Part shown: in pieces, positions 1-64,000 of the stretch
How positions within the stretch are numbered: the first letter of the stretch is position 1
Layout of the letters: the number at the start of each line of letters is the position of its first letter
Assembly: GCA_937889545.1 (NCBI GenBank)
Contig: CALAOT010000125.1
Location: 1 to 64,000, forward strand
From: an uncultured Opitutaceae bacterium
GTDB taxonomy: Bacteria > Verrucomicrobiota > Verrucomicrobiia > Opitutales > Opitutaceae
DNA: 64,000 bases
Reading direction: 5' to 3'
The notes under the pieces: generated by a model
What the model was told of the DNA's origin: nothing
Database searches by the model: none
What the model saw: the letters and a program-made list of their open reading frames with translations, nothing else
Made by a program: the position numbers and the translations under genes

Positions 1-1
1 A

Positions 2-1081
2 GTGTTCCCGCCGATGCGCGCCCGTGTCGACCAGCTCGTGGCGAACGCGGGCGAGCGCTCGCGTCCGGCCATGTGGCGCGGCGCATGGGAAATATTCGAG
101 GCGCATCCGGTGCTGGGGAGCGGCGCGGGCAGCTATGACGCCCTCTTTGAATCATACCGAACCGAGGGCAACCGAGACCAGCCGACATACGCCCACTGCG
201 ACTACCTGAACACGCTTTCCGACTACGGCGCCGTGGGCTTCGTCCTTCTGTTTGGCGCAGCGGGAGCCGTGGCGTGGAGGTGCGCGCGCGCGCCCGGGCT
301 GGCCGGCGCTGCCGTCACCGGGCTGCTCGCATTCGCCCTCCACCTGCTCGTGGACTTCCACCTCAAGATCCCCGCTCTCGCGATGATAGTCGCCACCATT
401 GCGGCGCTCGTCACGGGCGAGGCTTGGCCGCGTGGAGAGAAGGGGGATCTGGCGGAGGGAAGCGTAGGGACGCTGGCACGGGCCGCGGCGCTGTTCGCCG
501 CCGCAGCCGTCCTTGCTTCCACCTTCCTCTGGATCGTCCCCAAGTACCGTGCGGACGAGTCGAGGAGGCAAGCCCGCGAACGGATCGACGGGCTGGCGAG
601 GTCGGGCGCCGATGTGTCCGGGAAACGCGAGTTTGTCGGCGCGATTAGCGCCCTGCTAGACAGGGCCGTTGCGCTCGATTCAACGAACGCCCAGGCTTGG
701 TCCGACAGGGCCTATGCGGATTCGCTATGGGCCTTTGTGAATCCGCCGAGGACCTCGGAGCTCGGGGCGGAGGCCGCCCGCGACGCGGAACGCGCCCTGG
801 ACCTGTGCCCGGTCATTGCGGAATTCTGGATTCGACGCGGAGTGGGGTTGGACATGCAGGGCCACTGGATCGAGGCGGACGGGTGTTTCAGGCGCGCCAT
901 CCAGACCGCGCCCGTCCGCGCAGATTGCTGGTATTATGAGGCTTATCACCTGAGCCTGTTTCCGGCTGAAATCGGCTCTGCGTTGGAAGCTGCAGACCAC
1001 TGCTTGAGGCTTGACCCCGGCTTCCTTCTTGCACAAGCTTTGCGTCAGCGATTGACAGCAAGGCTTCAAAAGCGCCCCTAA
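2..1081 (+). CDS. O-antigen ligase-like membrane protein, 3' part
   Basis: The gene runs in from before the window, so only the last ~359 residues are seen; the GTG at the left edge is unlikely to be the true start. The visible part begins with the segment typical of the Wzy_C/O-antigen ligase family (a GSGAGSYD motif near residue 40 and an AHCDYLNTLSDYG motif near 65), followed by three or four membrane segments up to about residue 180. The C-terminal half is soluble, alanine-rich and TPR-like, with repeated helix pairs. Proteins of this family join or polymerise glycan chains at the periplasmic face of the inner membrane. The ligase/polymerase family call is firm; the exact glycan substrate is unknown. 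Confidence 0.75.
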   Translation: MFPPMRARVDQLVANAGERSRPAMWRGAWEIFEAHPVLGSGAGSYDALFESYRTEGNRDQPTYAHCDYLNTLSDYGAVGFVLLFGAAGAVAWRCARAPGLAGAAVTGLLAFALHLLVDFHLKIPALAMIVATIAALVTGEAWPRGEKGDLAEGSVGTLARAAALFAAAAVLASTFLWIVPKYRADESRRQARERIDGLARSGADVSGKREFVGAISALLDRAVALDSTNAQAWSDRAYADSLWAFVNPPRTSELGAEAARDAERALDLCPVIAEFWIRRGVGLDMQGHWIEADGCFRRAIQTAPVRADCWYYEAYHLSLFPAEIGSALEAADHCLRLDPGFLLAQALRQRLTARLQKRP

Positions 1082-1092
1082 GGGCCATTTTT

Positions 1093-1953
1093 ATGATGAA
1101 CAAGATATTATATTTCATAGCCTTATGTGCTTTTTGTGGGTTGGGTTCAGCCAGGGCCCAATCCGCTCCGGCTGCTTCTGCGAGGGTAGCGGGGCAAATT
1201 GTCGCCGCCCGGGTGCAGGGCCATGTAGCCGTATTGTCCAAGGCAGGACTGGAGAACCGCTTACTACACGACGGAGACCAGGTTTCCGAACAAGCCACGA
1301 TTGTCACGAGTCCCGAGGCAAGCGTCATCCTTGTCTTCTCGAACGGAGCGGCCGTGATTGTCGCAGGCGACTCAAGGCTCGATATCAGCGAGTTTGAGCA
1401 GGATCCATTTTCGGGCGCCCTCAAGGTGTCCGACATGAAGCAGGAGCCGGGCACATCGCTGACCAGGTTGAACCTCACGAGGGGCGAGCTGACCGCGAGG
1501 GTCGCGCATCTGAACGTTGACAAGGGTTCGGAGTTCACGATCCAGACCCCGGTTGGCGCGGCCGGGATACGCGGCACCTTCCTCAGGGTGATCTTCCGCC
1601 CCGGGAAGGACCACAAGGCGCAGTTCTCCGTTCAGACGTTCGAGGGCTTGGTCTTGTTCACGGGCCTCACCTCGGGCCCCGTCAACATCCCGGCGGGCCG
1701 CAAGTTCGAGGCGACGTTTGAATACAATCCGAAGAACGTGGACAATCCGGCGGGCTGGCACGCGCCCTCGTCGCTAACCCTGGAGGGCGGGCTCCTGTCC
1801 CCAGCGGAGGTTGCGAAGTTCCAGAGCGAGTTGCAGGCCATCCTCGCGGCGCTCGCCGACATAGTGTTCCCTCCGTACACCGGGGAGAATGAGCCGCCGC
1901 CGCCGGCGCCGCCGCTGAACCCGCCGACCCCCGGCGCTGGCAGCGGATCCTAG
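1093..1953 (+). CDS. FecR-domain secreted protein
   Basis: A 286-residue protein with a clear signal peptide (hydrophobic stretch 4-20, likely cleavage after ARA). The body holds a FecR domain from about residue 35 to 165, recognisable by the glycine/valine-rich strands and the segment around TPVGAAGIRGTF, which is typical of FecR domains in exported proteins. The last ~25 residues are a proline-rich low-complexity tail. It is not a FecR anti-sigma factor of the TonB type because it has an export signal and no sigma-factor neighbour. It lies 59 bp before a CHASE2 adenylate cyclase in the same orientation, a pairing that suggests a shared sensing role. Two tandem ATG codons are possible starts. 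Confidence 0.75.
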   Translation: MMNKILYFIALCAFCGLGSARAQSAPAASARVAGQIVAARVQGHVAVLSKAGLENRLLHDGDQVSEQATIVTSPEASVILVFSNGAAVIVAGDSRLDISEFEQDPFSGALKVSDMKQEPGTSLTRLNLTRGELTARVAHLNVDKGSEFTIQTPVGAAGIRGTFLRVIFRPGKDHKAQFSVQTFEGLVLFTGLTSGPVNIPAGRKFEATFEYNPKNVDNPAGWHAPSSLTLEGGLLSPAEVAKFQSELQAILAALADIVFPPYTGENEPPPPAPPLNPPTPGAGSGS

Positions 1954-2012
1954 CGGGCCCCGGACCGTAATCTGCTTTCATTGCGGGCCTGCGCTCAATA
2001 GCGTTCGGGCCC

Positions 2013-4280
2013 GTGGCATCCCTGAAAAAGTCCGCGCTCCTGCGGCTGCGCTGGCTGCTTCTGGCGTCGATTCCTCTCGCCTGGTGCGGGATCGCCCACG
2101 TGGGGACGCTCACGTCCCTGGAAGACAGCGCGATCGACCTGCGTTTCCGATACCGGGGCCCGATCGAGGCGCCGGTGAAGGTCGTCTACGTGGATGTGGA
2201 TTCGCTGTCGCTGGACTCGATCGGCAACATGCCGTGGAACCGCGAGTATTTTGCCGCCGTGGCGAAAACCCTGATCGCGCGCGCGGGAGTCAAGGCGATA
2301 GGGATGGACTTTGTGTTTTCCGACGCTGGCGTGCCGGAATCCGTTGACCGGGCGAAATTTGTCGCCGGAAACCGCGCATTGGGCTCCTTCCTCTGGAAGA
2401 CGCCGTCGGTCGTGGTCGCCGCCTCCTTCACGGCGATGGATTACCACGATATCAACCACAAGAGGAAGACGAGGGAGCTGCCGGATGTGAGCCGGCCCGA
2501 TCTGCCCCCGCTGCACCAGATCGAACCCCCGGAGCTGCCTTCGCTGAGCATTGCCCCGGGCCGCACGGTCATTCCGCCCGGCGTCGGACTCATCGACAGG
2601 GCCGACCAAGGCGCCCGATGGATCCCGGTCTATGCGCCGACCGCCGCGGGAACCTACTACACGATGGCCGTCGAGCTCGCCCGGATCCATTACGGGATCG
2701 ACAGAAGCGGACTGAGGATCTACGGCGACCACCTGGACATGGTGCGCGCGGACGGTTCCCTTGCGGCGAGGATCCCGCTGACTCGCAAGCAGTGGGTCGA
2801 GGTCAACTGGTTTTCCCCCTGGTTGAATGCGGCGCGCAACCCGCGCGAGAGCTTCAGCGTGGTCTACGAGTACTCGCAGATGCTGGCTTCCGACAAGCCC
2901 GAGGAGCGCAAGAGCGCCGAGGAGTTCTTCGCCGATCCCCTGTTCAAGGACGCCGTGGTCCTGATTGGGCCCACCGACAGGCTCCTGCAGGACCTGGCCC
3001 CGACCCCGTTCGACGACACGCCTGTGCCGCGGGTCGGGATCCATGGCAATCTTCTCAAGACGATCGTGTCGGGCCAATACCTCCGGCGCCTCCCCGAACC
3101 CGGCGCGTACGCCTTGATCTTCGCTCTGTCCTTCCTCGTCTCGGCGCTAGCGGTCGCGGGCAAGGGCCGCGCCGTCTTCACAAAGGTGATGGCCGTCCTT
3201 TCGGCGGCGATCTACATCGCCCTTGCATTCCAGCTCTTCAGGATGAGCCATGTCATCATTCCCGTCGTCGCCCCGCTGGGCGCCGCGTTCACGACAAGCT
3301 TCGCGGCCATCGCCTGGCAGGTGGTGGAGGAGCAGAAGCAGAAGGGCCGGATCAAGGGCATGTTCGGGACCTACCTGTCGCCGGCGCTCGTTGAGCTGAT
3401 GGTGAGCGCCCGAGAGGAGCCCACGCTCGGGGGGATCGAGGAGAACATCACGGCGTACTTCAGCGACATCCAGTCGTTCTCGAGCTTCTCGGAGAAGCTG
3501 TCGCCGTCGCGCTTGGTCGACCTGATGAACGAATACCTGACCGCCTGCACGGAAATCGTCCAGGCCGAGGGCGGCACGCTCGACAAGTACATCGGCGACA
3601 TGGTCGTGGCCATGTACGGCGCGCCGCTCGCGCTGCCGGACCACCCGCTCCGCGCCTGCGTCGCCGCGCTGCGCGTCCAGAGGCGCGTCGGCGAGCTGCG
3701 CGAGAAGTGGAAGCAAGAGGGCGGCAGGTGGCCGGAGATCGTCCACGGACTCCAGACGCGCATCGGGCTCAACACCGGCCCTGCGGTCGTCGGCAACATG
3801 GGAAGCCGCACGCGGTTCGACTACACGATGATGGGCGACAACGTGAACATCGCCGCCCGCATGGAGAGCGGCGCGAAGAGCTGGGGAGTCCACTCGATGT
3901 GCGCGGAGGCCACCCGGTCCGAATGCGAGAGGATCGGGCCGGGCCGAGTTGCCTTCCGCAGCCTTGGGCGAATCACCGTCCAGGGGCGCGCCCAGCCGCT
4001 CCCGATCTACGAGCTAGCGGCTCTGTCGGAGCACGCCTCAGACTCGATGCGCGAGTGCATAGCAGTGTTCGAGCGGGGCCTTGCGAAGTACTACGAGCGC
4101 GACTGGGACGGCGCGATCGCGCTCTTCCGGCGCTCGGAGACCCTGGAAGCCGGCGGCCCGGGACGTGCGCCGGGATCCGAGACCAATCCGTCCCTGGTCT
4201 ACCTCAGGATCGTCGAGGGCTATCGCCTCGAGCCGCCCGCCTCGGGTTGGGACGGGGTCTACCACATGAGGGAAAAGTAA
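2013..4280 (+). CDS. CHASE2-domain class III adenylate/guanylate cyclase
   Basis: A 755-residue membrane-bound nucleotide cyclase. An N-terminal membrane helix (about 8-30) is followed by an extracytoplasmic CHASE2 sensor domain to about residue 360, then closely spaced membrane helices (about 365-435) and a cytoplasmic class III cyclase domain (about 470-670). Catalytic signatures are intact: the first metal aspartate in YFSDIQSF near 482, the second in DKYIGDM near 527, and the GDNVNIAARME motif near 615. A helical TPR-like tail follows. The start is a GTG that places the first helix correctly. The sensor ligand is unknown; co-orientation with the FecR-domain gene upstream suggests both belong to one envelope-signalling unit. 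Confidence 0.87.
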   Translation: MASLKKSALLRLRWLLLASIPLAWCGIAHVGTLTSLEDSAIDLRFRYRGPIEAPVKVVYVDVDSLSLDSIGNMPWNREYFAAVAKTLIARAGVKAIGMDFVFSDAGVPESVDRAKFVAGNRALGSFLWKTPSVVVAASFTAMDYHDINHKRKTRELPDVSRPDLPPLHQIEPPELPSLSIAPGRTVIPPGVGLIDRADQGARWIPVYAPTAAGTYYTMAVELARIHYGIDRSGLRIYGDHLDMVRADGSLAARIPLTRKQWVEVNWFSPWLNAARNPRESFSVVYEYSQMLASDKPEERKSAEEFFADPLFKDAVVLIGPTDRLLQDLAPTPFDDTPVPRVGIHGNLLKTIVSGQYLRRLPEPGAYALIFALSFLVSALAVAGKGRAVFTKVMAVLSAAIYIALAFQLFRMSHVIIPVVAPLGAAFTTSFAAIAWQVVEEQKQKGRIKGMFGTYLSPALVELMVSAREEPTLGGIEENITAYFSDIQSFSSFSEKLSPSRLVDLMNEYLTACTEIVQAEGGTLDKYIGDMVVAMYGAPLALPDHPLRACVAALRVQRRVGELREKWKQEGGRWPEIVHGLQTRIGLNTGPAVVGNMGSRTRFDYTMMGDNVNIAARMESGAKSWGVHSMCAEATRSECERIGPGRVAFRSLGRITVQGRAQPLPIYELAALSEHASDSMRECIAVFERGLAKYYERDWDGAIALFRRSETLEAGGPGRAPGSETNPSLVYLRIVEGYRLEPPASGWDGVYHMREK

Positions 4281-4288
4281 GGGGCCGG

Positions 4289-5074
4289 TCAGACGGCAAT
4301 GCGACCCCTCAGGTAGGGCGAGCCGTAGCCGGCGATCCGGACGCGGCTTCCCGCGAGCTCGCACCAGAGCTCACCGGACCTCCGCGAGACCTGCCTCGCA
4401 TGGAGCCTTGTCTTCCCGAGCCTGTCGGCCCAATACGGGGCCAGAGTGCAATGCGCCGAGCCGGTGACCGGGTCCTCCGGCACCCCCGCGTCGGGCGCGA
4501 AGAAGCGCGAGACGAAATCGCAGTCTCTTCCGGGGGCCGTGACGATGACCCGGCCCGGCACGGTAAGCGCGAGCGCGGCATGGTCGGGCGCGAGCCCGAT
4601 CACATCATCCGGGGACCCGTAAACGCAGAGCCACATGCGCTCCGACAGCAGGACCTGCTCGGGCTTGCGGCGCAGCCCCCGCAGCAGGTCCCCGGTAGGC
4701 TCGGCCGGCTGCGCGGGGCGGGACGGAAAATCGAGCTCGATCATGGGGCCGCGCCGGGCGACGGAGAGGGGCCCCGACTTGGTGTCGAAGACGAAGGGCG
4801 ACTCGGTCTGGCCTAGCTCGCTGAAAAGGACGTGGGCGGTCGCGAGCGTCGCGTGCCCGCAGAGATCCACCTCGACCTCGGGCGTGAACCAGCGGAGCTG
4901 CGCGCGCGACGGCCCCGTCCGCACGAAATACGCGGTTTCGGAGAGCCCGTTCTGGTTCGCGATGCTCTGGAGGAGGGCGTCCTCGGGCCAGCTCTCGAGC
5001 GGGACGACCGCGGCCGGATTGCCGCGGAAGACCCGGTCCGTGAACGCATCGACCCAGTAGATCGGCAGATCCAT
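4289..5074 (-). CDS. PhzF family isomerase/epimerase-like protein
   Basis: A 261-residue protein of the PhzF/DapF-fold family. The N-terminus (VDAFTDRVFRGNPAAVV) and the NGLSETAYF segment, which carries the catalytic glutamate of PhzF near residue 46, are intact, as is the DLCGHATLA motif near 70 and the DPVTGSAHC motif of the second half. Family members isomerise small acids such as dihydrohydroxyanthranilate in phenazine synthesis, but most chromosomal copies, like this one with no phenazine genes nearby, have unknown substrates. It converges on the cyclase gene with an 8-bp gap and lies just downstream of the DUF3300 gene. Confidence 0.87.
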   Translation of the reverse strand: MDLPIYWVDAFTDRVFRGNPAAVVPLESWPEDALLQSIANQNGLSETAYFVRTGPSRAQLRWFTPEVEVDLCGHATLATAHVLFSELGQTESPFVFDTKSGPLSVARRGPMIELDFPSRPAQPAEPTGDLLRGLRRKPEQVLLSERMWLCVYGSPDDVIGLAPDHAALALTVPGRVIVTAPGRDCDFVSRFFAPDAGVPEDPVTGSAHCTLAPYWADRLGKTRLHARQVSRRSGELWCELAGSRVRIAGYGSPYLRGRIAV

Positions 5075-5088
5075 GGCTCCCTTCGGGG

Positions 5089-6399
5089 TCAGTGGTTCTT
5101 TGCATCCGCAGCCGGGCTGGGCGCCGGGGCGGACGCCGGCGCGGACTGGTGGGATGCTGCCGGTGCGGACTCGTGGGACGGCGCCGCGCGCGGGGCGGAG
5201 GCGGATGCCGCCGGCCTGGCCGCTCCTTGCGCCTGGGCGCTCTCCTGCGCCTGGGAGCCGCCGCGGATCTCGGATGCGCCCCCCGAGCGCGCGGAACGCG
5301 GCTCAGTGTCGGCCGCATGGGGCTCCTTCCCGGCTGGCTCAGTCGTCGTCCCCAGCCTCGGTCGCTCCAGGGGCGGCGCCGCGGTCCTCGGCACCGGCAT
5401 GGCCGATTCGAGAGCACCCGACTTGCCGGAGTGGGACGGCGGCGGGTTGGGTGCGCGGGACAGGGGATGCGGAGGCGGGGCGGAATTCCCGCGGTTTTCC
5501 GGGCCGGACGGCAGTTCGCCGGGGCGCCGGGTCGGGGGATGCCACCGGTGGACGCCAGGCGGGGCGTGCCCTCCGTCGAAGTGGGGGTGATGCCAGCCGC
5601 CCGGTCCGTGCCATGCGCTCCAGCCGCCAACCCAGACCGAGCAGCCGATCCAGTCGAAGCCGTAGGAAAGCCACGGGCCCGCCTCGAGAGCGGGGCCGAA
5701 GCTCATGAACGGGCCGCCATAGCCGAAGTAGGGCTCCTCGGAATAGACGACGCCGGTGTCGTAGCTGGGCGCGTAGATCCAATCGGGCTCGGCGGGGAGG
5801 ATCTCGATGGAGTTGTCCTGGACCACCACCCGCTGCTGGGGCGTGGACGCCAGCGCGCCCGCAGCCAGCGCGCGCGCCCGCAGCCGCTGGATGGACGCCA
5901 TCACCTCGGCCGGCGAGGAGAGGAATGCCAGGCCCAGGGCCCGCGTCCACTCGATGTTCTCCGCCATCCACGAGATGACCGCGGGGTAGTGCGCAAGCGC
6001 GCGAACACTGGGATCCCAGTGCTGGCTGTCGATCCTGGTCATGTCTCCGTACTGAATCAGGTATGCGGAGGCCGCGGAAATGTCCGCGGGCGCGGCCGAG
6101 GCCGCCAGGATGAGCGCGAGCAACGGGTCCGGGTAGAGCGCTATGGGGCCAAGCAGCTGCTCGGTGGCGCTCGGGGGCCGCGGCACGGGGACCGGCTCCT
6201 GTGGGGCCGGCTGCCCGGCGGGGCCCGGCGCATACTGAACGGGGGAGGGCGGCGGAGGGGTCGCCGCGGCCGGATAGTACTGGACGCACGACTGCAGGAG
6301 TATCGAAGCCGCAGTGAGCAGGAGGGCAGGGGACGCCTTGCTGGGGGCCATGGCACACGGTGTTGTTTCGCCCATAGACATGCAAGACGCGCGCCGCAT
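5089..6399 (-). CDS. DUF3300 family lipoprotein
   Basis: A 436-residue exported protein. The ATG at 6399 is preferred because it is preceded by a GAAAGGA Shine-Dalgarno sequence at 8-nt spacing; longer reading would run into the divergent gene. Its hydrophobic signal ends in LLQSC, a possible lipobox. After a proline-rich linker comes the DUF3300 domain (about residues 70-250), recognisable by the ALYPDPLLALILAAS motif, by HWDPSVRALAHYPAVI, and by the EPDWIYAPSYD segment. The region around 250-300 is rich in glycine, tryptophan and histidine, and the last ~130 residues are low complexity (Pro/Ala/Ser/Gly). Function of the family is not known; an envelope location is likely. Confidence 0.8.
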   Translation of the reverse strand: MRRASCMSMGETTPCAMAPSKASPALLLTAASILLQSCVQYYPAAATPPPPSPVQYAPGPAGQPAPQEPVPVPRPPSATEQLLGPIALYPDPLLALILAASAAPADISAASAYLIQYGDMTRIDSQHWDPSVRALAHYPAVISWMAENIEWTRALGLAFLSSPAEVMASIQRLRARALAAGALASTPQQRVVVQDNSIEILPAEPDWIYAPSYDTGVVYSEEPYFGYGGPFMSFGPALEAGPWLSYGFDWIGCSVWVGGWSAWHGPGGWHHPHFDGGHAPPGVHRWHPPTRRPGELPSGPENRGNSAPPPHPLSRAPNPPPSHSGKSGALESAMPVPRTAAPPLERPRLGTTTEPAGKEPHAADTEPRSARSGGASEIRGGSQAQESAQAQGAARPAASASAPRAAPSHESAPAASHQSAPASAPAPSPAADAKNH

Positions 6400-6452
6400 G
6401 AAAATAGTCCTTTCACCGGCGTTCGCCGCGCCTACGATGCTGGGCAACCCCG

Positions 6453-7595
6453 ATGGCTTCAACCCCCCCGGCAGGCACGGCGGCCGGCGTGCCGCCCTCC
6501 GAGCGCCTCGTGTCCCTGGACGCCCTGCGGGGCTTTGACATGGTGTGGATTGCCGGTGCCGACTCCCTTGGAGGGGCGCTTGGCCATATCAACGGGGGGC
6601 CGGTCGCTCGCGTCCTGGCCCGCCAGCTCGACCATGCGGACTGGGCTGGATTCCATTTCGAGGACTTTATCTTCCCGCTGTTCGTCTTCCTCATGGGAGT
6701 CGCCATTCCGTTCTCGCTCTCCCGGATGGTGGAGACATCGGGGCGGCCGGCAGCCGTGCGCAGGATATTCCGCAGGGCGGCGCTCCTCTTTCTCCTCGGC
6801 GTATTCTACTACGGCGGGCTGTCACATCCGCTCTCGGATGTCCGGTGGCTGGGCGTCCTGCAGCGCTTCGGGCTCTGCTACCTCGGCGCCGGGCTCCTTT
6901 TCCTCTATGTGAGGCCGCGCGGGCTGGTGGCCGTGTGCGCGGCGCTGCTCGTCGGGTACTGGGCCCTTCTCACGTTCGTGCCCGTCCCGGGCGTCGGAGC
7001 CGCGCATTTCGCGGAGGGCCAGAACCTCGCGAACTGGTTCGACCGGATGTACCTGCCCGGGAGGAAGTGGGACGGCGACCACGATCCCGAGGGGTTCCTG
7101 AGCACGTTCCCGGCCGTCGCCTCGTGCCTCCTGGGCGTTTTCTGCGGGCTCTGGCTGCGCGACCCGCAGGTGCCCCCGGCCCGCAGGGCCGCGGTGCTCG
7201 CGGCCGCCGGCGCCATCCTGCTCGTCCTGGGCGCTGCCTGGGGAATCCAGTTTCCCGTCATCAAGAAGTTGTGGACGTCGTCCTTCGTTCTCGTCGCCGG
7301 CGGCTTCAGCGCCCTCGCAATGGCTGCCTTCTACCTCGTGATCGATGTGTGGAGGGTCCGGGCCTGGGCCGCGCCGTTTGTCTGGGTCGGCGCCAACTCG
7401 ATCGCGGTCTACCTGCTGAGCAATATTGTCGACTTCGGTTCACTCGCCCGCCGGTTCGTTGGCGGGAACGTGACCTCGTGGCTCGACGTGCTCCGGCCCG
7501 GCCTTAGCGGGTTGGCCGAGGCGCTCTTCAGCATCTTCCTTTGCTTCGCCGTCGCGCGATTCCTTTACCGGCGCAAGATCTTCATCCGGCTCTGA
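6453..7595 (+). CDS. NagX/DUF5009-like membrane acyltransferase
   Basis: A 380-residue multi-pass membrane protein related to heparan-alpha-glucosaminide N-acetyltransferase and bacterial NagX. The hallmark N-terminal motif RLVSLDALRGFDM lies at about 18-30, followed by about ten membrane helices with the conserved FIFPLFVFLMGVAIPFS segment and a DPEG motif in the central loop. These proteins transfer acetyl groups to amino sugars, usually across the membrane in wall-sugar recycling. No amino-sugar catabolic genes sit beside it, so the acceptor is not known. It is divergent from the DUF3300 lipoprotein with a 53-bp gap and converges on the creatininase gene. Confidence 0.85.
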   Translation: MASTPPAGTAAGVPPSERLVSLDALRGFDMVWIAGADSLGGALGHINGGPVARVLARQLDHADWAGFHFEDFIFPLFVFLMGVAIPFSLSRMVETSGRPAAVRRIFRRAALLFLLGVFYYGGLSHPLSDVRWLGVLQRFGLCYLGAGLLFLYVRPRGLVAVCAALLVGYWALLTFVPVPGVGAAHFAEGQNLANWFDRMYLPGRKWDGDHDPEGFLSTFPAVASCLLGVFCGLWLRDPQVPPARRAAVLAAAGAILLVLGAAWGIQFPVIKKLWTSSFVLVAGGFSALAMAAFYLVIDVWRVRAWAAPFVWVGANSIAVYLLSNIVDFGSLARRFVGGNVTSWLDVLRPGLSGLAEALFSIFLCFAVARFLYRRKIFIRL

Positions 7596-7609
7596 CGGGT
7601 CTCCAGCGG

Positions 7610-8398
7610 CTATCGCGGCGATTCCCGGCCGAGCCGGCAGACCTCGGCGATCGCCGCCGCAAGGCTGGTCGCGCCCTGATCGAGCCATCGCTCCCCCTTC
7701 GCGGCGGTCGCCGCGGTGGCGTCGCCCATCACGCCCGACTTGGAGACGTCGTGGGTGGCCCAAGCGACGAGCGCCGGCGCGGCCACCGGGCGGACCTCCC
7801 CGGGATCCCCGATCCGGGCCGGGAATTCGCAGACGGCCCGTGACGGCTCGGTGAGGCGGCCCGCAGCCGCGATGACCCAGGACGTCTCCACCTCGCCCGC
7901 GTGGATCCCGAACGCGGCCTCCTGCGCCGGGATGTCGGAGGCGGGCGCCGGCTGGAGGATCCCCGCCCGGAGCCCGTAGAGGGCCCGGACCTCCCGGAGC
8001 GTCGGCACCAGCACGGGCACGTTGCCGCCGTGCGTGTTGATGACCGCGATCGAGCGGAATCCCCACGCGCCGGCCTGCCGCGCCACCGCGAGGATATGCG
8101 AACGGAGCGTGTCCCTGGAGATCGTCAGCGTGCCGGGGAAGCCCGTGTGCTCGTTGCTTTTCCCGATCGTGATCGGCGGAGCGACGTAGCACGAGGCCCC
8201 GGCCGGAAGGCGCGCGAGCGCGAGGGAAAGCCACACCTGGCCCATGAGCGCGTCGACGGCCACCGGCAGGTGCGGGCCGTGCTGCTCGATCGCGCCCGTC
8301 GCGAGTATGACGGGCGCCCACGGCCTGTCGGGCAGCGCGCGGATCCGGCGCAGGGTCATAGCCGGAAGGTAGCGGTCGCGGTAGCTCGGGAAGGTCAT
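7610..8398 (-). CDS. Creatininase family amidohydrolase
   Basis: A 262-residue member of the creatininase family, metal-dependent hydrolases that open cyclic or linear amides (creatinine, formylated lactams and related compounds). The metal-binding elements are present: EQHGPHLPVAVDA near residue 38, NTHGGN near 120 and HAGEVETS near 165. Its ATG overlaps the stop of the upstream creatininase-like gene by 4 bp, so the two are translationally coupled, and RidA lies upstream of both. That trio suggests a small amide or enamine metabolism unit. The actual substrate is not predictable from sequence. Confidence 0.85.
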   Translation of the reverse strand: MTFPSYRDRYLPAMTLRRIRALPDRPWAPVILATGAIEQHGPHLPVAVDALMGQVWLSLALARLPAGASCYVAPPITIGKSNEHTGFPGTLTISRDTLRSHILAVARQAGAWGFRSIAVINTHGGNVPVLVPTLREVRALYGLRAGILQPAPASDIPAQEAAFGIHAGEVETSWVIAAAGRLTEPSRAVCEFPARIGDPGEVRPVAAPALVAWATHDVSKSGVMGDATAATAAKGERWLDQGATSLAAAIAEVCRLGRESPR

Positions 8399-9168
8399 GG
8401 CGCAGTCAGCTCCGCGCTCAGGGGGAGCCGGTCATGAATGTCCGAGATGAGCTTGGCGAGGCGCCCCGCGGCGGCCGCGAGAATGGGGGCGCCCTCGGCG
8501 CGGGCCTCCTCGAGGCGGGCGGGCGGGTCCGCGAGCGGGACGACGGACTCGTCACCCCAGGCAGCGGGGCGGGCTTCGGATTCCCCGGGCCCGCACGGCT
8601 CGGGCTCGCTGCCGTAGAGCGCCGTCAGGAGCGTCTGGATCCTGCGGCGGCTCCGGCTGCGGACGGGGTGAAAGTCCAGGTCGAGGGCGCTCAGGTGAAC
8701 CTGGAACATGTGCAGCCCGCGCGACACGCGAAGGTCGCGGGCCGCGGCGCTGCACAGCTCCTCGCTCCACGGGCTCGAGTTGAGGATCGCTATCTTCCGA
8801 AACCCCGCCGCCGCCACGGACGAGGCGACCTCCGCAATCAGCGCGTGCGCCGTCGGCTGGTCGACCGGAAACGCGCAGGCCGGGTCCGCTCCGAATGCGA
8901 ACCGGAGCGGCGGGACGACAAGCGGCTTGCTGCCCGGCGGTACGAGCCTGCACGCGTCGCGAAGGACGTGCATGAGCACCGTCTCCTCCGCGTCCAGGGG
9001 ATGCCCGAGGCCCCAGTCAGCCATGCCCGCGAGCGGCAGGATGACCACGGTCCCCTCGCGATCCGGCCAGGCGCCGATCCGCGGGGACGAGTACCACGGC
9101 CAGAACGTCGCCTCGTCGGCCACGCAGAGCTGCGGGATGGTCGCGGAAGGGGCGGCGGGCGCTGTCAC
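8395..9168 (-). CDS. Degenerate creatininase-like protein
   Basis: A 257-residue protein with the same overall fold signature and length as the creatininase downstream, but with its metal ligands altered. The EQHG..LP...D element is replaced by a segment reading ADWGLGHPLDAEE, NTHGGN has become NSSPWS, and the HAGE glutamate position is alanine (HLSA). It is therefore probably a catalytically inactive paralogue, perhaps forming a hetero-oligomer with the active enzyme, with which its stop codon overlaps by 4 bp. The family relation is judged from aligned segments rather than overall identity, so the call is tentative. Confidence 0.6.
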   Translation of the reverse strand: MTAPAAPSATIPQLCVADEATFWPWYSSPRIGAWPDREGTVVILPLAGMADWGLGHPLDAEETVLMHVLRDACRLVPPGSKPLVVPPLRFAFGADPACAFPVDQPTAHALIAEVASSVAAAGFRKIAILNSSPWSEELCSAAARDLRVSRGLHMFQVHLSALDLDFHPVRSRSRRRIQTLLTALYGSEPEPCGPGESEARPAAWGDESVVPLADPPARLEEARAEGAPILAAAAGRLAKLISDIHDRLPLSAELTAP

Positions 9169-9172
9169 GGGC

Positions 9173-9568
9173 TCACCTTATCGCCACGACCTCGATCTCC
9201 ACGCAACACCCTTCGCGGGCGAGGCCCTTCACCTCGATCAGCGTGCTCACGGGCCTCGAGTCCGCGAAATAGCGGTTTCTGATCGCCGAGAATCGCTCAA
9301 AGTCGGGCATGTGGGTGAGGAACGTCTGGACCTTCACGACGTCGCGAAAGCCCATTCCCGCGGCCTCGAGTATGGATCCGATCAGCTGGAAGACGAACTC
9401 CGTCTGCGCCGTCGCGTCGAACGGGGCGACTACCTTCCCGTCGCGATCGACGGCCAGCTGCCCCGTGACATAGAGAGTGCTCGAGCCGTCGTGCTCCACC
9501 AGGAGGCCCGGGCTGTAGGCCCCGCGAGGGGAGGGGTGGTTCGCGGGATAGACGAGGGTCTTCTTCAT
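9173..9568 (-). CDS. RidA/YjgF family enamine/imine deaminase
   Basis: A 131-residue protein of standard RidA length. Diagnostic features are GAYSPG near residue 16, the VTGQLAVD segment near 34, and the C-terminal RPVSTLIEVKGLAREGCCVEIE motif region whose arginine binds the carboxylate of 2-aminoacrylate in RidA. RidA hydrolyses reactive enamines and imines made by pyridoxal-phosphate enzymes. It is 4 bp upstream of the degenerate creatininase gene and likely the first gene of a three-gene operon. Some subfamilies act in specific catabolic routes, which would fit this context. Confidence 0.88.
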   Translation of the reverse strand: MKKTLVYPANHPSPRGAYSPGLLVEHDGSSTLYVTGQLAVDRDGKVVAPFDATAQTEFVFQLIGSILEAAGMGFRDVVKVQTFLTHMPDFERFSAIRNRYFADSRPVSTLIEVKGLAREGCCVEIEVVAIR

Positions 9569-9657
9569 GTGGGGCTAAAATGTTTCAATTTTCGGCGGGG
9601 CCGGCTTCAATCGCCAGGCCCCACGCCAGATTATCAGAATAACGAAGTTCACATTCC

Positions 9658-10680
9658 ATGAAAATCGGCCCCTTGACCGCATCCGCTTTGCTCGCACTGT
9701 CCCTCGCCGCGGGAAGGGCAGCCGCCCAGACGGCCGATCCCGGGGCAAGCGCTCGGACGAAGGCCGTCCTCGCCTATGTCCGTAGCCTCACCGAGGGCGG
9801 GGGAAGGCGGGTTCTGTCCGGCCAGTTCCTCGAGTTTGCTCCGAATGCGACCCTTTCGCTCCCCGAGGCGATCCACCAGGCGTCGGGCAAATGGCCTGCC
9901 TACATTGGCGTCGACTACATGAATTTCCGCACGCAGAGCATCGACACCGAGGCTGCGGACCGGGTTTCGATCGACTACTGGGGGCAGGGAGGGCTCGTCG
10001 AGGTGAACGTTCACCTCACCAACCCGGCCAATCCAAAGGGAGGGGGCCTCAGGGACAAGGGCGTCGACCTTTCCGAGGTGCTGAGGGCGGGCTCGGCCGC
10101 AAACATTGCGTGGATTCACGAGCTCGATCTTATAGCGGGGGGCCTGGGCCGGCTTCAGGACGCTGGCGTCGTCGTGCTCTGGCGCCCGTTCCACGAGATG
10201 AACGGCGGCTGGTTCTGGTGGGGGGCGAAGCCTCCGGCGGACTTCATCGCCTTGTGGCGCCAGATGTTCGCGTATTTCACGGGAGCCAAGCACCTACACA
10301 ACCTGATTTGGATCTACAGCCCCAACATGGGCGCGAACGCGGGCGACTACTATCCGGGCGACGGCTATGCCGACATGGTCGGCCTCGACGCCTACACCGA
10401 CTATGTGGATGCGGATCACATCAAGGGGTTTGCGGCGCTCTTGAAGACCGGCAAGCCGGCAGGCTTCGGGGAATACGGCCCGCATGGAGCCTCGAATCCG
10501 CCGGGCACGTACGAGTACACGAAGTTTGGCGACGGCCTCGCGGCGAATTTTCCGAGGGCCGTTTTCTTCATGGCGTGGAACGACAAATGGTGCCCGGCGA
10601 AGAACCTGAATGCGAAGGAGTTCTATAACGACCCCTCGACGGTCACTCGCGGCGACCTGCCGCCGGGACTTCTCAAATGA
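9658..10680 (+). CDS. GH26 beta-mannanase-like glycoside hydrolase, secreted
   Basis: A 340-residue single-domain secreted enzyme. A signal peptide covers about residues 1-23 (cleavage near AAAQ). The rest is a GH26 (alpha/beta)8 barrel: the acid/base glutamate is E180 in WRPFHEMNGGWFWWG and the nucleophile is E272 in GFGEYGP, with the family's NLIWIYSPN strand near 215. GH26 enzymes mostly cleave beta-1,4-mannan with retention. No carbohydrate-binding module is attached. The gene stands alone, convergent with an MFS transporter gene 5 bp away that could import an oligosaccharide-derived acid or sugar. Confidence 0.9.
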   Translation: MKIGPLTASALLALSLAAGRAAAQTADPGASARTKAVLAYVRSLTEGGGRRVLSGQFLEFAPNATLSLPEAIHQASGKWPAYIGVDYMNFRTQSIDTEAADRVSIDYWGQGGLVEVNVHLTNPANPKGGGLRDKGVDLSEVLRAGSAANIAWIHELDLIAGGLGRLQDAGVVVLWRPFHEMNGGWFWWGAKPPADFIALWRQMFAYFTGAKHLHNLIWIYSPNMGANAGDYYPGDGYADMVGLDAYTDYVDADHIKGFAALLKTGKPAGFGEYGPHGASNPPGTYEYTKFGDGLAANFPRAVFFMAWNDKWCPAKNLNAKEFYNDPSTVTRGDLPPGLLK

Positions 10681-10685
10681 CGCCG

Positions 10686-11990
10686 TCAGGCCGCTGATCT
10701 CGGGCTGGGATCGGGCAGGTGCTCGATCTTGCCGAGGAGAAGGATGAACGCGAGGGCGCCGATGACCAGAATCCCGGCGGCCGCGAGGAACGCGTAGGTG
10801 AACGAATGGGTGAACTTGACGATGAGGCCCGTCGCGATCGGGGCGGCGATTCCCATCGCATTGACCGCGAAGTTCATGATGCCGCCGACCGCCCCGACGC
10901 CGCCCTTCGGGGCGACGAGGGATGGCAGCGACCAGCCCACGGGCGCGGCCGCCGCAAGGCCCGCGAGGGAAATGGAGATCCAGAAGATCGCCCACGCGGG
11001 GCTGGCCGTCATCGTCGCGCCGACGACCGCCAAGCCCAGCAGCATTCCCGCGACGAGGACGGTCTTGCGAACCCGGGTCTCATCGGCCCCGCGTGCGATC
11101 AGGGCGTCGATCAGCCACCCGCCGACCGCCAGGTCCGTCAGGGTCGCGACGGCCCAGGGCGTCGCCGTGTAGGACGCGGACCTGAGGATGCTCATGCCGC
11201 TCGTGCTGACCAGGTAGGCGGGCAGCCATGTGAGGAACAGGTAGAACGAGTATCCGTACGCCCCGAACCCAATGGCCAGGCCCCAGACTTTCGGCTGCCT
11301 GAGCAGATAGCCCATCATGCCGAACGCGTCCGCATCCGAGGCGCCCTCCGCAACAGCCCCGCCCGAGAGGATGTGCTCGCGCTCGCGCCGGCTCAGGCGG
11401 CGGTCCGCGCTTGGGTCCCTGTAGAGGAGATAGAACGCCACGAAGTACACAAAGCTGATGGCGGAGGTGATTGCGAAGCCCCACCGCCAGCCGAACCGGA
11501 CCACGGCGTACGCGATCAGCGGGATGCCGACCACGTTGGAGAACTTCGCGGAGGCGTCGAAAATTGCCGTCGCCCTTGCCCGCTCGCTTCGGGGGAACCA
11601 ATGGCCCGTCGCCTTGGACACGGCCGGAAACGAGGGCGCCTCGGCGATGCCGAGGAGAAACCTCGCGGCCACGATTCCCCAGTATCCGCCCGCGACCGCC
11701 GTGACGCCGGAGGCCACCGTCCAGAGCAGGGAGCCCCAGCGTCCAACCCGGGTCACGCCCAGGCGGTCGACAACCAGGCCCATGGGTATCTGGAGGGCGG
11801 CGTAGGTCCATGAATACGCGCTCAGGAGAAACCCCAGGTCGGCCGGCCCGAGATCAAACACCTTCTGCAGCTGCGGCGCCGCGACCGAGAGGTTTATCCG
11901 GTCGAGAAAGCTTACGAGGATGCCGGAGCCCAGGAGGACGCCGATGCCCCAGCGCCTCCGCGGGATGGGGTCTGCCGGAATCGTAGGCAT
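10686..11990 (-). CDS. MFS transporter, anion:cation symporter-like
   Basis: A 434-residue 12-helix major facilitator. The first helix carries SFLDRINLSVAAP, the signature of the ACS (hexuronate/galactonate/phthalate) group, and helix 5 has the ARFLLGIAEAPSFPA motif typical of that group; a large loop separates helices 6 and 7. ACS members import organic anions such as sugar acids. The ATG at 11990 is chosen over an in-frame TTG at 12086 because it places the basic N-terminus directly before helix 1. No catabolic partner is adjacent apart from the convergent mannanase. Confidence 0.83.
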   Translation of the reverse strand: MPTIPADPIPRRRWGIGVLLGSGILVSFLDRINLSVAAPQLQKVFDLGPADLGFLLSAYSWTYAALQIPMGLVVDRLGVTRVGRWGSLLWTVASGVTAVAGGYWGIVAARFLLGIAEAPSFPAVSKATGHWFPRSERARATAIFDASAKFSNVVGIPLIAYAVVRFGWRWGFAITSAISFVYFVAFYLLYRDPSADRRLSRREREHILSGGAVAEGASDADAFGMMGYLLRQPKVWGLAIGFGAYGYSFYLFLTWLPAYLVSTSGMSILRSASYTATPWAVATLTDLAVGGWLIDALIARGADETRVRKTVLVAGMLLGLAVVGATMTASPAWAIFWISISLAGLAAAAPVGWSLPSLVAPKGGVGAVGGIMNFAVNAMGIAAPIATGLIVKFTHSFTYAFLAAAGILVIGALAFILLLGKIEHLPDPSPRSAA

Positions 11991-12129
11991 CGGGCCGCCA
12001 ACCCATCGCCGCGCCGGCCGGTTTGTCAAGGAGGCGAGGGGCCGGGAAGTGTCCGAATTTGGATTCGCCACCGCGGGCTTCGGCAACTTCGCGAACCGTC
12101 AACCTGGGACACGACCTAGCAATCCGGTG

Positions 12130-12246
12130 TCAGTCCTTTGAACGGCGGGTCAGCACGACCACCAGAATAACCACGAGCAAAACCAGGATTATCCCGCCAA
12201 GAGGCGCCCCATGGGGATGGTGGTGGTAAAAGTCCCGAAAGTACAT
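12130..12246 (-). CDS. Small single-span membrane protein (38 aa)
   Basis: Not recognised as a known family. The reading frame begins with ATG at 12246-12244 after a strong GGAGGT Shine-Dalgarno sequence spaced 8 nt. The 38-residue product starts MYFRDFYHHHPHGAP, with a histidine-rich cluster at residues 8-12, followed by one membrane helix (about 18-32, nearly all Ile/Leu/Val) and a positively charged end (TRRSKD). The Shine-Dalgarno sequence, the clean hydrophobic block and the positive-inside tail argue that it is translated. The histidines could bind metal. It stands alone between the MFS gene and the DUF2298-like gene. Confidence 0.6.
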   Translation of the reverse strand: MYFRDFYHHHPHGAPLGGIILVLLVVILVVVLTRRSKD

Positions 12247-12557
12247 TGAGGAGAACCTCCACAATAATCCTTAAATCTCCGGGCGCAAGGCGCAACCCTC
12301 CGCGCACTCGGGCTAGCAATCCGCGGCGCAGCGACGCGGAGCTGGCGGTCGGCGACCATATCGAGGCTGGCCCTGAACCCGGCGGGCGATCCCTGTCGGG
12401 GCTGGCCTTCGAAATCCAATCCGATCCAGATTAGCAACTACCAGGGGCCGAGCGCTCGGGAATCGCCGTCTGTCTCCGGCGACGCGACCCCGTGGTCCCG
12501 CGCGCGCCGGCAATTCCGGGCTCGCATGGAACCCGCCGGCTGGCAAATCTCGGGGGG
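12247..12557. other. Intergenic stretch without a supported gene
   Basis: This stretch separates the small membrane protein from the DUF2298-like gene. It must contain promoters for both divergent genes, but I could not assign -35/-10 elements, and no RNA gene or repeat is visible. An in-frame GTG at 12492 could extend the downstream protein by 22 residues. Confidence 0.4.
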
Positions 12558-14540
12558 ATGCCGCTGGTGTTTCTGAGTCTGGCCGTCGCAGCGCTTTGGA
12601 TAAACCTTCTGGGCGCGGGTTTGGCTGCGCGGCGATTCGTCGATAACTACCCGGTTGCGCGGGTGACCGGGGTGCTTGCGGTCTGCCTTGCCTGTTTCTT
12701 CCTCGAGCACCTTGCCGGCTGGGGCCCCCGCCCACCGATCCTGCCGTTCGCCACGGCCGCCTCGATCTGGCTGATCTGGAGGAACCGGCCGCTGCTGCGC
12801 ACGAACCTGAGGGCGGAGGTCCTCTTCGGGATGGGGTTCTTCTACAGCCTAGTGTGGCGGTTCACGTTCCCGAACATCGACGACACCGGGGAAAAGATGC
12901 CGAACCTCATGATGATCGAGGCCTACATGAGGGGCACGCGGCTGCCCCCGCCCGACCTCTGGCTTCCACCCTTCCGCGGAAATTGCTACTACAGCTTCCA
13001 GCACTACGGCGCGGCGCTGATCGGGCGCGTGCTTGGCGTCGGGCCGGGCGTCAGCTACCACCTGGCCTATTGCACCCTTGCCGGGCTGATCGCGCTCCTC
13101 CTGGGCGCCTGCATCGCGCGGCTCTGCGCGTGGCCCTTGGGGCGGTGGGTCGGGATCCTTTCGCTGCTTGTCGGCGGAAGCGGGACAGCAGTCGCGGCGC
13201 ATGTGCTTCTGACGCGCGCGGTCCCCATCGACGCCGTCCGATTTCTGGGCGGGGCGATCATCCACCCGTTCGCCAACACGCTCGGCCAACACGTCGCCTC
13301 GTGGATGGCGAAGCCGGACGTGATCCCGCGCGATCTCCCGATGGAGCCGCTGAGCTACATCCTGACCAACGGGGATTACCATCCGCCGCTCGCCGGATTC
13401 CTGCTGCTGGCGCTCGCCACCACGTTGATGGTCGTTCAGGCGACGGGGGCGGAAGGCTCCCAGCGGAACCTGAATCATGCGCTGCTGGCCGCGACCCTTC
13501 CGATCGCATTCATCTCCAACGCCTGGGTCTTCCCGCTCCAGTGCCTGCTGGTCGGAGGATGGTTCGCCTATAGCATTCTTTGCGGCGAAAGGCGCTGCTG
13601 GCTGCCCGCATTGGCCGGCGTGGCCGCGGCGTCCGCGCTGGAATACCCCTATCTCGTGGAGTTCACCCAGCAGGCGATCGGTAACAACGCTGCGATCCAA
13701 TGGACCGGGCCGCAGGACCGCACGCCGTGGCTGGGCTGGATCTTGGTCTTCTGGCCCGTTGTGGGGATCCTGGCCCTCGGCTTCTTCAACCGCGAGCGCC
13801 GCTCATTGACGCTTTTCTTCATGGTGATCTGGGCCCTCGAGCTCGCCGCGACCGAGCTCTTCTACAACCACGATGTTTACGGGGGGGTCTGGAGCCGGTT
13901 CAATTCGACGCTCAAGTGGTGGCCCTGGGTGTACGCGGGCATCATCCTCACTGTGGGCGCCAGCAACCTCGGCTCCAGGTCCCGGGTGTGCCGCTTCGGA
14001 ACGTTGATCCTCCTTCTGGCCACGCTGGTCTTCGGCGTCGATCTAGCCCGGGAATTTGCGCGGCTGCCCAAGGATGCGGCCGGCAAGCTGGCGGGATCGA
14101 TGTGGGTCGACAAGGACCCCGTCATCAGGGACATGATCATTGAGCTGCGAACCCGGCCCGACGGCGTCGCGCTGGAAAGCGGGCTCGTCATGGCGAACAC
14201 GCAATCGCCGGCCGTCTCGCTCTTCGCCGGCAAGCAGAGCCTGCTCGGGTGGCCGTGGCACGAGACAACGTGGCGCGGGGCGTTCACCGAGATCAGTGAG
14301 CGGCTGACGCAGCTCAACGCGTTTTACCAGGGAAAGCTCCCCGACCCGCTGGGGTGGCTCCTCCACAACAACGTCAAGTACGTGCTGTGGATGCCCAGGG
14401 ACAACATGAACGGAAACGCGCTGTTCCAACCGATCTTCGACAAGATAAGGCCGCGGTATTTCTGGCACCACATGTACGGCGACGAAAGGAGCTTTACGGT
14501 CGGATACTGGGAACGGGTCGATCCCCCTCCGGCCTCTTAG
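12558..14540 (+). CDS. DUF2298-like polytopic membrane protein (putative glycosyltransferase)
   Basis: A 660-residue protein with about 12-14 membrane helices. It resembles the DUF2298 family of large membrane proteins: FPNIDDTGEKMPNLMMIEAY near residue 110 matches that family's loop with a conserved acidic pair before a Pro-rich PPPDLW element and a YY segment, and NGDYHPPLAGFLLLAL near 270 resembles its second loop. The fold resembles GT-C glycosyltransferases with acidic catalytic loops outside the membrane. A soluble domain of about 170 residues follows the last helix. ATG 12558 is preferred because it starts directly at helix 1; GTG 12492 is possible. The transferase role is inference. 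Confidence 0.6.
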   Translation: MPLVFLSLAVAALWINLLGAGLAARRFVDNYPVARVTGVLAVCLACFFLEHLAGWGPRPPILPFATAASIWLIWRNRPLLRTNLRAEVLFGMGFFYSLVWRFTFPNIDDTGEKMPNLMMIEAYMRGTRLPPPDLWLPPFRGNCYYSFQHYGAALIGRVLGVGPGVSYHLAYCTLAGLIALLLGACIARLCAWPLGRWVGILSLLVGGSGTAVAAHVLLTRAVPIDAVRFLGGAIIHPFANTLGQHVASWMAKPDVIPRDLPMEPLSYILTNGDYHPPLAGFLLLALATTLMVVQATGAEGSQRNLNHALLAATLPIAFISNAWVFPLQCLLVGGWFAYSILCGERRCWLPALAGVAAASALEYPYLVEFTQQAIGNNAAIQWTGPQDRTPWLGWILVFWPVVGILALGFFNRERRSLTLFFMVIWALELAATELFYNHDVYGGVWSRFNSTLKWWPWVYAGIILTVGASNLGSRSRVCRFGTLILLLATLVFGVDLAREFARLPKDAAGKLAGSMWVDKDPVIRDMIIELRTRPDGVALESGLVMANTQSPAVSLFAGKQSLLGWPWHETTWRGAFTEISERLTQLNAFYQGKLPDPLGWLLHNNVKYVLWMPRDNMNGNALFQPIFDKIRPRYFWHHMYGDERSFTVGYWERVDPPPAS

Positions 14541-14679
14541 GACGCCGCGGCCCGGCCCTGGGCCCGGAGACCACAAGGAAGGGACCCTCTCGGGTTCGGC
14601 TGCATGCAGGGCCCCGGCGCGCGCCGAGATTGTTATTCGGGCGATTCGGTGCCACGATTGATCCAGGAATCGCTGTTCC

Positions 14680-15651
14680 ATGGCCGTCAAATTCAAAGAC
14701 TATTACAAGACGCTCGGGGTTGAGAGGTCGGCAACGCAGGAGGACATCAAGCAGGCGTTCCGAAAGCTTGCGCGCGTCCATCACCCCGACGTGGCCAAGA
14801 ACAAGGCCGCCGGCGAGGCGAAGTTCAAGGAGGTCAACGAGGCGTACGAGGTCCTTGGCGACTCCGAAAAGCGCCAGCGATATGATGAGCTGGGCGCGAA
14901 CTGGCAGGACGCGGGTGGCGGTCAGGACGGTCAGGAGACATACGGCCGCGGCCGTGCAAGCTGGTCCCGGAGGGAGCCCGGCTTCGAATTCGGGGGCACC
15001 GGCTTCAGCGATTTTTTCGAGTCGTTCTTCGGCAGCCGTCGCGAAGGGTTTGGGGCATATAGAGAGCCGGCCCAGCCCGAAGGCGACTTCGTCCAGCCCG
15101 GCCGGGATGTCGAAGCCGACATCATGGTCACCCTTGAGGAAGCATTGCGAGGTTCGCTCCGCAAGGTCACGCTTCGGCGGACGGGCGGCGACGGGGGCGG
15201 CGATCGGACAGACACGTACCAGGTGCGCATCCCGCCCGGGGTCCGCGAGGGCCAGCGCATCCGCCTCGCCGGCCAGGGCGGAGCCGGATTCGGCGGCGGC
15301 CAGACGGGCGATCTGTACCTTCGCGTGCGGCTGGCCCGCCATCCGGACTTCAGCATCCGGGGCGCCGACCTCTATTTCGACCTCGACCTCGCGCCGTGGG
15401 AGGCGGTGCTCGGCGTCCAGGCAAAGGTTCCCGCGCTCGATGGGAAGACCATGCTGCGCGTGCCTCCCGGAACGGCCGCCGGCAGCCAGCTCCGCCTGCG
15501 CGGGCTAGGACTGCCCTGCGAGGACGGCAGCCGCGGCGACCTCTATGCCGTCGCGCGGATCCAGGTGCCTGCCTCCGCGTCCGCGGAGGAGCGCGCATTG
15601 TGGGAGAAGCTGGCCCGGGCCTCGGCTTTCAGGCCCAGGAAGATGTCATGA
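14680..15651 (+). CDS. CbpA-type DnaJ co-chaperone
   Basis: A 323-residue J-domain protein. The J domain fills residues 4-70 with the HPD motif at about 37-39 (VHHPDVAKN), followed by a glycine/phenylalanine-rich linker (about 75-145) and two beta-barrel client-binding domains. There is no CxxCxGxG zinc finger, so it is a class B protein like E. coli CbpA rather than DnaJ itself. It would stimulate DnaK ATPase and deliver unfolded proteins. No dnaK or grpE gene is nearby, in keeping with a stand-alone accessory chaperone. Confidence 0.92.
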   Translation: MAVKFKDYYKTLGVERSATQEDIKQAFRKLARVHHPDVAKNKAAGEAKFKEVNEAYEVLGDSEKRQRYDELGANWQDAGGGQDGQETYGRGRASWSRREPGFEFGGTGFSDFFESFFGSRREGFGAYREPAQPEGDFVQPGRDVEADIMVTLEEALRGSLRKVTLRRTGGDGGGDRTDTYQVRIPPGVREGQRIRLAGQGGAGFGGGQTGDLYLRVRLARHPDFSIRGADLYFDLDLAPWEAVLGVQAKVPALDGKTMLRVPPGTAAGSQLRLRGLGLPCEDGSRGDLYAVARIQVPASASAEERALWEKLARASAFRPRKMS

Positions 15652-15795
15652 GCGATCTCCTCCCCTAGGGGAACCGCACTCTCACGCTGGTCCCCGCGCA
15701 CGTTTCCGCGCATCAGGGCGGCGCAGGTGCGAGGGCACGCCGGGAATCGCAATTGGATGTGGAGTGTTTCCGCGGGGGTCCCCTAGGCTGCGCCC

Positions 15796-16389
15796 ATGCT
15801 CCCGCAGGTTTACCTCGTCCGCCACGGCGCGACAAGCTGGTCAAGTGAGGGCAGGCACACGGGGCGAACCGAGATCCCGCTGACGGTCCAGGGCGAGAGG
15901 AACGCGCGCGGGCTCGCGGCGCGCCTGGGGGCCGTCGCCTACACGCACGTGTTCACCAGCCCGCGGCTGCGGGCGAGGCGGACCTGCGAATTGGCCGGAC
16001 TTGGCGGGGCCGCCGAAATCGATCCGGACCTCGCGGAGTGGGACTATGGCGGCTACGAGGGGATGAACTCGGCGGACGTCCTAAAATCGCGGCCGGACTG
16101 GAACCTCTTTCGCGACGGTTGCCCGGGCGGCGAATCGCCGGCGCAGGTCTCCGGGCGCGCCGACCGGCTGATTGCCCGGTTACGGAGGCTGGAGGGCAAC
16201 GTTGCGCTCTTCTCGCACGGGCATTTCGGGCGAGTCCTAGGGGCCCGCTGGATCGGATTGCCCGTGGGTGATGCGGCGCTGTTCCTGCTGGACCCCGCCT
16301 CGCTGAGCATTCTCGGATACGAGCACGGCAACCCGTCAGCGCCGGCCTTCGCGCTTTGGAACGGCCGAGCGCAGGATCATTCGTCCTAA
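15796..16389 (+). CDS. Histidine phosphatase superfamily protein
   Basis: A 197-residue member of the phosphoglycerate-mutase-like phosphatases. The catalytic RHG motif is R9-H10-G11, the second basic site is TSPRLRARRTCEL near 55, the acid donor region is EWDYGGYEG near 80, and the second histidine is in FSHGHFGR near 140. Enzymes of this type dephosphorylate small phosphoesters; close relatives are often called SixA/CobC/GpmB-like without proven substrate. It is convergent with gpt, separated by a hairpin that could end both transcripts. Confidence 0.88.
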   Translation: MLPQVYLVRHGATSWSSEGRHTGRTEIPLTVQGERNARGLAARLGAVAYTHVFTSPRLRARRTCELAGLGGAAEIDPDLAEWDYGGYEGMNSADVLKSRPDWNLFRDGCPGGESPAQVSGRADRLIARLRRLEGNVALFSHGHFGRVLGARWIGLPVGDAALFLLDPASLSILGYEHGNPSAPAFALWNGRAQDHSS

Positions 16390-16402
16390 GGGGCTGGTTT
16401 CT

Positions 16403-16435
16403 GGGCCGGGAACGGGCGCGCCGTCATCCCGGGCC
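16403..16435. terminator. Hairpin between convergent genes (terminator-like)
   Basis: The arms GGGCCGGGA and TCCCGGGCC (one mismatch) enclose a second short stem ACGG/CCGT around GCGCG. It lies 13 bp after the phosphatase stop codon and spans the gpt stop codon. There is no T-run, so an intrinsic bidirectional terminator is only a possibility. Confidence 0.35.
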
Positions 16436-16942
16436 GGAGGCGGCGCGGCCGCCTTCCTTGATGGGCGTGGCGAACTTGTACTCTATGTCCCAGGGGAAAA
16501 AAATCCACTTGTTCTGCTTAAACTCCTTCACGCAGGTGTCGACAATGGGGCGGCCCGCCGGCTTGGCGTAGAGCGTTGCAAAATGGGCCTTGGGCAGCAT
16601 CTGGCGGACCACCTGCGCGGTTCTGCCGGAGTCGACCAGGTCGTCGATCAGCAGGTAGCCTTCGCCGTCCCCCGCCACGCTCTTCAGGATTCGGACGTCT
16701 GCCTGAACCTGCTCCGCCTTCCCGGTCCCCGCCGAGGCATAGCTCGTCACGCAGATCGTGTCGACCAGCCGGATGTCGAGCTCCCGCGCAACCAGCGCCG
16801 CGGGCACCAGGCCTCCGCGCGTGATCGCGATGATGCCTTTCCACGAGCCCTTCGCGTGGAGCAGCTCCGATAGGTAACGCGCGTCGCGGTGCAGCTCGAC
16901 CCAGGAGACAATGATTTCGTCTTCATATCTGGACCGGGCCAT
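16424..16942 (-). CDS. gpt: Xanthine-guanine phosphoribosyltransferase
   Basis: A 172-residue purine salvage enzyme that converts xanthine, guanine or hypoxanthine plus PRPP to the nucleotide. It matches E. coli Gpt along its length: WKGIIAITRGGLVPAALVAREL near 34, the PRPP-binding LLIDDLVDSGRTAQ loop near 97, KAHFATLYAKPAGRP near 118, and FFPWD near 148. It has about 20 more residues than the E. coli enzyme, mainly at the C-terminus. A short inverted repeat lies 27 bp upstream of the start. Confidence 0.93.
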   Translation of the reverse strand: MARSRYEDEIIVSWVELHRDARYLSELLHAKGSWKGIIAITRGGLVPAALVARELDIRLVDTICVTSYASAGTGKAEQVQADVRILKSVAGDGEGYLLIDDLVDSGRTAQVVRQMLPKAHFATLYAKPAGRPIVDTCVKEFKQNKWIFFPWDIEYKFATPIKEGGRAASGPG

Positions 16943-16968
16943 GCGGAAGGCTGGTTCATCGCCGATCG

Positions 16969-16986
16969 CCGATCAATATAGATCGG
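16969..16986. promoter_or_regulatory. Inverted repeat upstream of gpt
   Basis: Arms CCGATC and GATCGG flank an AATATA centre, in a locally AT-rich spot 27-44 bp upstream of the gpt start codon. The position is suitable for an operator over the promoter. No matching regulator gene is seen beside it, so this is a weak call. Confidence 0.3.
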
Positions 16987-17142
16987 ACCGGTTCCATCCG
17001 GGATCCTTTCGTGGGGAAAATTGGCAGGGCCGGGGCCGGCGCATGGATCCCGGCGGAGCCACTTCGCCGCCTGGGAGAATGGGTGCGGCGGAGAACCCGC
17101 TAGGCAGGATTCCGCGGTTTTCGGACGCGATTGGTGTTCCCG

Positions 17143-17787
17143 TCAGCTCGCCCTCAGATGCCGCTTGAACCACTCGGTGGCGAGCGACGCCACCTTCTCG
17201 AGCGCGCCCGGCTCGTCGAACAGATGGGTGGCCCCTGGCACAAGCACAAGTTGCTTCTGGCAAAGCAGTTGTGCGTAGGCATCCCGGTTCAGCTGGAGAA
17301 CATGACGGTCGAGCTCGCCGACAACGAGCAACGTGGGCGAATCCACTCGCGGCAAGGCATCGCCTGCGAGGTCCGGCCGGCCTCCGCGGGAGACGACCGC
17401 CTGCACCAGGGATCCCATCTCTGCCGCCGCCACGAGCGCGGCCGCTCCGCCCGTGCTCGCGCCAAAACAGCCCATTCCCATGTGACGCGTCTCGGACTGC
17501 TCGCTGATCCAGCGGGCGGCATGGACCAGACGCCTGGCCAGCAGTCCGATGTTGAAGCGCAGATGCCCGTCGATCGCATCCTCCCTCTCTTCAGCTGGCG
17601 AGAGCAGGTCGAAGAGAAGCGTGGCAGTGCCTGAGGCCTGAATCGTTCGCGCGACGAATCTGTTTCGCGGGCTGTGGCGGCTGCTGCCGCTGCCGTGCGC
17701 AAACAATACGACGCCTGCGGCCTCGGCGGGAATGCCGAGATCGCCGGTCAGGCTTATGCCATCGGTCGGGATGTGGACGGAGCGCAT
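17143..17787 (-). CDS. Dienelactone hydrolase-like alpha/beta hydrolase
   Basis: A 214-residue single-domain alpha/beta hydrolase. The oxyanion segment is LFAHGSGSSRHSPRN near 30, the nucleophile elbow is GASTGGAAAL with serine near 108, the acid is in VVGELD near 157 and the histidine in PGATHLF near 186. Start ATG 17787 is supported by GGGAGG a few bases upstream. Related proteins are often found fused to or beside phosphoribosyltransferases, and gpt lies close downstream here on the same strand, though separated by 200 bp. The substrate is unknown. Confidence 0.85.
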   Translation of the reverse strand: MRSVHIPTDGISLTGDLGIPAEAAGVVLFAHGSGSSRHSPRNRFVARTIQASGTATLLFDLLSPAEEREDAIDGHLRFNIGLLARRLVHAARWISEQSETRHMGMGCFGASTGGAAALVAAAEMGSLVQAVVSRGGRPDLAGDALPRVDSPTLLVVGELDRHVLQLNRDAYAQLLCQKQLVLVPGATHLFDEPGALEKVASLATEWFKRHLRAS

Positions 17788-17909
17788 TGGGGCCTCCCGG
17801 CCCTTGTCATCGGGGCTCATGCACGGATTGCTGCCTTGGCACCTGTGGGCGGCCGGCATCGGGGGGAAGCGGGGTCTCTCGCGCCACGTCAGGGGCTCCC
17901 ATCCCGGCT

Positions 17910-18782
17910 CTATCTTGCCAGCTGCCTGCGAATCTTCCGGAGTTCGCCTTTCCGCGAACGGGTCATCTTGGGATAGCCCATTTTGAGGTCCTGCAGCGCG
18001 TCGATCACGACGCGCGAGATGATGAGGCGCGCGTTGCACTTGTCATCGGCCGGGACCACGTACCACGGCGCGGTCTTCGTGCCGGTGGCGCTCAGGCAGT
18101 CCTCGTAGGCCCTCATGTACTGGCTCCAGTACTTGCGCTCGGCGGCGTCGGCCTGGCTGAACTTCCAGTTCTTGTCCGGCTCATCGATGCGCTCAAGGAG
18201 GCGCTTTCGCTGCTCCTCCTTCGACAGGTGAAGGAAGAACTTGATGACCAGGGTGCCGTTGCGGTGGAGATGCTTCTCCAGATCCACGATGGATCGGTAG
18301 CGTCCCCTCCAGAATGCCTTCGCGCCGGCGACCTCGTCCGGAATCCCCTCGCTTCGCAGGATCTCGGGATGCACGCGGACGACCAGCACCTCCTCGTAGT
18401 AGGAGCGGTTGAAGATGCCGATCCGCCCGCGCGCCGGCAGGCGGTATGTCGTGCGCCAGAGGAAATCATGATCCAGCTCCTCCGCGCTCGGGGGCTTGAA
18501 GCTGTGGACCTCGCAGCCCTGCGGGTTGACGCCGGACAGCACGTGGCTGATCGCGCCGTCCTTCCCGGCGGCGTCCATCGCCTGAAAAATGAGGAGCACC
18601 GAACAGGCCTTGGACGCGTCGAGGAGGCGCTGGAGAGCGCTCAGCTCCCCAACATCCGCGGCGAGAAGCTCCTTGTACTGCTTCTCCGATTTGTAGAGGG
18701 GACCCACGTCGGTTGCCCATTTCCTCAGCCGAATCTTCTTGCGGCCCGTGAAGCGGAAGTCCTTGGAGTTTATTTTCGTCAT
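17910..18782 (-). CDS. Polyphosphate kinase 2 family protein
   Basis: A 290-residue PPK2 that uses polyphosphate to phosphorylate nucleotides. The Walker A-like loop is at 66-77 (FQAMDAAGKDGA), the SGVNPQGCEVHSFKPPS lid region follows, and RIGIFNRSYYEEVLVVRVHP near 140 carries the second aspartate/arginine region of the family. The NPQG and FKPPS elements resemble the polyphosphate:AMP/ADP phosphotransferase group (class III-like), but class assignment needs alignment. It begins 28 bp after the end of the mtaA-like gene on the same strand and may be read through from that operon. Confidence 0.9.
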   Translation of the reverse strand: MTKINSKDFRFTGRKKIRLRKWATDVGPLYKSEKQYKELLAADVGELSALQRLLDASKACSVLLIFQAMDAAGKDGAISHVLSGVNPQGCEVHSFKPPSAEELDHDFLWRTTYRLPARGRIGIFNRSYYEEVLVVRVHPEILRSEGIPDEVAGAKAFWRGRYRSIVDLEKHLHRNGTLVIKFFLHLSKEEQRKRLLERIDEPDKNWKFSQADAAERKYWSQYMRAYEDCLSATGTKTAPWYVVPADDKCNARLIISRVVIDALQDLKMGYPKMTRSRKGELRKIRRQLAR

Positions 18783-18810
18783 AGGTGTACTGTCCGGGCG
18801 GTGGTCGCGC

Positions 18811-19839
18811 TCAGGCGGGCGCGATGGGCCGGCAAAGCGCGCCCAGGTTCGGCGGCGGCGTCGAAGCGGGAATCTCGCAGCCCGCGTTGATCATGAAGGG
18901 GTCGCCGGCTTCGGCATAACAGCCGCGGATGGCGGCGGCGACGCCTTCGGGCGTTCCGCGCATCACGCATGCGACGGGATCGACGTTGCCTGCCAGCACG
19001 ACCTTGGGGCCGAGCGCACGGCGGGCCTCGGCGAGGCTCACCATATGGTCGATGTCGACGATATCGAGGCCCAGCGTCGAGATGCCCGGCAGGAGATGCC
19101 TGATGTTGCCGCAGATGTGAAGCCGGACGTACACATTCATCCCGTGCAGCGCCGCCACGAGGCGATGCTCGTGCGGAAGGATGAGGGATTCGTAGACCTT
19201 TGGCGAAACCTGGCTGGCCACCGCATCGCCGATGCCGATCGTGTCGGCGCCGGCGGCCACCTGCGGCCGGGCGAAGTCGATCGCCGTTTCAACGCAGCGC
19301 GCCATCAGCGCGCTCGCGTAGGCCGGGTCATCGAGAAGATCCACAAAGAAGTTCGACACCCCCCGCAGGTCGGCTGCCTCGGCCGCGGGCCCCTCCACCC
19401 AGCCCATGATCGAGAACCGGTCGCCGGCCTGCGCCTTGTAGGCGCGCACGGCCTCGATGCGGTCGCGCATGCGCGGCGCCTGCAGGGGATCGGGCCGCGG
19501 AAGATTCGCTAGGTCCAGGTCGTCCTCAAGCGGCGGCTTGAGGCAGATGGGCACGCCGTCGCGGGGAAACTCGATCGGCGCGCCGAATCCCGCCGTCTCC
19601 CGGTAGGGGTCGGACATCGTGTTGAGCTGGTCGATCCCGAATTCCTCGGCGCAGCGCAGGTTGGCCTCGGTCAGCACGCGGTAGTCGGAGGCGAAGGCTC
19701 CGTAGCATGAGCCGATGTGCTCGGCGGCGAACTGCATCAGGATCGGCAGGCGGGGCAGCACGTCGGGCCTGACGCCGTGCAGCACGGCCATATAGCGTTC
19801 ACGCGGGGTCATGGGGAAACGAAGAAACGGCGATGGCAT
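18811..19839 (-). CDS. MtaA-like corrinoid:acceptor methyltransferase (URO-D fold)
   Basis: A 342-residue uroporphyrinogen-decarboxylase-fold protein of the MtaA/MtbA/CmuA type. The zinc motif of these methyltransferases, His-x-Cys then a distant Cys, is seen as H241, C243 (LHICGN) and C321 (NAGCEIP), which true URO-D enzymes lack. Such proteins move a methyl group from a methylated corrinoid protein to a thiol (coenzyme M) in methanogens or to tetrahydrofolate in bacteria. It is the last of the genes in the corrinoid operon, 166 bp after mtaB. The acceptor here is probably tetrahydrofolate, by inference. ATG 19812 is an alternative start. Confidence 0.8.
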   Translation of the reverse strand: MPSPFLRFPMTPRERYMAVLHGVRPDVLPRLPILMQFAAEHIGSCYGAFASDYRVLTEANLRCAEEFGIDQLNTMSDPYRETAGFGAPIEFPRDGVPICLKPPLEDDLDLANLPRPDPLQAPRMRDRIEAVRAYKAQAGDRFSIMGWVEGPAAEAADLRGVSNFFVDLLDDPAYASALMARCVETAIDFARPQVAAGADTIGIGDAVASQVSPKVYESLILPHEHRLVAALHGMNVYVRLHICGNIRHLLPGISTLGLDIVDIDHMVSLAEARRALGPKVVLAGNVDPVACVMRGTPEGVAAAIRGCYAEAGDPFMINAGCEIPASTPPPNLGALCRPIAPA

Positions 19840-20005
19840 GGATAGCCCGGCGAGCTTTGCCCCCGGCGGGAGGGATTCTCAACTGCAGCCGCGGCGTCTT
19901 GGCGGCCCCAAGGGGGTCCGGTGGCACGCGCGCAGTGCGGCCGGGTGCACGGGACGGGGTCTCGCGCCACGAGGGTGAAGGCTCGGCATGCATTGGTTCA
20001 TTCCC

Positions 20006-21391
20006 TCAGGCCGCCTGGAGTCCGTACTCCGCGGGGAGGTATTTGGCCGGATCGGCATGCGACATCTGCCGGGAGATGAATTCAGCCTCGTCGGGCGGCA
20101 ATTCATCGAGCTGTGCCGCCATCGAGTCGAGGAACCCGAGCTCGCGCGGGGCGATCTTGAGCGAACCCGCGGCGTGGCCGGTGCGCAGCAGATCGAGGGC
20201 GCAGCGTGCCGCGGCGACGCCCGCCTGGTAATAATCCGGCGCGGCTACGACCGAGCGGGCGATCGCAAGCACGGCTTCCGGTGCCAGCACCCAGGCCTGC
20301 GGATCGAGACCCGCATCGGAGTCGACCAGCCAGCGCCGCAGGGTGAGGGCCGCGGCCTTTCCCTCGGCCAGGGCCCGGTTCATCAAACGGCAGTCGTAGA
20401 TCAGCTGCTCCATGTAGCAGGTCGGGGCCATGCCGGCAAGGAGGCGGACATTCTGCACCGACTCGTTGGACCACGTGTCCGCATAGGCCGCGGCGATATT
20501 GCCAAGCGGGCTGAAGTGCGCGCAGGCGGATGTCTTGCCTTCCATGGCCATCGGGTAACCGGTGATCGCCTTGAGGTATGGATTCTCGTATGCGCAGTCC
20601 TTGCCCGGGCCGACGGCGCCGTGTTCATAGGCGACGAGCGTGCGCACTGTCGTTACGGCGCGCACAACGGCGGCAAAGACCCGTGGGATCACCTTCTGCT
20701 CGGCAAGCACCATCGCTGTGTTGCCGAAGCCGCAGGCGGTGTCGCCCGCGCAGATGGCCCCGTGGCGCCGCGCGATTGCGCCGAGCTGCTTCCACAGAAA
20801 CTCCATGTCGCGCACGCCGAGCACGCACAGCGAGAAAATCACCTGCCCAAGGTCGCAGTTCATCAGCGCCTCGTCGTGCAGCTCTTTGCCGCCCACCGAC
20901 TCGATGCTCAGCAACTCGGCGCCGGCGCGCGCCGAGCCTTCAAACAGCTCCAGCATCCGCTCCCAGTGCTCGCCCGAGCGCATGACAGGCGGGCGGGCGA
21001 ACTCCCGGTTGTCGTTGGGCGTCATTCGCAGCGCCGTTGGAAGTCCGTAGTGGCTGCGCGCCTCCTCCATGCCGGCGAGGAGAATCTGCACAATCTCGAG
21101 GCCGAACGCCGGCGTGGCGGTCATCGGCGGCAATGTCTCGAACTCAATAACGACCCCGGGTGCCTCGAGCTCGGCCGCGCGCCGCAACGCGTCCTTGATG
21201 ATCCCTTGGTAATGGCGGGCGACGGCAGGCATGGTCGCAGCCGTGACCTCCATCGCGGGCAGTGTGAAATTGAGCTCGGGGTAGACCAGCCCCCCTCCCA
21301 GGCGAAGCCCCTGGCGGGTCAAGAGCGGCTTCGGCGCGGTGCCGAAAAGCAGGTCGTCCGCGTTGGTGATCGCAAGGTTCTGGTACTTCAT
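20006..21391 (-). CDS. MtaB-like methanol:corrinoid methyltransferase
   Basis: A 461-residue protein that aligns with archaeal and acetogen MtaB from its first residues (MKYQNLAITNADDLLFGT) to the C-terminal PAEYG. The three zinc ligands of MtaB are all present: E164 in LLSIESVGGKE, C220 in AGDTACG and C266 in GPGKDCAYEN. The segments EGKTSACAH and WSNESVQN are also shared. MtaB activates methanol (C-O bond) and transfers the methyl group to the cobalt of MtaC. The ATG at 21391 is chosen by homology over 21433. It follows mtaC closely. Methanol is the expected substrate, but a related methoxy compound cannot be excluded. Confidence 0.9.
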   Translation of the reverse strand: MKYQNLAITNADDLLFGTAPKPLLTRQGLRLGGGLVYPELNFTLPAMEVTAATMPAVARHYQGIIKDALRRAAELEAPGVVIEFETLPPMTATPAFGLEIVQILLAGMEEARSHYGLPTALRMTPNDNREFARPPVMRSGEHWERMLELFEGSARAGAELLSIESVGGKELHDEALMNCDLGQVIFSLCVLGVRDMEFLWKQLGAIARRHGAICAGDTACGFGNTAMVLAEQKVIPRVFAAVVRAVTTVRTLVAYEHGAVGPGKDCAYENPYLKAITGYPMAMEGKTSACAHFSPLGNIAAAYADTWSNESVQNVRLLAGMAPTCYMEQLIYDCRLMNRALAEGKAAALTLRRWLVDSDAGLDPQAWVLAPEAVLAIARSVVAAPDYYQAGVAAARCALDLLRTGHAAGSLKIAPRELGFLDSMAAQLDELPPDEAEFISRQMSHADPAKYLPAEYGLQAA

Positions 21392-21442
21392 GGTCGAGAG
21401 GATTGGGGATCTTGCGTTGGCGTCTCCCGCCATGCCACGGGG

Positions 21443-22075
21443 TCAGGCGAATCCCACGATCGCTCGGGCCTTGTCGGCAGCCGAAGCCGCATCGGGGGCA
21501 AATCCGTCTGCACCGATCTCGTCGGCGAACTGCTGGCTGATCGGAGCGCCGCCCACCATGATCTTTACCGGCAGGCATCCCGCGCGGATAGCCCGCACCG
21601 TCTCGACCATGGCCGGAATTGTCGTCGTCAGCAGGGCGGATAGGCCGACCACCTGCGGATGCTGCTCGTTGATCGCGGTAACGAACCTGGCTGCGGGCAC
21701 GTTTGCGCCGAGGTCGACGACGCGGAATCCGGCCGCCTTCCACATGACAACCACCAGGTTCTTGCCGATGTCGTGCAGGTCTCCCTGGACCGTGCCGATC
21801 ACGGCCGTGTACTTGGGCGTGATGCCTGCGGCGAGCAGTCGCGGTTCCAGCAGGTTCATCGCCTCCTTCATCGCGCGGGCCGCGACCAGCATCTCGGGGA
21901 CGAAGATCTCGTTGTTCTTGAACCTCTCGCCCACCGCGGCCATCGCGGGCACCAGGGCCTTGTCGACAAGCACGGCGGGCGTGGTCCCCTCATCGAGGGC
22001 CCGTTGCGTGAGGGCCCTGGCGTCCTTGCTCTTGCCGGCAGCGACGGCTTCGGAAAGCAGTTCGAGCGTGGTCAT
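21443..22075 (-). CDS. MtaC-like corrinoid protein
   Basis: A 210-residue cobalamin-binding methyl carrier. The N-terminal helical cap domain (about 1-85, with ALVPAMAAVGERFKNNEIFVPEML) is followed by the B12-binding Rossmann domain (about 88-210) with the base-off cobalt ligand H101 in GDLHDIGKN, then the GLSALLTTT and GGAPIS elements. It would accept a methyl group from the MtaB-like enzyme encoded directly downstream. The long reading frame continuing upstream in this frame is not used; the ATG at 22075 gives the standard family length. Confidence 0.92.
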   Translation of the reverse strand: MTTLELLSEAVAAGKSKDARALTQRALDEGTTPAVLVDKALVPAMAAVGERFKNNEIFVPEMLVAARAMKEAMNLLEPRLLAAGITPKYTAVIGTVQGDLHDIGKNLVVVMWKAAGFRVVDLGANVPAARFVTAINEQHPQVVGLSALLTTTIPAMVETVRAIRAGCLPVKIMVGGAPISQQFADEIGADGFAPDAASAADKARAIVGFA

Positions 22076-22182
22076 GGTATTGGAGGCGTTGGGTGAAGGG
22101 CTGCAGCCTAGCAGAAGCCGGGGCGGTAGGCTAGGACGGCGGCGCCGTGGTTTGGGAGTCCTGTGGGTGGGGCGGTCATCGG

Positions 22183-23814
22183 TCAGGGCAGGACCAGGTG
22201 GTCGATGTAGGCGTCCTCGAATCCGGGCTGAAGGTTGAGTTCGATCGCCTCCATGGTTCGGCACGCGGTCGACATCTCCTCGAGCAGGCTGCGGTCGTTC
22301 AGGGCGAGGTAGGCTCCCCCGAGCGAAGTGTTGCCGACCACATGGATCTGGCGCGGTGCAAAGCCCGGGAGCAGGCCGCAGCCGATGGCGTGCTCCAGCG
22401 ACAGGAAAAAGCCGAAGCCGCCGGCCAAATAGAGACGCTTCACGTTGCGCGGCTCGGTGCCGAGCAGGTGCAGCAGCGTCTCGGTGCCGGCTGCAATGGC
22501 GGCCTTGGCCTGCAGGAGCCGGGCGACGTCCAGTTCGGAGATCCATATCGGCCCCGAGGCGCCGTGGGCATGCAGCCGCAGCTTGAGCCCGTGTGCGTCG
22601 GCCTGCACGGCGTCGCCGGCGCGTGAGCAGAACGCGCGGTCGAGCCGGCCGTTGGACTGCAGGATTCCCTTGCGCCGTCCCTCCCAGAGAAAGTCCACGT
22701 AGGCCGAGCCGCAGATGCCGAGCGGCCGGTCGCTCGCGCCGATGATGCCGAGCTCCGCCGCAAAGGGTTCGGTCCGCAGGCGCACGCGCTCGATCGCGCC
22801 GTCGACCGCGCGGGTGCCGCACGTGAGGCCGGCGCCCTCGAAGGCGGGCCCCGCGGCGGTGGCGCAGCCGACCAGCCGGTCGCCGACCTTCGCGATGATC
22901 TCGCCGTTGGTGCCCACATCGATGAGCAGCGCCGGTCCGTCGTCATAGAGCAGGCCCGTGGCGACGATGCCGGCGGCAAGGTCGGCCCCCACGTAGGCGG
23001 CGGGCCCTGGCAGCAGGTGCACCTGCGCGGCGCCGTCGCCAAACTTCAGGCCGAGGTCGCCCGGCGAATAGGTCCGGTGGTCCAGGAAAGCCGGCTGGAA
23101 CGGATGGACGCCCATGGGTGTCGGGTCCACGCCCGCCAGCAGGTGCAGCATGGTGGTGTTTCCGGCGACGCTCATTGCGCCCACGGCGCCGGGCGCCACG
23201 CCCGCTCGGCGGCACGCGTCCTGCAGAAGCGGGGTGATCGTCTCGGCCGCCACGGCGCGCTGCAGCTGCCCGAGCGCCCCCGGGTCGGCGCCGCACTGCC
23301 CGATCCGCGTGAGCACGTCTTCCCCGAAGCGGATCTGGGCGTTGAACGCCGAGGCCGCCGCGAGCACCCTGCCGGTCGCGAGGTCGCACAGCAGCAGGGC
23401 CACGGTGGTCGTGCCGACGTCCACGGCCGCGCCGTAGCGAGCACCCGGGACGATGGGATCGCACGCCCAGGGGATGTTGAGGCGGAACTCCGCCACCACC
23501 GAAGGTTCGTGGGACATCAGCGAGCGCGCCGGAAGCGCCAGCTCGACATCCTCCGCGCCCAGGCGCATCTGGCATGACCTGACGCGGGCCGTGGCGCCGG
23601 CGGGGACGCGGGCTCCGTCGGCGATTCGGAGCAGCGAACCCGCACGGAGCTCGGCCTCGCAGCCTCCGCAGAGCCCGCGTTCGCCGCAGCGCGTGTTCAG
23701 CGGGAAGCCCCGGCTGGCCAGCAGCCTGGAGAGCTGTAGCGCCGCCTCGGCGCCCGCGACGGCGAGGTCGTGGCGCCCGTCGGGCGTGTGGACGTGAATG
23801 CGGGTTGCGGTCAC
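22183..23814 (-). CDS. RACo-type reductive activator of corrinoid proteins
   Basis: A 543-residue protein with an N-terminal plant-type [2Fe-2S] domain (cysteines C43, C49, C52 and C81) and a C-terminal ASKHA-fold ATPase domain of the DUF4445/RACo family beginning near 128 (AAVDVGTTTVALLL), with DVGTNGEI near 295, and LAGGFG near 470. RACo proteins use ATP and a low-potential electron to bring inactive Co(II) corrinoid back to Co(I). It lies just upstream of mtaC, its expected client. The electron donor is normally a ferredoxin; here the fusion protein encoded immediately upstream is a candidate donor. Confidence 0.92.
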   Translation of the reverse strand: MTATRIHVHTPDGRHDLAVAGAEAALQLSRLLASRGFPLNTRCGERGLCGGCEAELRAGSLLRIADGARVPAGATARVRSCQMRLGAEDVELALPARSLMSHEPSVVAEFRLNIPWACDPIVPGARYGAAVDVGTTTVALLLCDLATGRVLAAASAFNAQIRFGEDVLTRIGQCGADPGALGQLQRAVAAETITPLLQDACRRAGVAPGAVGAMSVAGNTTMLHLLAGVDPTPMGVHPFQPAFLDHRTYSPGDLGLKFGDGAAQVHLLPGPAAYVGADLAAGIVATGLLYDDGPALLIDVGTNGEIIAKVGDRLVGCATAAGPAFEGAGLTCGTRAVDGAIERVRLRTEPFAAELGIIGASDRPLGICGSAYVDFLWEGRRKGILQSNGRLDRAFCSRAGDAVQADAHGLKLRLHAHGASGPIWISELDVARLLQAKAAIAAGTETLLHLLGTEPRNVKRLYLAGGFGFFLSLEHAIGCGLLPGFAPRQIHVVGNTSLGGAYLALNDRSLLEEMSTACRTMEAIELNLQPGFEDAYIDHLVLP

Positions 23815-23892
23815 GGCTGATCCCGCTTGGAAGCCCCGCCCTCGGCCCGGCGGACGGAGCTTCGCATTCCGGGGGATTCGATTGGGGCCGGC

Positions 23893-26184
23893 TCAGAACT
23901 CATCGTAGGCGAGCTGGCCGGCGGGGACGCCGATCTCGGCGAGCATCTTGTTGCAGGCCCTGACCATCATCGGGGGCCCGCAGAGGTAGTATTCAACGGC
24001 CTGCGGATTCGCGTGGCCGGCCAGGTGGCGCTCTCGGACAACCTCGTGGATGAAGCCGAGGTGGCCGCGCCAATCGTCTTCGGGAACCGGGGAGGAGAGT
24101 GCGAGGTGGAAGCTGAAGTTGCGATGGGTCTTCTCGAGATACTGGAAGTACGACTCGTAGAACAGCTCTTGGCGCGAGCGCGCCCCGTACCAGAAGCTGA
24201 CCCTGCGGGCGGTCCGCTCTGTCTCGAAGAGGTGCGACAGGTGCGCGCGCAGCGGGGCCATGCCGGCGCCGCCTCCGATGTAGACCATTTCCTTCCCTGT
24301 CGGCTTGATGTGGAAGTCGCCGAAGGGCCCGATGGCGGCGACGGCGTCGCCGGCCTTCAGGTTGAACATGTAGGCGGAGCCGGCGCCGGGCGGGCAGTCC
24401 TGTCCCGGGGGCGGGGTCGCGATGCGCACATTGAAACGCAGGACGTGCTCAAACTGGAGGTTGCTTGCGAGGGAATAATTGTTGCGGCGGCCCGATTCCG
24501 GGTTGCGGGCGACGAGGTCGAAGACGTGCTGCGCCCTCCAGACGGCCGCGTAGGGCTCGGGGATGTCGAACTCGCGAAAACGGATGAGGCCGTAGGAGGG
24601 TATTTCGAACTGCAGGTAGTCACCCGGGGCGAAGGCGATCCTCTCGGCCGGGTCGACGAGCTCGAGCACGAGTTCCTTGATGAAGGTGGCGACATTGCGG
24701 TTGCTGACCACCCGGAGGCGATAGGTCCGCTGCGGTCGCGCCCCGGCCCCGCCGGGTCTCGTCACGTTCAGGTAGAGGCGGCCGCCGCGCTCCTCGATGG
24801 GGTAGGTGGCGAGCGCGCGGCAGACGGGCGGGCGCGCCGGAGAGCCGTCGGCGAGATTGAAGCGGCCGTTGTGCTTCGGGCACTCGATGATCTCTCCCTT
24901 GACGAGGCCGTCGGAGAGCGGGGTATTGCCGTGGGTACACATGCCGTCGGTTGCGTAGAGCCTGCCCTCAGCGCCTCGGCAAAGGGCGTAGGCCCTCCTG
25001 TCGTGGTCAAAGCGGATGACATCCTCCGGGCCAAGGTCGGCGGCGGCGCAGACCTGGACCCAGCCCTCGGCATCGGCCGTCGAGCCGCCAATCGTGGTGC
25101 CAGGGTCGGCCCTTCCGGCCGTGGGCGCGGGAATCCGGCGCCGTACGCAGTAGGTGGGGTCCCTGGCCTGCTTGAGAACGGCGGGGACGATCTCGCGCCA
25201 GGCGGCGAGCAGGCTCGGGTAGGCCGGCGGCATGTCGTCCTTCACGACCTCGTGCAGGCGGGGCAGCGCGTGATACGGGACCAGCGGGAACATGTGGTGC
25301 TCGGTGTGGTAGTTCATGTTCCAATACAGGTACCGGTTGACGAAGTTCATGCGCACCGTCCGGCAGTTGAGACGGTGATCGAGGACGTTTTCAGCCAGGC
25401 CGGCGTGCTGCGTGAGCCCATAGATGGCCTGCAGCCATGAGCCGTACAGGTTGGAGAGGCCCACGTAGAGGAGAGGCAGGATGCTGCGCGTGTAGACCGC
25501 CAGGCCGATCACGGAGGCGTATAGGAGGACGTAGAAGCGGGCCTTGCGGTAGATCTTCTGGAATTCGCTCTCGGGAATGAACGTCTTCTCATCGGCGCCC
25601 ATCCGGCCGAGGGAATGCATCAGGATCCTGCTGAAATACTTTGGATACACGGGCACGCCGAAGAAGCCCAGGATCATCCTCTTCAGGTCCGGCGGACGGG
25701 GAACCGCGATCTCGGGGTCGCGGCCGACGATGATGGTGTCGCTGTGGTGGCGGGTGTGGCTCCAGCGCCACACCGTCGACTCCCGCATGACCATGAACGA
25801 GGCGATCTCATAAAGCGCGCTGTTCATCCAGTCGGTCCTGAAGGCCGTGCCGTGCCCGGCCTCGTGCCAGCGCGAGTCGGAGGTGGAGGCGTAAAGGACG
25901 GCGTAGATCCCGAACGGGATGACCGCCCACCATGTCCCCCAAAGGGCGTACCCCGCGTAGCCGGATCCGAGGATCAGGGCAAACCAGACAAGGGTGTCGG
26001 CGATGGCCGGGGCGTCGCGGCGCTCCAGGAGCCTGCGCATGGTTGCGCGCGGGACGGGGCATTGGTACCAGTCGGCCTCGGCGAGGCCCTTCTCGACTGC
26101 GAGCGCGGCGTTCACCCCGACGAGGCTGTAGTCCAGCTTCGCCGCGCGCTTGGGGAGGACGGAGGTTTCGTGGCCGTCGCTCAT
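23893..26184 (-). CDS. Fatty-acid-desaturase/Rieske/NqrF-like reductase fusion
   Basis: A 763-residue protein joining three redox modules. Residues ~60-345 form a membrane diiron desaturase/hydroxylase domain with all three histidine boxes (H107/H111, H143/H146/H147, H293/H296/H297) and H260. Residues ~372-480 are a Rieske domain with C416-x-H418 and C435-x2-H438. Residues ~486-763 resemble the FAD/NADH domain of NqrF, with RIATPPPGQ, GGGAGMAPLRAH, FWYGARS and CGPPMM motifs, but without NqrF's own [2Fe-2S] domain; the FAD motif reads NNYSLAS where NqrF has RAYSMAS. It could carry electrons NADH-FAD-Rieske-diiron in one chain. The ATG overlaps the DUF1638 stop by 4 bp. Substrate unknown. Confidence 0.88.
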   Translation of the reverse strand: MSDGHETSVLPKRAAKLDYSLVGVNAALAVEKGLAEADWYQCPVPRATMRRLLERRDAPAIADTLVWFALILGSGYAGYALWGTWWAVIPFGIYAVLYASTSDSRWHEAGHGTAFRTDWMNSALYEIASFMVMRESTVWRWSHTRHHSDTIIVGRDPEIAVPRPPDLKRMILGFFGVPVYPKYFSRILMHSLGRMGADEKTFIPESEFQKIYRKARFYVLLYASVIGLAVYTRSILPLLYVGLSNLYGSWLQAIYGLTQHAGLAENVLDHRLNCRTVRMNFVNRYLYWNMNYHTEHHMFPLVPYHALPRLHEVVKDDMPPAYPSLLAAWREIVPAVLKQARDPTYCVRRRIPAPTAGRADPGTTIGGSTADAEGWVQVCAAADLGPEDVIRFDHDRRAYALCRGAEGRLYATDGMCTHGNTPLSDGLVKGEIIECPKHNGRFNLADGSPARPPVCRALATYPIEERGGRLYLNVTRPGGAGARPQRTYRLRVVSNRNVATFIKELVLELVDPAERIAFAPGDYLQFEIPSYGLIRFREFDIPEPYAAVWRAQHVFDLVARNPESGRRNNYSLASNLQFEHVLRFNVRIATPPPGQDCPPGAGSAYMFNLKAGDAVAAIGPFGDFHIKPTGKEMVYIGGGAGMAPLRAHLSHLFETERTARRVSFWYGARSRQELFYESYFQYLEKTHRNFSFHLALSSPVPEDDWRGHLGFIHEVVRERHLAGHANPQAVEYYLCGPPMMVRACNKMLAEIGVPAGQLAYDEF

Positions 26185-26966
26185 GGGGCGGGCGGGGGCG
26201 CGGCGGCGCGCGCGGGCACCGCCTTGACAATGCTGGCATCGGCGGCATGAGCGATCCGCTCGCCGGGCCGCACGACCAAGAACCGCTCGCTGTCCCACGG
26301 CCCGCGCAGCAAGTCGCGCAGGAGCGTGGCATCGCCCGCATGGCGCTGAAAGCGCCAGCCGAGCGCCCCCGCGCATCTCTCGGCGTAGCGCCGGTCCTTA
26401 TCGTCGCCGGGCAACCCGAGGTCAGTGTAGCCGGCGGTCGTGTGCTGCGCAAAGGCCTCGCGCTCCAACTCCAGCAGCGCCTCGGCCTCCTCGGCCCCGA
26501 ATTTCGCGGCATACTCCGCCCGCAGCTTCGCTTCCCTCTCGGGGCCCGGCACGCGCTGGGCCCTGTTCCATCCCGGCGAATACCAATAGGTCCCCGGTTC
26601 GTCGCGCATCTGCGCTGCGTAGCGCTCCTTGCTTCCGAGATACAGGGTGATGCAGTCGTGCGCCCTGGGGACGACCAGCGGGCAGCGGCGCGGAGCGAGA
26701 TCCGTGAGCGCCAGGCCGCAGAGGCCGTACCCGAGAACCACCTGCTGCACCGCCGGGTCGTCTTCGGCCCGCCCGATCGCGCCAGCGAGCAGCGAGCGCA
26801 GCCTGGAGGGCTGGTCGTGCAGGCCGATGTCGAAGAATTCCCGCCGCACGATGTGGGTGGCACCCTGGGCGAGCGCCGCAATCTCCGCCTCGAGAACGCG
26901 GCAGGCGATCAGGGCCGAGGCGGGCGGCGGGCCGGCGGGCGGACTCGGCGTCTGGGGGCCGATCAT
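26181..26966 (-). CDS. DUF1638 domain protein
   Basis: A 261-residue protein with the DUF1638 signature: YGLCG near 80-84, PRAHDCITLYLGSKE near 100-115 and GTYWYSPGWN near 125-134. The family's function is unknown, but members are known from gene clusters with corrinoid methyltransferases and RACo-type activators, which matches this operon. Both ends overlap neighbours by 4 bp (ATGA), with the sugar porter upstream and the desaturase fusion downstream, so all three are probably made in fixed ratio. The paired cysteine and histidine residues could bind metal; this is inference. Confidence 0.85.
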   Translation of the reverse strand: MIGPQTPSPPAGPPPASALIACRVLEAEIAALAQGATHIVRREFFDIGLHDQPSRLRSLLAGAIGRAEDDPAVQQVVLGYGLCGLALTDLAPRRCPLVVPRAHDCITLYLGSKERYAAQMRDEPGTYWYSPGWNRAQRVPGPEREAKLRAEYAAKFGAEEAEALLELEREAFAQHTTAGYTDLGLPGDDKDRRYAERCAGALGWRFQRHAGDATLLRDLLRGPWDSERFLVVRPGERIAHAADASIVKAVPARAAAPPPAP

Positions 26967-28375
26967 TGGCTCCAGCCCTCCTCGATCTGCTCGAGCGTGC
27001 GTCCCTTGGTTTCCGGAACGAACCGCCACACCACAAGCAAAAGAACGGCGCAGAACGCCGCGTAGACGTAGAACGGGAACGCGTGGTTGAACTGCCGCAC
27101 GAACCACAGGCCCTTCGTGTTCATGATCGGGAAGGTCTGCGTCACCGCGTAGTCGGCCGTCCACAGGAAGAAGGTGGCCAGCCCGAGCGCCCGGCCGCGC
27201 ACCGCCGTGGGAAAGATCTCCGAGAGGATCACCCAGGTGACGGGACCGACCGAGAGCCCGAAGGCGGCGATGTAGAGCACGATGAAGAGCAGCATCCACC
27301 CGCTTGTCGCGCCCGGATCGGCCATGTGCTGCCCCATCGCGCCCATGGCAAGGAGGCTGGCGCCCATTCCGGCCGTGCCAAGGAGCATGAGCGGCCGGCG
27401 GCCCCAACGGTCCACGGTGGCGATCGCGACCAGCGTGAAGAGGACGCCCGCTCCGTTGATGATGACCTGCTGCAGCAGGCCGGCGTCCACTCCTGTGGAG
27501 GCGCTCATGGTCCTGAATATGGTCGCGCCAAAATACATGAAGACATTGATGCCGGTGACCTGCTGGAGGACGGCCAGCGCGATGCCCAGGAGCAGCGGCC
27601 GGCGCAGCTGGCGGGAAAATAGCGCCCCCCACGTCCCTTGTTCCCGGGAAATCGTGTCCTTGATGCTGGCGAACTCGGCGTCGGCGAATTGAGAGCCGCC
27701 CACCTTTCCGAGGATGGCCTTCGCCCGCTCCTCGAGCCCCATTTCGATCAGCCAGCGCGGGCTTTCGGGTATGGGCAAAAGCAGCAGGCCGAACAGCACC
27801 GAGGGCACGATTCCCGTGGCGAACATCCAGCGCCAGCCGGTCGAGATCAGCCACGCCTGGTCGCCGCCCCGGGCGATGAAGTAATTGACGAACGAGGTCG
27901 CCGCGATCCCCCCGACGATGGCGATCTGGTTGACCGCGACCATCCGCCCGCGGATCTGCGCCGGGGTGATCTCGGCGATGTACATCGGCGTGGAGATCGA
28001 GGCGAAGCCGATGCCGACGCCGCCGAGGAAGCGGAACACGATGAAGACCAGGATCTCGCGCGGCAGCGCAGTGCCGATGGCCGAGGCGAAGAACATGATC
28101 GCCGCCAGGAACAGGGCGGGCTTGCGCCCGAAGCGGTCGGAAAGGGGCCCCACGAGCAGCACGCCCGCCGCGCACCCGATGAGCACACAGCCCGACGTCC
28201 AGCCTTTCATGAAGTCGCTAAGGCCGAAGCGCGCGGTCAACGGCTCGATCGCTCCCGAGATGACTCCGGTGTCGTAGCCGAAGAGCAGGCCCCCGAATGT
28301 CGCAACCAGGCAGATGGGCACCAGGTAACGCAGGTTCACGGCGACCGGCCGGGGGAGTGTGCGGGGCTCGGGCAC
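26963..28375 (-). CDS. MFS sugar porter (XylE/GLUT-like)
   Basis: A 470-residue 12-helix transporter of the sugar porter family. Signatures are GYDTGVISGAI near 34, DRFGRK near 80, the PESPRWL motif near 200 after helix 6, and PETKGRTLEQIE at the C-terminus. Family members move neutral monosaccharides such as xylose, glucose or galactose, mostly with protons. Its place inside a corrinoid methyltransferase operon, 4 bp overlapping DUF1638, suggests the imported compound is a sugar or sugar-like methyl donor, or that a sugar is the inducer. No sugar kinase or isomerase lies within the operon. Confidence 0.9.
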   Translation of the reverse strand: MPEPRTLPRPVAVNLRYLVPICLVATFGGLLFGYDTGVISGAIEPLTARFGLSDFMKGWTSGCVLIGCAAGVLLVGPLSDRFGRKPALFLAAIMFFASAIGTALPREILVFIVFRFLGGVGIGFASISTPMYIAEITPAQIRGRMVAVNQIAIVGGIAATSFVNYFIARGGDQAWLISTGWRWMFATGIVPSVLFGLLLLPIPESPRWLIEMGLEERAKAILGKVGGSQFADAEFASIKDTISREQGTWGALFSRQLRRPLLLGIALAVLQQVTGINVFMYFGATIFRTMSASTGVDAGLLQQVIINGAGVLFTLVAIATVDRWGRRPLMLLGTAGMGASLLAMGAMGQHMADPGATSGWMLLFIVLYIAAFGLSVGPVTWVILSEIFPTAVRGRALGLATFFLWTADYAVTQTFPIMNTKGLWFVRQFNHAFPFYVYAAFCAVLLLVVWRFVPETKGRTLEQIEEGWSQ

Positions 28376-28387
28376 GGCAGGCGGGAT

Positions 28388-29650
28388 TCAGGGGCGGGCG
28401 CCGTCGCGGATGGCCCGGAAGATTGCCAGCATGTTCTCGACGGAGGTTGGCCCCTGGATGTTGTGGATCGCGTTGAAGACGAATCCGCCGCCGGGACCGA
28501 AGATGTCGATTCGCTCTCGGCACTGCCGGTAGACATCGTCGGGCGTGCCAAAGGGCAGCGTGTGCTGGGTGTCGACGCCGCCGCCCCAGAACACGATGTC
28601 GCGGCCGAACTCCCTCTTCAGGCGGACCGGATCCATCTCGGCGGCGGAGCACTGCACGGGGTTGAGGACGTCGAATCCGGAGGCGATGAAATCCGGGATC
28701 AGGGGATAGACTCCGCCGCACGAGTGGATGAACGTCTTCCAGGACGAGTGGCGGTGGATCAGCGCGTTGAGCCGGCGGTGGAAGGGCTGGAATAGCGTGC
28801 GGTACGCCTCTCGCGAGATGAACGGCCCGCGCTGGGTGCCGAAATCCGTGCCGGTGAGCATGGCGACCTGCACCGTGTCGCCGAAGATGTCGATGAGAGT
28901 CCGGATGTTCCGCTCGGCGATGGCGCACTGCCGATCGAAGACCTCCAGGACGTAATCCCGCCGCGCGACGGTGGAGACGTACCACTCCTCGATGTCGCGG
29001 ATGCCCTTGGGGTCCTTCAGGAATGGCGCGGGAACGAGCGCGATGTCGCCGAATGCGGCGCCCGGCACCACGAGGAAGGCGCCGAGGTCGCCGCGTTCCT
29101 CGAGCCAGCGTTTCTGCGCGCGGTAATAGGCGAGGTCGTCCTCGGTAAGGGGGGCAAACTCCTCCAGGTTGTCCGCGGGGTCGAGCCGGTCGTCGTCGAT
29201 CGGCGGCTGGCGGATGATCGAGTCGAAAAAGTAGCCGCCCTCGGGCATGTGGCCGCTCGGCAAGACGGTCAGGTCACCCTCGGGGTAGATATGCCAGCCG
29301 CCCTCGGGGGCTCGGGTGACGTTGAACTGCCCGGGCACCATGCACTCGGTGCCGTCGAACAGGGTGAACGGCTTCCAGTCGCGCGACTCCGTGCCGAACA
29401 TCGACTTGCGCCCCGGCACCCCGACAACGTCGATCGGCAGGGCTGCGAGCAGGAGGTCGTCAACCTCGCCGAGCATCTGGTAGGGCTCTATGACCTTCAC
29501 CCGATAGCCGTCGTCGGCGAGTAGGCGGAGGCGGAGGCGGGCCACGGCCGACACGTGGATGCCGGTGACAAAGGAGGCGCCGAAGTCGACGGCGACCCGG
29601 TCGGAGCTTTGATGGGCAAGCGAGGCCGCGAGACGTTGCCGTCCGGTCAT
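28388..29650 (-). CDS. URO-D-fold methyltransferase-like protein
   Basis: A 420-residue uroporphyrinogen-decarboxylase-fold protein, longer than MtaA because of an insert at about 60-160. The C-terminal barrel carries the HSCGG motif near 313, matching the first part of the His-x-Cys zinc site of corrinoid methyltransferases; a clear distant third cysteine is not evident. It is the first gene of the operon and faces the AraC-type regulator across a 109-bp gap. It may bind or transfer methyl groups from a substrate different from that of MtaB, but activity is unproven. True haem-pathway URO-D is unlikely given context and length. Confidence 0.75.
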   Translation of the reverse strand: MTGRQRLAASLAHQSSDRVAVDFGASFVTGIHVSAVARLRLRLLADDGYRVKVIEPYQMLGEVDDLLLAALPIDVVGVPGRKSMFGTESRDWKPFTLFDGTECMVPGQFNVTRAPEGGWHIYPEGDLTVLPSGHMPEGGYFFDSIIRQPPIDDDRLDPADNLEEFAPLTEDDLAYYRAQKRWLEERGDLGAFLVVPGAAFGDIALVPAPFLKDPKGIRDIEEWYVSTVARRDYVLEVFDRQCAIAERNIRTLIDIFGDTVQVAMLTGTDFGTQRGPFISREAYRTLFQPFHRRLNALIHRHSSWKTFIHSCGGVYPLIPDFIASGFDVLNPVQCSAAEMDPVRLKREFGRDIVFWGGGVDTQHTLPFGTPDDVYRQCRERIDIFGPGGGFVFNAIHNIQGPTSVENMLAIFRAIRDGARP

Positions 29651-29759
29651 ACCCCTTTTTTAGCAAATTCGGGGGTCTGTGGCCATGCCCATGCGGACGA
29701 AAAACATATCCCTGACGACAAGTCGGGTTTGACAGGACTGGTCCCCGCCGGTCAAGCCG
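29651..29759. promoter_or_regulatory. Divergent promoter region of corrinoid operon and araC-type gene
   Basis: A 109-bp gap between two divergent starts, AT-richer near the minus-strand start (a run of six A and TTTGC on that strand). It should hold the operon promoter and the AraC binding sites. No convincing direct repeats or -35/-10 pairs were assigned by eye. Confidence 0.45.
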
Positions 29760-30584
29760 GTGGCCATGCGCAACTACCACGGCATGGAGATCGCGTGGGC
29801 CAACCGCCTGGTGCAGACCACGCAGGTCGACTTTGGGCGCGTCAAATATATCCCGGGCGGCTATTGCGGGCCGCGGCGCCAGCGCGACTATCAGCTCGTG
29901 GTGCTGCAGGCGGGCGGGGCGCACGTGACCGTGGACGGCGAGACGCTGGCGCTGCCGGCGGAGCAGGCGGTCCTGTTCCTGCCGGGCCACCGGGAGGATT
30001 TCGTATTCTCCCCTGACCAGGAGACCGAGCATGTCTGGTGCTCGATCCGGCCCCGGTTCATGCCGGCCGAGCTCAGGTGGCGGCTGGCGCGTGCGCCCCG
30101 GATGGTGCCGTGCTCGGAGCTGATGCACCGCCTGTTTGCGGCCGCGCAGGGATGCCGCCGCGTGAGCAGCGTGGCCGCCGGGCGGGTGGTGGAGCACATC
30201 GGCCTGGCTCTGTTCGCGGAGTTCCTGCACCAGGCGGCGCTCTGGCCGCATCGCGCGCATCAGGACGAAGGGCTGAGCCGCGCGATGGCCTGCATCGAGG
30301 AGCACTTCGGAGAGGAGGACTGCCTGGCCAGCGCCCGGCAGGCGGCGCGATGCTCGGAAAGCGGCCTTAACCAGCGGTTCCGGCGGTACCTCGGCACGAG
30401 TCCCGCCCGCTACCTCTGGCTGACCCGGGTTGAACGCGGCGTCGCGATGCTGCGCGACACGGGGCTCACGGTGACGGAGATCAGCGCGCGCTGCGGGTGC
30501 AAGAATCCGTTTCACTTCTCCCGGCTGGTGAGGCGCAGCCAGGGCATGCCGCCGCGCCAGGTGCGCCGCTGCGCCTGGCAATGA
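29760..30584 (+). CDS. AraC family transcriptional regulator
   Basis: A 274-residue regulator with an N-terminal cupin-like ligand domain (about 20-140) and a C-terminal double helix-turn-helix (about 175-270): the first helix pair includes CLASARQAARCSESGLNQRFRRYLG-type sequence and the second includes TEISARCGCKNPFHFSRLVRRSQGMPP. It is divergent from the eight-gene corrinoid/sugar-porter operon and most likely its activator. The ligand is expected to be the imported substrate. GTG 29760 and ATG 29766 are near-equivalent starts. Confidence 0.88.
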   Translation: MAMRNYHGMEIAWANRLVQTTQVDFGRVKYIPGGYCGPRRQRDYQLVVLQAGGAHVTVDGETLALPAEQAVLFLPGHREDFVFSPDQETEHVWCSIRPRFMPAELRWRLARAPRMVPCSELMHRLFAAAQGCRRVSSVAAGRVVEHIGLALFAEFLHQAALWPHRAHQDEGLSRAMACIEEHFGEEDCLASARQAARCSESGLNQRFRRYLGTSPARYLWLTRVERGVAMLRDTGLTVTEISARCGCKNPFHFSRLVRRSQGMPPRQVRRCAWQ

Positions 30585-30699
30585 CGCCGCCGGGAGGGGA
30601 ATGCAGGCCTGCTCGGCGGCGGCCTCGGCCGATGCAAGCGATCGGGATGGCGCCACTTCCATAGCGATCTGCTCCGGGGAATTGACTTTGTAAAAACTT

Positions 30700-30719
30700 A
30701 TGACTGACTGGTCAGTCAT
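30700..30719. promoter_or_regulatory. Perfect 20-bp palindromic operator (TetR-type)
   Basis: ATGACTGACTGGTCAGTCAT has perfect 9-bp arms around a 2-bp centre. It lies 10 bp before the likely tetR start codon and just after a TTGACT hexamer at 30682-30687. The form (TGAC/GTCA half-sites) is that of many TetR-family operators, so autoregulation by the adjacent repressor is very likely. Confidence 0.75.
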
Positions 30720-30729
30720 CCGCAAGTTC

Positions 30730-31326
30730 ATGAACCCGGACAAGAAACAGCGCATCATGCAGGCAGCGGAGCAGCTCTTCCGGACGCACCGCTTCCACGA
30801 GATAACCCTGGACGATATCGCCCGGGAGGCGGACGTGGGCAAGGGGACGATCTATCTTTATTTTTCGGACAAGGAGGACCTGATTTTCCAGGCGGCCGTG
30901 GCGGGTTTCGAGGAGATGTGCCTGCTGCTCGGCCAGAATGCCGCCCAGGGCGTGGCCTTCCGCGAGGCGCTGCTGCGGACCTGCGAGAGCATCAGCGGCT
31001 TTTTCCAGGCCCGGCGCCCGCTCTTCCGCATCATCCTGTCGGAGGGCGAGCGGGACATGGAAGGCGGCGGGGCCGGCATGCGGCAACGCTGGCGGGAGCG
31101 CCGCAAGCCCATGACCGAAGCCGTGGCGGCAATCGTCGCCCGGGGCATGGCGTCGGGTGAGATCCGCACGGATATGCCGGCGGATGTGCTCGCGGAGTTT
31201 CTGCTGGGCATGCTGCGGACACGGTCGTGGGAACTGGAGGGCCATCCGGAGACGCAGCGCAGCCTCGCGGCCGTGGCGGACCTTTTCATCAACGGGGCGA
31301 GACTGCCCGCGCCGGCCCAGGCATGA
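30730..31326 (+). CDS. TetR family repressor of the efflux cassette
   Basis: A 198-residue TetR-family protein. The N-terminal HTH (about 8-50) is typical: IMQAAEQLFRTHRFHEITLDDIAREADVGKGTIYLYFSDKEDL, followed by an all-helical ligand domain. ATG 30730 is preferred; an upstream in-frame ATG at 30700 would put the operator palindrome inside the coding sequence and add ten residues not typical for the family. It is followed 16 bp later by an HlyD-type gene and an EmrB-type gene, which it presumably represses until a toxic compound binds. Confidence 0.88.
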   Translation: MNPDKKQRIMQAAEQLFRTHRFHEITLDDIAREADVGKGTIYLYFSDKEDLIFQAAVAGFEEMCLLLGQNAAQGVAFREALLRTCESISGFFQARRPLFRIILSEGERDMEGGGAGMRQRWRERRKPMTEAVAAIVARGMASGEIRTDMPADVLAEFLLGMLRTRSWELEGHPETQRSLAAVADLFINGARLPAPAQA

Positions 31327-31342
31327 ACAACTCCAGCGAATC

Positions 31343-32512
31343 ATGAGCATCACTAACGGACCGTCACCTTTGGAATACGGCGCCGCCAGGAAACAGGCGC
31401 AGAACCAGGAAAACCCCGCGCCCGCGGCCAACGGCGGCCGCCGCCGAAAGACGATCCTGTACGGGATCTACATCCTGGCGGCCGTCTCGGCGGGCGTGGT
31501 CGCCTACTGGCTGATCTTCATGTGGGGGATCGTTTACACGGATGATGCCCGCTTTGGCGGCCATCTGGTCGACGTTGCCCCGGAGATCAACGGCCGGGTG
31601 ATCGACGTTGCCGTGCACGAGGGCCAGTTCATCCGCAAGGACACGATCATATTCCGGCTGGACCCGGCGATAGCCCAGGCGGCCCTGGACCATGCCGAGG
31701 CATTGCTTGTCTCCGCCCGGGCCGGCCTGGCCTCGAGCAACGCGCTGTACGAGAGGGCGGTGAACGGCAACCGGCCGGAGGAGATCAAGGCCGGCGAGGC
31801 GACCGCCAGGCGCCTCCAGAACGAGGAGGCGATGGCGCGGCTGGATTTTGACCGGGCCCAGGCGCTCTTCAAGGACAACGCGGTGTCCCAGGACGACCTC
31901 GACAAGGCCCGCACATCCTACGAATCCGCCGGGCAGAGCCGGGAGAACGCCTCGCAGAACCTGATCCTCCTGCAGCAGGGGCCCCGCAGGGAGGACGTCG
32001 CCGTGGCCAAGGCGGCCGTGGAACTGGCCCGGAGCAGGGTGAAGGAGGCCGAGGCCGCCCTGGAAAACGCCCGGAGCGACAGTGCGCGGTGCACGGTCAA
32101 GGCGCCTTTTGACGGCTGGGTCGTGCGCCGCTGGCTCGATCCCGGCGCCATGCCCCTGGCCGCGCAGCCGGTGGTCAGCATGTTCGACCCGGCGACCCTT
32201 CGCGTGGATGCCAACATCGAGGAGAAGTACCTCCACGACGTCGCGATCGGCGACGCCGCCGACATCTCGGTCGACGCGTTCCCGGCGCTGCGCCTGCGCG
32301 GCCGGGTGACGGAGATACTGCGCGCGGCCAACGCGCAATTCAGCCTCATTCCCGCCGAGGGCGTCTCCGGCACCTTCATCAAGGTGACCCAGCGCGTGCC
32401 GCTGCGCATCGCCGTGACGGCGCCGCCCGAGCTGGCGATCGGGCCGGGCCTGTCCGTGGAGGTGCGGATCCATTCCGGCACGTCGGCGGGGCGCGGGACG
32501 GGGCATGACTAG
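31343..32512 (+). CDS. HlyD/EmrA family membrane fusion protein
   Basis: A 389-residue periplasmic adaptor. A cytoplasmic basic N-terminus (RRRK near 35) leads into one membrane helix (about 38-62), then the first half of the barrel-sandwich domain (YTDDARFGGHLVDVAPEINGRV near 66-88), a long alpha-helical hairpin (about 110-235, containing coiled-coil sequence), and the second lipoyl half (CTVKAPFDGWVVRR near 250). It would link the EmrB-type pump encoded downstream to an outer membrane channel; no channel gene is present here. Its stop codon overlaps the next start by 8 bp. Confidence 0.9.
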   Translation: MSITNGPSPLEYGAARKQAQNQENPAPAANGGRRRKTILYGIYILAAVSAGVVAYWLIFMWGIVYTDDARFGGHLVDVAPEINGRVIDVAVHEGQFIRKDTIIFRLDPAIAQAALDHAEALLVSARAGLASSNALYERAVNGNRPEEIKAGEATARRLQNEEAMARLDFDRAQALFKDNAVSQDDLDKARTSYESAGQSRENASQNLILLQQGPRREDVAVAKAAVELARSRVKEAEAALENARSDSARCTVKAPFDGWVVRRWLDPGAMPLAAQPVVSMFDPATLRVDANIEEKYLHDVAIGDAADISVDAFPALRLRGRVTEILRAANAQFSLIPAEGVSGTFIKVTQRVPLRIAVTAPPELAIGPGLSVEVRIHSGTSAGRGTGHD

Positions 32513-34094
32513 CGACCGCGACCTCCGGGCCAACCGGTGGGGCGTGCTTGGCATCATCATGCTCGGCACGTTCATGGCGGTGCTTGACTCCAGCATCGTC
32601 AATGTCGCCCTGCCGCACATGATGAGCACCTTCGGGGTCGACCGGGAGCAGATCGAGTGGGTCGCGACGGGCTTCATGCTGACCTCGGCGGTCGTGATGC
32701 CCCTCGTCGGCTGGCTCACGAAGCGGATAAGCTACAAGGCCCTTTACCTGGGCAGCCTGCTGCTCTTCACCCTGGCCAGCGCGGCGTGCGCCATGGCGTG
32801 GAGCTATGAGTCGCTGATCGCGGGCCGCATCCTCCAGGCGGTTGGCGGCGGCGCCATCCAGCCCATCGGCATGGCCATCGTTGCCGAGCTGTTCGAGCCG
32901 CACGAGCGGGGCAAGGCGCTGGGGATCTGGGGAATGGGCATCATGGCCGGGCCGGCGATAGGTCCGACCCTGGGGGGCTACCTGACCGATGCCTACAGCT
33001 GGCGGACCATCTTCTCGGTCAACCTGCCGGTGGGGGCCCTGACCCTGGTGGCCGGCATGATCGTCATGGGCCCTCTGCGCGCCCGCGGCGCCCGGCAGGC
33101 CTTTGACTTTTTTGGGTTCGGCTTCCTTTCGATGGCGCTCATCGCCGGGCTCACCGCCCTTTCCAACGGGCAGGTCAAGGGCTGGGAGTCCGACTACATC
33201 CGCCTGTGCGAGGCCATCACGGTCGTGGGCCTGGTGATGTTCATCGCCGTGGAGCTGGCGGTGGAGCACCCGCTGCTCGACCTGCGCCTCTTCGCCATCC
33301 GGAATTACATGCTGAGCATCGTGCTGGCCGTCTTCCGCGCGATCGGGCTGTTCGGCAGCGTCTTCCTCTTCCCGATCTTTCTGCAGAACCAGATGGGCTA
33401 TACGCCCGTGGAGGCCGGCCTCTGGATGCTGCCGAACGCCGTGACGGTCGGCCTCACCATGCCGCTGGCCGGCTGGCTGGCGGATCGTTACCCCCCGGCG
33501 GCGCTGACGACCCTGGGCTGCATCCTGGTGGGGAGCTCTCTGCTCCTGTTCGGCCTTCTTGATCCGCTCTCGGAGTGGTCCATGCTTGTGTTGCCGCAGA
33601 TTGCCCGCGGCGCGGGCCTGGCGCTGATGATGGCGCCGTTGATGGCTGCGTCGCTCAACGCGGTGCCCCGCGGCGAGCTGCCGATGGCCAGCAGCTTCCT
33701 GAACGTCTTCCAGAACGTCGGCGGCTCGCTCGGCATCGCGCTGCTGAACACCTTCGTAACCAACTCCATCCACCGGCACGCCGTGCGCATCGGCGAGGGC
33801 TTTCCCGTGGAGTCCCAGGGCTTTGTCGTCCGGTTCGGATACCAGGTCATGCACATGGTCGTCCGCCATGAGCCTGGCATGGTCGCCAACCCCCAGAACA
33901 AGGTTGCCTTTGCGGCGGCCCAGGCGATCAGCCGGCGCGCCCAGGTGCTGGGCTTTGACAACGGGTTTTTCCTTGCCGGGCTGATCCTGCTCGCTGCCAT
34001 TCCCCTGTGTCTCCTGCTCAAGCCCGCGGCCCATCACCTGCAGGACGAGGAGAAGGCCGGCGAGGCCGCCACGGCCGAGTACGTCGCGGAGTAG
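32505..34094 (+). CDS. EmrB/QacA-type drug efflux transporter (DHA2)
   Basis: A 529-residue 14-helix major facilitator of the DHA2 group. The first helix has the [11 protein letters not shown] motif, helix 4 has the [15 protein letters not shown] motif and helix 5 has [12 protein letters not shown], all diagnostic of proton-drug antiporters. It pairs with the HlyD protein just upstream to form an EmrAB-type tripartite pump for hydrophobic toxic compounds. The tail after helix 14 is short and alanine-rich. Confidence 0.92.
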
Positions 34095-34111
34095 GGCCGG
34101 CCCCGGAGAGC

Positions 34112-34228
34112 ATGGATCCGCCGGACGAGGCCGCCGCCCCAGCCGGAGGCCTTCGGCTCGACTTTTGCGAGGCCACGGAATACTGGTCAGGCGTCGTGGA
34201 CCGGCTCCGGACGCGACCCCCCTTTTGA
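34112..34228 (+). CDS. Possible 38-aa ORF before hypE
   Basis: Not recognised. An ATG at 34112 with GGAGAG directly upstream opens a 38-residue frame that ends 5 bp before the preferred hypE GTG. The product starts [13 protein letters not shown] and ends in a charged helix-like half with two tryptophan/tyrosine positions. Third codon positions are mostly G or C, as in nearby genes. It may be a translated leader coupling ribosomes to hypE, or chance. Confidence 0.3.
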
Positions 34229-34233
34229 ACGGC

Positions 34234-35268
34234 GTGCCCCAGTGTCCCGTGCCCATCTCCGAACGGGCCGAAATCACCATCGGCCACGGCGGCGGCGGGA
34301 GGCTGACCGAGGAACTCATCAACGGCATCTTTCGGCCGGCGTTCGCCAATCCGGCGCTGGAATGCCGGCACGACGGGGCCGTGCTGCAGGCCAACGGCGC
34401 CCGCCTCGCCTTCACCACCGACGCGCACGTCGTGAGCCCGCTCTTCTTCCCGGGGGGAGACATCGGCAGGGTCGCGGTCAACGGCACGGTCAACGACCTC
34501 GCCATGTGCGGCGCCCGTCCCCTTTGGCTGAGCGCAGGGTTCGTCCTCGAGGAGGGCCTGCCTATCGAGACGCTCCGGCGCGTGGCGGCTTCCATGAGCG
34601 AGGCGGCCGCGGCCGCGGGAGTCACGATCGTCGCCGGGGACACGAAGGTGGTCGAGCGCGGCAAGGGCGACGGGCTCTACGTGACCACGGCGGGCGTCGG
34701 GCTGATCGAGCATGACCTGAGCATCGGGCCCGCGCAGATCAGGGAAGGCGACGCCGTCATCCTGAGCGGAGATGTCGGCCGCCACGGCATGGCCATCATG
34801 GCGGTTCGGGAGGGCCTGGCCTTCGAGAGCCCGATCGAGAGCGATTGCGCGCCGCTGTCGGCGCCGGTCGGGGCGCTCCTCGCGGCCGGTCTGGAGGTGC
34901 ACTGCCTGCGCGACCTCACCCGGGGAGGACTGGCCACGGCCCTGATCGAGCTGGCCGAGGCCCGGAAGGTCGTGATCGCAATCGACGAGAGCGCGGTCCC
35001 GGTGAGCGAGGCGGTTCGCGGGGCGTGCGAGATTCTCGGGCTGGAGCCGCTATATGTCGCCAATGAGGGGCGCTTTGTCTGCTTCGTGCCGGAAGCCGAC
35101 GCTCCCGAGGCCCTCGGGGTGCTCGCCCGCACCGCCCCGGGCGGGCCGCCGGCCGTCATCGGCCGGGTGCGCGCGTCCACCGCAGGGGAGGTCTCGCTGC
35201 GCAGCGTGATTGGCGCCGAGCGGATCCTGCACCGCCTCAGCGGCGAGCAGTTGCCGAGAATTTGTTAG
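34234..35268 (+). CDS. hypE: Hydrogenase maturation protein HypE
   Basis: A 344-residue HypE. It begins after a short leader with [17 protein letters not shown], has the AIR-synthase-fold ATP site ([32 protein letters not shown] near 60-90), [13 protein letters not shown] near 145, and ends in PRIC, whose terminal cysteine takes the carbamoyl group and turns it into thiocyanate. HypE works with HypF to make the CN ligands of the [NiFe] centre. Unlike the other hyp genes it is on the plus strand, convergent with them. The start is uncertain: GTG 34234, GTG 34249 or TTG 34165. Confidence 0.93.
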
Positions 35269-35307
35269 GGTTAGCGCAAAGAAAACCCCCAAACAGAGGA
35301 GGATAGG

Positions 35308-35541
35308 ATGAAGTCGCAAATCATGGGTCTAAAGGTCGCTGGCACGCTGTTCATATTGGTGGCCCTGGCGCATTTGGCTCGGTTGGTGCTCGGCTGGACG
35401 GTGCAGCTCCACGGCCGTTACTTCGGCATGCGGTGGAGCATCGCCGCGATCGTGGTTTCGGCTGTGCTGGGCATCTGGCTTTGGATGCTCGCCGGCTGCG
35501 GCAAGACGGATGCGGCTTCTCCGCCTCCGCCGAAGGCCTGA
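35308..35541 (+). CDS. Small two-span membrane protein (77 aa)
   Basis: Not recognised as a named family. ATG 35308 has a GAGGAGGATAGG Shine-Dalgarno region immediately upstream. Two membrane helices (about 8-30 and 42-62) are joined by a short loop with LHGRYFGMRWS, and the C-terminus is short and polar with prolines. It lies 39 bp after hypE on the same strand and ends 7 bp from the convergent hypD stop. Its position suggests co-transcription with hypE, but no hydrogenase role is shown. Confidence 0.7.
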   Translation: MKSQIMGLKVAGTLFILVALAHLARLVLGWTVQLHGRYFGMRWSIAAIVVSAVLGIWLWMLAGCGKTDAASPPPPKA

Positions 35542-35548
35542 CCGAGCG

Positions 35549-36655
35549 TCACGCCGCGGAGTCGGAGCGCGCCCGGAGGCGATAGCGGAAATAGGCGGCG
35601 CAAGCGCCCTCGCTTGAGACCATCGGAGCGCCGATCGGATGCTCGGGGGTGCAGCGCACGCCAAACGCCGGGCATTCGAACGGCCTTTTCAGTCCGCGCA
35701 GGATCTCGCCGCTGATGCATTCGCCCGCGGGCGCGGCCGCCGGCGCCGCCAGGCCGAACTTGCGCGGCGCATCGTACGCGAAATATTTCTCCCGGAGGCT
35801 CCAGCCGCTTGCCGGTATGGTGCCCAACCCGCGCCAGTTGCGGTCGACGACTTCGAACACCTCGCCCGCAATCGCGCGGGCCGCCGGGTTGCCCTCGGGG
35901 CGGACCACCCGGGCGTAGGCGTTTTCGACCTCGGCCCGGCCCGCCTCCAGCTGGCGAAGGCAGCGGAGCACGCCCTCGAGGATATCGACCGGCTCGAAAC
36001 CCGTCACGACGATGGGCGCGCCGAACTCCCGGGCGATCGGCCCGTACTCGCCCGTGCCCATGATCGCGCAGACGTGGCCGGCCGCGAGGAAACCCTGCAC
36101 TAGGTTGTCCGGCGCCCCGAGGAGCGCGCGCATGGCGGGCGGCACCAGCACGTGGGAGACGACCATCGAGAAATTGCGCAGGCCCTCGCGCTGCGCGCGC
36201 AGCACCGCCATGGCGTTGGCCGGCGCGGTCGTCTCGAAGCCCACGGCGAAGAAGACCACCTCGCGCTCGGGATGCTCCCGCGCGAACCGGACGGCATCCA
36301 GGGGCGAATACACCATGCGCACGTTTCCTCCCTTGGCCCTGGCCGTGAGCAGGTCGATGGTCGATCCCGGCACGCGGAGCATGTCGCCGAAGGAGCAGAG
36401 AGTCACGCCTGGCCGGGCCGACAGCTCGACCGCCTGGTCGATCATCTCGGCAGGGGTCACGCAGACCGGGCAGCCGGGTCCGTGCACCAGGGTGACGCCC
36501 CTCGGCAGCAGTTCGTCCAGGCCGAACTTGACGATGGAGTGGGTCTGTCCGCCGCAGATTTCCATGACGGTCCACGGCCGCGTCACCGTGCGGGCGATGG
36601 CGCCGGCCAGCCGCTTCACCAGGGCGGCGTCGCGGTATTCGTCCACGAATTTCAC
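35549..36655 (-). CDS. hypD: Hydrogenase maturation protein HypD
   Basis: A 368-residue HypD, the scaffold on which the Fe(CN)2CO unit is built. Conserved motifs are [15 protein letters not shown] near 31, [10 protein letters not shown] near 58, the redox/iron site [10 protein letters not shown] near 140, TGFEPVDIL near 215 and the C-terminal [4Fe-4S] cysteines ([18 protein letters not shown] and [22 protein letters not shown] region). Its start overlaps hypC by 4 bp. Works with HypC and receives CN from HypE. Confidence 0.95.
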
Positions 36656-36924
36656 GGCGGGCCTTGGGATGGGGCCGGCTCGGGATCGAGCCCCTCGAGC
36701 TCGCCCATGGCGCGCAGGTACCGGAAGGTCTCCTCGGCCTCCTCGGCGTCAATGACGCCGATGGCGACGCCGACGTGCACCAGCACAAAGTCGCCCGGGC
36801 GGGCCTCGGGCGCGCAGGCGAGGCTCACCTCCTTGATCACTCCGCCGAAGCTGACGCGCCCGCTGCGCTCCAGCGGATCTTCGCCTTGGACGCTGAGGAG
36901 CTTTCCTGGGACGGCGAGGCACAT
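36652..36924 (-). CDS. hypC: Hydrogenase assembly chaperone HypC
   Basis: A 90-residue HypC beginning MCLAVPGK, with the essential cysteine at position 2. HypC holds the iron unit with HypD and carries it to the hydrogenase large subunit precursor. The later [23 protein letters not shown] segment is typical. The stop overlaps the hypD start by 4 bp; it begins 9 bp after hypF ends. Confidence 0.95.
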
Positions 36925-36933
36925 GGCGGCGGG

Positions 36934-39270
36934 CTAGCTTTGCTGCACGGTTGTGAGGCCCCAAAGGGCCCCGAGAGCCTGGCCGGCCGCGATCGCGCCG
37001 TCGTTCGGCGGCAGCTCCCGCGGAGCCAGCACCTCGAAACCCTCGGCCTTGAGCGCGGCCGAGGCGAGATCGAGGAGAAGCGCATTTTGAAAGCAGCCCC
37101 CGCCCAGAGCCACGGTCCCGGCGCCCGCCGCGCGGGCGGCGGCGGCAATTCCGCGCGCGAGCGCGTGGTGGAACGACGCGGCCAGCTCTGCTGGGTCGCA
37201 CCCCCCGAGTCGGCCCGCCTCGAGCGCGGCGACGAGCGGCTCCCAGTCGAGCTCGGCCGCCTCGCCGGCTCCTCCGGGTGCCGGACGCAGCGGGAACGGC
37301 AGCGCGGTGGCTTTCCCGGCGTGGCCGGCGGCGGCCGCCTCGAGAGCCAGGGGGATTTGCCCTTCAAAGCGGTTGCGAAAGCCGAGGCCGAGGAGGGCTC
37401 CGACTGCGTCAAACAGGCGCCCCGCGCTGGTGGTCACCGGCGAGTTGACGCCGCGCGCGAGCATGGTTCCGAGAAGGCCGGCCTCGGCTTCGGAGAACCC
37501 CAGGCGGCGGCCGAGAGGCCCGAATCCCGCGTCCCCGACCGCGTGCGCGAGCCCGAGCGCGGTGCGGCGCCCGTCGCGAATAGCGGCTTCGCCCCCGGGC
37601 AGGCGGAAAGGGCGCAGGTGCGCGAAGCGCCGGGCCTGCCCGTTGCGCAACAGCAGGAATTCCCCGCCCCAGATCGTGCCGTCCTCCCCGTAGCCGGTGC
37701 CGTCCCAGGCGACGCCGAGAACCCCGTCCGCCTTGCGCCCGTGCTCGAGAAGGCAGGCCAGGATGTGCGCCAGATGATGCTGCACCGCCACGCACGGCAG
37801 GCCGGTGGCCCTGGCGTACTGCGTCGACGCGTAGTCGGGATGGCGGTCGCAGACGACCCGGGTGAACTCCGAGCCGTGGATCTCGCCGAGCATCGTCGCC
37901 GTGCGCTGGAATACCGCCCGGGTCGGGCCCGCGTCCAGGTCGCCGATGTGCGGACTGAGCACAAGGCTGTCGTGGGCCGCGACCGCGACCGTGCTCTTCA
38001 TCTGGGCCCCCACGCAGAGCCAGCTTCCCTCTATCCTGCCGGGCAGCCGCAGCGGGGCGGGCGCGTAGCCCCGGGCCCGGCGCAGGAGAATCGGGCCGGT
38101 CGAGGACAGCCGCACGACCGAATCGTCCACCGGGTGGGCGATGGGACGGTCGTGGTCCAGGAAGGAGTCGGCAATGCCTGCCAGCCTCCGGCGCGCCTCG
38201 TCCTCGTCGGTGCACAGCGGCTCCTCTGCGAGGTTGGCGCTCGTGGCGACAACCGGCCTGGCAAACGCCGCAAGGAGCAGGACGTGCAGGGGGGAGTAGG
38301 GCAGGAGCGCGCCGACCCACGGATTGCGGGGCGCCAGGGCGGGCGCGAGCGCCGCGTCCGGCCGCCGCCTGAGAAGCACGATGGGGGCAGCGGGCGAACT
38401 CAGGAGCTCCTCCGCCCCGGCCGGGGTTTCCGCCGACAGGCGCACCGCCTCCAGGCTGGGAAACATCACGGCAAACGGCTTTTCGTCCCTGTGCTTGCGC
38501 CGGCGCAGTTCGGCTACCGCCTTTTCGCTGCCGGCATCGACCATCAGATGGTATCCGCCGATTCCCTTGACCGCCAGGATCCCGCCGCGGGAGAGGACGC
38601 CGGCGGCCTCGTTCAGGGCCGCCTCGCCCGCTAGCTCGCCGCCGGACGCCTTGCGCAGGGCAATGCGCGGCCCGCAGACGGGGCAGGCGTTGGGCTGGGC
38701 GTGGAAGCGGCGGCTGCGCGGGTCCGAATACTCCGCCGCGCAGGCCGGGCACATCCGAAACGCGCGCATGGTCGTGTTCGGCCGGTCGTAGGGCAGTCGC
38801 TCAAGGATCGAGTACCGAGGCCCGCACTGGGTGCAGTTGATGAACGGATACCGGTGGCGCCGGTCGCTCGGGTCGAGCAGCTCGCTCTGGCAGTCGCTGC
38901 ACAGCGCCAGGTCGGGCGGAAGCGCCATGGAAGCGGGCAGCCCGCCCGGCCCGCTCCGCGCGATGGTGAACGAGGCGGCGGGCCCCGGATCGGCCGCCCT
39001 GGCGGGGCGCGCCTCCACGTCCTGCACCCGTGCCGCCGGAGGCGCCTCGGCCCTGAGCGCGCGCACCAGCGCCGTGACGGCGGGCGCGGGGCCCACGGCG
39101 CGAATCAGGACGCCTTCGGAATCATTGCGCACCCAGCCGCGCAGGCCCAGCCGCGTCGCCACCCGGTGGACGAAAGGCCGGAAGCCGACGCCCTGGACGA
39201 CGCCGCGCACCCGCAGCACCATGTCGGAAGGGGCGGGCGGGGCGGGTGGAGAGGGGCGGCGGGCGACCAT
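36934..39270 (-). CDS. hypF: Carbamoyltransferase HypF
   Basis: A 778-residue HypF with the usual domain order: acylphosphatase (about 17-105, VQGVGFRPFV), two zinc-finger motifs (about 120-210; CSDCQSELL, CTQCGPRY, CPACAAEY, CPVCG), YrdC-like domain (about 220-400) and a Kae1-like C-terminal domain with QHHLAHILACLLEHG near 495 and the WDGTGYGEDG motif. It converts carbamoyl phosphate and ATP to a carbamoyl adenylate and passes the carbamoyl group to HypE. The gene starts 4 bp after hypB stops, with a usable GGGGTGA upstream. Confidence 0.95.
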   Translation of the reverse strand: MVARRPSPPAPPAPSDMVLRVRGVVQGVGFRPFVHRVATRLGLRGWVRNDSEGVLIRAVGPAPAVTALVRALRAEAPPAARVQDVEARPARAADPGPAASFTIARSGPGGLPASMALPPDLALCSDCQSELLDPSDRRHRYPFINCTQCGPRYSILERLPYDRPNTTMRAFRMCPACAAEYSDPRSRRFHAQPNACPVCGPRIALRKASGGELAGEAALNEAAGVLSRGGILAVKGIGGYHLMVDAGSEKAVAELRRRKHRDEKPFAVMFPSLEAVRLSAETPAGAEELLSSPAAPIVLLRRRPDAALAPALAPRNPWVGALLPYSPLHVLLLAAFARPVVATSANLAEEPLCTDEDEARRRLAGIADSFLDHDRPIAHPVDDSVVRLSSTGPILLRRARGYAPAPLRLPGRIEGSWLCVGAQMKSTVAVAAHDSLVLSPHIGDLDAGPTRAVFQRTATMLGEIHGSEFTRVVCDRHPDYASTQYARATGLPCVAVQHHLAHILACLLEHGRKADGVLGVAWDGTGYGEDGTIWGGEFLLLRNGQARRFAHLRPFRLPGGEAAIRDGRRTALGLAHAVGDAGFGPLGRRLGFSEAEAGLLGTMLARGVNSPVTTSAGRLFDAVGALLGLGFRNRFEGQIPLALEAAAAGHAGKATALPFPLRPAPGGAGEAAELDWEPLVAALEAGRLGGCDPAELAASFHHALARGIAAAARAAGAGTVALGGGCFQNALLLDLASAALKAEGFEVLAPRELPPNDGAIAAGQALGALWGLTTVQQS

Positions 39271-39274
39271 GCGA

Positions 39275-39964
39275 TCACCCCTTCGCGGTCAGGGTGCCTA
39301 GCAGGTCGTACCACTGCTCGATCCCGTCGCCGCTGCGCGCGGACAGTTCGAGCAGCTTCGCCTGCGGAGCGATCCGCCTCACGTTCTCGGCCGCGGCCGC
39401 CCGGTCGAAGCCGAGAACCGCGGCGACATCGATCTTCGTCAGCAGCACGACGTGGGCCGACTTGAAGATCGGGGGATACTTGAGCGGCTTGTCCTCTCCC
39501 TCCGCCGCGGAAAGGAGAACCACCCGCAGCTTCTCCCCGAGGTCAAAGGAGGCGGGGCAGACCAGGTTGCCCACATTCTCGATGAAGAGCAGCCGCGCGC
39601 CCGAGAGGTCGAGCTTCTCGACCGCGCGCGCCACCATGCCGGCGTCGAGGTGGCAGGCGGAGCCGGTGGTGATCTGCGCCACGGGCGCCCCCGAGCGGCC
39701 CAGCCGCTGGGCGTCGCGGTCCGTGGCGAGGTCCCCCACTACGGCCGCGCAGCGCGTGGTCCGGCCAAACTCGGTCAGCGTCCTCTCAAGCAGCGTGGTC
39801 TTGCCCGCGCCGGGGGAGGACACGAGGTTGAGCGCGGTCAGGCCGAGCTCACGGAAGCGGCGGCGGTTGCGCGCGGCCTGGCGGTCGTTGCCCTCGAGCA
39901 GGGACAGCTGCAGCTCGACCGTGCGGGTGGGTGCCCTTGGGGGCGATTGGAGGGATTCTTCCAT
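39275..39964 (-). CDS. hypB: Hydrogenase nickel incorporation GTPase HypB
   Basis: A 229-residue HypB. The G1/Walker A loop is SSPGAGKTT at 49-57, nickel-site residues C104-H105 sit in GSACHLDA, and ENVGNLVCPA near 127 and TKIDVAAVLG near 180 complete the GTPase. There is no N-terminal CxxCGC high-affinity nickel site and no histidine-rich stretch, so it should act in metal transfer but not nickel storage. ATG 39964 follows the hypA stop by 8 bp; an extended upstream start is less likely because it would overlap hypA. Confidence 0.94.
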   Translation of the reverse strand: MEESLQSPPRAPTRTVELQLSLLEGNDRQAARNRRRFRELGLTALNLVSSPGAGKTTLLERTLTEFGRTTRCAAVVGDLATDRDAQRLGRSGAPVAQITTGSACHLDAGMVARAVEKLDLSGARLLFIENVGNLVCPASFDLGEKLRVVLLSAAEGEDKPLKYPPIFKSAHVVLLTKIDVAAVLGFDRAAAAENVRRIAPQAKLLELSARSGDGIEQWYDLLGTLTAKG

Positions 39965-39972
39965 GGCGGCGG

Positions 39973-40317
39973 TCAGGACATCTCGATCCGGGCCAGCTCC
40001 AGCTCCCGGCCCTGCACCAGCTCGCCCGCTATCCGGCCGCATTTGGGACATGTGAAGATGAAGTCCGAATCGACGTCGAACTCCAGGTCGCAGTCGGTGC
40101 AGCGTCCGCGGGCCGGCACCGCTTCGAGCTCGAGATTGGCGCCCGCCGCCGGCGTGCCCTTCGCCACGGCGTCAAACGCGAGCCGGAGCGCATCCGGCTC
40201 GACACCTGAGAGCGCTCCGATCCGGAGCACGATGCGGTGGACCCGGGTCGCGTCGTGTTCGCGCGCCTGGGCAATGACCTCCTCGATCGCGGTTTCCATT
40301 ATGCCCACTTCGTGCAC
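39973..40317 (-). CDS. hypA: Hydrogenase nickel chaperone HypA
   Basis: A 114-residue HypA. It starts MHE, whose His2 and Glu3 bind nickel, and has two CxxC pairs (CTDC near 73 and CPKC near 90) that hold a structural zinc. HypA gives nickel to the hydrogenase large subunit together with HypB. It is 18 bp downstream of hupE in a uspA-hupE-hypABFCD run. Confidence 0.95.
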   Translation of the reverse strand: MHEVGIMETAIEEVIAQAREHDATRVHRIVLRIGALSGVEPDALRLAFDAVAKGTPAAGANLELEAVPARGRCTDCDLEFDVDSDFIFTCPKCGRIAGELVQGRELELARIEMS

Positions 40318-40335
40318 GGCGGTGAAGGCTCCGAG

Positions 40336-40929
40336 CTAAGGCTTGAATCCGGCCGACATGGCCAGCAGCGCCAAACCCGCGGCTGCGACGACCCAGCCCG
40401 GAGTCCTCAAGGCGCGCGCAGGCAGCCGCGCGCACAGGTTTCCCGCGGCGACGCCGGCCGCCAGCAGGATCGCGGTGGCCGCCACAAAGCCGCAGCCGTA
40501 GGCCAGGGCTCCGGCCGAGGCCGGCATTTCGGCTCCATGGGCCGCGCCGTGAAAGATGGCGAAGGCCCCGACCCATGCGGCGCCGGCTGCCGCCGGGACC
40601 CGCACCTGGTTGGCGATCAGCAGCCCCAGCACGAGGACCGACGCGGCGACCCCCTGTTCCAACCCGGGCACGGGCCCGGCCCAGTGGCCGGCCAGCGCCC
40701 CGAGCGCCATGGCGGTGAGGAAGGCAGCCGGCAGGAGCCGGGGGGCGCGCAGCTGGGCCGCCCAGAAACCGACCGCGATCATGGCGAGGAGGTGATCCCA
40801 GCCGCTGAACGGATGGGCCACGCCGGCGGCGAAGCCTGTGGCGGGCTCGAGGCCAGGGTGGGCGTGCGCGGCCGGGACTGCGCCGAGAAAAAGCGCGGCC
40901 GTGAGGAGGGCGTTGGATCTCGATTTCAT
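40336..40929 (-). CDS. hupE: HupE/UreJ family nickel transporter-like protein
   Basis: A 197-residue membrane protein with an N-terminal signal (cleavage near AHAHPG) and about six membrane helices. The family motifs HPFSGWDHLLAM near 39-50 and FHGAAHGAEMP near 126-136 are present; these histidine motifs are linked to nickel uptake by HupE/UreJ proteins. Its place between uspA and hypA supports a supply of nickel for the hydrogenase. The start overlaps the uspA stop by 4 bp. Confidence 0.9.
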   Translation of the reverse strand: MKSRSNALLTAALFLGAVPAAHAHPGLEPATGFAAGVAHPFSGWDHLLAMIAVGFWAAQLRAPRLLPAAFLTAMALGALAGHWAGPVPGLEQGVAASVLVLGLLIANQVRVPAAAGAAWVGAFAIFHGAAHGAEMPASAGALAYGCGFVAATAILLAAGVAAGNLCARLPARALRTPGWVVAAAGLALLAMSAGFKP

Positions 40930-41393
40930 GTGGGTTTTGGACGGGAAGCGGACGGGTGGGGCTGCGCCTTCTGGCTGGGCACGACCACCACGGGACAGGG
41001 GGACTTCTGGATCACGCCGCCGGCGGTCCCGCCGACGAAGAAATGATAGAGGGCCCCGTGCCCGTGGGAGCCCATGACGATGTAGTCGGCATTCGCCCGC
41101 GCCGCCTCCCCGAGGATCGTCGCCACGGGGGCGCCGTGCAGCACGGCGATCTCCGCGTCGACGCCCGTGCCCTCCAGGCGCTGCCGCCAATGCTCCAGGC
41201 CCGTCTCGGCCTTCTTCTTTTCCTCCTCGGCCAGGCGCTCGGCCTCGGGGGCGTATTCATTGATGACCGCCGGCGGCGGCACTACGTGCAGCAGCAGCAC
41301 CCGGCCTGCGACATCTCCCGCCAGGGCGCCGGCTTGCGAGATAACTCCGGCCGCCGCCTCGGAGAGGTCGATCGGGGCAAGGACGGTCTTCAT
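40926..41393 (-). CDS. Universal stress protein (UspA family)
   Basis: A 155-residue single-domain Usp. The ATP-binding type motif GSHGHGALYHFFVGGTAGGVI lies near 110-130 (G-2x-G-9x-G-S/T form), and the N-terminal strand MKTVLAPIDLS is typical. ATP-binding Usp proteins often respond to low oxygen or starvation. It is first in a run with hupE and the hyp genes, translationally coupled to hupE by ATGA, so it may share anaerobic regulation with the hydrogenase set. Confidence 0.9.
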   Translation of the reverse strand: MKTVLAPIDLSEAAAGVISQAGALAGDVAGRVLLLHVVPPPAVINEYAPEAERLAEEEKKKAETGLEHWRQRLEGTGVDAEIAVLHGAPVATILGEAARANADYIVMGSHGHGALYHFFVGGTAGGVIQKSPCPVVVVPSQKAQPHPSASRPKPT

Positions 41394-41545
41394 GAGACCC
41401 TAAAACTACCACCTGGGCCAAGCGCGGGCAACGCATGGATTGCGGATTTCTGTGCGGTACTTGCGCTGCTGTTTTCCCGCCCTGCGCAATTTTTGTGCTG
41501 GAATTGGCAATAACTGCGTAGAGGGGGCCCGCAGCCGGTGTCATC
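41394..41545. promoter_or_regulatory. Divergent control region between uspA-hyp and PFOR operons
   Basis: A 152-bp gap drives the uspA-hupE-hyp run leftward and the PFOR-DHOD-adk run rightward, so both could be controlled together. An AT-rich patch is at about 41488-41518. I saw no convincing Fnr box or sigma-54 site. Confidence 0.4.
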
Positions 41546-44500
41546 ATGCTTCGCATGGCCGAATCACACCCCCCGTTTGAATATGTAACATGTGATGGCA
41601 ACGAGGCAGTCGCATTGGTCGCGTACCGGCTGAATGAGCTGATCGCCATCTACCCGATCACGCCCTCATCGCCCATGGCGGAGTCATGCGACGAGTGGGC
41701 CGCGGCCGGCCGGCCGAACCTGTGGGGCCAGGTGCCCAGGATCGTCGAGATGCAGTCCGAGGGCGGCGCTGCGGGGGCGGTGCACGGGGGCCTGCTGGGC
41801 GGCGCCCTGACCACGACCTTCACGGCCTCCCAGGGGCTGCTGCTGATGATCCCGAACCTTTACAAGATAGCGGGAGAACTGCTGCCGCTGACGGTGCACG
41901 TTAGCGCGCGCGCGCTTGCCGCGCAGGGCCTGTCGATCTTTGGCGACCACCAGGACGTCATGGCCTGCCGCGCCACCGGCTGCGCGCTGATCTGCAGCAA
42001 CTCCCCGCAGGAGGCCCACGACCTTGCCCTGGTGGCGCATGCCGCCAGCTTCCGGTCGCGCGTGCCGTTCATCCACTTCTTCGACGGCTTCCGCACGTCG
42101 CACGAGGTTGCGAAGCTGGCGATGCTTTCCGACAGGGTGCTCCGCACCGTCATTGACGAGGCGGACATAGCGGACTTCCGCTCCCGCGCCATGACGCCCG
42201 ACCGCCCGAGCCTGCGGGGCACGGCGCAGAATCCCGACGTCTATTTCCAGGGCCGCGAGGCGGTCAACCGGTTCTACGACGCCCTGCCGGAGACCGTGCA
42301 GGCCACGATGGACATGCTGGCCTCCGCGACCGGCCGCTCCTACAGGATCTTCGACTACCACGGGCATCCCGAGGCCGAGCGCGTGGTCGTCGCGATGGGC
42401 AGCGGGGTCGAGACGATAGTCGAGACCGTCGACTGGCTGGTCGCCCGCGGCGAGAAGGTCGGGGTCATCGCGGTGCGCCTCTTCCTCCCGTTCTGCGTGA
42501 AGTCGTTTCTGGCGGCGCTGCCGGCCACGGCGAGGGCCATCGCCGCGCTGGACCGCACCAAGGAGCCCGGCTCGCTGGGCGAGCCGATCTACCTGAACAT
42601 CGTCGGAGCGCTGGCCGAGGGCCAGCCGGACCGAGCCGACCGTCCGCGCGTCTACGGCGGCCGCTATGGGCTCGGCTCCAAGGAGTTCACGCCCGGCATG
42701 GTGCGGGCGGTGTTCGAGCGGCTGGCGGAGCCCGCGGGGAGGACGCATTTCACGGTGGGCATAAACGACGACGTGACGGGCACCTCCCTCGCCTACGACG
42801 CCGACTTCGACCTGGAGCAGCCTGACGTGCGGCGCTGCGTGTTCATCGGGCTCGGCGCGGACGGCACGGTCGGGGCCAACAAGAACTCGATCAAGATCAT
42901 CGGCGAGCAGACCAACAATTTCGCACAGGGATACTTTGTATACGATTCCAAGAAATCGGGGTCGATGACCGTGTCCCACCTGCGCTTCGGGCCGCGGCCC
43001 ATCCGCGCGCCCTATCTTATCCGCCGGGCGGAATTCGTCGCCTGCAGCCAGTTCCATTTCGTCGGACGGTCGGATGTCCTCGCCTATGCCGCGCCCGGCG
43101 GGACCGTGCTGCTGAACTCGCCCTATCCGCCGAAGGTGACCTGGGCCAAGCTGCCGCGGGGATGGCAGGAGACGCTGATCGAAAGGAAGCTCCGCCTCTT
43201 CATCATCGACGCCACCGGGGTGGCGCAGGCGGCCGGGATGGGCCGGCGCACCAACACCGTCCTGCAAACCTGCTTCTTCGCGCTTTCCGGCGTGCTGCCG
43301 CCCGAGGAGGCCGTGGCGCAGATCAAGAGCGCGATCGCAAAGACCTACGGCAAGAAGGGGGAGCAGATCGTGCGGATGAACTTTGCGGCGGTCGACGCCG
43401 CGCTGGCGGGCCTGCACGAGGTTCCGATTCCCGCCGCACCGGACGCCGAAGCCGCTGCGACGATCCCGCCGTCGTATGACGGGGCGCCAGAGTTTGTCCA
43501 GAGGGTCACGGCCCGGCTCCTTGCGGACCAAGGCGACCTTATGCCGGTCAGCGCGATACCGTTCGACGGATGCTGGCCGACGGGCACCTCGCGCTTCGAG
43601 AAGCGCAACATCGCTCTGGAAATACCGCTGTGGGATCCGGCCGTGTGCATCCAGTGCAACAAGTGCGTTCTCGTCTGCCCGCACGCCACCATCCGCGCGA
43701 AGTTCGTCGCTCCCGAGGAGCTGGCCGGCGCGCCGGAGGGGTTTGTCTCAGTGGCGTTCCGTTCGACCGAGTTTCCCGGCCAGCGCTACGTCCTCCAGGT
43801 GGCCCCGGAGGACTGCACCGGCTGCTCGCTCTGCGTCCAGGTCTGCCCCGCGAAGGACCGTAAGAACCCGCGGCACAAGGCGATCGACATGGCGCCGCAG
43901 GCCCCGCGGCTGGCGGCCGAGCGCGCCAACTGGGATTTCTTCCTGAGCCTGCCCGATCCGGACCGCACCCGGCTCGACACGAGCACGGTCAAGGGCGTGC
44001 AATTCATGGCGCCGCTGATGGAGTTCTCGGGCGCCTGCTCGGGCTGCGGGGAAACGCCGTACCTGAAGCTGCTCACCCAGCTCTTCGGCGACAGGCTGGT
44101 GATCGCGAACGCGACCGGCTGCTCGTCGATCTACGGGGGAAACCTGCCTACGACGCCCTACTGCGCGAACCGCGAGGGCCGGGGGCCCACCTGGGCCAAT
44201 TCGCTCTTCGAGGACAACGCGGAATTCGGCCTCGGCCTGCAGTTGGCGACGGAGCAGCGCGCGCGCACCGCGCGAGATCTACTGGCGCGCCTGGCAACCC
44301 GCCTGACCACCGGATTTAAGGATGCGCTCCTCAACGCCGACCAGAGCACAGAGGCCGGCATCGCCACCCAGCGCGGGCGCGTCGCCGCCCTGCGCGAGAT
44401 CCTGCGCACGGTGGACGGAGCGGACGCCCGCCGGCTCGAGGCCCTGGCCGACGACCTGGTCAAAAAATCCGTGTGGATCGTCGGGGGCGACGGCTGGGCC

Positions 44501-45181
44501 TACGACATCGGCTACGGTGGCTTGGATCACGTGCTGGCGAGCGGAGCCAACGTCAAGGTGCTCGTGCTCGACACCGAGGTGTATTCGAACACCGGCGGGC
44601 AGTCCTCAAAGTCCACTCCCATCGGGGCGGTCGCGAAGTTTGCGGCCGGTGGCAAGGGCTCGGCAAAGAAGGACCTTGCGCTCATGGCCATGCAGTATCG
44701 CCACGTCTATGTCGCCCAGATCGCCTTCGGGGCAAAGGACAGCCAGACCGTCATGGCCTTCCGCGAGGCGGACGCCTACGAGGGACCCGCGCTGATCATC
44801 GCCTACTCCCACTGCATCGCGCACGGCTTCCCACTGGAACTGGGAGCGGAGCAGCAGAAGCTCGCGGTCGAAAGCGGCTTCTGGCCACTGTTCCGGTACG
44901 ATCCGCGACTGGCCGATTCCGGCGACCGGCTCAAGCTCGACTCCGCGCCGCCCAAGGGCGACCTCGACCGGTTCATGGCCAACGAGACGCGCTTCAGCAT
45001 GCTCAAGCTCGTCGCACCCGCGCGGGCGGCCGAACTGGCCGTGCGCGCGCAGGCGCAGGTGCGCCAGCGCTATGCCTTTTACCAGCGCCTGGCCGCGCAC
45101 AACGGAGCCCAGTCACCGGCCGATGGGGCCCCTCCCGCGGTCGCGCCTGCGGCCTCAACCCCGAGCACAATCCACCCATGA
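41546..45181 (+). CDS. nifJ: Pyruvate:ferredoxin (flavodoxin) oxidoreductase
   Basis: A 1211-residue single-chain PFOR that converts pyruvate and CoA to acetyl-CoA, CO2 and reduced ferredoxin. The N-terminal domain has YPITPSSPMAE near 37; two [4Fe-4S] clusters are in CIQCNKCVLVCPH near 700 and CTGCSLCVQVCP near 760; the CSGCGETPYLK motif near 830 and the thiamine-diphosphate region GGDGWAYDIGYGGLDH near 980 with NTGGQSSKS are intact. Length is normal for the one-piece enzyme. Its stop overlaps the next start by 4 bp. It is the central anaerobic pyruvate enzyme here and could feed the hydrogenase indirectly. Confidence 0.96.
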   Translation: MLRMAESHPPFEYVTCDGNEAVALVAYRLNELIAIYPITPSSPMAESCDEWAAAGRPNLWGQVPRIVEMQSEGGAAGAVHGGLLGGALTTTFTASQGLLLMIPNLYKIAGELLPLTVHVSARALAAQGLSIFGDHQDVMACRATGCALICSNSPQEAHDLALVAHAASFRSRVPFIHFFDGFRTSHEVAKLAMLSDRVLRTVIDEADIADFRSRAMTPDRPSLRGTAQNPDVYFQGREAVNRFYDALPETVQATMDMLASATGRSYRIFDYHGHPEAERVVVAMGSGVETIVETVDWLVARGEKVGVIAVRLFLPFCVKSFLAALPATARAIAALDRTKEPGSLGEPIYLNIVGALAEGQPDRADRPRVYGGRYGLGSKEFTPGMVRAVFERLAEPAGRTHFTVGINDDVTGTSLAYDADFDLEQPDVRRCVFIGLGADGTVGANKNSIKIIGEQTNNFAQGYFVYDSKKSGSMTVSHLRFGPRPIRAPYLIRRAEFVACSQFHFVGRSDVLAYAAPGGTVLLNSPYPPKVTWAKLPRGWQETLIERKLRLFIIDATGVAQAAGMGRRTNTVLQTCFFALSGVLPPEEAVAQIKSAIAKTYGKKGEQIVRMNFAAVDAALAGLHEVPIPAAPDAEAAATIPPSYDGAPEFVQRVTARLLADQGDLMPVSAIPFDGCWPTGTSRFEKRNIALEIPLWDPAVCIQCNKCVLVCPHATIRAKFVAPEELAGAPEGFVSVAFRSTEFPGQRYVLQVAPEDCTGCSLCVQVCPAKDRKNPRHKAIDMAPQAPRLAAERANWDFFLSLPDPDRTRLDTSTVKGVQFMAPLMEFSGACSGCGETPYLKLLTQLFGDRLVIANATGCSSIYGGNLPTTPYCANREGRGPTWANSLFEDNAEFGLGLQLATEQRARTARDLLARLATRLTTGFKDALLNADQSTEAGIATQRGRVAALREILRTVDGADARRLEALADDLVKKSVWIVGGDGWAYDIGYGGLDHVLASGANVKVLVLDTEVYSNTGGQSSKSTPIGAVAKFAAGGKGSAKKDLALMAMQYRHVYVAQIAFGAKDSQTVMAFREADAYEGPALIIAYSHCIAHGFPLELGAEQQKLAVESGFWPLFRYDPRLADSGDRLKLDSAPPKGDLDRFMANETRFSMLKLVAPARAAELAVRAQAQVRQRYAFYQRLAAHNGAQSPADGAPPAVAPAASTPSTIHP

Positions 45182-46191
45182 ACCTTTCCACGCAATATCT
45201 TGGACTGAAGCTCGAGAACCCGCTCGTCATCGGGGCGTCGCCGTTCTGCGACAGCGTCGATTCAGCATGCCGGCTGCAGGAAGCCGGGGCCGCCGCCGTC
45301 GTGATGCGATCGTTGTTCGAAGAACAGATCGAATCCGAGATCCGCGCCCTGGCTCATCATATCGAGTCGCCGGCCGAGAGCAATGCGGAGGCGACCTCCT
45401 ATTTCCCGAATTTCTCGGAGTACCAGCTCGCCCCGGACCAGTACCTCCGCCAGATCGAGGCGTTGAAGAGGGCGATCAGCATCCCGGTCATCGGCTCCCT
45501 CAACGGCGCCCGGCTGGGCGGCTGGACCGACTATGCGCGGCGCTTCGAGTCGGCCGGTGCCGACGCGATAGAGCTCAACATGTACCAGCTCGTCTCCCGC
45601 GCCAACATCAGCGCCAGCGAGGTCGAGGCGGACATGCTCGAGATCGTGCATCTCGTGTCCAGCTCCGTGCGGGTGCCGGTCGCCGTCAAGCTGTCGCCCT
45701 TCCACACGTCCCCGGCGAATTTCGCAAAGGCGCTGGAGCACGCCGGCGCGGCCGGCGTGGTGCTCTTCAACCGGTTCTATCAGCCGGACCTCGACCTCGA
45801 TGAATTGGAGGTGCTGCCGCAGCTGCGATTGTCCGAGACGTCCGAGCTGCTGCTTCGGCTTCGGTGGTTGGCGATCATATCGCCGCAGGTGCATATTTCA
45901 CTGGCCGCGAGCGGCGGCGTCCACGGCCATGAGGACGCCCTGAAGGCGCTGTTTGCCGGGGCCCACGCGGTGCAGGTCGTGTCGGTGCTCCTTCAGAACA
46001 GCCCGCGTTACCTCACTACGATACTGGACGGGATGCGCCGCTGGATGAGCGAGCATGGGTATTCCAGCGTCGACGAGTTTCGCGGCTCCATGAATCTGCG
46101 CCACTGCCCCGATCCATCGGCCTTCGAGCGGGCCAATTACATCCGCATCCTCCAGGCCTGGCGCGTGGCAACCCCCCATGAAAAATCCTGA
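45178..46191 (+). CDS. Dihydroorotate dehydrogenase-like flavoprotein
   Basis: A 337-residue TIM-barrel protein of the PyrD family, starting LSTQYLGLKLENPLVIGASPF. It has the NGARLGGWTDYARRFESAGADAIELNMY segment and the phosphate/FMN loop ASGGVHGHEDALKALFAGAHAVQVVSVLLQ near 240-265. The first-person pyrimidine role is doubtful: the gene is coupled by a 4-bp overlap to PFOR, and relatives beside PFOR are annotated DHOD-like with unknown function. It probably takes or gives electrons in pyruvate metabolism; this is inference. It overlaps the adk start by 14 bp. Confidence 0.85.
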   Translation: MNLSTQYLGLKLENPLVIGASPFCDSVDSACRLQEAGAAAVVMRSLFEEQIESEIRALAHHIESPAESNAEATSYFPNFSEYQLAPDQYLRQIEALKRAISIPVIGSLNGARLGGWTDYARRFESAGADAIELNMYQLVSRANISASEVEADMLEIVHLVSSSVRVPVAVKLSPFHTSPANFAKALEHAGAAGVVLFNRFYQPDLDLDELEVLPQLRLSETSELLLRLRWLAIISPQVHISLAASGGVHGHEDALKALFAGAHAVQVVSVLLQNSPRYLTTILDGMRRWMSEHGYSSVDEFRGSMNLRHCPDPSAFERANYIRILQAWRVATPHEKS

Positions 46192-47008
46192 TAGAAAGGC
46201 CTGGCTCCTAGGCGGCGATGCTTTGTGCTCCAATCCGCCCGATCCGCCGCCGGGACCCTCCTGGCGCCTGGTGCTGCTGGGCGCGCCCGGGGTCGGCAAG
46301 GGAACGCAGGCCGAACTCCTCTGCGAGCGGCTGGGTGCGTGCCACCTCTCCACGGGCGACATCCTGCGCAACGCCAAATGCGAGGGCACGCGCAAACTGA
46401 CTCCGGCGCTCGAGGCCGCGCTTTCGAGCATGCGGCAGGGCGCTTTGGTGTCGGACGAGACCATGCTTGAGCTGGTGGGCGAGCGTGGCCGCTGCCTTCG
46501 CTGCTGCGGCGGGTTCGTGCTGGACGGCTTTCCCCGCACCGTGGCGCAGGCCGAGGCCCTGGACGCGTTGCTCAAGCGCGAGGGCGTGGGCTTGGACCTT
46601 GTGTTCGACTACGAGCTGCCCACCAAGGAAATCGTCGCCCGGCTTAGCGGACGGCGCCTCTGCCCCGAGTGCAAGGCGGTGTACCACCTGACCCACCAGC
46701 CGCCCGAGAAGGCCGGGATCTGCGACGTCTGCGGGGGCCGTCTCATCCGGCGCGAGGACGACCGCCCTGAAACGATTCTCACGAGGATGCGGGTCTACGA
46801 GGAGAACACCCGGCCGCTGCTTGAATGGTACGGGAGGCAGGGACTCCTCGTCAGGGTCCCGGCGCACGGCACGCCGGACGAGATCTACGCGCGCGGGTGG
46901 ACCTGCGGCAGGTCCATGGAAAACGGCCGCACTCCTCCTTCAGGGAAAGCGGGGCGCGGCTCGACAGCCGGCGGTGCAGCGCTTGCACCGCCCGCACGGC
47001 CTTCCTGA
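46178..47008 (+). CDS. adk: Adenylate kinase
   Basis: A 276-residue adenylate kinase (AMP + ATP to 2 ADP). The P-loop GAPGVGKGT is at 35-43, the AMP-site STGDILR near 58, LDGFPRT near 117, and the lid is a zinc-finger type with CPEC and CDVC cysteine pairs at about 160-185. It has an unusual ~29-residue N-terminal extension and a ~40-residue C-terminal tail beyond the usual end near residue 240. That tail overlaps 158 bp of the convergent hydrogenase protease gene. It follows PFOR and the DHOD-like gene in one operon. Confidence 0.9.
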   Translation: MKNPDRKAWLLGGDALCSNPPDPPPGPSWRLVLLGAPGVGKGTQAELLCERLGACHLSTGDILRNAKCEGTRKLTPALEAALSSMRQGALVSDETMLELVGERGRCLRCCGGFVLDGFPRTVAQAEALDALLKREGVGLDLVFDYELPTKEIVARLSGRRLCPECKAVYHLTHQPPEKAGICDVCGGRLIRREDDRPETILTRMRVYEENTRPLLEWYGRQGLLVRVPAHGTPDEIYARGWTCGRSMENGRTPPSGKAGRGSTAGGAALAPPARPS

Positions 47009-47402
47009 GCCCGCGCCTGGCTGCGCTCGAGAGCTGCTCGCCGAACCCGAGATCTTCCGCCGGGACCGTCAGCAGCCATGCCTCCGGCGCGCGGCCGAAG
47101 GCGTCCCTGGCCAGCGCCAAGAGCGTGCGGGGGTCCGCGGCGTGCGCCAGGATCTGCGAGGATCCGGATGGGTCGAGCCGGCGCATGCGCACCCGCCCCG
47201 GATGGCCCACGGCGGCGTCGACGAAAACCACGGTGCCGGCCCGCGACAGCGGGTCAGCAAGCTCAGGCGTCAGCAACTGGCAGGCCAACGTGCGAACCCC
47301 CGGCAGGCGCAACTCCTCCACCTCTCCGGCGACGACCGGCCCTATTCCGTCGTCGCGGCGCAGGGTGTTGCCGTAGCCGATTACCAGGAGGGGGCTATCC
47401 AC
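46851..47402 (-). CDS. hoxW: [NiFe] hydrogenase maturation endopeptidase (HoxW type)
   Basis: A 183-residue protease that trims the C-terminus of the hydrogenase large subunit after nickel is in place. The nickel-sensing signature [14 protein letters not shown] is near 9-22, with a second acidic site in [10 protein letters not shown] near 60-69. The core fold ends near residue 145; the remaining ~38 basic residues lie antisense to the adk tail and are not typical of the family. Its start overlaps the end of hoxH by 8 bp, placing it last in the hox operon with its substrate. Confidence 0.9.
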
Positions 47403-48819
47403 GGACCACCTCGCGGCGCACTTCGCCGCCGGGCCCGATCAGCCGAATCCGCATCGGCATCTGGCCGGAGGCGTGGGTTGAGCAGCTCAGGCACGGGTCG
47501 TAGCACCGGATGCCATGCTCGATGCGGTTGAGAACCGGTTCCGGGATATCCTCGCCCTGCACATAGTGCCGGGCGATCTGCGCGACCGTGCGGTTCATGG
47601 CAAGGTTGTTGTGGCCGGTGGCGACGACCAGGTTCACCTTTGTCAGGAGGCCGGCGCGATCCACCGTGTAGTCGTGGAAGAGCGTTCCGCGCGGGGCCTC
47701 GCTCGCGCCGACGCCGCGCAGGGAGTTGACGCCCGCGTCAGCCCGAAGGTCCTCGCTGAGCAAGTCCGGATCCTCCAGGGCGCGTTCGACGTGCTCGATC
47801 GAAGCGAGGATTTCGACAAGGCGGGCTTGATGGTAGAGGAATGAGGAGGTGACCGCGCCCCTGCCCATCTGCTTGAAGGCCCGCAACTGGGCCGTGGCCC
47901 GGGGCACGCCCATCCGCTCGCAGATGTTGAGCCTGGCGAGTGGCCCGACCCGGTAGATTCCGCTGGGAAACCCGAGGGCCTTGAAATAGGGCGACTTCAG
48001 GTAGGAGGAACCCTGGACCGATTCGCTGATATGCTCCCGGTACTGGGACGGTTCGATCTGGTCCGCGATCACGTTGCCGGTACTGTCGGTGAACCGCAGC
48101 TTGCCGCCGTGGTGCTCCCAGGTCCCGTCGGGCGAGACCAGCCCCATGAATAGGGACGGAAAATTCCCAAAGATGAGAGCCTCCTGCTTGTGCGACTCCA
48201 GCGCCTTCATGAAGAGGCCGAGGGCCACTTCGGTCGTTGCATATGCCTCCGGCAGCCTTTGCCGGATCCGTTCGCGGCCCTCCTCGGTCAGCGCGCTGCG
48301 GACGCCGCCGGGCACGGCCCAGGCCGGGTGGATCTTTCTCCCGCCGAGGACCTCGATGATCTCCTGGCCGAATTGCCGCAGCCGGATTCCCGCCCTAGCC
48401 AGTTCCGGGTCGGCGGCGATCAGCCCGAATACGTTGCGCCTCGACTGCGGGACATCCCATCCGAGGATGAAGTCGGGCGCGCTCAGGTGAAAAAAGCTCA
48501 GCGCATGGCTCTGGATGATCTGGCCCAGGTTCATCAGGCGCCGCAGCTTGTCGGCTGCGGGAGGGATCGCCACGGCCATGATGGCGTCGCCCGCCTTGGC
48601 CGAGGCCAGCAGGTGGCTGACCGGGCAGATGCCACAGATGCGCGAAGTGATCCCCGGCATCTCGCTGTAGGGTCTGCCTTCGCAGAACTTCTCGAAGCCG
48701 CGGAATTCCACCACGTGGAATTCCGCGTCGGCCACTTGGCCGGCCTCGTCTAGGAAGATGCTGATCTTGGCGTGCCCCTCGATGCGGGTCACCGGGTCGA
48801 TGATGATGCGCTTGGCCAT
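47395..48819 (-). CDS. hoxH: Bidirectional [NiFe] hydrogenase large subunit HoxH
   Basis: A 474-residue catalytic subunit of an NAD-linked group 3d hydrogenase. The nickel-binding cysteines are in RICGIC near 61-66 and DPCLSC near 441-446; the maturation cut is expected after the following STH, which leaves a 25-residue peptide (ASGQMPMRI...) to be removed by the HoxW-type protease. RIEGHAKI near 12 and the VGPLARLN segment are typical. It forms the H2-active pair with HoxY. Confidence 0.96.
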
Positions 48820-48834
48820 GAGTGTGCGTGCGAT

Positions 48835-49383
48835 TCAGCCGAACTTGAGCTGCTCGCCCTCCAGTTTCAGGGGGAGACCGGCCAGCACCCGCTCCAGCAG
48901 GGCCCTGATGCGTTCCGAGGACGGCGGGCAGCCGGGCAGGTAGGCGTCCACGTGCACGATCTCATGCAGGGGCCGTACGCGCTCGAGAAGCTCCGGCACG
49001 ATGCCCTCGGCCCGCGGCAGCCGCGGGCCGTTCTGGGCGTTGTCGATGTAGGCGCACTGCAGAACGTTTTCGGAGTTGCCCGGTCCGAGCTGGTTGCGGA
49101 TCGCGGAGACGTTGCCGGTCACGGCGCAGTCGCCAAACGAGATCAGCACACGGGTGCGCCTGCGGACCTTGTGGAGCTGCTCCAGGTTGTCGCGGTTGCA
49201 GACGGCGCCCTCGACCAGGCACACATCGACGCCGTCCGGATACTCCTTCACGTCGATCACCGGGCTGTAGACGACGTCCACCTTCCCGGCCAGATCGATG
49301 AGGAATTCATCCAGGTCCAGGAATGACATGTGGCAGCCGGAGCAGCCGCCCAACCAGACGGTGGCCAATTTTAGACGATCCAT
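48835..49383 (-). CDS. hoxY: Hydrogenase small subunit HoxY
   Basis: A 182-residue small subunit with a single proximal [4Fe-4S] cluster. Its cysteines are C14 and C17 ([10 protein letters not shown]), C86 (FGDCAVTGN) and C152 (LPGCPPS). Compared with membrane-bound hydrogenase small subunits it lacks the medial and distal clusters and the signal peptide, as expected for cytoplasmic group 3. The start overlaps the end of hoxU by 13 bp and hoxH follows 15 bp later. Confidence 0.95.
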
Positions 49384-50087
49384 TGTTTTTTCTCCCGGGC
49401 ATTGACGATGAATTCGAGCGTTGAGCGGTCGCGCACCATCTCGCCCACGGTCGAGCCGCGGCTGAAGAGCGCCCCGGTGGGGCAGGCGATGACGCACTTG
49501 CCGCAGGACGTGCAGGTATCCGACTCGCCCCACGGCTGGTGCAAGTCGTCAATGATCGTGGATTTGGCGCCGCGGCCTGCGACGTTCTTGGTGCCGGCGC
49601 CCTCGATATGCCAGCAGACGCGCACGCAGCGGGTGCATAGGATGCAGCGGTTGTGATCCATGCCGAAGAGCGGATGGGTCGCGTCCATTCCCCATTTTGG
49701 GAAACAGTAGTCGTAGCGCACGTGGTCCATGCCGTGCTGCCAGGCCAGCGCCTGAAGCTCGCAGTTGTTGTTGGACACGCAGACCGAGCAGACGTGGTTG
49801 CGCTCCGCAAACAGGAGCTCGAGCGTCATCCGGCGGTACTTGCGAAGGCGCTCGGAGTCTGTGTGGACGTCCATGCCCTCGGAGACATGGGTCGTGCAGG
49901 ACGGAAGAAGCTTGGCCACGCCGGTCACCTCGACCAGGCAGAGGCGGCAGGAGCCAATGTCGTAGACGCCTTCGAGGTGGCAGAGGGTCGGGATCTTTAT
50001 CCCGGCGTCGGAGGCGGCATCCAGAATGGTTGCGCCCTCCTGGGCGCTGACCTCCTTGCCATCGATGGTGAGGGTCTTGGCGGCCAT
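49371..50087 (-). CDS. hoxU: Hydrogenase diaphorase subunit HoxU
   Basis: A 238-residue electron-transfer subunit related to the N-terminus of NuoG. It has a [2Fe-2S] ferredoxin domain (C36, C47, C50, C64), a His-Cys3 [4Fe-4S] site (H98, C100, C103, C109) and two ferredoxin-like [4Fe-4S] motifs ([11 protein letters not shown] near 148 and [12 protein letters not shown] near 193). It links the flavin subunit HoxF to HoxYH. Confidence 0.95.
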
Positions 50088-50092
50088 GGGGT

Positions 50093-51745
50093 TTACGAAG
50101 CCTCCTTGTTTTGGGCCGGTGCCGCGCCGGCCGTGACCGCTGGCTCGCCGTTTGGTTCCTTGCGCAGGAGCTCGAGGTATTCATCGCGGAAGAACCTCAG
50201 CGTGCTGACGACCGGATTAGGCGCGTTTTGGCCCAGGCCGCATAAGCTGGTGTTCCGGACCATGTCGCAAAGCTCCTCCAGCGTGGAGAGATCGCCGGCG
50301 GTGGCCTCGCGCTGCACGATCTTGTCCAGCAGGCGGTGCATCTGCACCGTTCCCGCGCGGCAGGGGACGCATTTGCCGCACGATTCATCCATGCAGAACT
50401 CCATGAAGTACCTCGCGACCTCGGGCATGCGCGTCGATTCGTCCATCACGATCATGCCCCCGGAACCCATGATCGAGCCGAGGCGGGTGAGCGACTCATA
50501 GTCCACCGGGGTGTCGAGTTCATGGGCGGGGATGCATCCGCCGGATGGCCCGCCGGTCTGCACCGCCTTGATCTTTGCGCCGTCCGGAGCGCCGCCGCCC
50601 ATCTCCTCCACGATCTGCCTGAGAGGCGTGCCCATCGGCACCTCGATAAGGCCCGTGTTGGCGATCTTGCCTGCCAGCGCGAACACCTTCGTGCCCTTGC
50701 TCTTGCCCGTCCCGATGGCCGCGTACCAATCGGCTCCCTTGCGGATGATCGGTGGGATGTTCGCGAGGGTCTCGACGTTGTTGATCAGCGTGGGGCAGCC
50801 CCAAAGGCCGCTCTCGGCGGGGAAGGGTGGGCGGGGCCGCGGGGTGCCGCGCTTGCCCTCGATCGAGGCCATGAGGGCGGTTTCCTCGCCGCAGACATAG
50901 GCCCCGGCGCCGATGCGGATATCGATGTTGAAGTTGAACGGCGACTCGAAGATGCCGCTTCCGAGAAGGCCGATCTGCTTCGCCTGCCTGATCGCTGTCT
51001 GAAGGCGCTTGATCGCGAGCGGGTATTCGGCGCGCACATAGATGAAGCCCTGGCTCGCGCCGACCGCGTAGCCGGCGATGGCCATTCCCTCGAGGACGCT
51101 GTGGGGGTCGCTCTCGAGCACGCTGCGGTCCATGAACGCCCCGGGGTCGCCCTCGTCCGCGTTGCAGACCACGTATTTCTGGGCGGCGGGCGTCTTGGCC
51201 ACCGTGGCCCATTTTAGGCCGGTCGGATAGCCGGCGCCGCCCCGGCCGCGCAGCCCGCTCTTGATGACGCAGTCGACGGCGTCCTTGGGCGCCATCTCAA
51301 GCAGCACCGTGTTCAGGCCCCGGTAGCCCTCGGCCTCGATGTAGGACTCGATCCGCTCCGGGTCGATCTCCCCGCTGTTGGCCAGCACGATGGACATCTG
51401 CTTGCGGAAGAACGGGTGGTCGGGGTTTCCCCGCGCAACCTTGGTCGGTGCCCCCTCTGTCGATGCAACGAGGGATGGGGCGTCTTCCGGAGTGACCTTC
51501 TCGTACAGGATGCCGCCCGGCTCGACGCCGACAAGGGGGCCCTGGCAGCAAAGCCGCATGCATCCGACGCCGCGCACTTCGACGCGATCGCCGAGTCCCG
51601 TATCGCGCACGGCCTTTTCCAGCCCGGCCTTGACCGCATCGGCATGGGAGGACATGCAGCCGGCCGCCGTGCAGCAGCGGATGACCGTCTTCTTGTGGAA
51701 GGCGCGTTCCTTTTCCGCGATCGTGTTGAGATCATCAAGGTCCAT
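50093..51745 (-). CDS. hoxF: Hydrogenase diaphorase subunit HoxF (NuoF-like)
   Basis: A 550-residue flavoprotein that exchanges electrons with NAD. An N-terminal thioredoxin-like [2Fe-2S] domain (about 20-90, with CCTAAGC and GCMRLCC) precedes the FMN/NAD domain ([15 protein letters not shown] near 168 and the acidic [13 protein letters not shown] near 195) and the C-terminal [4Fe-4S] site [10 protein letters not shown] near 455 with a fourth cysteine in SLCGLG. It overlaps the hoxE end by 11 bp and hoxU follows 5 bp later. The full diaphorase HoxEFU is thus encoded. Confidence 0.95.
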
Positions 51746-52271
51746 GGGGAAGCCATCCTTTCACTTGGGCCACGGCCGATTCGGGGGTTTGCCGGGGAAC
51801 AGTCGCGCCGTCGTAGACGACGGCCGGGGCGATGCCGCAGGCGCCAATGCAGCGCGCCGTCAGGAGCGAGAGTTGCCTGTCGGGGGTCGTCTCGCCGGCC
51901 TTGATCTTTGCCTCCGCCTCGATTGCAGCGAGAACCCGGTCCGCCCCGCGGACGTAGCAGGCGGTGCCCAGGCATACGACGCACGTGTGCGCGCCTTGGG
52001 GCTTCAGCGTGAAGAAGTGGTAGAACGTCGCCACGCCGTAGACGCGGCTCGGGGGAAGCTTGAGCTGGTAGCCCACGAACAGCAGGAGGTCGTCCTCGAG
52101 ATAGCCGAAGAGCTCCTGGGCCTTGTGCAGCACTTCGATCAGGGAGTCCTGGCGGCCCTGGAATTTCTTGATGTGCGCTTCAAGGATCTTGAAGCGCTTG
52201 TCCCCGCTTGCGTGCTTCATGACGCGGGCAACTACGCGCTTCTTCTCGGATCCGATCGGGACGGCTTTCAC
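51735..52271 (-). CDS. hoxE: Hydrogenase subunit HoxE (NuoE-like)
   Basis: A 178-residue thioredoxin-fold [2Fe-2S] protein of the NuoE/HoxE family. The four cysteines are in [10 protein letters not shown] near 98-103 and CIGACGIAP near 141-145. It is the first gene of hoxEFUYHW. The start is a GTG; an internal ATG at 52220 gives a shorter alternative. A candidate -10 element (CATAAT, 52319-52314 on the minus strand) lies about 45 bp upstream. Confidence 0.93.
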
Positions 52272-52587
52272 GGGCGTTTAGCCTAGGAAATCCGGGCGCA
52301 GGACACAACGCGTATTATGGCATTGGATGGGCATTTCTTGAGGATCTCACTGCGGGGCCGGCTGCGGCCTCCAATCAAGAAATGCGTAGAGATTGCCAAG
52401 ATCGGCGAAGAAGGCGCCCCCGGCTCAGCTAAGATTAAGCCAAATGTACTCGCCAAGGCGCGGCTCCGGTGGGCGCGGCAAGGAGCCCTCCGAACGCTGG
52501 GCCGCGCTTGCGGACCAGCCAACGGCGTCCGGCATGGCGGCCGGGCCGCGGCAGGCCCGGCGCAACGTCTACGAGCTGGCCCGGGCT
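52272..52587. promoter_or_regulatory. Hox operon upstream region with long hairpin
   Basis: No gene is supported in this 316-bp stretch. It contains a perfect 11-bp inverted repeat (arms 52331-52341 GCATTTCTTGA and 52375-52385 TCAAGAAATGC; 33-nt loop) and, on the minus strand, CATAAT at 52319-52314 as a possible -10. The hairpin could end the CoA-transferase transcript or act in hox regulation. Confidence 0.5.
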
Positions 52588-53928
52588 TCAAGCTGCGGCC
52601 GGAAAGTGCCGCACCGCGGCGAGATCGCGGCGCAGTTCGGCGCGAAAGTCCGGATGGGCGATCGAAATCAGGAGCTCCGCCCGTTCGCGCAGGCTCTTGC
52701 CGTGCAGGTTGACGGCTCCGTACTCCGTCGCGATCCAGTGGACGTGCCCGCGGGTCGTGACCACGCCCGCCCCGGGTGTGAGCTGCCCGACGATGCGCGA
52801 AATGCGCCCGCCGGCCGCGGTTGACGGCAGGGTGATGATGGCCTTGCCGCCGTGCGAAAGGGCCGCCCCGCGGACGAAGTCCATCTGGCCGCCGATTCCC
52901 GAGTATATGCGGTGGCCGATTGAGTCGGCGCAGACCTGCCCGGTCAGGTCGATCTGAATGGCCGAGTTGATGGCGACCACCTTCGGATTCTGGCGGATGA
53001 TGGAGGTGTCGTTGGTCCAGTCGCAGGGGTAGAACATCACGAGAGGATTGTCGTCCACGAAGTCGAACAGGCGGCGGCTTCCGTTGATGAAGCTGGTCAC
53101 GATGCGGCCGTGGCCGACCACCTTGTGCCGGTTGGTCACGGCACCCGACTCCACCAGGTCGATGATCCGGTCCGAGAACATCTCGGTGTGGACGCCGAGG
53201 TCGCGCTTGTCGTGCAGGCGCGCCAGCACGGCGTCGGGAACGCCGCCGATCCCCATTTGCAGGGTCGAACCGTGGTCCACCAGGCCGGCCACAATTTCGC
53301 CGATGCGAGCGTCGATCGTGGACTCCGGCTCGGGCGGGTGCTCATGCAGGGGGCGGTTCGTGGCGATGAAGGCATGGATCCGGCTGAAAGGGACCACGTT
53401 GTTGCCGTGGGTGCGGGGCATTTGCTCGTTGATTTCCGCGATTACGACCCGTGCGTGGTCTGCGGCGGCCTTGGCCGCGTCGGCCGAGGTGCCGAGGGAG
53501 CAGAAGCCATGCTCGTCGGGCGGCGAGAGCTGCAGCAGCGCCGCGTCGAGCTTGACGTAGCCGCCGGTAAAGAGCCCGGGGACGTCCGACAGGAAAATGG
53601 GCACGTAGTCAGCCTGACCGGACGCGATCGCGGGGCGCAGCGGGGCGCCCACAAAAAGGGAATTTGAGAGGAACTCCCTCTCGCGTCCGGGTTCCGCGAA
53701 CGGGGCCGGGCCGGCCGTGTGCAGGTGGTAGAGGCGCACGTCGAGCAGGTCCCGCCGCGCGGCCATGGCCTCGATCAGCGGGGTAGGCGTTGCAGCAGCC
53801 CCATGGATGAAGACGTTGGTCCGGCTGCGGATGGACGCGACCGCCTCCGAGGGCGTGGTCGCTCTGTCGCGCGCCGAGAGCCAGAATGAGGAGGGTGGCC
53901 TGGAGCGGGATGCGGTGGATTCGAGCAT
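52588..53928 (-). CDS. Acetyl-CoA hydrolase/4-hydroxybutyrate CoA-transferase family protein
   Basis: A 446-residue family I-like CoA-transferase. The N-terminal domain has VFIHGAAATPTPLIEAM near 39; the catalytic glutamate lies in GVHTEMFSDR near 246; GGQMDFVRGA and VTTRGHVHWIATEYGAVNLHG near 355-420 are family hallmarks. Members swap CoA between acetyl-CoA and acids such as butyrate, propionate, succinate or 4-hydroxybutyrate, or hydrolyse acetyl-CoA. Next to PFOR and hydrogenase this fits a fermentation end-step, but the acceptor acid cannot be told. ATG 53928 gives the family-length product. Confidence 0.9.
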   Translation of the reverse strand: MLESTASRSRPPSSFWLSARDRATTPSEAVASIRSRTNVFIHGAAATPTPLIEAMAARRDLLDVRLYHLHTAGPAPFAEPGREREFLSNSLFVGAPLRPAIASGQADYVPIFLSDVPGLFTGGYVKLDAALLQLSPPDEHGFCSLGTSADAAKAAADHARVVIAEINEQMPRTHGNNVVPFSRIHAFIATNRPLHEHPPEPESTIDARIGEIVAGLVDHGSTLQMGIGGVPDAVLARLHDKRDLGVHTEMFSDRIIDLVESGAVTNRHKVVGHGRIVTSFINGSRRLFDFVDDNPLVMFYPCDWTNDTSIIRQNPKVVAINSAIQIDLTGQVCADSIGHRIYSGIGGQMDFVRGAALSHGGKAIITLPSTAAGGRISRIVGQLTPGAGVVTTRGHVHWIATEYGAVNLHGKSLRERAELLISIAHPDFRAELRRDLAAVRHFPAAA

Positions 53929-54142
53929 GGGATGAGCCAGTGAGTGTATCCGGTCACTGCCTGCCCGACCGCTCATTGCTTGGCAAAAAGTCCGCATCAT
54001 TTGTCACCCTGTGGAGGCCGGCCGGGAGTACAACGGTGGCGGCGACAGGGCGAAGCTATTCGGCAGCAGCCCATTGGGCGCGGCTCCGATTGGGCTCGTA
54101 AGATTCGCGTCCCGCTGGATTCATCCTATTTTTGGCCAAGTA

Positions 54143-56455
54143 ATGAAATCCCGCGAGGAATCCGCCGGCCCCGAACAAGGCCCCGAGGAAGGGGAGCGAT
54201 GCGCCCACGGGCAGCAGGGGCGCAGGCCACCGGCGGGGGCTGCATACTACTGCCCGATGTGCCCTGGCGTGGAATCCGACGCACCGTGCGAATGCCCGAG
54301 GTGCGGCATGGCGCTGGAGCGCAACTCGGCCCGCGCCGCCAAGAAGGCGTACACCTGCCCGATGCACCCGCAGATCGAGCAGGATCAGCCCGGCGCCTGC
54401 CCGATCTGCGGCATGTCGCTCGAACCGAAGACCTTCGCGGCGGGCGCCGGCGAAGAGGCAAACCCCGAGCTGCGCGACATGACTAGGCGCTTCTGGGTCG
54501 GCGCCGCTCTCACGCTGCCCGTCCTCCTGCTTGCGATGGCGCACCTTGCGCCGGGCCTCGCCCACGCGGGCGAAGCGCCCCTTAGGCGGTGGGCCCAGTT
54601 CCTCCTGTCGACGCCCGTGGTATGGTGGGCCGGCTGGCCGTTCTTCGTGCGCGGCGCCCGTTCCTTCCGCACGGCCCGCTGGAACATGTTCACGCTTATC
54701 GCGCTCGGGGTGGGCTCGGCCTGGACCTACAGCACCGTTGCGTTCTTCCTGCCCGGCGTTTTCCCCGAGACCGCGCGCTCGCACGGCGCGGTGGAGGTCT
54801 ATTTCGAGGCCGCAGCAGTCATCGTCGTCCTTGTGCTCCTCGGCCAGGTGCTGGAGCTGCGCGCGCGCGCCCGAACCTCAAGCGCGCTGAGGGCGCTGCT
54901 GGACCTGGCTCCCGCCACGGCGATTCGGGTCACCGGCCGAGGCGAGGCGGAGGTTCCCCTCGCGGAGGTCGAGCCGGGCGACCGGCTGAGGGTTCGCCCG
55001 GGCGGGAAGGTGCCTGTCGACGGCGTTGTCGAGGAGGGCTCCTCCTCGGTGGACGAGTCGATGATCACGGGGGAATCGCTCCCGGTGGAGAAAAACGCCG
55101 GCGACCCGGTGACGGGCGGCACCATCAACGCAGCCGGGAGCTTTGTCATGCGCGCAGGAAAGGTGGGGGCCGACTCGCTGCTTTCGCGCATCGTGCGCAT
55201 GGTCGCCGACGCGCAGCGCAGCCGCGCGCCCGTCCAGGGCGTGGCCGACAGGGTCGCCGGCTTTTTTGTGCCGGCCGTCGCGGCGGTCGCCGCGGCGGCT
55301 TTCCTGGCCTGGTACTTCTTCGGCCCCGAGCCGCGCCTGGCCCACGCCATCGTCAACGCGGTTGCCGTGCTCATCATCGCCTGTCCTTGCGCGCTAGGCC
55401 TTGCGACCCCCATGTCCATCATGGTGGGCGTGGGCAGGGGCGCGCAGGCCGGCGTGCTCGTGAAGGATGCCGAGGCGCTCGAAAGCCTGGGGAAGGTCGA
55501 GTGGCTGGTGCTCGACAAGACCGGGACCCTCACCGAGGGGAAGCCCCGGCTCATGGAGGCCTGGGCCGCCCCGCCTCTCGGTGAAACGGCGCTCCTTCAG
55601 TTTGCCGCTTCGCTGGAGCGCGCCTCCGAGCATCCGCTTGCGACGGCCGTCGTGCGGGGCGCCGAGGGAAGGGGGATCGCTCTCCGGCCGGTCGCCGGGT
55701 TCCGCTCCGTTTCGGGCTCCGGCATCGCGGGCGTGGTGGACGGGAGGCCGGTCGTGGTCGGGAAGCCGAAGTTCCTCAACGAGGAAGGCGTGTCCCCGGA
55801 TGTCGCGCTCGAGGAGCGCGCGGCGTCCCTTGAGGCCGATGGAATGACCGTGCTTTTTGTCGGGGTCGACCGGAGGCCGGCCGGGCTGCTGGCGGTGGCC
55901 GATCCGGTCAAGGAGTCTTCCCGCGAGGCGATTGCGCTTCTGCATCAGCTCGGGGTGAAACTCGTGATGGTCACCGGAGACAACCGCCGCACCGCGGAGG
56001 CCGTGTCGCGCCAGCTCGGTCTTGACCGCTTCGAGGCCGAGGTCGAGCCGGCGGGCAAGATAGACAGGATCAACGCGCTCAGGCGGGGGGGCGCGTCCGT
56101 CGCCATGGCCGGCGACGGGGTCAACGACGCGCCCGCGCTCGCCGCAGCCGACGTGGGCATCGCCATGGGCGCAGGCACGGATGTCGCGATGGAAAGCGCG
56201 AGCGTCACTCTGGTGAATGGCGACCTGCGGGGCATCGCGAAGGCGATCCGCCTCTCTCGCGCGACGATGGCCAACATTCGCCAGAACCTCTTCTTCGCCT
56301 TCGTCTACAATCTGCTCGGCGTGCCTGTTGCGGCAGGCGCCCTCTATCCGTTTTTCGGGCTGGCCCTGAACCCGATGATCGCCGGGGCGGCCATGAGCCT
56401 TAGCTCGGTGTCGGTCGTCTCGAACGCCCTGCGCCTGCGCAGGATTCGGCTGTAG
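54143..56455 (+). CDS. copA: Copper-transporting P1B-type ATPase
   Basis: A 770-residue ATPase that exports copper, probably Cu(I). The N-terminus has two Cys-rich metal-binding motifs ([22 protein letters not shown] near 35-56 and [22 protein letters not shown] near 70-91) instead of the usual HMA domain. Eight membrane helices carry CPC near 412; the phosphorylation site DKTGTLT is near 457, TGES near 310, SEHPLA near 495 and GDGVNDAP near 657. The CPC motif and N-terminal type support copper/silver class. It is divergent from the CoA-transferase. Confidence 0.92.
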
Positions 56456-56587
56456 GAAGCGCCGATGCGCTGCAGGCCACTTTTGCGTGGATCAGGGGAC
56501 CCGGGATCGACAGCATCAAGCGTGCGGGTGCGTTGCTGCGCCGGCTGCGTTTGGCGCCCCGCCGGAACGAAACCCCACGATCTCCCC

Positions 56588-58630
56588 ATGAACACACGAC
56601 TCCACCGCCTGCCCCGAATTTCCCGCCCTTGGTGGCCGTCCGCCATGCTGGCCGTCGTCCTCGCGATCGCCGGAGGTGGAGCCCGGGCGGCCGAGGCCGC
56701 GCCTTCTCTCGCGGGGCTGGAGCTGCGGTCGCCCGACGGCCGCATCGTGGTCACGGTCAATCCGTCGGGCGCACTGAGCTACAGCGTGGCGGTCGACGGC
56801 ACGCCGGTCCTGAATGAGTCGCGGCTCGGCCTGCGCCTGCGCGACGGAGGGGTGCTCGGCGCCGATGTCGTGATGGTGGATGCGTCGCGCGCGGAGAGCG
56901 ACAGCACCTGGGCCAACCTGCTCGGGAAACGGCGCGACGTGCGCGACCATCACCGCGAACTCACCGTCACGCTGCGCGAGAAGCGGGACCCGGGGCGGAC
57001 GTTCTCGGTTGTGTTCCGGGCCTTCGACGACGGCGTGGGCTTCCGCTACGTGCTACCAAGCCCGGGCGGCGCGGCGGGCTTCATTGTGGACGAGGAGCTC
57101 ACGCAATTCGCCTTCACCGCGGACAACGTGTGCTTCGCGGGCGACCATGTCGCGGTCCCGCCGGACGCCTACGACTCGCGCGGCGGCTTCCACGGCTCGC
57201 AGGAGTGGGAGTTCAGGAGGCAGCGGCTCTCCGATCTGCCGATCGAGACCGTGACCGGATTGCCGCTGCTTACGCACACCCCCGCCGCGTGGGTCGCGGT
57301 CACGGAGGCCGACCTCGTCGACTGGGCCGGCCTCTGGCTGGCCCGCGAGCCGCAGGCCGCGGGCACGACCGCGGTGACGCTGCGCGGCCGGCTCGCGCCG
57401 CGGTGGGACGGGCAAGGCCTGGTGGTCGGCTCGTTGCCGCACGCGTCCCCTTGGCGGGTCCTTCTGATCGGGCGGGAGCCGGGCCGCCTCATCGAGAGCG
57501 ACGTGGTTCTCAACCTGAGCGCACCCTGCCAGATCGCCGACACGTCGTGGATCAGGCCGGGGATGATGGCGTGGGACCGTTGGTGGTCCGGCATAGGGCG
57601 GATGGACACGGGCACGATGAAGGACTTCATCCAGTTCGCCGCCGAGATGGGCTGGCCCTATCAGCTCGTCGACGGCGGCTGGTACGCGGGCACCCAGAGT
57701 CCCGGCTCCGACATCACCAGGCCGGCTCCCGACGTGGACATGGGCGAGCTCCTGCGCTTCGCGGCGCAGAGCAAGGTGCGGCTCTGGGTCTGGCTTTACT
57801 GGAGCGATGTCGACAAGGGCGATGCGTACAGGCAGGCGTTCGCCCTCTACGAAAAGTGGGGGCTCGCCGGGGTGAAGATCGATTTCATGGACCGGGACGA
57901 CCAGGAGATGGTGAACTGGTACGAGAAGATCACGCGCGCCGCGGCCGAACATCACCTGCTGGTGGATTTCCACGGCGCCTTCAAGCCCACCGGGATGATC
58001 CGCACCTGGCCCAACCAGATCACGCGCGAGGGCATTCTCGGCAACGAGTACAATAAATGGAGCCGGCGCGTCACCCCGGAGCATCGCGTCACCTTGCCGT
58101 TCACCCGCTTTCTGGCCGGTCCCGGCGACTTCACGCCCGGCGGCTTCGTCAACCGCCCGCCGGAGCGGTTCCAGACAAACGTCTCGCCCACGCAGGTGCA
58201 GTGCACGCGCGCCGGCCAGCTCGCGCTGTTCGTCGCGTACGACAGCCCGGTCATGTGCGTGTGCGACCACCCCTCCAACCTGCGCGGCCAGCCCGGAATC
58301 GACTTCCTGCGGCTCGTGCCGACTGTGTGGGATGAGACCCGCGTGCTCTCGGGCGTCGTGGCCGAGCACCTCGTGATGGCCCGGCGCTCCGGGCCCGCCT
58401 GGTACCTCGGCGCACTGAACAACAGCTACGCCCGCGTGCGCAGCGTGAAGCTGGATTTCCTTGACCGGCCGGGCAGGTGGCGCGTCCGCTGGTGGCACGA
58501 TGCGGCCGACAGCGCCGAGAATGCGGAGCACATCGTGGTGGAGGAACGCGACGTGTCGGCCCAGGATACGCTCGACCTGCGCATGGCGCCGGGAGGCGGG
58601 GCAGTCATGCGCTTTGTCAGCGTTCCCTGA
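56588..58630 (+). CDS. GH97 family glycoside hydrolase, secreted
   Basis: A 680-residue exported enzyme with a signal peptide (about 1-36). Residues ~45-300 form the N-terminal beta-sandwich, ~330-600 the catalytic barrel beginning MMAWDRWWSG, and ~600-680 the C-terminal sandwich. The barrel has GVKIDFMDRDDQ near 430, where the aspartate matches the nucleophile of the retaining GH97 group (alpha-galactosidase type) rather than the SusB-like inverting group, and VDFHGAFKP near 470. Substrate is probably an alpha-galactoside or related glycoside; the mechanism call is inference from one position. ATG 56588 fits the signal peptide. Confidence 0.88.
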   Translation: MNTRLHRLPRISRPWWPSAMLAVVLAIAGGGARAAEAAPSLAGLELRSPDGRIVVTVNPSGALSYSVAVDGTPVLNESRLGLRLRDGGVLGADVVMVDASRAESDSTWANLLGKRRDVRDHHRELTVTLREKRDPGRTFSVVFRAFDDGVGFRYVLPSPGGAAGFIVDEELTQFAFTADNVCFAGDHVAVPPDAYDSRGGFHGSQEWEFRRQRLSDLPIETVTGLPLLTHTPAAWVAVTEADLVDWAGLWLAREPQAAGTTAVTLRGRLAPRWDGQGLVVGSLPHASPWRVLLIGREPGRLIESDVVLNLSAPCQIADTSWIRPGMMAWDRWWSGIGRMDTGTMKDFIQFAAEMGWPYQLVDGGWYAGTQSPGSDITRPAPDVDMGELLRFAAQSKVRLWVWLYWSDVDKGDAYRQAFALYEKWGLAGVKIDFMDRDDQEMVNWYEKITRAAAEHHLLVDFHGAFKPTGMIRTWPNQITREGILGNEYNKWSRRVTPEHRVTLPFTRFLAGPGDFTPGGFVNRPPERFQTNVSPTQVQCTRAGQLALFVAYDSPVMCVCDHPSNLRGQPGIDFLRLVPTVWDETRVLSGVVAEHLVMARRSGPAWYLGALNNSYARVRSVKLDFLDRPGRWRVRWWHDAADSAENAEHIVVEERDVSAQDTLDLRMAPGGGAVMRFVSVP

Positions 58631-58716
58631 TTTCTAGCCGCGGCCCGAACCGACACGCTTTCGCCGCTAAGGCGATTGCCACGCAGGAGCCAATCCCGCA
58701 GCCTCGGCTCATTCTC

Positions 58717-59463
58717 GTGAAGGCTGCCATTTATGCGCTTCCCCTGGTTGCGGCGATTGCCGGCTGTGTTTCCGTCCAGACGAGTCCCCCGCCGGACGGT
58801 TCCCCGGGGCTGCAGTCCGCTGCTCCCGCAACCCGTCCCGCGTGGGAGCGGGAATGGGCCTACCTGTCGAGGTACCGCGAGGCCAACGCCCAGCTGGCTC
58901 CCCCGGCGGCAGGGGAGAAGCGCGTCGTATTTCTCGGCGACTCGATCACCGAGAGCTGGGCCGCCGCCGGAGGTTTCTTTCCCGGGAAACCGTATGTAAA
59001 CCGGGGCATTGGCGGCCAGACCACGGCGCAGATGCTGGTCCGTTTCCGCCAGGATGTCATCGGGCTCAGGCCCGCCTTGGTTGTGATCCTGGCCGGGACC
59101 AACGACATTGCGGCAAACGGCGGCCCCACCACGCTGGAGGCGATCGAGGACAACCTGCAATCGATGGCCGAGCTCGCCAAGCTCAACGGCATCCGCGTGA
59201 TCCTGGCGTCCGACCTGCCCGCGATCGACTATCCCTGGCGCCGGGGCCTCCAGCCCGCGGACAGGATCTCCGCGCTCAACCGCTGGATCGCGGAATACTG
59301 CGCGAAAGACGGCCTGGTGTACCTCGACTACTACTCGGCGATGGTGGATCAGAAGCGCGGCCTGCAGCCGGAACTGTCCGGCGACGGAGTTCATCCATCG
59401 GCCGCCGGGTTCGCCGTGATGGCCCCTCTGGCGGAGAAGGCGATCCGGGAGGCCTTGGATTGA
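58717..59463 (+). CDS. SGNH/GDSL-type esterase lipoprotein
   Basis: A 248-residue lipoprotein with lipobox ending at C17 (LPLVAAIAGC). The SGNH catalytic blocks are complete: serine 76 in FLGDSITESW, the NRGIGGQ glycine block near 92, GTND near 120 and the DGVHP block near 223 with catalytic Asp and His. Secreted SGNH enzymes often remove acetyl or other ester groups from polysaccharides. Starting from GTG 58717, 86 bp after GH97, it may be part of the same transcript and act on the same substrate. Confidence 0.88.
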   Translation: MKAAIYALPLVAAIAGCVSVQTSPPPDGSPGLQSAAPATRPAWEREWAYLSRYREANAQLAPPAAGEKRVVFLGDSITESWAAAGGFFPGKPYVNRGIGGQTTAQMLVRFRQDVIGLRPALVVILAGTNDIAANGGPTTLEAIEDNLQSMAELAKLNGIRVILASDLPAIDYPWRRGLQPADRISALNRWIAEYCAKDGLVYLDYYSAMVDQKRGLQPELSGDGVHPSAAGFAVMAPLAEKAIREALD

Positions 59464-59657
59464 GGGGGGTGCCGGCGGGTCGCTCGGAGTTCCGCGCGGC
59501 GCGCGCCCCGAACGGGCCCGCCTGACGCCCGCGTTGGGGCCGGTGCCTCAGCGTGGCATGCCAATGGCCGGGCCCCGGATCCGATCGTCCCCAAAAGGGC
59601 GCCGCTCCGCCTTGCCAAACCAGGAATCGAACGGTAGAAGGGCGGCCCGCTAAGACT

Positions 59658-60080
59658 ATGACCTTATCGAATACATCACCCACCCGCTCGGTTATGTTCA
59701 GAAACGCCCTGGTCGTGCTGGGCTGCTCCTTCATTCTCGCGGTCGCACAGGTCCAGGCGGTGAAAGCCGCCAATACCGCGGTGTTGCAGCCCCTGGAGGA
59801 CAAGGCTCCGGCCCTGCCCGTGACCTGCACCTTCGAGAAGGTGACCGAGGGCGAGAACGGCCCGTACATCCTGAAGCTGAAGAACGTCTCGAATAACGCC
59901 ATTGCGGTCAGCGTCCAGGTGCTCTCGAGCGTGACGTTTCATGCCAACTCAAGGATCCGGAACTTCCCCGACCACGTCATCGATCCGGGCCAAGTGTGGA
60001 CCATCACTGAGCTTGCCGCGTCCGACAAGGTCACGGTCAGCGCCAAGGGTCTTGCCCCGACCGAGCTGGCTGTCCCGTAG
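59658..60080 (+). CDS. Small secreted protein of unknown function
   Basis: Not recognised. A 140-residue product with an N-terminal hydrophobic stretch (about 13-31) and likely signal cleavage near VKAAN. The mature ~100 residues form a beta-rich domain resembling an immunoglobulin-like fold (alternating strands with LKLKNVSNNAIAVSVQVLSS and ITELAASDKVTVSAKG). ATG 59694 gives a shorter signal and is also possible. A hairpin 30 bp after the stop may end its transcript. Confidence 0.6.
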   Translation: MTLSNTSPTRSVMFRNALVVLGCSFILAVAQVQAVKAANTAVLQPLEDKAPALPVTCTFEKVTEGENGPYILKLKNVSNNAIAVSVQVLSSVTFHANSRIRNFPDHVIDPGQVWTITELAASDKVTVSAKGLAPTELAVP

Positions 60081-60384
60081 GCCTGCTTGGATTGAATCCG
60101 CCGGGCGCAGGGAGGCGCCAGCCTGGCGGCCTTCCATCCAGGCGCGCCATGCCCGCGCCCGATTCGTCGGCAGAGCCGTGCCTTCAGTTTCAATCCTCCG
60201 CCTTCCGCCGCACAGGCGGCAAGGCGAGGAACCCTGAGAAAACCTCGCGGGCGCGAGGGATCAATCCTGCCTGGCAAGCAAGGACTCCCGGCCGGTTGGC
60301 GGGAGGGGACGCGGAAGCTCGGGGCGCCCGGCCTGAATGGCGGTTTTGGATTGGCGTGGATTAAAACGCCCGTGAAGTGGAGCC
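60081..60384. other. Intergenic stretch with one hairpin, no gene
   Basis: A 304-bp gap between the small secreted protein and the M48 peptidase. Apart from the terminator-like hairpin at 60111-60135 I see no coding signal. The peptidase promoter should lie in the right half. Confidence 0.4.
60111..60135 (+). terminator. Hairpin after small secreted protein gene
   Basis: GGAGGCGCCAG pairs with CTGGCGGCCTTCC apart from two single-base bulges, with a tiny loop, 30 bp after the stop codon. No T-run follows, so a terminator role is possible but not certain. Confidence 0.35.
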
Positions 60385-61623
60385 ATGGGCTGGTTTACGC
60401 TCTTCATGGTTGTGTTGGTGATTCTGCGCCTGGCGGCCCAGCTGGCTTTGGAGGCCTTGAACCGGATGGAGGCCCGCCGCAACGCAATGCGGTGTCCGGA
60501 TGCGCTGGCGGAGGTCATGGATGCCGCGACGTATGCGAGGTCGGTCCATTACACCGTGGCAAAAAGCCGGTTCGGTTCCGTGCAGGCGGCTTATGATGCG
60601 GCGGTCCTGCTGGCTTTGCTGTTCAGCGGCGCCCTGCCGTGGCTGTGGGCGAGGCTGGACGGCCTGGCGCCCGGCAAGGCGTGGAGCGGGGCGCTTTTCC
60701 TCGTCGTCACCGGGATCGTGCTCGGGCTGCTGGGACTGCCTTTCGAGTGGTGGTCGCGGTTCCGGCTGGAGGGAAGATTCGGCTTCAACAACAGCACGCT
60801 TGGCCTTTGGGCGGCCGACCAGATCAAGTATGCGCTGCTCGGGCTCGTCATCGGCTTCCCGCTCATGTGGCGGGTGCTGGCGCTCGTGGGCTGGGCCGGC
60901 CCGCTCTGGTGGTTGTGGGGCTTCGCCCTGCTGTTTGGCTTTCAGATTCTGATGATTGTGCTCTACCCCAAGCTCATCCTGCCGCTGTTCAACAGGCTCT
61001 CGCCGCTGCCCGAGGGCGATCAGCGAGAACGCCTGCTGGCCTTGTCCGAGCGCGCGGGATTCCGGGCGAGAACCATCGGTGTGATGGACGGCAGCAAGCG
61101 CTCCGGCCACTCCAATGCCCTCTTCACGGGCTTCGGCCGCTTTCGCCGCATTGTCATCTTCGACACGCTGATGGCCCAGCTCGCCCCGGAGGAGCTTGAA
61201 GCGGTGCTTGCGCACGAGATCGGCCACTACAAGTGCGGGCACGTCCCAAGATTCATCGCCCTGATGGCGCTCCTGCAATTCGGGGCATTCGCGCTCGTCG
61301 CATGGCTGGCCCGTGCGCCCTGGTTCAACGCAGCATTCGGCCTTCCCGGGGGGGTGCTCGCGCCGGCCTTCCTTCTGTTCGGCCTGCTGGGCGGCCTGGT
61401 GACTTTCTGGCTTGCGCCCGCCGGCAACTGGCTGTCGAGAAGGAACGAATTTGAGGCTGACGCCTTTGCCAGGGGCGCCATCGGCTCAAGCGCCCCGATG
61501 ATCGGCGCATTGCGCAAGCTTTCACGGGAAAACCTTTCCAATCTGACCCCGCATCCCGTCTACAGCATGGTATATTATTCCCACCCGACGCTTGTTGAGC
61601 GCGAACGCGCCTTGCAAAGATAG
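60385..61623 (+). CDS. M48 family (Ste24-like) membrane metallopeptidase
   Basis: A 412-residue integral membrane zinc peptidase of the CAAX prenyl protease 1 type. Zinc ligands are H277 and H281 in HEIGH with catalytic E278, and a glutamate in NEFEADAFA near 355. The MDGSKRSGHSNALFTGFG motif near 235-250 and about seven membrane helices (two near the N-terminus, two around 155-195, two after 285) match the subfamily. In bacteria it is thought to cut membrane proteins in quality control. ATG 60385 begins directly at helix 1. Confidence 0.92.
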   Translation: MGWFTLFMVVLVILRLAAQLALEALNRMEARRNAMRCPDALAEVMDAATYARSVHYTVAKSRFGSVQAAYDAAVLLALLFSGALPWLWARLDGLAPGKAWSGALFLVVTGIVLGLLGLPFEWWSRFRLEGRFGFNNSTLGLWAADQIKYALLGLVIGFPLMWRVLALVGWAGPLWWLWGFALLFGFQILMIVLYPKLILPLFNRLSPLPEGDQRERLLALSERAGFRARTIGVMDGSKRSGHSNALFTGFGRFRRIVIFDTLMAQLAPEELEAVLAHEIGHYKCGHVPRFIALMALLQFGAFALVAWLARAPWFNAAFGLPGGVLAPAFLLFGLLGGLVTFWLAPAGNWLSRRNEFEADAFARGAIGSSAPMIGALRKLSRENLSNLTPHPVYSMVYYSHPTLVERERALQR

Positions 61624-61692
61624 GTCGATACCCGCTTTTTGGGCCCCATATGTCGCTCTTCCTTTTCGAGGCTCCAGTCTGCTGAAGCGGTC

Positions 61693-62628
61693 GTGAAATA
61701 TCGAATCCTCGGCGATACCGGCTTGAAGGTCTCCATACTTGGGTTTGGCGGCTCATCGCTCGGCTCAGTCTTTCATGAGATCGATGAAATGGAGGGGATT
61801 CGCACTGTCCGCATCGCCATCGAGCATGGGATTAACTTCATCGATACCGCGCCGTTTTACGGTCTCACAAAGGCCGAGGCCGTCTTGGGAAAGGCGCTCC
61901 GGGAGATTCCGCGCGAAAAATACATCTTGGCCACGAAAGTTGGGCGCTATGGGTACAAGGAGAGGGATTTCGATTTTTCGGCTCGACGCGTGACTCGCAG
62001 CGTGGACGAAAGCCTGGCGCGCCTGGGCGTGGACTATGTGGATTTTATCCAGGTTCACGACATGGAGTTTGGCAGCGTAGAGCAGATAGTGACCGAGACC
62101 ATTCCCGCGTTGCGCAAGGTGCAGGTCGCCGGAAAGGCGCGCCATGTCGGCATCACGTGCCTGCCTCTTCGCCTCTTCCGGTCAGTGATGGAGCGTGTCC
62201 AAGTCGATCAAATCCAATCCTACTGTCACTATTGCCTGAACGACACGTCGCTGGCCTCCCTGCTGCCGTATCTCCTGGAAAAGGGCGTTGGGATAGTCAA
62301 TTCCGCGCCCATGGCGATGCGTATGCTTACCCTGGATGGCCCTCCGGACTGGCATCCGGCGCCCGAACGGGTGCGCGCCAAGTGCGCGGAGGCAGCAAGA
62401 TTCTGCGCAAGGCGCGGGAGCGATCTGAGCAGGCTGGCCCTGCAGTTCTCCATCGCCCGTCCCGAGATCGCCACGAACGTCGTTGGAACGGCCAACCCGG
62501 AGCGAATCCTCCAGAATATCCGTGAGGTTGAGGAGCCGATAGACCCGGAGTTGCTCTCGGATGTTCAGCGGATCCTGAGCCCCGTCCACGATGTCACCTG
62601 GCAGTCCGGACGCCCAGAAAACAATTGA
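61693..62628 (+). CDS. Aldo/keto reductase, L-galactose/D-threo-aldose dehydrogenase-like
   Basis: A 311-residue aldo/keto reductase. Catalytic residues are in place: D51 and Y56 (DTAPFYG), K82 (ATKVG) and H122 (QVHD). The N-terminal LGDTGLKVSILGFGGSSLGSVF resembles plant L-galactose dehydrogenase and bacterial L-fucose/D-threo-aldose dehydrogenases, which oxidise sugars with NAD. GTG 61693 fits the family start; an upstream TTG is less likely. No other sugar pathway gene is next to it. Confidence 0.87.
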   Translation: MKYRILGDTGLKVSILGFGGSSLGSVFHEIDEMEGIRTVRIAIEHGINFIDTAPFYGLTKAEAVLGKALREIPREKYILATKVGRYGYKERDFDFSARRVTRSVDESLARLGVDYVDFIQVHDMEFGSVEQIVTETIPALRKVQVAGKARHVGITCLPLRLFRSVMERVQVDQIQSYCHYCLNDTSLASLLPYLLEKGVGIVNSAPMAMRMLTLDGPPDWHPAPERVRAKCAEAARFCARRGSDLSRLALQFSIARPEIATNVVGTANPERILQNIREVEEPIDPELLSDVQRILSPVHDVTWQSGRPENN

Positions 62629-62818
62629 TCTGCTTTGGCAACGGCGCTGGCCGTCCGCGTCAAAGACGGGCATCGGCCGTGCGCGTGAGCGTACTGTGGC
62701 TGGATAGGGAACAGGCGACCGACTGAACCACCAGTGCGTTGAAGGAACGGCCCGATCTCAAGGCCCCGCGGGACACGTCCGGAACCGGGAAATCCAAGGC
62801 CAGATAATTTAGTTGTTG

Positions 62819-62828
62819 CTTAATTAAG
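62819..62828. promoter_or_regulatory. Palindrome in the ArsR-gene promoter
   Basis: CTTAATTAAG is a perfect 10-bp palindrome within the AT-rich stretch 62804-62842, 22 bp before the arsR-type start. Neighbouring ACTTAAACAA and TTAGTTGTTG suggest an imperfect longer inverted repeat. This is the likely self-operator of the ArsR-type regulator. Confidence 0.45.
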
Positions 62829-62850
62829 GTGCTACTTAAACAATGCCGGC

Positions 62851-63192
62851 ATGCAAAGCCTCCTCGCCATCGCCGATCCGAAGCGTCGGCGGATTGTTGA
62901 ACTGCTCGCCGTGCGCGAACGGACCGCTGGCGAACTCGTCGATGAATTCGACATAAGCGCCCCTGCGATTTCCCAGCATCTGAAAGTGCTGCACGAGGCC
63001 GGACTCGTGACCGTTCGCGCCGAGGGCCAGTCCCGTGTACAGGCCCTCAATCCCGATGGCTTCGGGGACCTAGAAGCCTGGCTGGAGAAGACGCGATCGG
63101 TTTGGTCGCACCGGCTTGACGCCCTTGAGTGTGAGTTGCGCGCGGAAGACGAGTCGAACGAACAGAAACGGAAAAAGAGAACTTCATCATGA
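62851..63192 (+). CDS. ArsR family transcriptional regulator
   Basis: A 113-residue winged-helix repressor. The HTH is at about 25-60 (TAGELVDEFDISAPAISQHLKVLHEAGLV) with the wing following. There is no CxC metal motif, so it belongs to the non-metal group that is usually paired with SRPBCC genes. Its stop overlaps the SRPBCC start by 4 bp, so both are co-translated. Confidence 0.92.
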   Translation: MQSLLAIADPKRRRIVELLAVRERTAGELVDEFDISAPAISQHLKVLHEAGLVTVRAEGQSRVQALNPDGFGDLEAWLEKTRSVWSHRLDALECELRAEDESNEQKRKKRTSS

Positions 63193-63743
63193 AAGCAAAC
63201 GATATACACGGCGAGTTCACCGGCCCAGCGGAGGTGCGCCTCGTGCGCACGCTGCCCGGCCCCATCGAGCGCATCTGGGACTATCTCACCGACTCTGAGA
63301 AGCGCAGCCACTGGTTTGCGGGTGGGCCGATGGAGCTGCGCAAGGGCGGCAAGCTCACGCTCCACTTTCGGCACCGGAATCTCGCGCCGGACGAGACGCC
63401 GCCGGAGGAACACAAGCAGCATCACGACCCCGGCACCAGCATGGAGGGAGTCGTCACCCGCTGCGAACCGCCGCGTGTGCTCGCTTTCACGTTTGGCAGC
63501 GCCAGAGAATCCGAGACGACGTTTGAGCTGACGCCGCAGGGCAAGAATGTGCTGGTCGTCCTAACGCACCGCGCCCGCGGCGGCGACGTGCCGTATATGG
63601 CCGATTTCGGTGCGGGCTGGCACACGCACTTCGCCCACCTCATCGCCCTGCTCGAAGGTGCCCCGCGTCCGCCCTTCTGGCCCCTTCACGCCAAGCTCAA
63701 GGCCGACTACGAAAAACTTCGGGTCGCAGCGCAACAGTCCTGA
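63189..63743 (+). CDS. SRPBCC (AHSA1-like) domain protein
   Basis: A 184-residue START-like protein of the AHSA1 type: RTLPGPIERIWDYLTDSEKRSHWFAGG near 19-45, and the GAGWHTHFAHLIALLEG helix near 145-161. These proteins form a hydrophobic cavity for small ligands; the function of the ArsR-coupled subgroup is unknown. It is followed 39 bp later by a DUF899 gene, a common partner set. Confidence 0.9.
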   Translation: MKANDIHGEFTGPAEVRLVRTLPGPIERIWDYLTDSEKRSHWFAGGPMELRKGGKLTLHFRHRNLAPDETPPEEHKQHHDPGTSMEGVVTRCEPPRVLAFTFGSARESETTFELTPQGKNVLVVLTHRARGGDVPYMADFGAGWHTHFAHLIALLEGAPRPPFWPLHAKLKADYEKLRVAAQQS

Positions 63744-63782
63744 ATGATCCCACTCAATCGTCGTTCCTGAATCACTCCTTCC

Positions 63783-64000
63783 ATGAAAGACAATTCCATC
63801 AAGAATCCGACCATCGTTTCACCTGAAAAATGGCTCGCGGCCCGGCGCAAATTTCTGCGAGAAGAGAAAGAATTTTCAAAGCTGCGGGACCGCATCGCCG
63901 CGAACAGGCGCGAACTGCCGTGGGTCAACGTCGACCAGCCCTACGTCTTCGAGTCACCCAAAGGGCGCGTGTCGCTGGCAGAATTGTTCGAGGGCCGCAG
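63783..64000 (+). CDS. DUF899 family thioredoxin-like protein, 5' part
   Basis: The window ends inside this gene after 72 codons. The visible N-terminus (IVSPEKWLAARRKFLREEKEFSKLRDRIAANRRELPWVNVD) and YVFESPKGRVSLAELFEGR match the start of DUF899, a thioredoxin-fold family of unknown function. It is the third gene of the ArsR-SRPBCC-DUF899 run. Confidence 0.85.
   Translation, partial: MKDNSIKNPTIVSPEKWLAARRKFLREEKEFSKLRDRIAANRRELPWVNVDQPYVFESPKGRVSLAELFEGR

Follow-up and report, generated by a model that had tools for sequence, protein, structure and literature searches.

Results

Gene content and layout of the locus

The window, a 64,000-nucleotide stretch of DNA from an uncultured Opitutaceae bacterium, carries a compact run of genes in the order UROD2, sugar porter, DUF1638, fusion oxygenase, RACo, MtaC, MtaB and UROD1. 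The features, as read from the sequence, are:

18811..19839, minus strand: UROD1, candidate MtaA-like methyl-corrinoid:thiol methyltransferase (PF01208, 201.5 bits; zinc motif HICGN...GCEIP)
20006..21433, minus strand: MtaB, zinc methyltransferase I, ORF of 475 aa (PF12176, 2i2x_A, zinc ligands, fold)
21443..22075, minus strand: MtaC, corrinoid protein, 210 aa (PF02607, PF02310; 1y80 at E=3e-52)
22183..23814, minus strand: RACo, reductive activator of corrinoid protein, 543 aa ([2Fe-2S] and ASKHA domain)
23893..26184, minus strand: three-domain fusion of a MocD-like membrane di-iron oxygenase, a MocE-like Rieske ferredoxin and an NqrF-like NADH/FAD reductase
26181..26966, minus strand: DUF1638 protein, putative partner of RamA/RACo-type corrinoid reactivation (PF07796, 113.8 bits)
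26963..28375, minus strand: MFS sugar porter, XylE-like (TIGR00879, 370.6 bits, cut-off 237.8)
28388..29650, minus strand: UROD2, URO-D superfamily, 420 aa, possible methyltransferase (PF01208, 38 bits)
29760..30584, plus strand: AraC-family regulator, divergent from the operon and 109 nt away (PF12833, PF02311)

The MFS and DUF1638 genes overlap by 4 nt, as do the DUF1638 and fusion genes, and the remaining gaps range from 9 to 166 nt, with 12 nt between UROD2 and the porter. With 78 nt separating RACo from the gene ahead of it, 107 nt in the case of MtaC and 166 nt in that of UROD1, the layout does not prove a single transcript. The divergent AraC arrangement is also found in locus L004. The earlier note had missed this operon context, that is, the sugar porter, the fused oxygenase, DUF1638 and the two URO-D proteins.

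MtaB retains the zinc site and falls in a separate clade of the tree

The genome holds a single MtaB copy, on which PF12176 scores 534 bits (E=4e-160, cut-off 25) and which matches 2i2x_A by phmmer at E=5e-88. It is 38% identical to the crystallised Methanosarcina barkeri MtaB, and its AlphaFold model (pLDDT 90.7) has a TM score of 0.94 to 2i2x_A. The true start is probably at 21391 (M15), the internal methionine from which the earlier note had counted its proposed zinc ligands E164, C220 and C266 (E178, C234 and C280 in longest-ORF numbering). These residues indeed align with E164, C220 and C269 of the M. barkeri enzyme and are invariant in 68 of 68 sequences; 77 positions are common to the two proteins.

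The NCBI equivalog model for MtaB_Meth, NF040651, scores 390 bits on the window protein, far under its cut-off of 720, while the canonical-type MtaB proteins of L113 and L055 score 652 and 521 bits. In an unrooted tree built without acetogen MtaB, a branch with 100/100 support parts 65 bacterial sequences, mostly from Verrucomicrobiota with some from other phyla, from 2i2x, L113 and L055. Within that sampling, the phylogeny that had been proposed for this protein places it in a separate clade, apart from the biochemically characterised archaeal enzyme. Relative to M. barkeri MtaB the clade carries the conserved changes T85F, H87T, Q89P, I126P and G127N, which in the model lie directly after two predicted barrel strands. 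Together with the low NF040651 score, these changes suggest that the contacts with the donor or with MtaC may differ from those of methanol MtaB. A plasmid search for MtaB gave no match, and our literature search found no account of this bacterial clade.

MtaC, RACo and the URO-D proteins

MtaC has the predicted cobalt histidine in its DxHxxG motif (DLHDIG), which is the same in all MtaC relatives shown. The NCBI MtaC_Meth model gives 115 bits against a cut-off of 420, and the best model, the generic corrinoid TIGR02370, also falls under its cut-off (175.9 against 215.3 bits). RACo contains the Raco_middle and RACo_C_ter domains (PF14574, 227 bits; PF17651, 159.5 bits) and matches 3zyy at E=2e-78, with a weakly aligning ferredoxin region. 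The four cysteines expected for [2Fe-2S] are present as an N-terminal C-x5-C-x2-C-x(n)-C, and the NCBI AcsV model scores 339 bits, under its cut-off of 800. The catalytic residues checked, all intact and kept throughout a broad clade, the adjoining MtaC and RACo genes and the MtaB fold make a working corrinoid methyltransferase likely. Indeed, we regard it as highly probable from these features that MtaB, MtaC and RACo form a working methyl-transfer system acting on an oxygen-bound methyl group. All three members of what had been called a complete set are present, but the second methyltransferase is not one of them; a candidate for it, the MtaA-like URO-D gene at 18811-19839, is found just downstream of MtaB and beyond the coordinates given in the earlier note.

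The best PDB match of this UROD1 protein is 4ay7, a methylcobalamin:CoM methyltransferase, with the H/C/C residues aligned. Its HxCG...GC pattern is kept in 14 of 14 relatives, and TIGR01463 scores 151.6 bits, under the cut-off of 235.4. UROD2 has an HSCG motif and no second Cys; HxCG is conserved and the GC motif absent. Searching PDB sequences with a UROD2 profile gave no match; the predicted fold of UROD2 is closest to the methyltransferase 4ay8, followed by URO-D enzymes. A genome search for a pterin-type MtaA found none, PF00809 occurs in the genome only in MetH, and no ComA scored above cut-off, on which ground a methanogen-type CoM pathway was rejected. Given the PF00809 and ComA results and the HxC...C motif of UROD1, the methyl acceptor would be a thiol. 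Fitness data from Phaeobacter suggest a role for DUF1638 in RamA/RACo-type reactivation (PMC5764234). We rejected the possibility that RACo and DUF1638 serve MetH, as the genome's MetH retains its own activation domain.

The fused oxygenase recurs beside MtaB

The fusion protein contains FA_desaturase, Rieske and NAD_binding_1 domains and is 55% identical to a Rhizobium MocD-like protein and 52% identical to a MocE-like protein. Its histidine boxes HEAGH, HTRHH and HTEHH (HxxxH, HxxHH, HxxHH) and the Rieske motif CTH...CPKH (CxH...CxxH) are in place. The NqrF model scores 316.8 bits over residues 488-763 and TIGR02377 (MocE) 111.9 bits, under its cut-off of 136.15. The XylE model on the neighbouring porter gives 450.9 bits, under its cut-off of 608. 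Our literature search found no account of MocD-like sugar demethylation in Verrucomicrobiota.

Among the 38 MtaB loci with enough flank, MtaC lies within 9 kb in 30, RACo and a PocR-type AraC regulator in 15 each, DUF1638 in 13 and a homocysteine S-methyltransferase in 11. The fusion lies near MtaB in six loci (the window, L004, L014, L015, L022 and L024) where about 0.03 would be expected, and it occurs in 8 of 21 MtaB genomes against 39 of 363 others (p=0.0017), though most MtaB loci are without it. Elsewhere, aldose 1-epimerase accompanies the fusion in 15 of 37 loci, with AraC regulators, UROD2-type proteins and isomerase-like TIM barrels as further neighbours, and a Burkholderia plasmid relative adjoins iolG and xylose isomerase. 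The presence of the fusion in many genomes that lack MtaB, and a UROD2-MFS-fusion cluster without MtaB at L137, indicate that the two modules are separable.

Genome metabolism

The genome is 92% complete. Neither acetyl-CoA synthase (CdhC) nor formyl-THF synthetase (FTHFS) was found in it, and acetogenesis was rejected accordingly. Two heme-copper oxidases in the genome, together with PFOR and a NiFe hydrogenase in the window, point to a facultative cell.

Discussion

We put at about even the chance that a corrinoid methyltransferase module, whose MtaB represents a clade of its own among bacteria, is joined through gene order to a module that imports and demethylates O-methyl sugars or polyols. 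The genes present, their motifs, the MtaB clade, the compact arrangement and the recurring association can be read from sequence; what follows on substrates, on the acceptor of the methyl group and on how the work is split between oxic and anoxic conditions is inferred. At the MtaB zinc, a small methyl donor would be activated at its C-O bond; methanol is the most likely candidate, although whether it is the direct donor seems to us evenly balanced. MtaB would hand the methyl group to Co(I) on MtaC, with RACo and DUF1638 spending ATP to re-reduce Co(II), and UROD1 would pass it on to a thiol, probably homocysteine, to give methionine. The same MtaC may also receive methyl groups from UROD2, as a second transferase with its own specific donor. 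In the presence of O2, an imported O-methyl sugar or cyclitol would be demethylated by the MocD-MocE-NqrF fusion, yielding the sugar and formaldehyde.

A plainer account is that MtaBC draws on free methanol in the environment, whatever its origin, to provide methyl groups for methionine or C1 metabolism, with a porter and oxygenase of unrelated function that share the operon only through common induction by plant polysaccharide. The zinc ligands and 77 positions held in common with M. barkeri MtaB, the close fold and the absence of the fusion from most MtaB loci fit this account. We nevertheless consider it unlikely in view of the separate clade, the changes beside the barrel strands, the recurrent link between fusion and MtaB, and the failure to find acetyl-CoA synthase, FTHFS or pterin-type MtaA in the genome. 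The earlier note had favored a working methanol-type enzyme, perhaps fed by pectin-derived methanol. The corrinoid methyltransferase activity remains likely on the residues present, but pectin broken down by the cell itself is not supported as the methanol source. The intact MtaB-like protein and polysaccharide enzymes such as GH97 in the window would accord with such a source, yet no pectinesterase scored above cut-off in the genome (a partial match reached 20.3 bits against 27). Pectinesterases are also depleted rather than enriched among MtaB genomes (3 of 21 against 15 of 39 without MtaB, p=0.08; 2 of 20 against 15 of 39, p=0.03, when one canonical-MtaB genome is removed), in a set of 60 genomes partly picked from lists for other hits rather than sampled at random. 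We therefore hold this source to be very improbable.

The clade MtaB might instead be the O-demethylase of methylated sugars or cyclitols, and not a methanol enzyme, with the oxygenase treating the same compound when O2 is available. The operon with a sugar porter and MocDE-like oxygenase, the clade-specific residues and the same association in divergent loci speak for such a role. However, the MtaB core is strongly conserved, and the corrinoid O-demethylases known so far belong to the UroD superfamily (PMC13222342), so that UROD2 or UROD3 would be better candidates; we think this role for MtaB quite doubtful.

The presence of MtaB is commonly taken to mean that a methanogen or acetogen uses methanol. 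The one genome of this clade examined closely here is without the expected downstream pathways. Should the donor of this clade not be methanol, environmental surveys that count mtaB carriers as methanol users would need revision. It is unusual for one operon to combine cob(I)alamin chemistry with an enzyme that requires O2. If the sugar O-demethylase reading is true, a facultative bacterium would use the same methylated substrate with and without O2 by two chemistries. A dual oxic/anoxic operon would make methyl-ether removal from plant sugars by soil and freshwater bacteria testable, a subject on which our literature search found little.

Comparison with known systems

The window shares with M. 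barkeri MtaBC (2i2x) the fold, the zinc ligands, a DxHxxG corrinoid protein and adjoining genes, but differs in the sequence of MtaB (38% identity, separate clade), the lack of a detected ComA, the sugar/oxygenase operon, DUF1638 and a short RACo. The acetogen mtaABC of Moorella and Acetobacterium likewise holds MtaB and MtaC in one cluster, and its 29.7 kDa MtaA transfers the methyl group to THF (PMC13391211); the window candidate is instead a URO-D/MtaA-like zinc protein, and key Wood-Ljungdahl enzymes were not found. Rhizobial MocDEF of rhizopine catabolism (PMC10107442) has the same pairing of a desaturase-like oxygenase with a Rieske ferredoxin, 52-55% identical to the window protein and often with isomerase-like TIM barrels as neighbours, where the relatives compared are MocE-family loci rather than the characterised moc locus. 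In the window these form one fused chain, with an NqrF-like reductase replacing the separate FAD oxidoreductase. Oxidative sugar O-demethylation to formaldehyde, which is conjectural here, is carried out on 6-O-methyl-galactose by a P450 rather than a di-iron MocD-like oxygenase, with no corrinoid arm described (PMC10033563). The MtgBCD/RamA/DUF1638 glycine betaine-methionine system of marine bacteria also pairs a corrinoid protein, a RamA-type activase and DUF1638 with a link to homocysteine methyltransferase in an aerobic bacterium (PMC12478193), but its substrate is glycine betaine instead of an oxygen-bound methyl, and its donor enzyme is not MtaB. Finally, type 1 mlp clusters (PMC10418091) combine a bacterial MtaA-like URO-D protein, a corrinoid protein and a reductive activase; these are proposed for methyl-sulfur/selenium metabolism, whereas the window cluster has MtaB and an oxygenase.

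Gene organization

An earlier note had placed MtaB, MtaC and RACo genes at 20006-23814, and all three are found there, on the minus strand, within the following compact run.

28388-29650, minus, UROD2, a second URO-D superfamily protein
26963-28375, minus, XylE-like sugar porter
26181-26966, minus, DUF1638 protein
23893-26184, minus, MocD-MocE-NqrF-like three-domain oxygenase fusion, 763 residues
22183-23814, minus, RACo, with the two RACo domains and an N-terminal motif of four cysteines
21443-22075, minus, MtaC, with DLHDIG
20006-21433, minus, MtaB, matching PF12176 and 2i2x_A
18811-19839, minus, UROD1, an MtaA-like URO-D protein

The DUF1638 gene overlaps each neighbor by 4 nt, the remaining gaps span 9-166 nt, and an AraC regulator gene diverges from the run at a spacing of 109 nt. 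We infer that the whole run forms one transcript. Gene order is identical in the near relative L004.

Integrity of the enzyme set

The only PF12176 gene in the genome (4.3 Mb, 92% complete) is the window MtaB, which scores 534 bits with that profile and matches Methanosarcina barkeri MtaB (2i2x_A) at E=5e-88. Counting from Met15 of the longest ORF, E164, C220 and C266 align opposite E164, C220 and C269, positions that do not vary in 68 of 68 gathered sequences; the zinc ligands are thus intact, as had been claimed, and so are the cobalt histidine motif of MtaC and the RACo cysteines. The AlphaFold model of MtaB (pLDDT 90.7) superposes on 2i2x_A with a TM of 0.94, DLHDIG is unchanged in every MtaC relative printed, and the nearest solved structure to RACo is 3zyy. 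This agreement with known enzymes is far beyond chance; the set is real and probably functional.

Methanol, pectin and the methyl acceptor

In a maximum-likelihood tree, a 100/100 branch separates the window MtaB and 64 other bacterial sequences (Verrucomicrobiota, Planctomycetota, Armatimonadota, Acidobacteriota and others) from 2i2x, L055 and L113; as the tree is unrooted and leaves out acetogen MtaB, the separation holds only against the characterized archaeal methanol enzyme and L113. The MtaB of L113 (genome G141, 9160-11628), also from Opitutaceae, looks canonical, at 47% to M. barkeri and 652 bits to NF040651, and differs from that of the window, giving two MtaB types within one family. 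L055 (9974-11356), an MtaB-like protein of a Thermofilaceae archaeon, is roughly equidistant from both groups. Clade-specific residues cluster directly past two predicted barrel strands, where they may plausibly touch substrate or MtaC. The window system belongs to the MtaB family but to a clade of its own, so the claim of a working methanol-type methyltransferase stands in part: MtaB-like working is well supported, and methanol as substrate has about even odds.

Methanol from the cell's own pectin breakdown, also proposed, is unlikely. No pectinesterase scores above cut-off in the genome (92% complete), and in a non-random sample of 60 genomes one occurs in 3 of 21 with MtaB versus 15 of 39 without (p=0.08; p=0.03 omitting the canonical-MtaB genome). 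Other organisms are a possible methanol source.

UROD1 carries the HxC...C motif of MtaA, which in MtaA and MetE serves thiol activation. Homocysteine is the likeliest thiol acceptor, because a standalone homocysteine methyltransferase is present, and 11 of 38 loci have a gene of this kind close to MtaB. Corrinoid reactivation in aerobes is aided by DUF1638 and RamA-like proteins (PMC5764234, PMC12478193). The top structural match of UROD2 is a methyltransferase, by a slight margin over decarboxylases, and as the UroD superfamily includes several O-demethylases (PMC13222342), UROD2 may act as a second donor enzyme. At L119 (1-8721), several URO-D paralogs stand in an array beside MtaB and MtaC; these may be methyltransferases that each take a different donor. 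In the close relatives L003, L007 and L051, a CobW-like ATPase and a DUF6580 protein lie immediately downstream of MtaB, possibly for cobalamin or metal supply.

The genome (92% complete) yielded no CdhC or FTHFS and only sub-threshold ComA matches, with 8% possibly missing; PF00809 is confined to MetH. Together with MTHFR, two heme-copper oxidases, and PFOR and NiFe-hydrogenase genes within the window, this pattern suggests a facultative organism and disfavors an acetogen or methanogen. A fermentative/hydrogen block adjoins the operon (34165-54000: HypF, CobW/HypB-like, AIRS (HypE-like), HupE, PFOR at 41546-45181, NiFe hydrogenase large subunit at 47395-48819, NuoF-like diaphorase at 50093-51745, and acetyl-CoA hydrolase).

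The fusion oxygenase and its union with MtaB

Domain 1 of the fusion shares 55% identity with a Rhizobium MocD-like desaturase/oxygenase, and its three histidine boxes are retained; domain 2 is a Rieske domain (52% identity to a MocE-family ferredoxin), and domain 3 resembles NqrF reductase. The NqrF model scores 316.8 on 23893-26184 (cut-off 295), so automatic annotation may miscall the fusion as a Na+-NQR subunit. In a 1998 model MocDEF reportedly performs the demethylation step. Rhizobial mocDEF is part of the catabolism of inositol-derived rhizopines, including 3-O-methyl-scyllo-inosamine (PMC10107442). The fusion is common in the class searched (near-full-length copies in 47 of 384 genomes). 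Its neighbors include aldose 1-epimerase (15 of 37 loci), AraC regulators, UROD2-type proteins and isomerase-like TIM barrels, and a Burkholderia plasmid relative adjoins iolG and a xylose isomerase; with the MocDE likeness, this points to a putative role in O-methyl sugar or cyclitol catabolism. At L077 and L111, rhizobial MocDEF-like genes lie between cobalamin and NAD synthesis genes, beside a PanB-like hydroxymethyltransferase.

The fusion lies near MtaB in six loci (window, L004, L014, L015, L022, L024) with differing gene orders, against about 0.03 expected by chance, and occurs in 8 of 21 MtaB genomes versus 39 of 363 without (p=0.0017). At L014 (2242-8000) the genes after it encode a TIM-barrel protein, a HIBADH-like dehydrogenase, FdhD and an oxidoreductase of the FdhF/YdeP family, possibly for formaldehyde/formate handling, and MtaC-MtaB come next. 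Because MtaB and the fusion each occur without the other, and UROD2-porter-fusion stands alone at L137 with no MtaB, the window looks like two interleaved modules. What is unusual is the repeated union of the MtaB set with an oxygen-dependent, predicted demethylase-like fusion, to which the window and L004 add the sugar porter.
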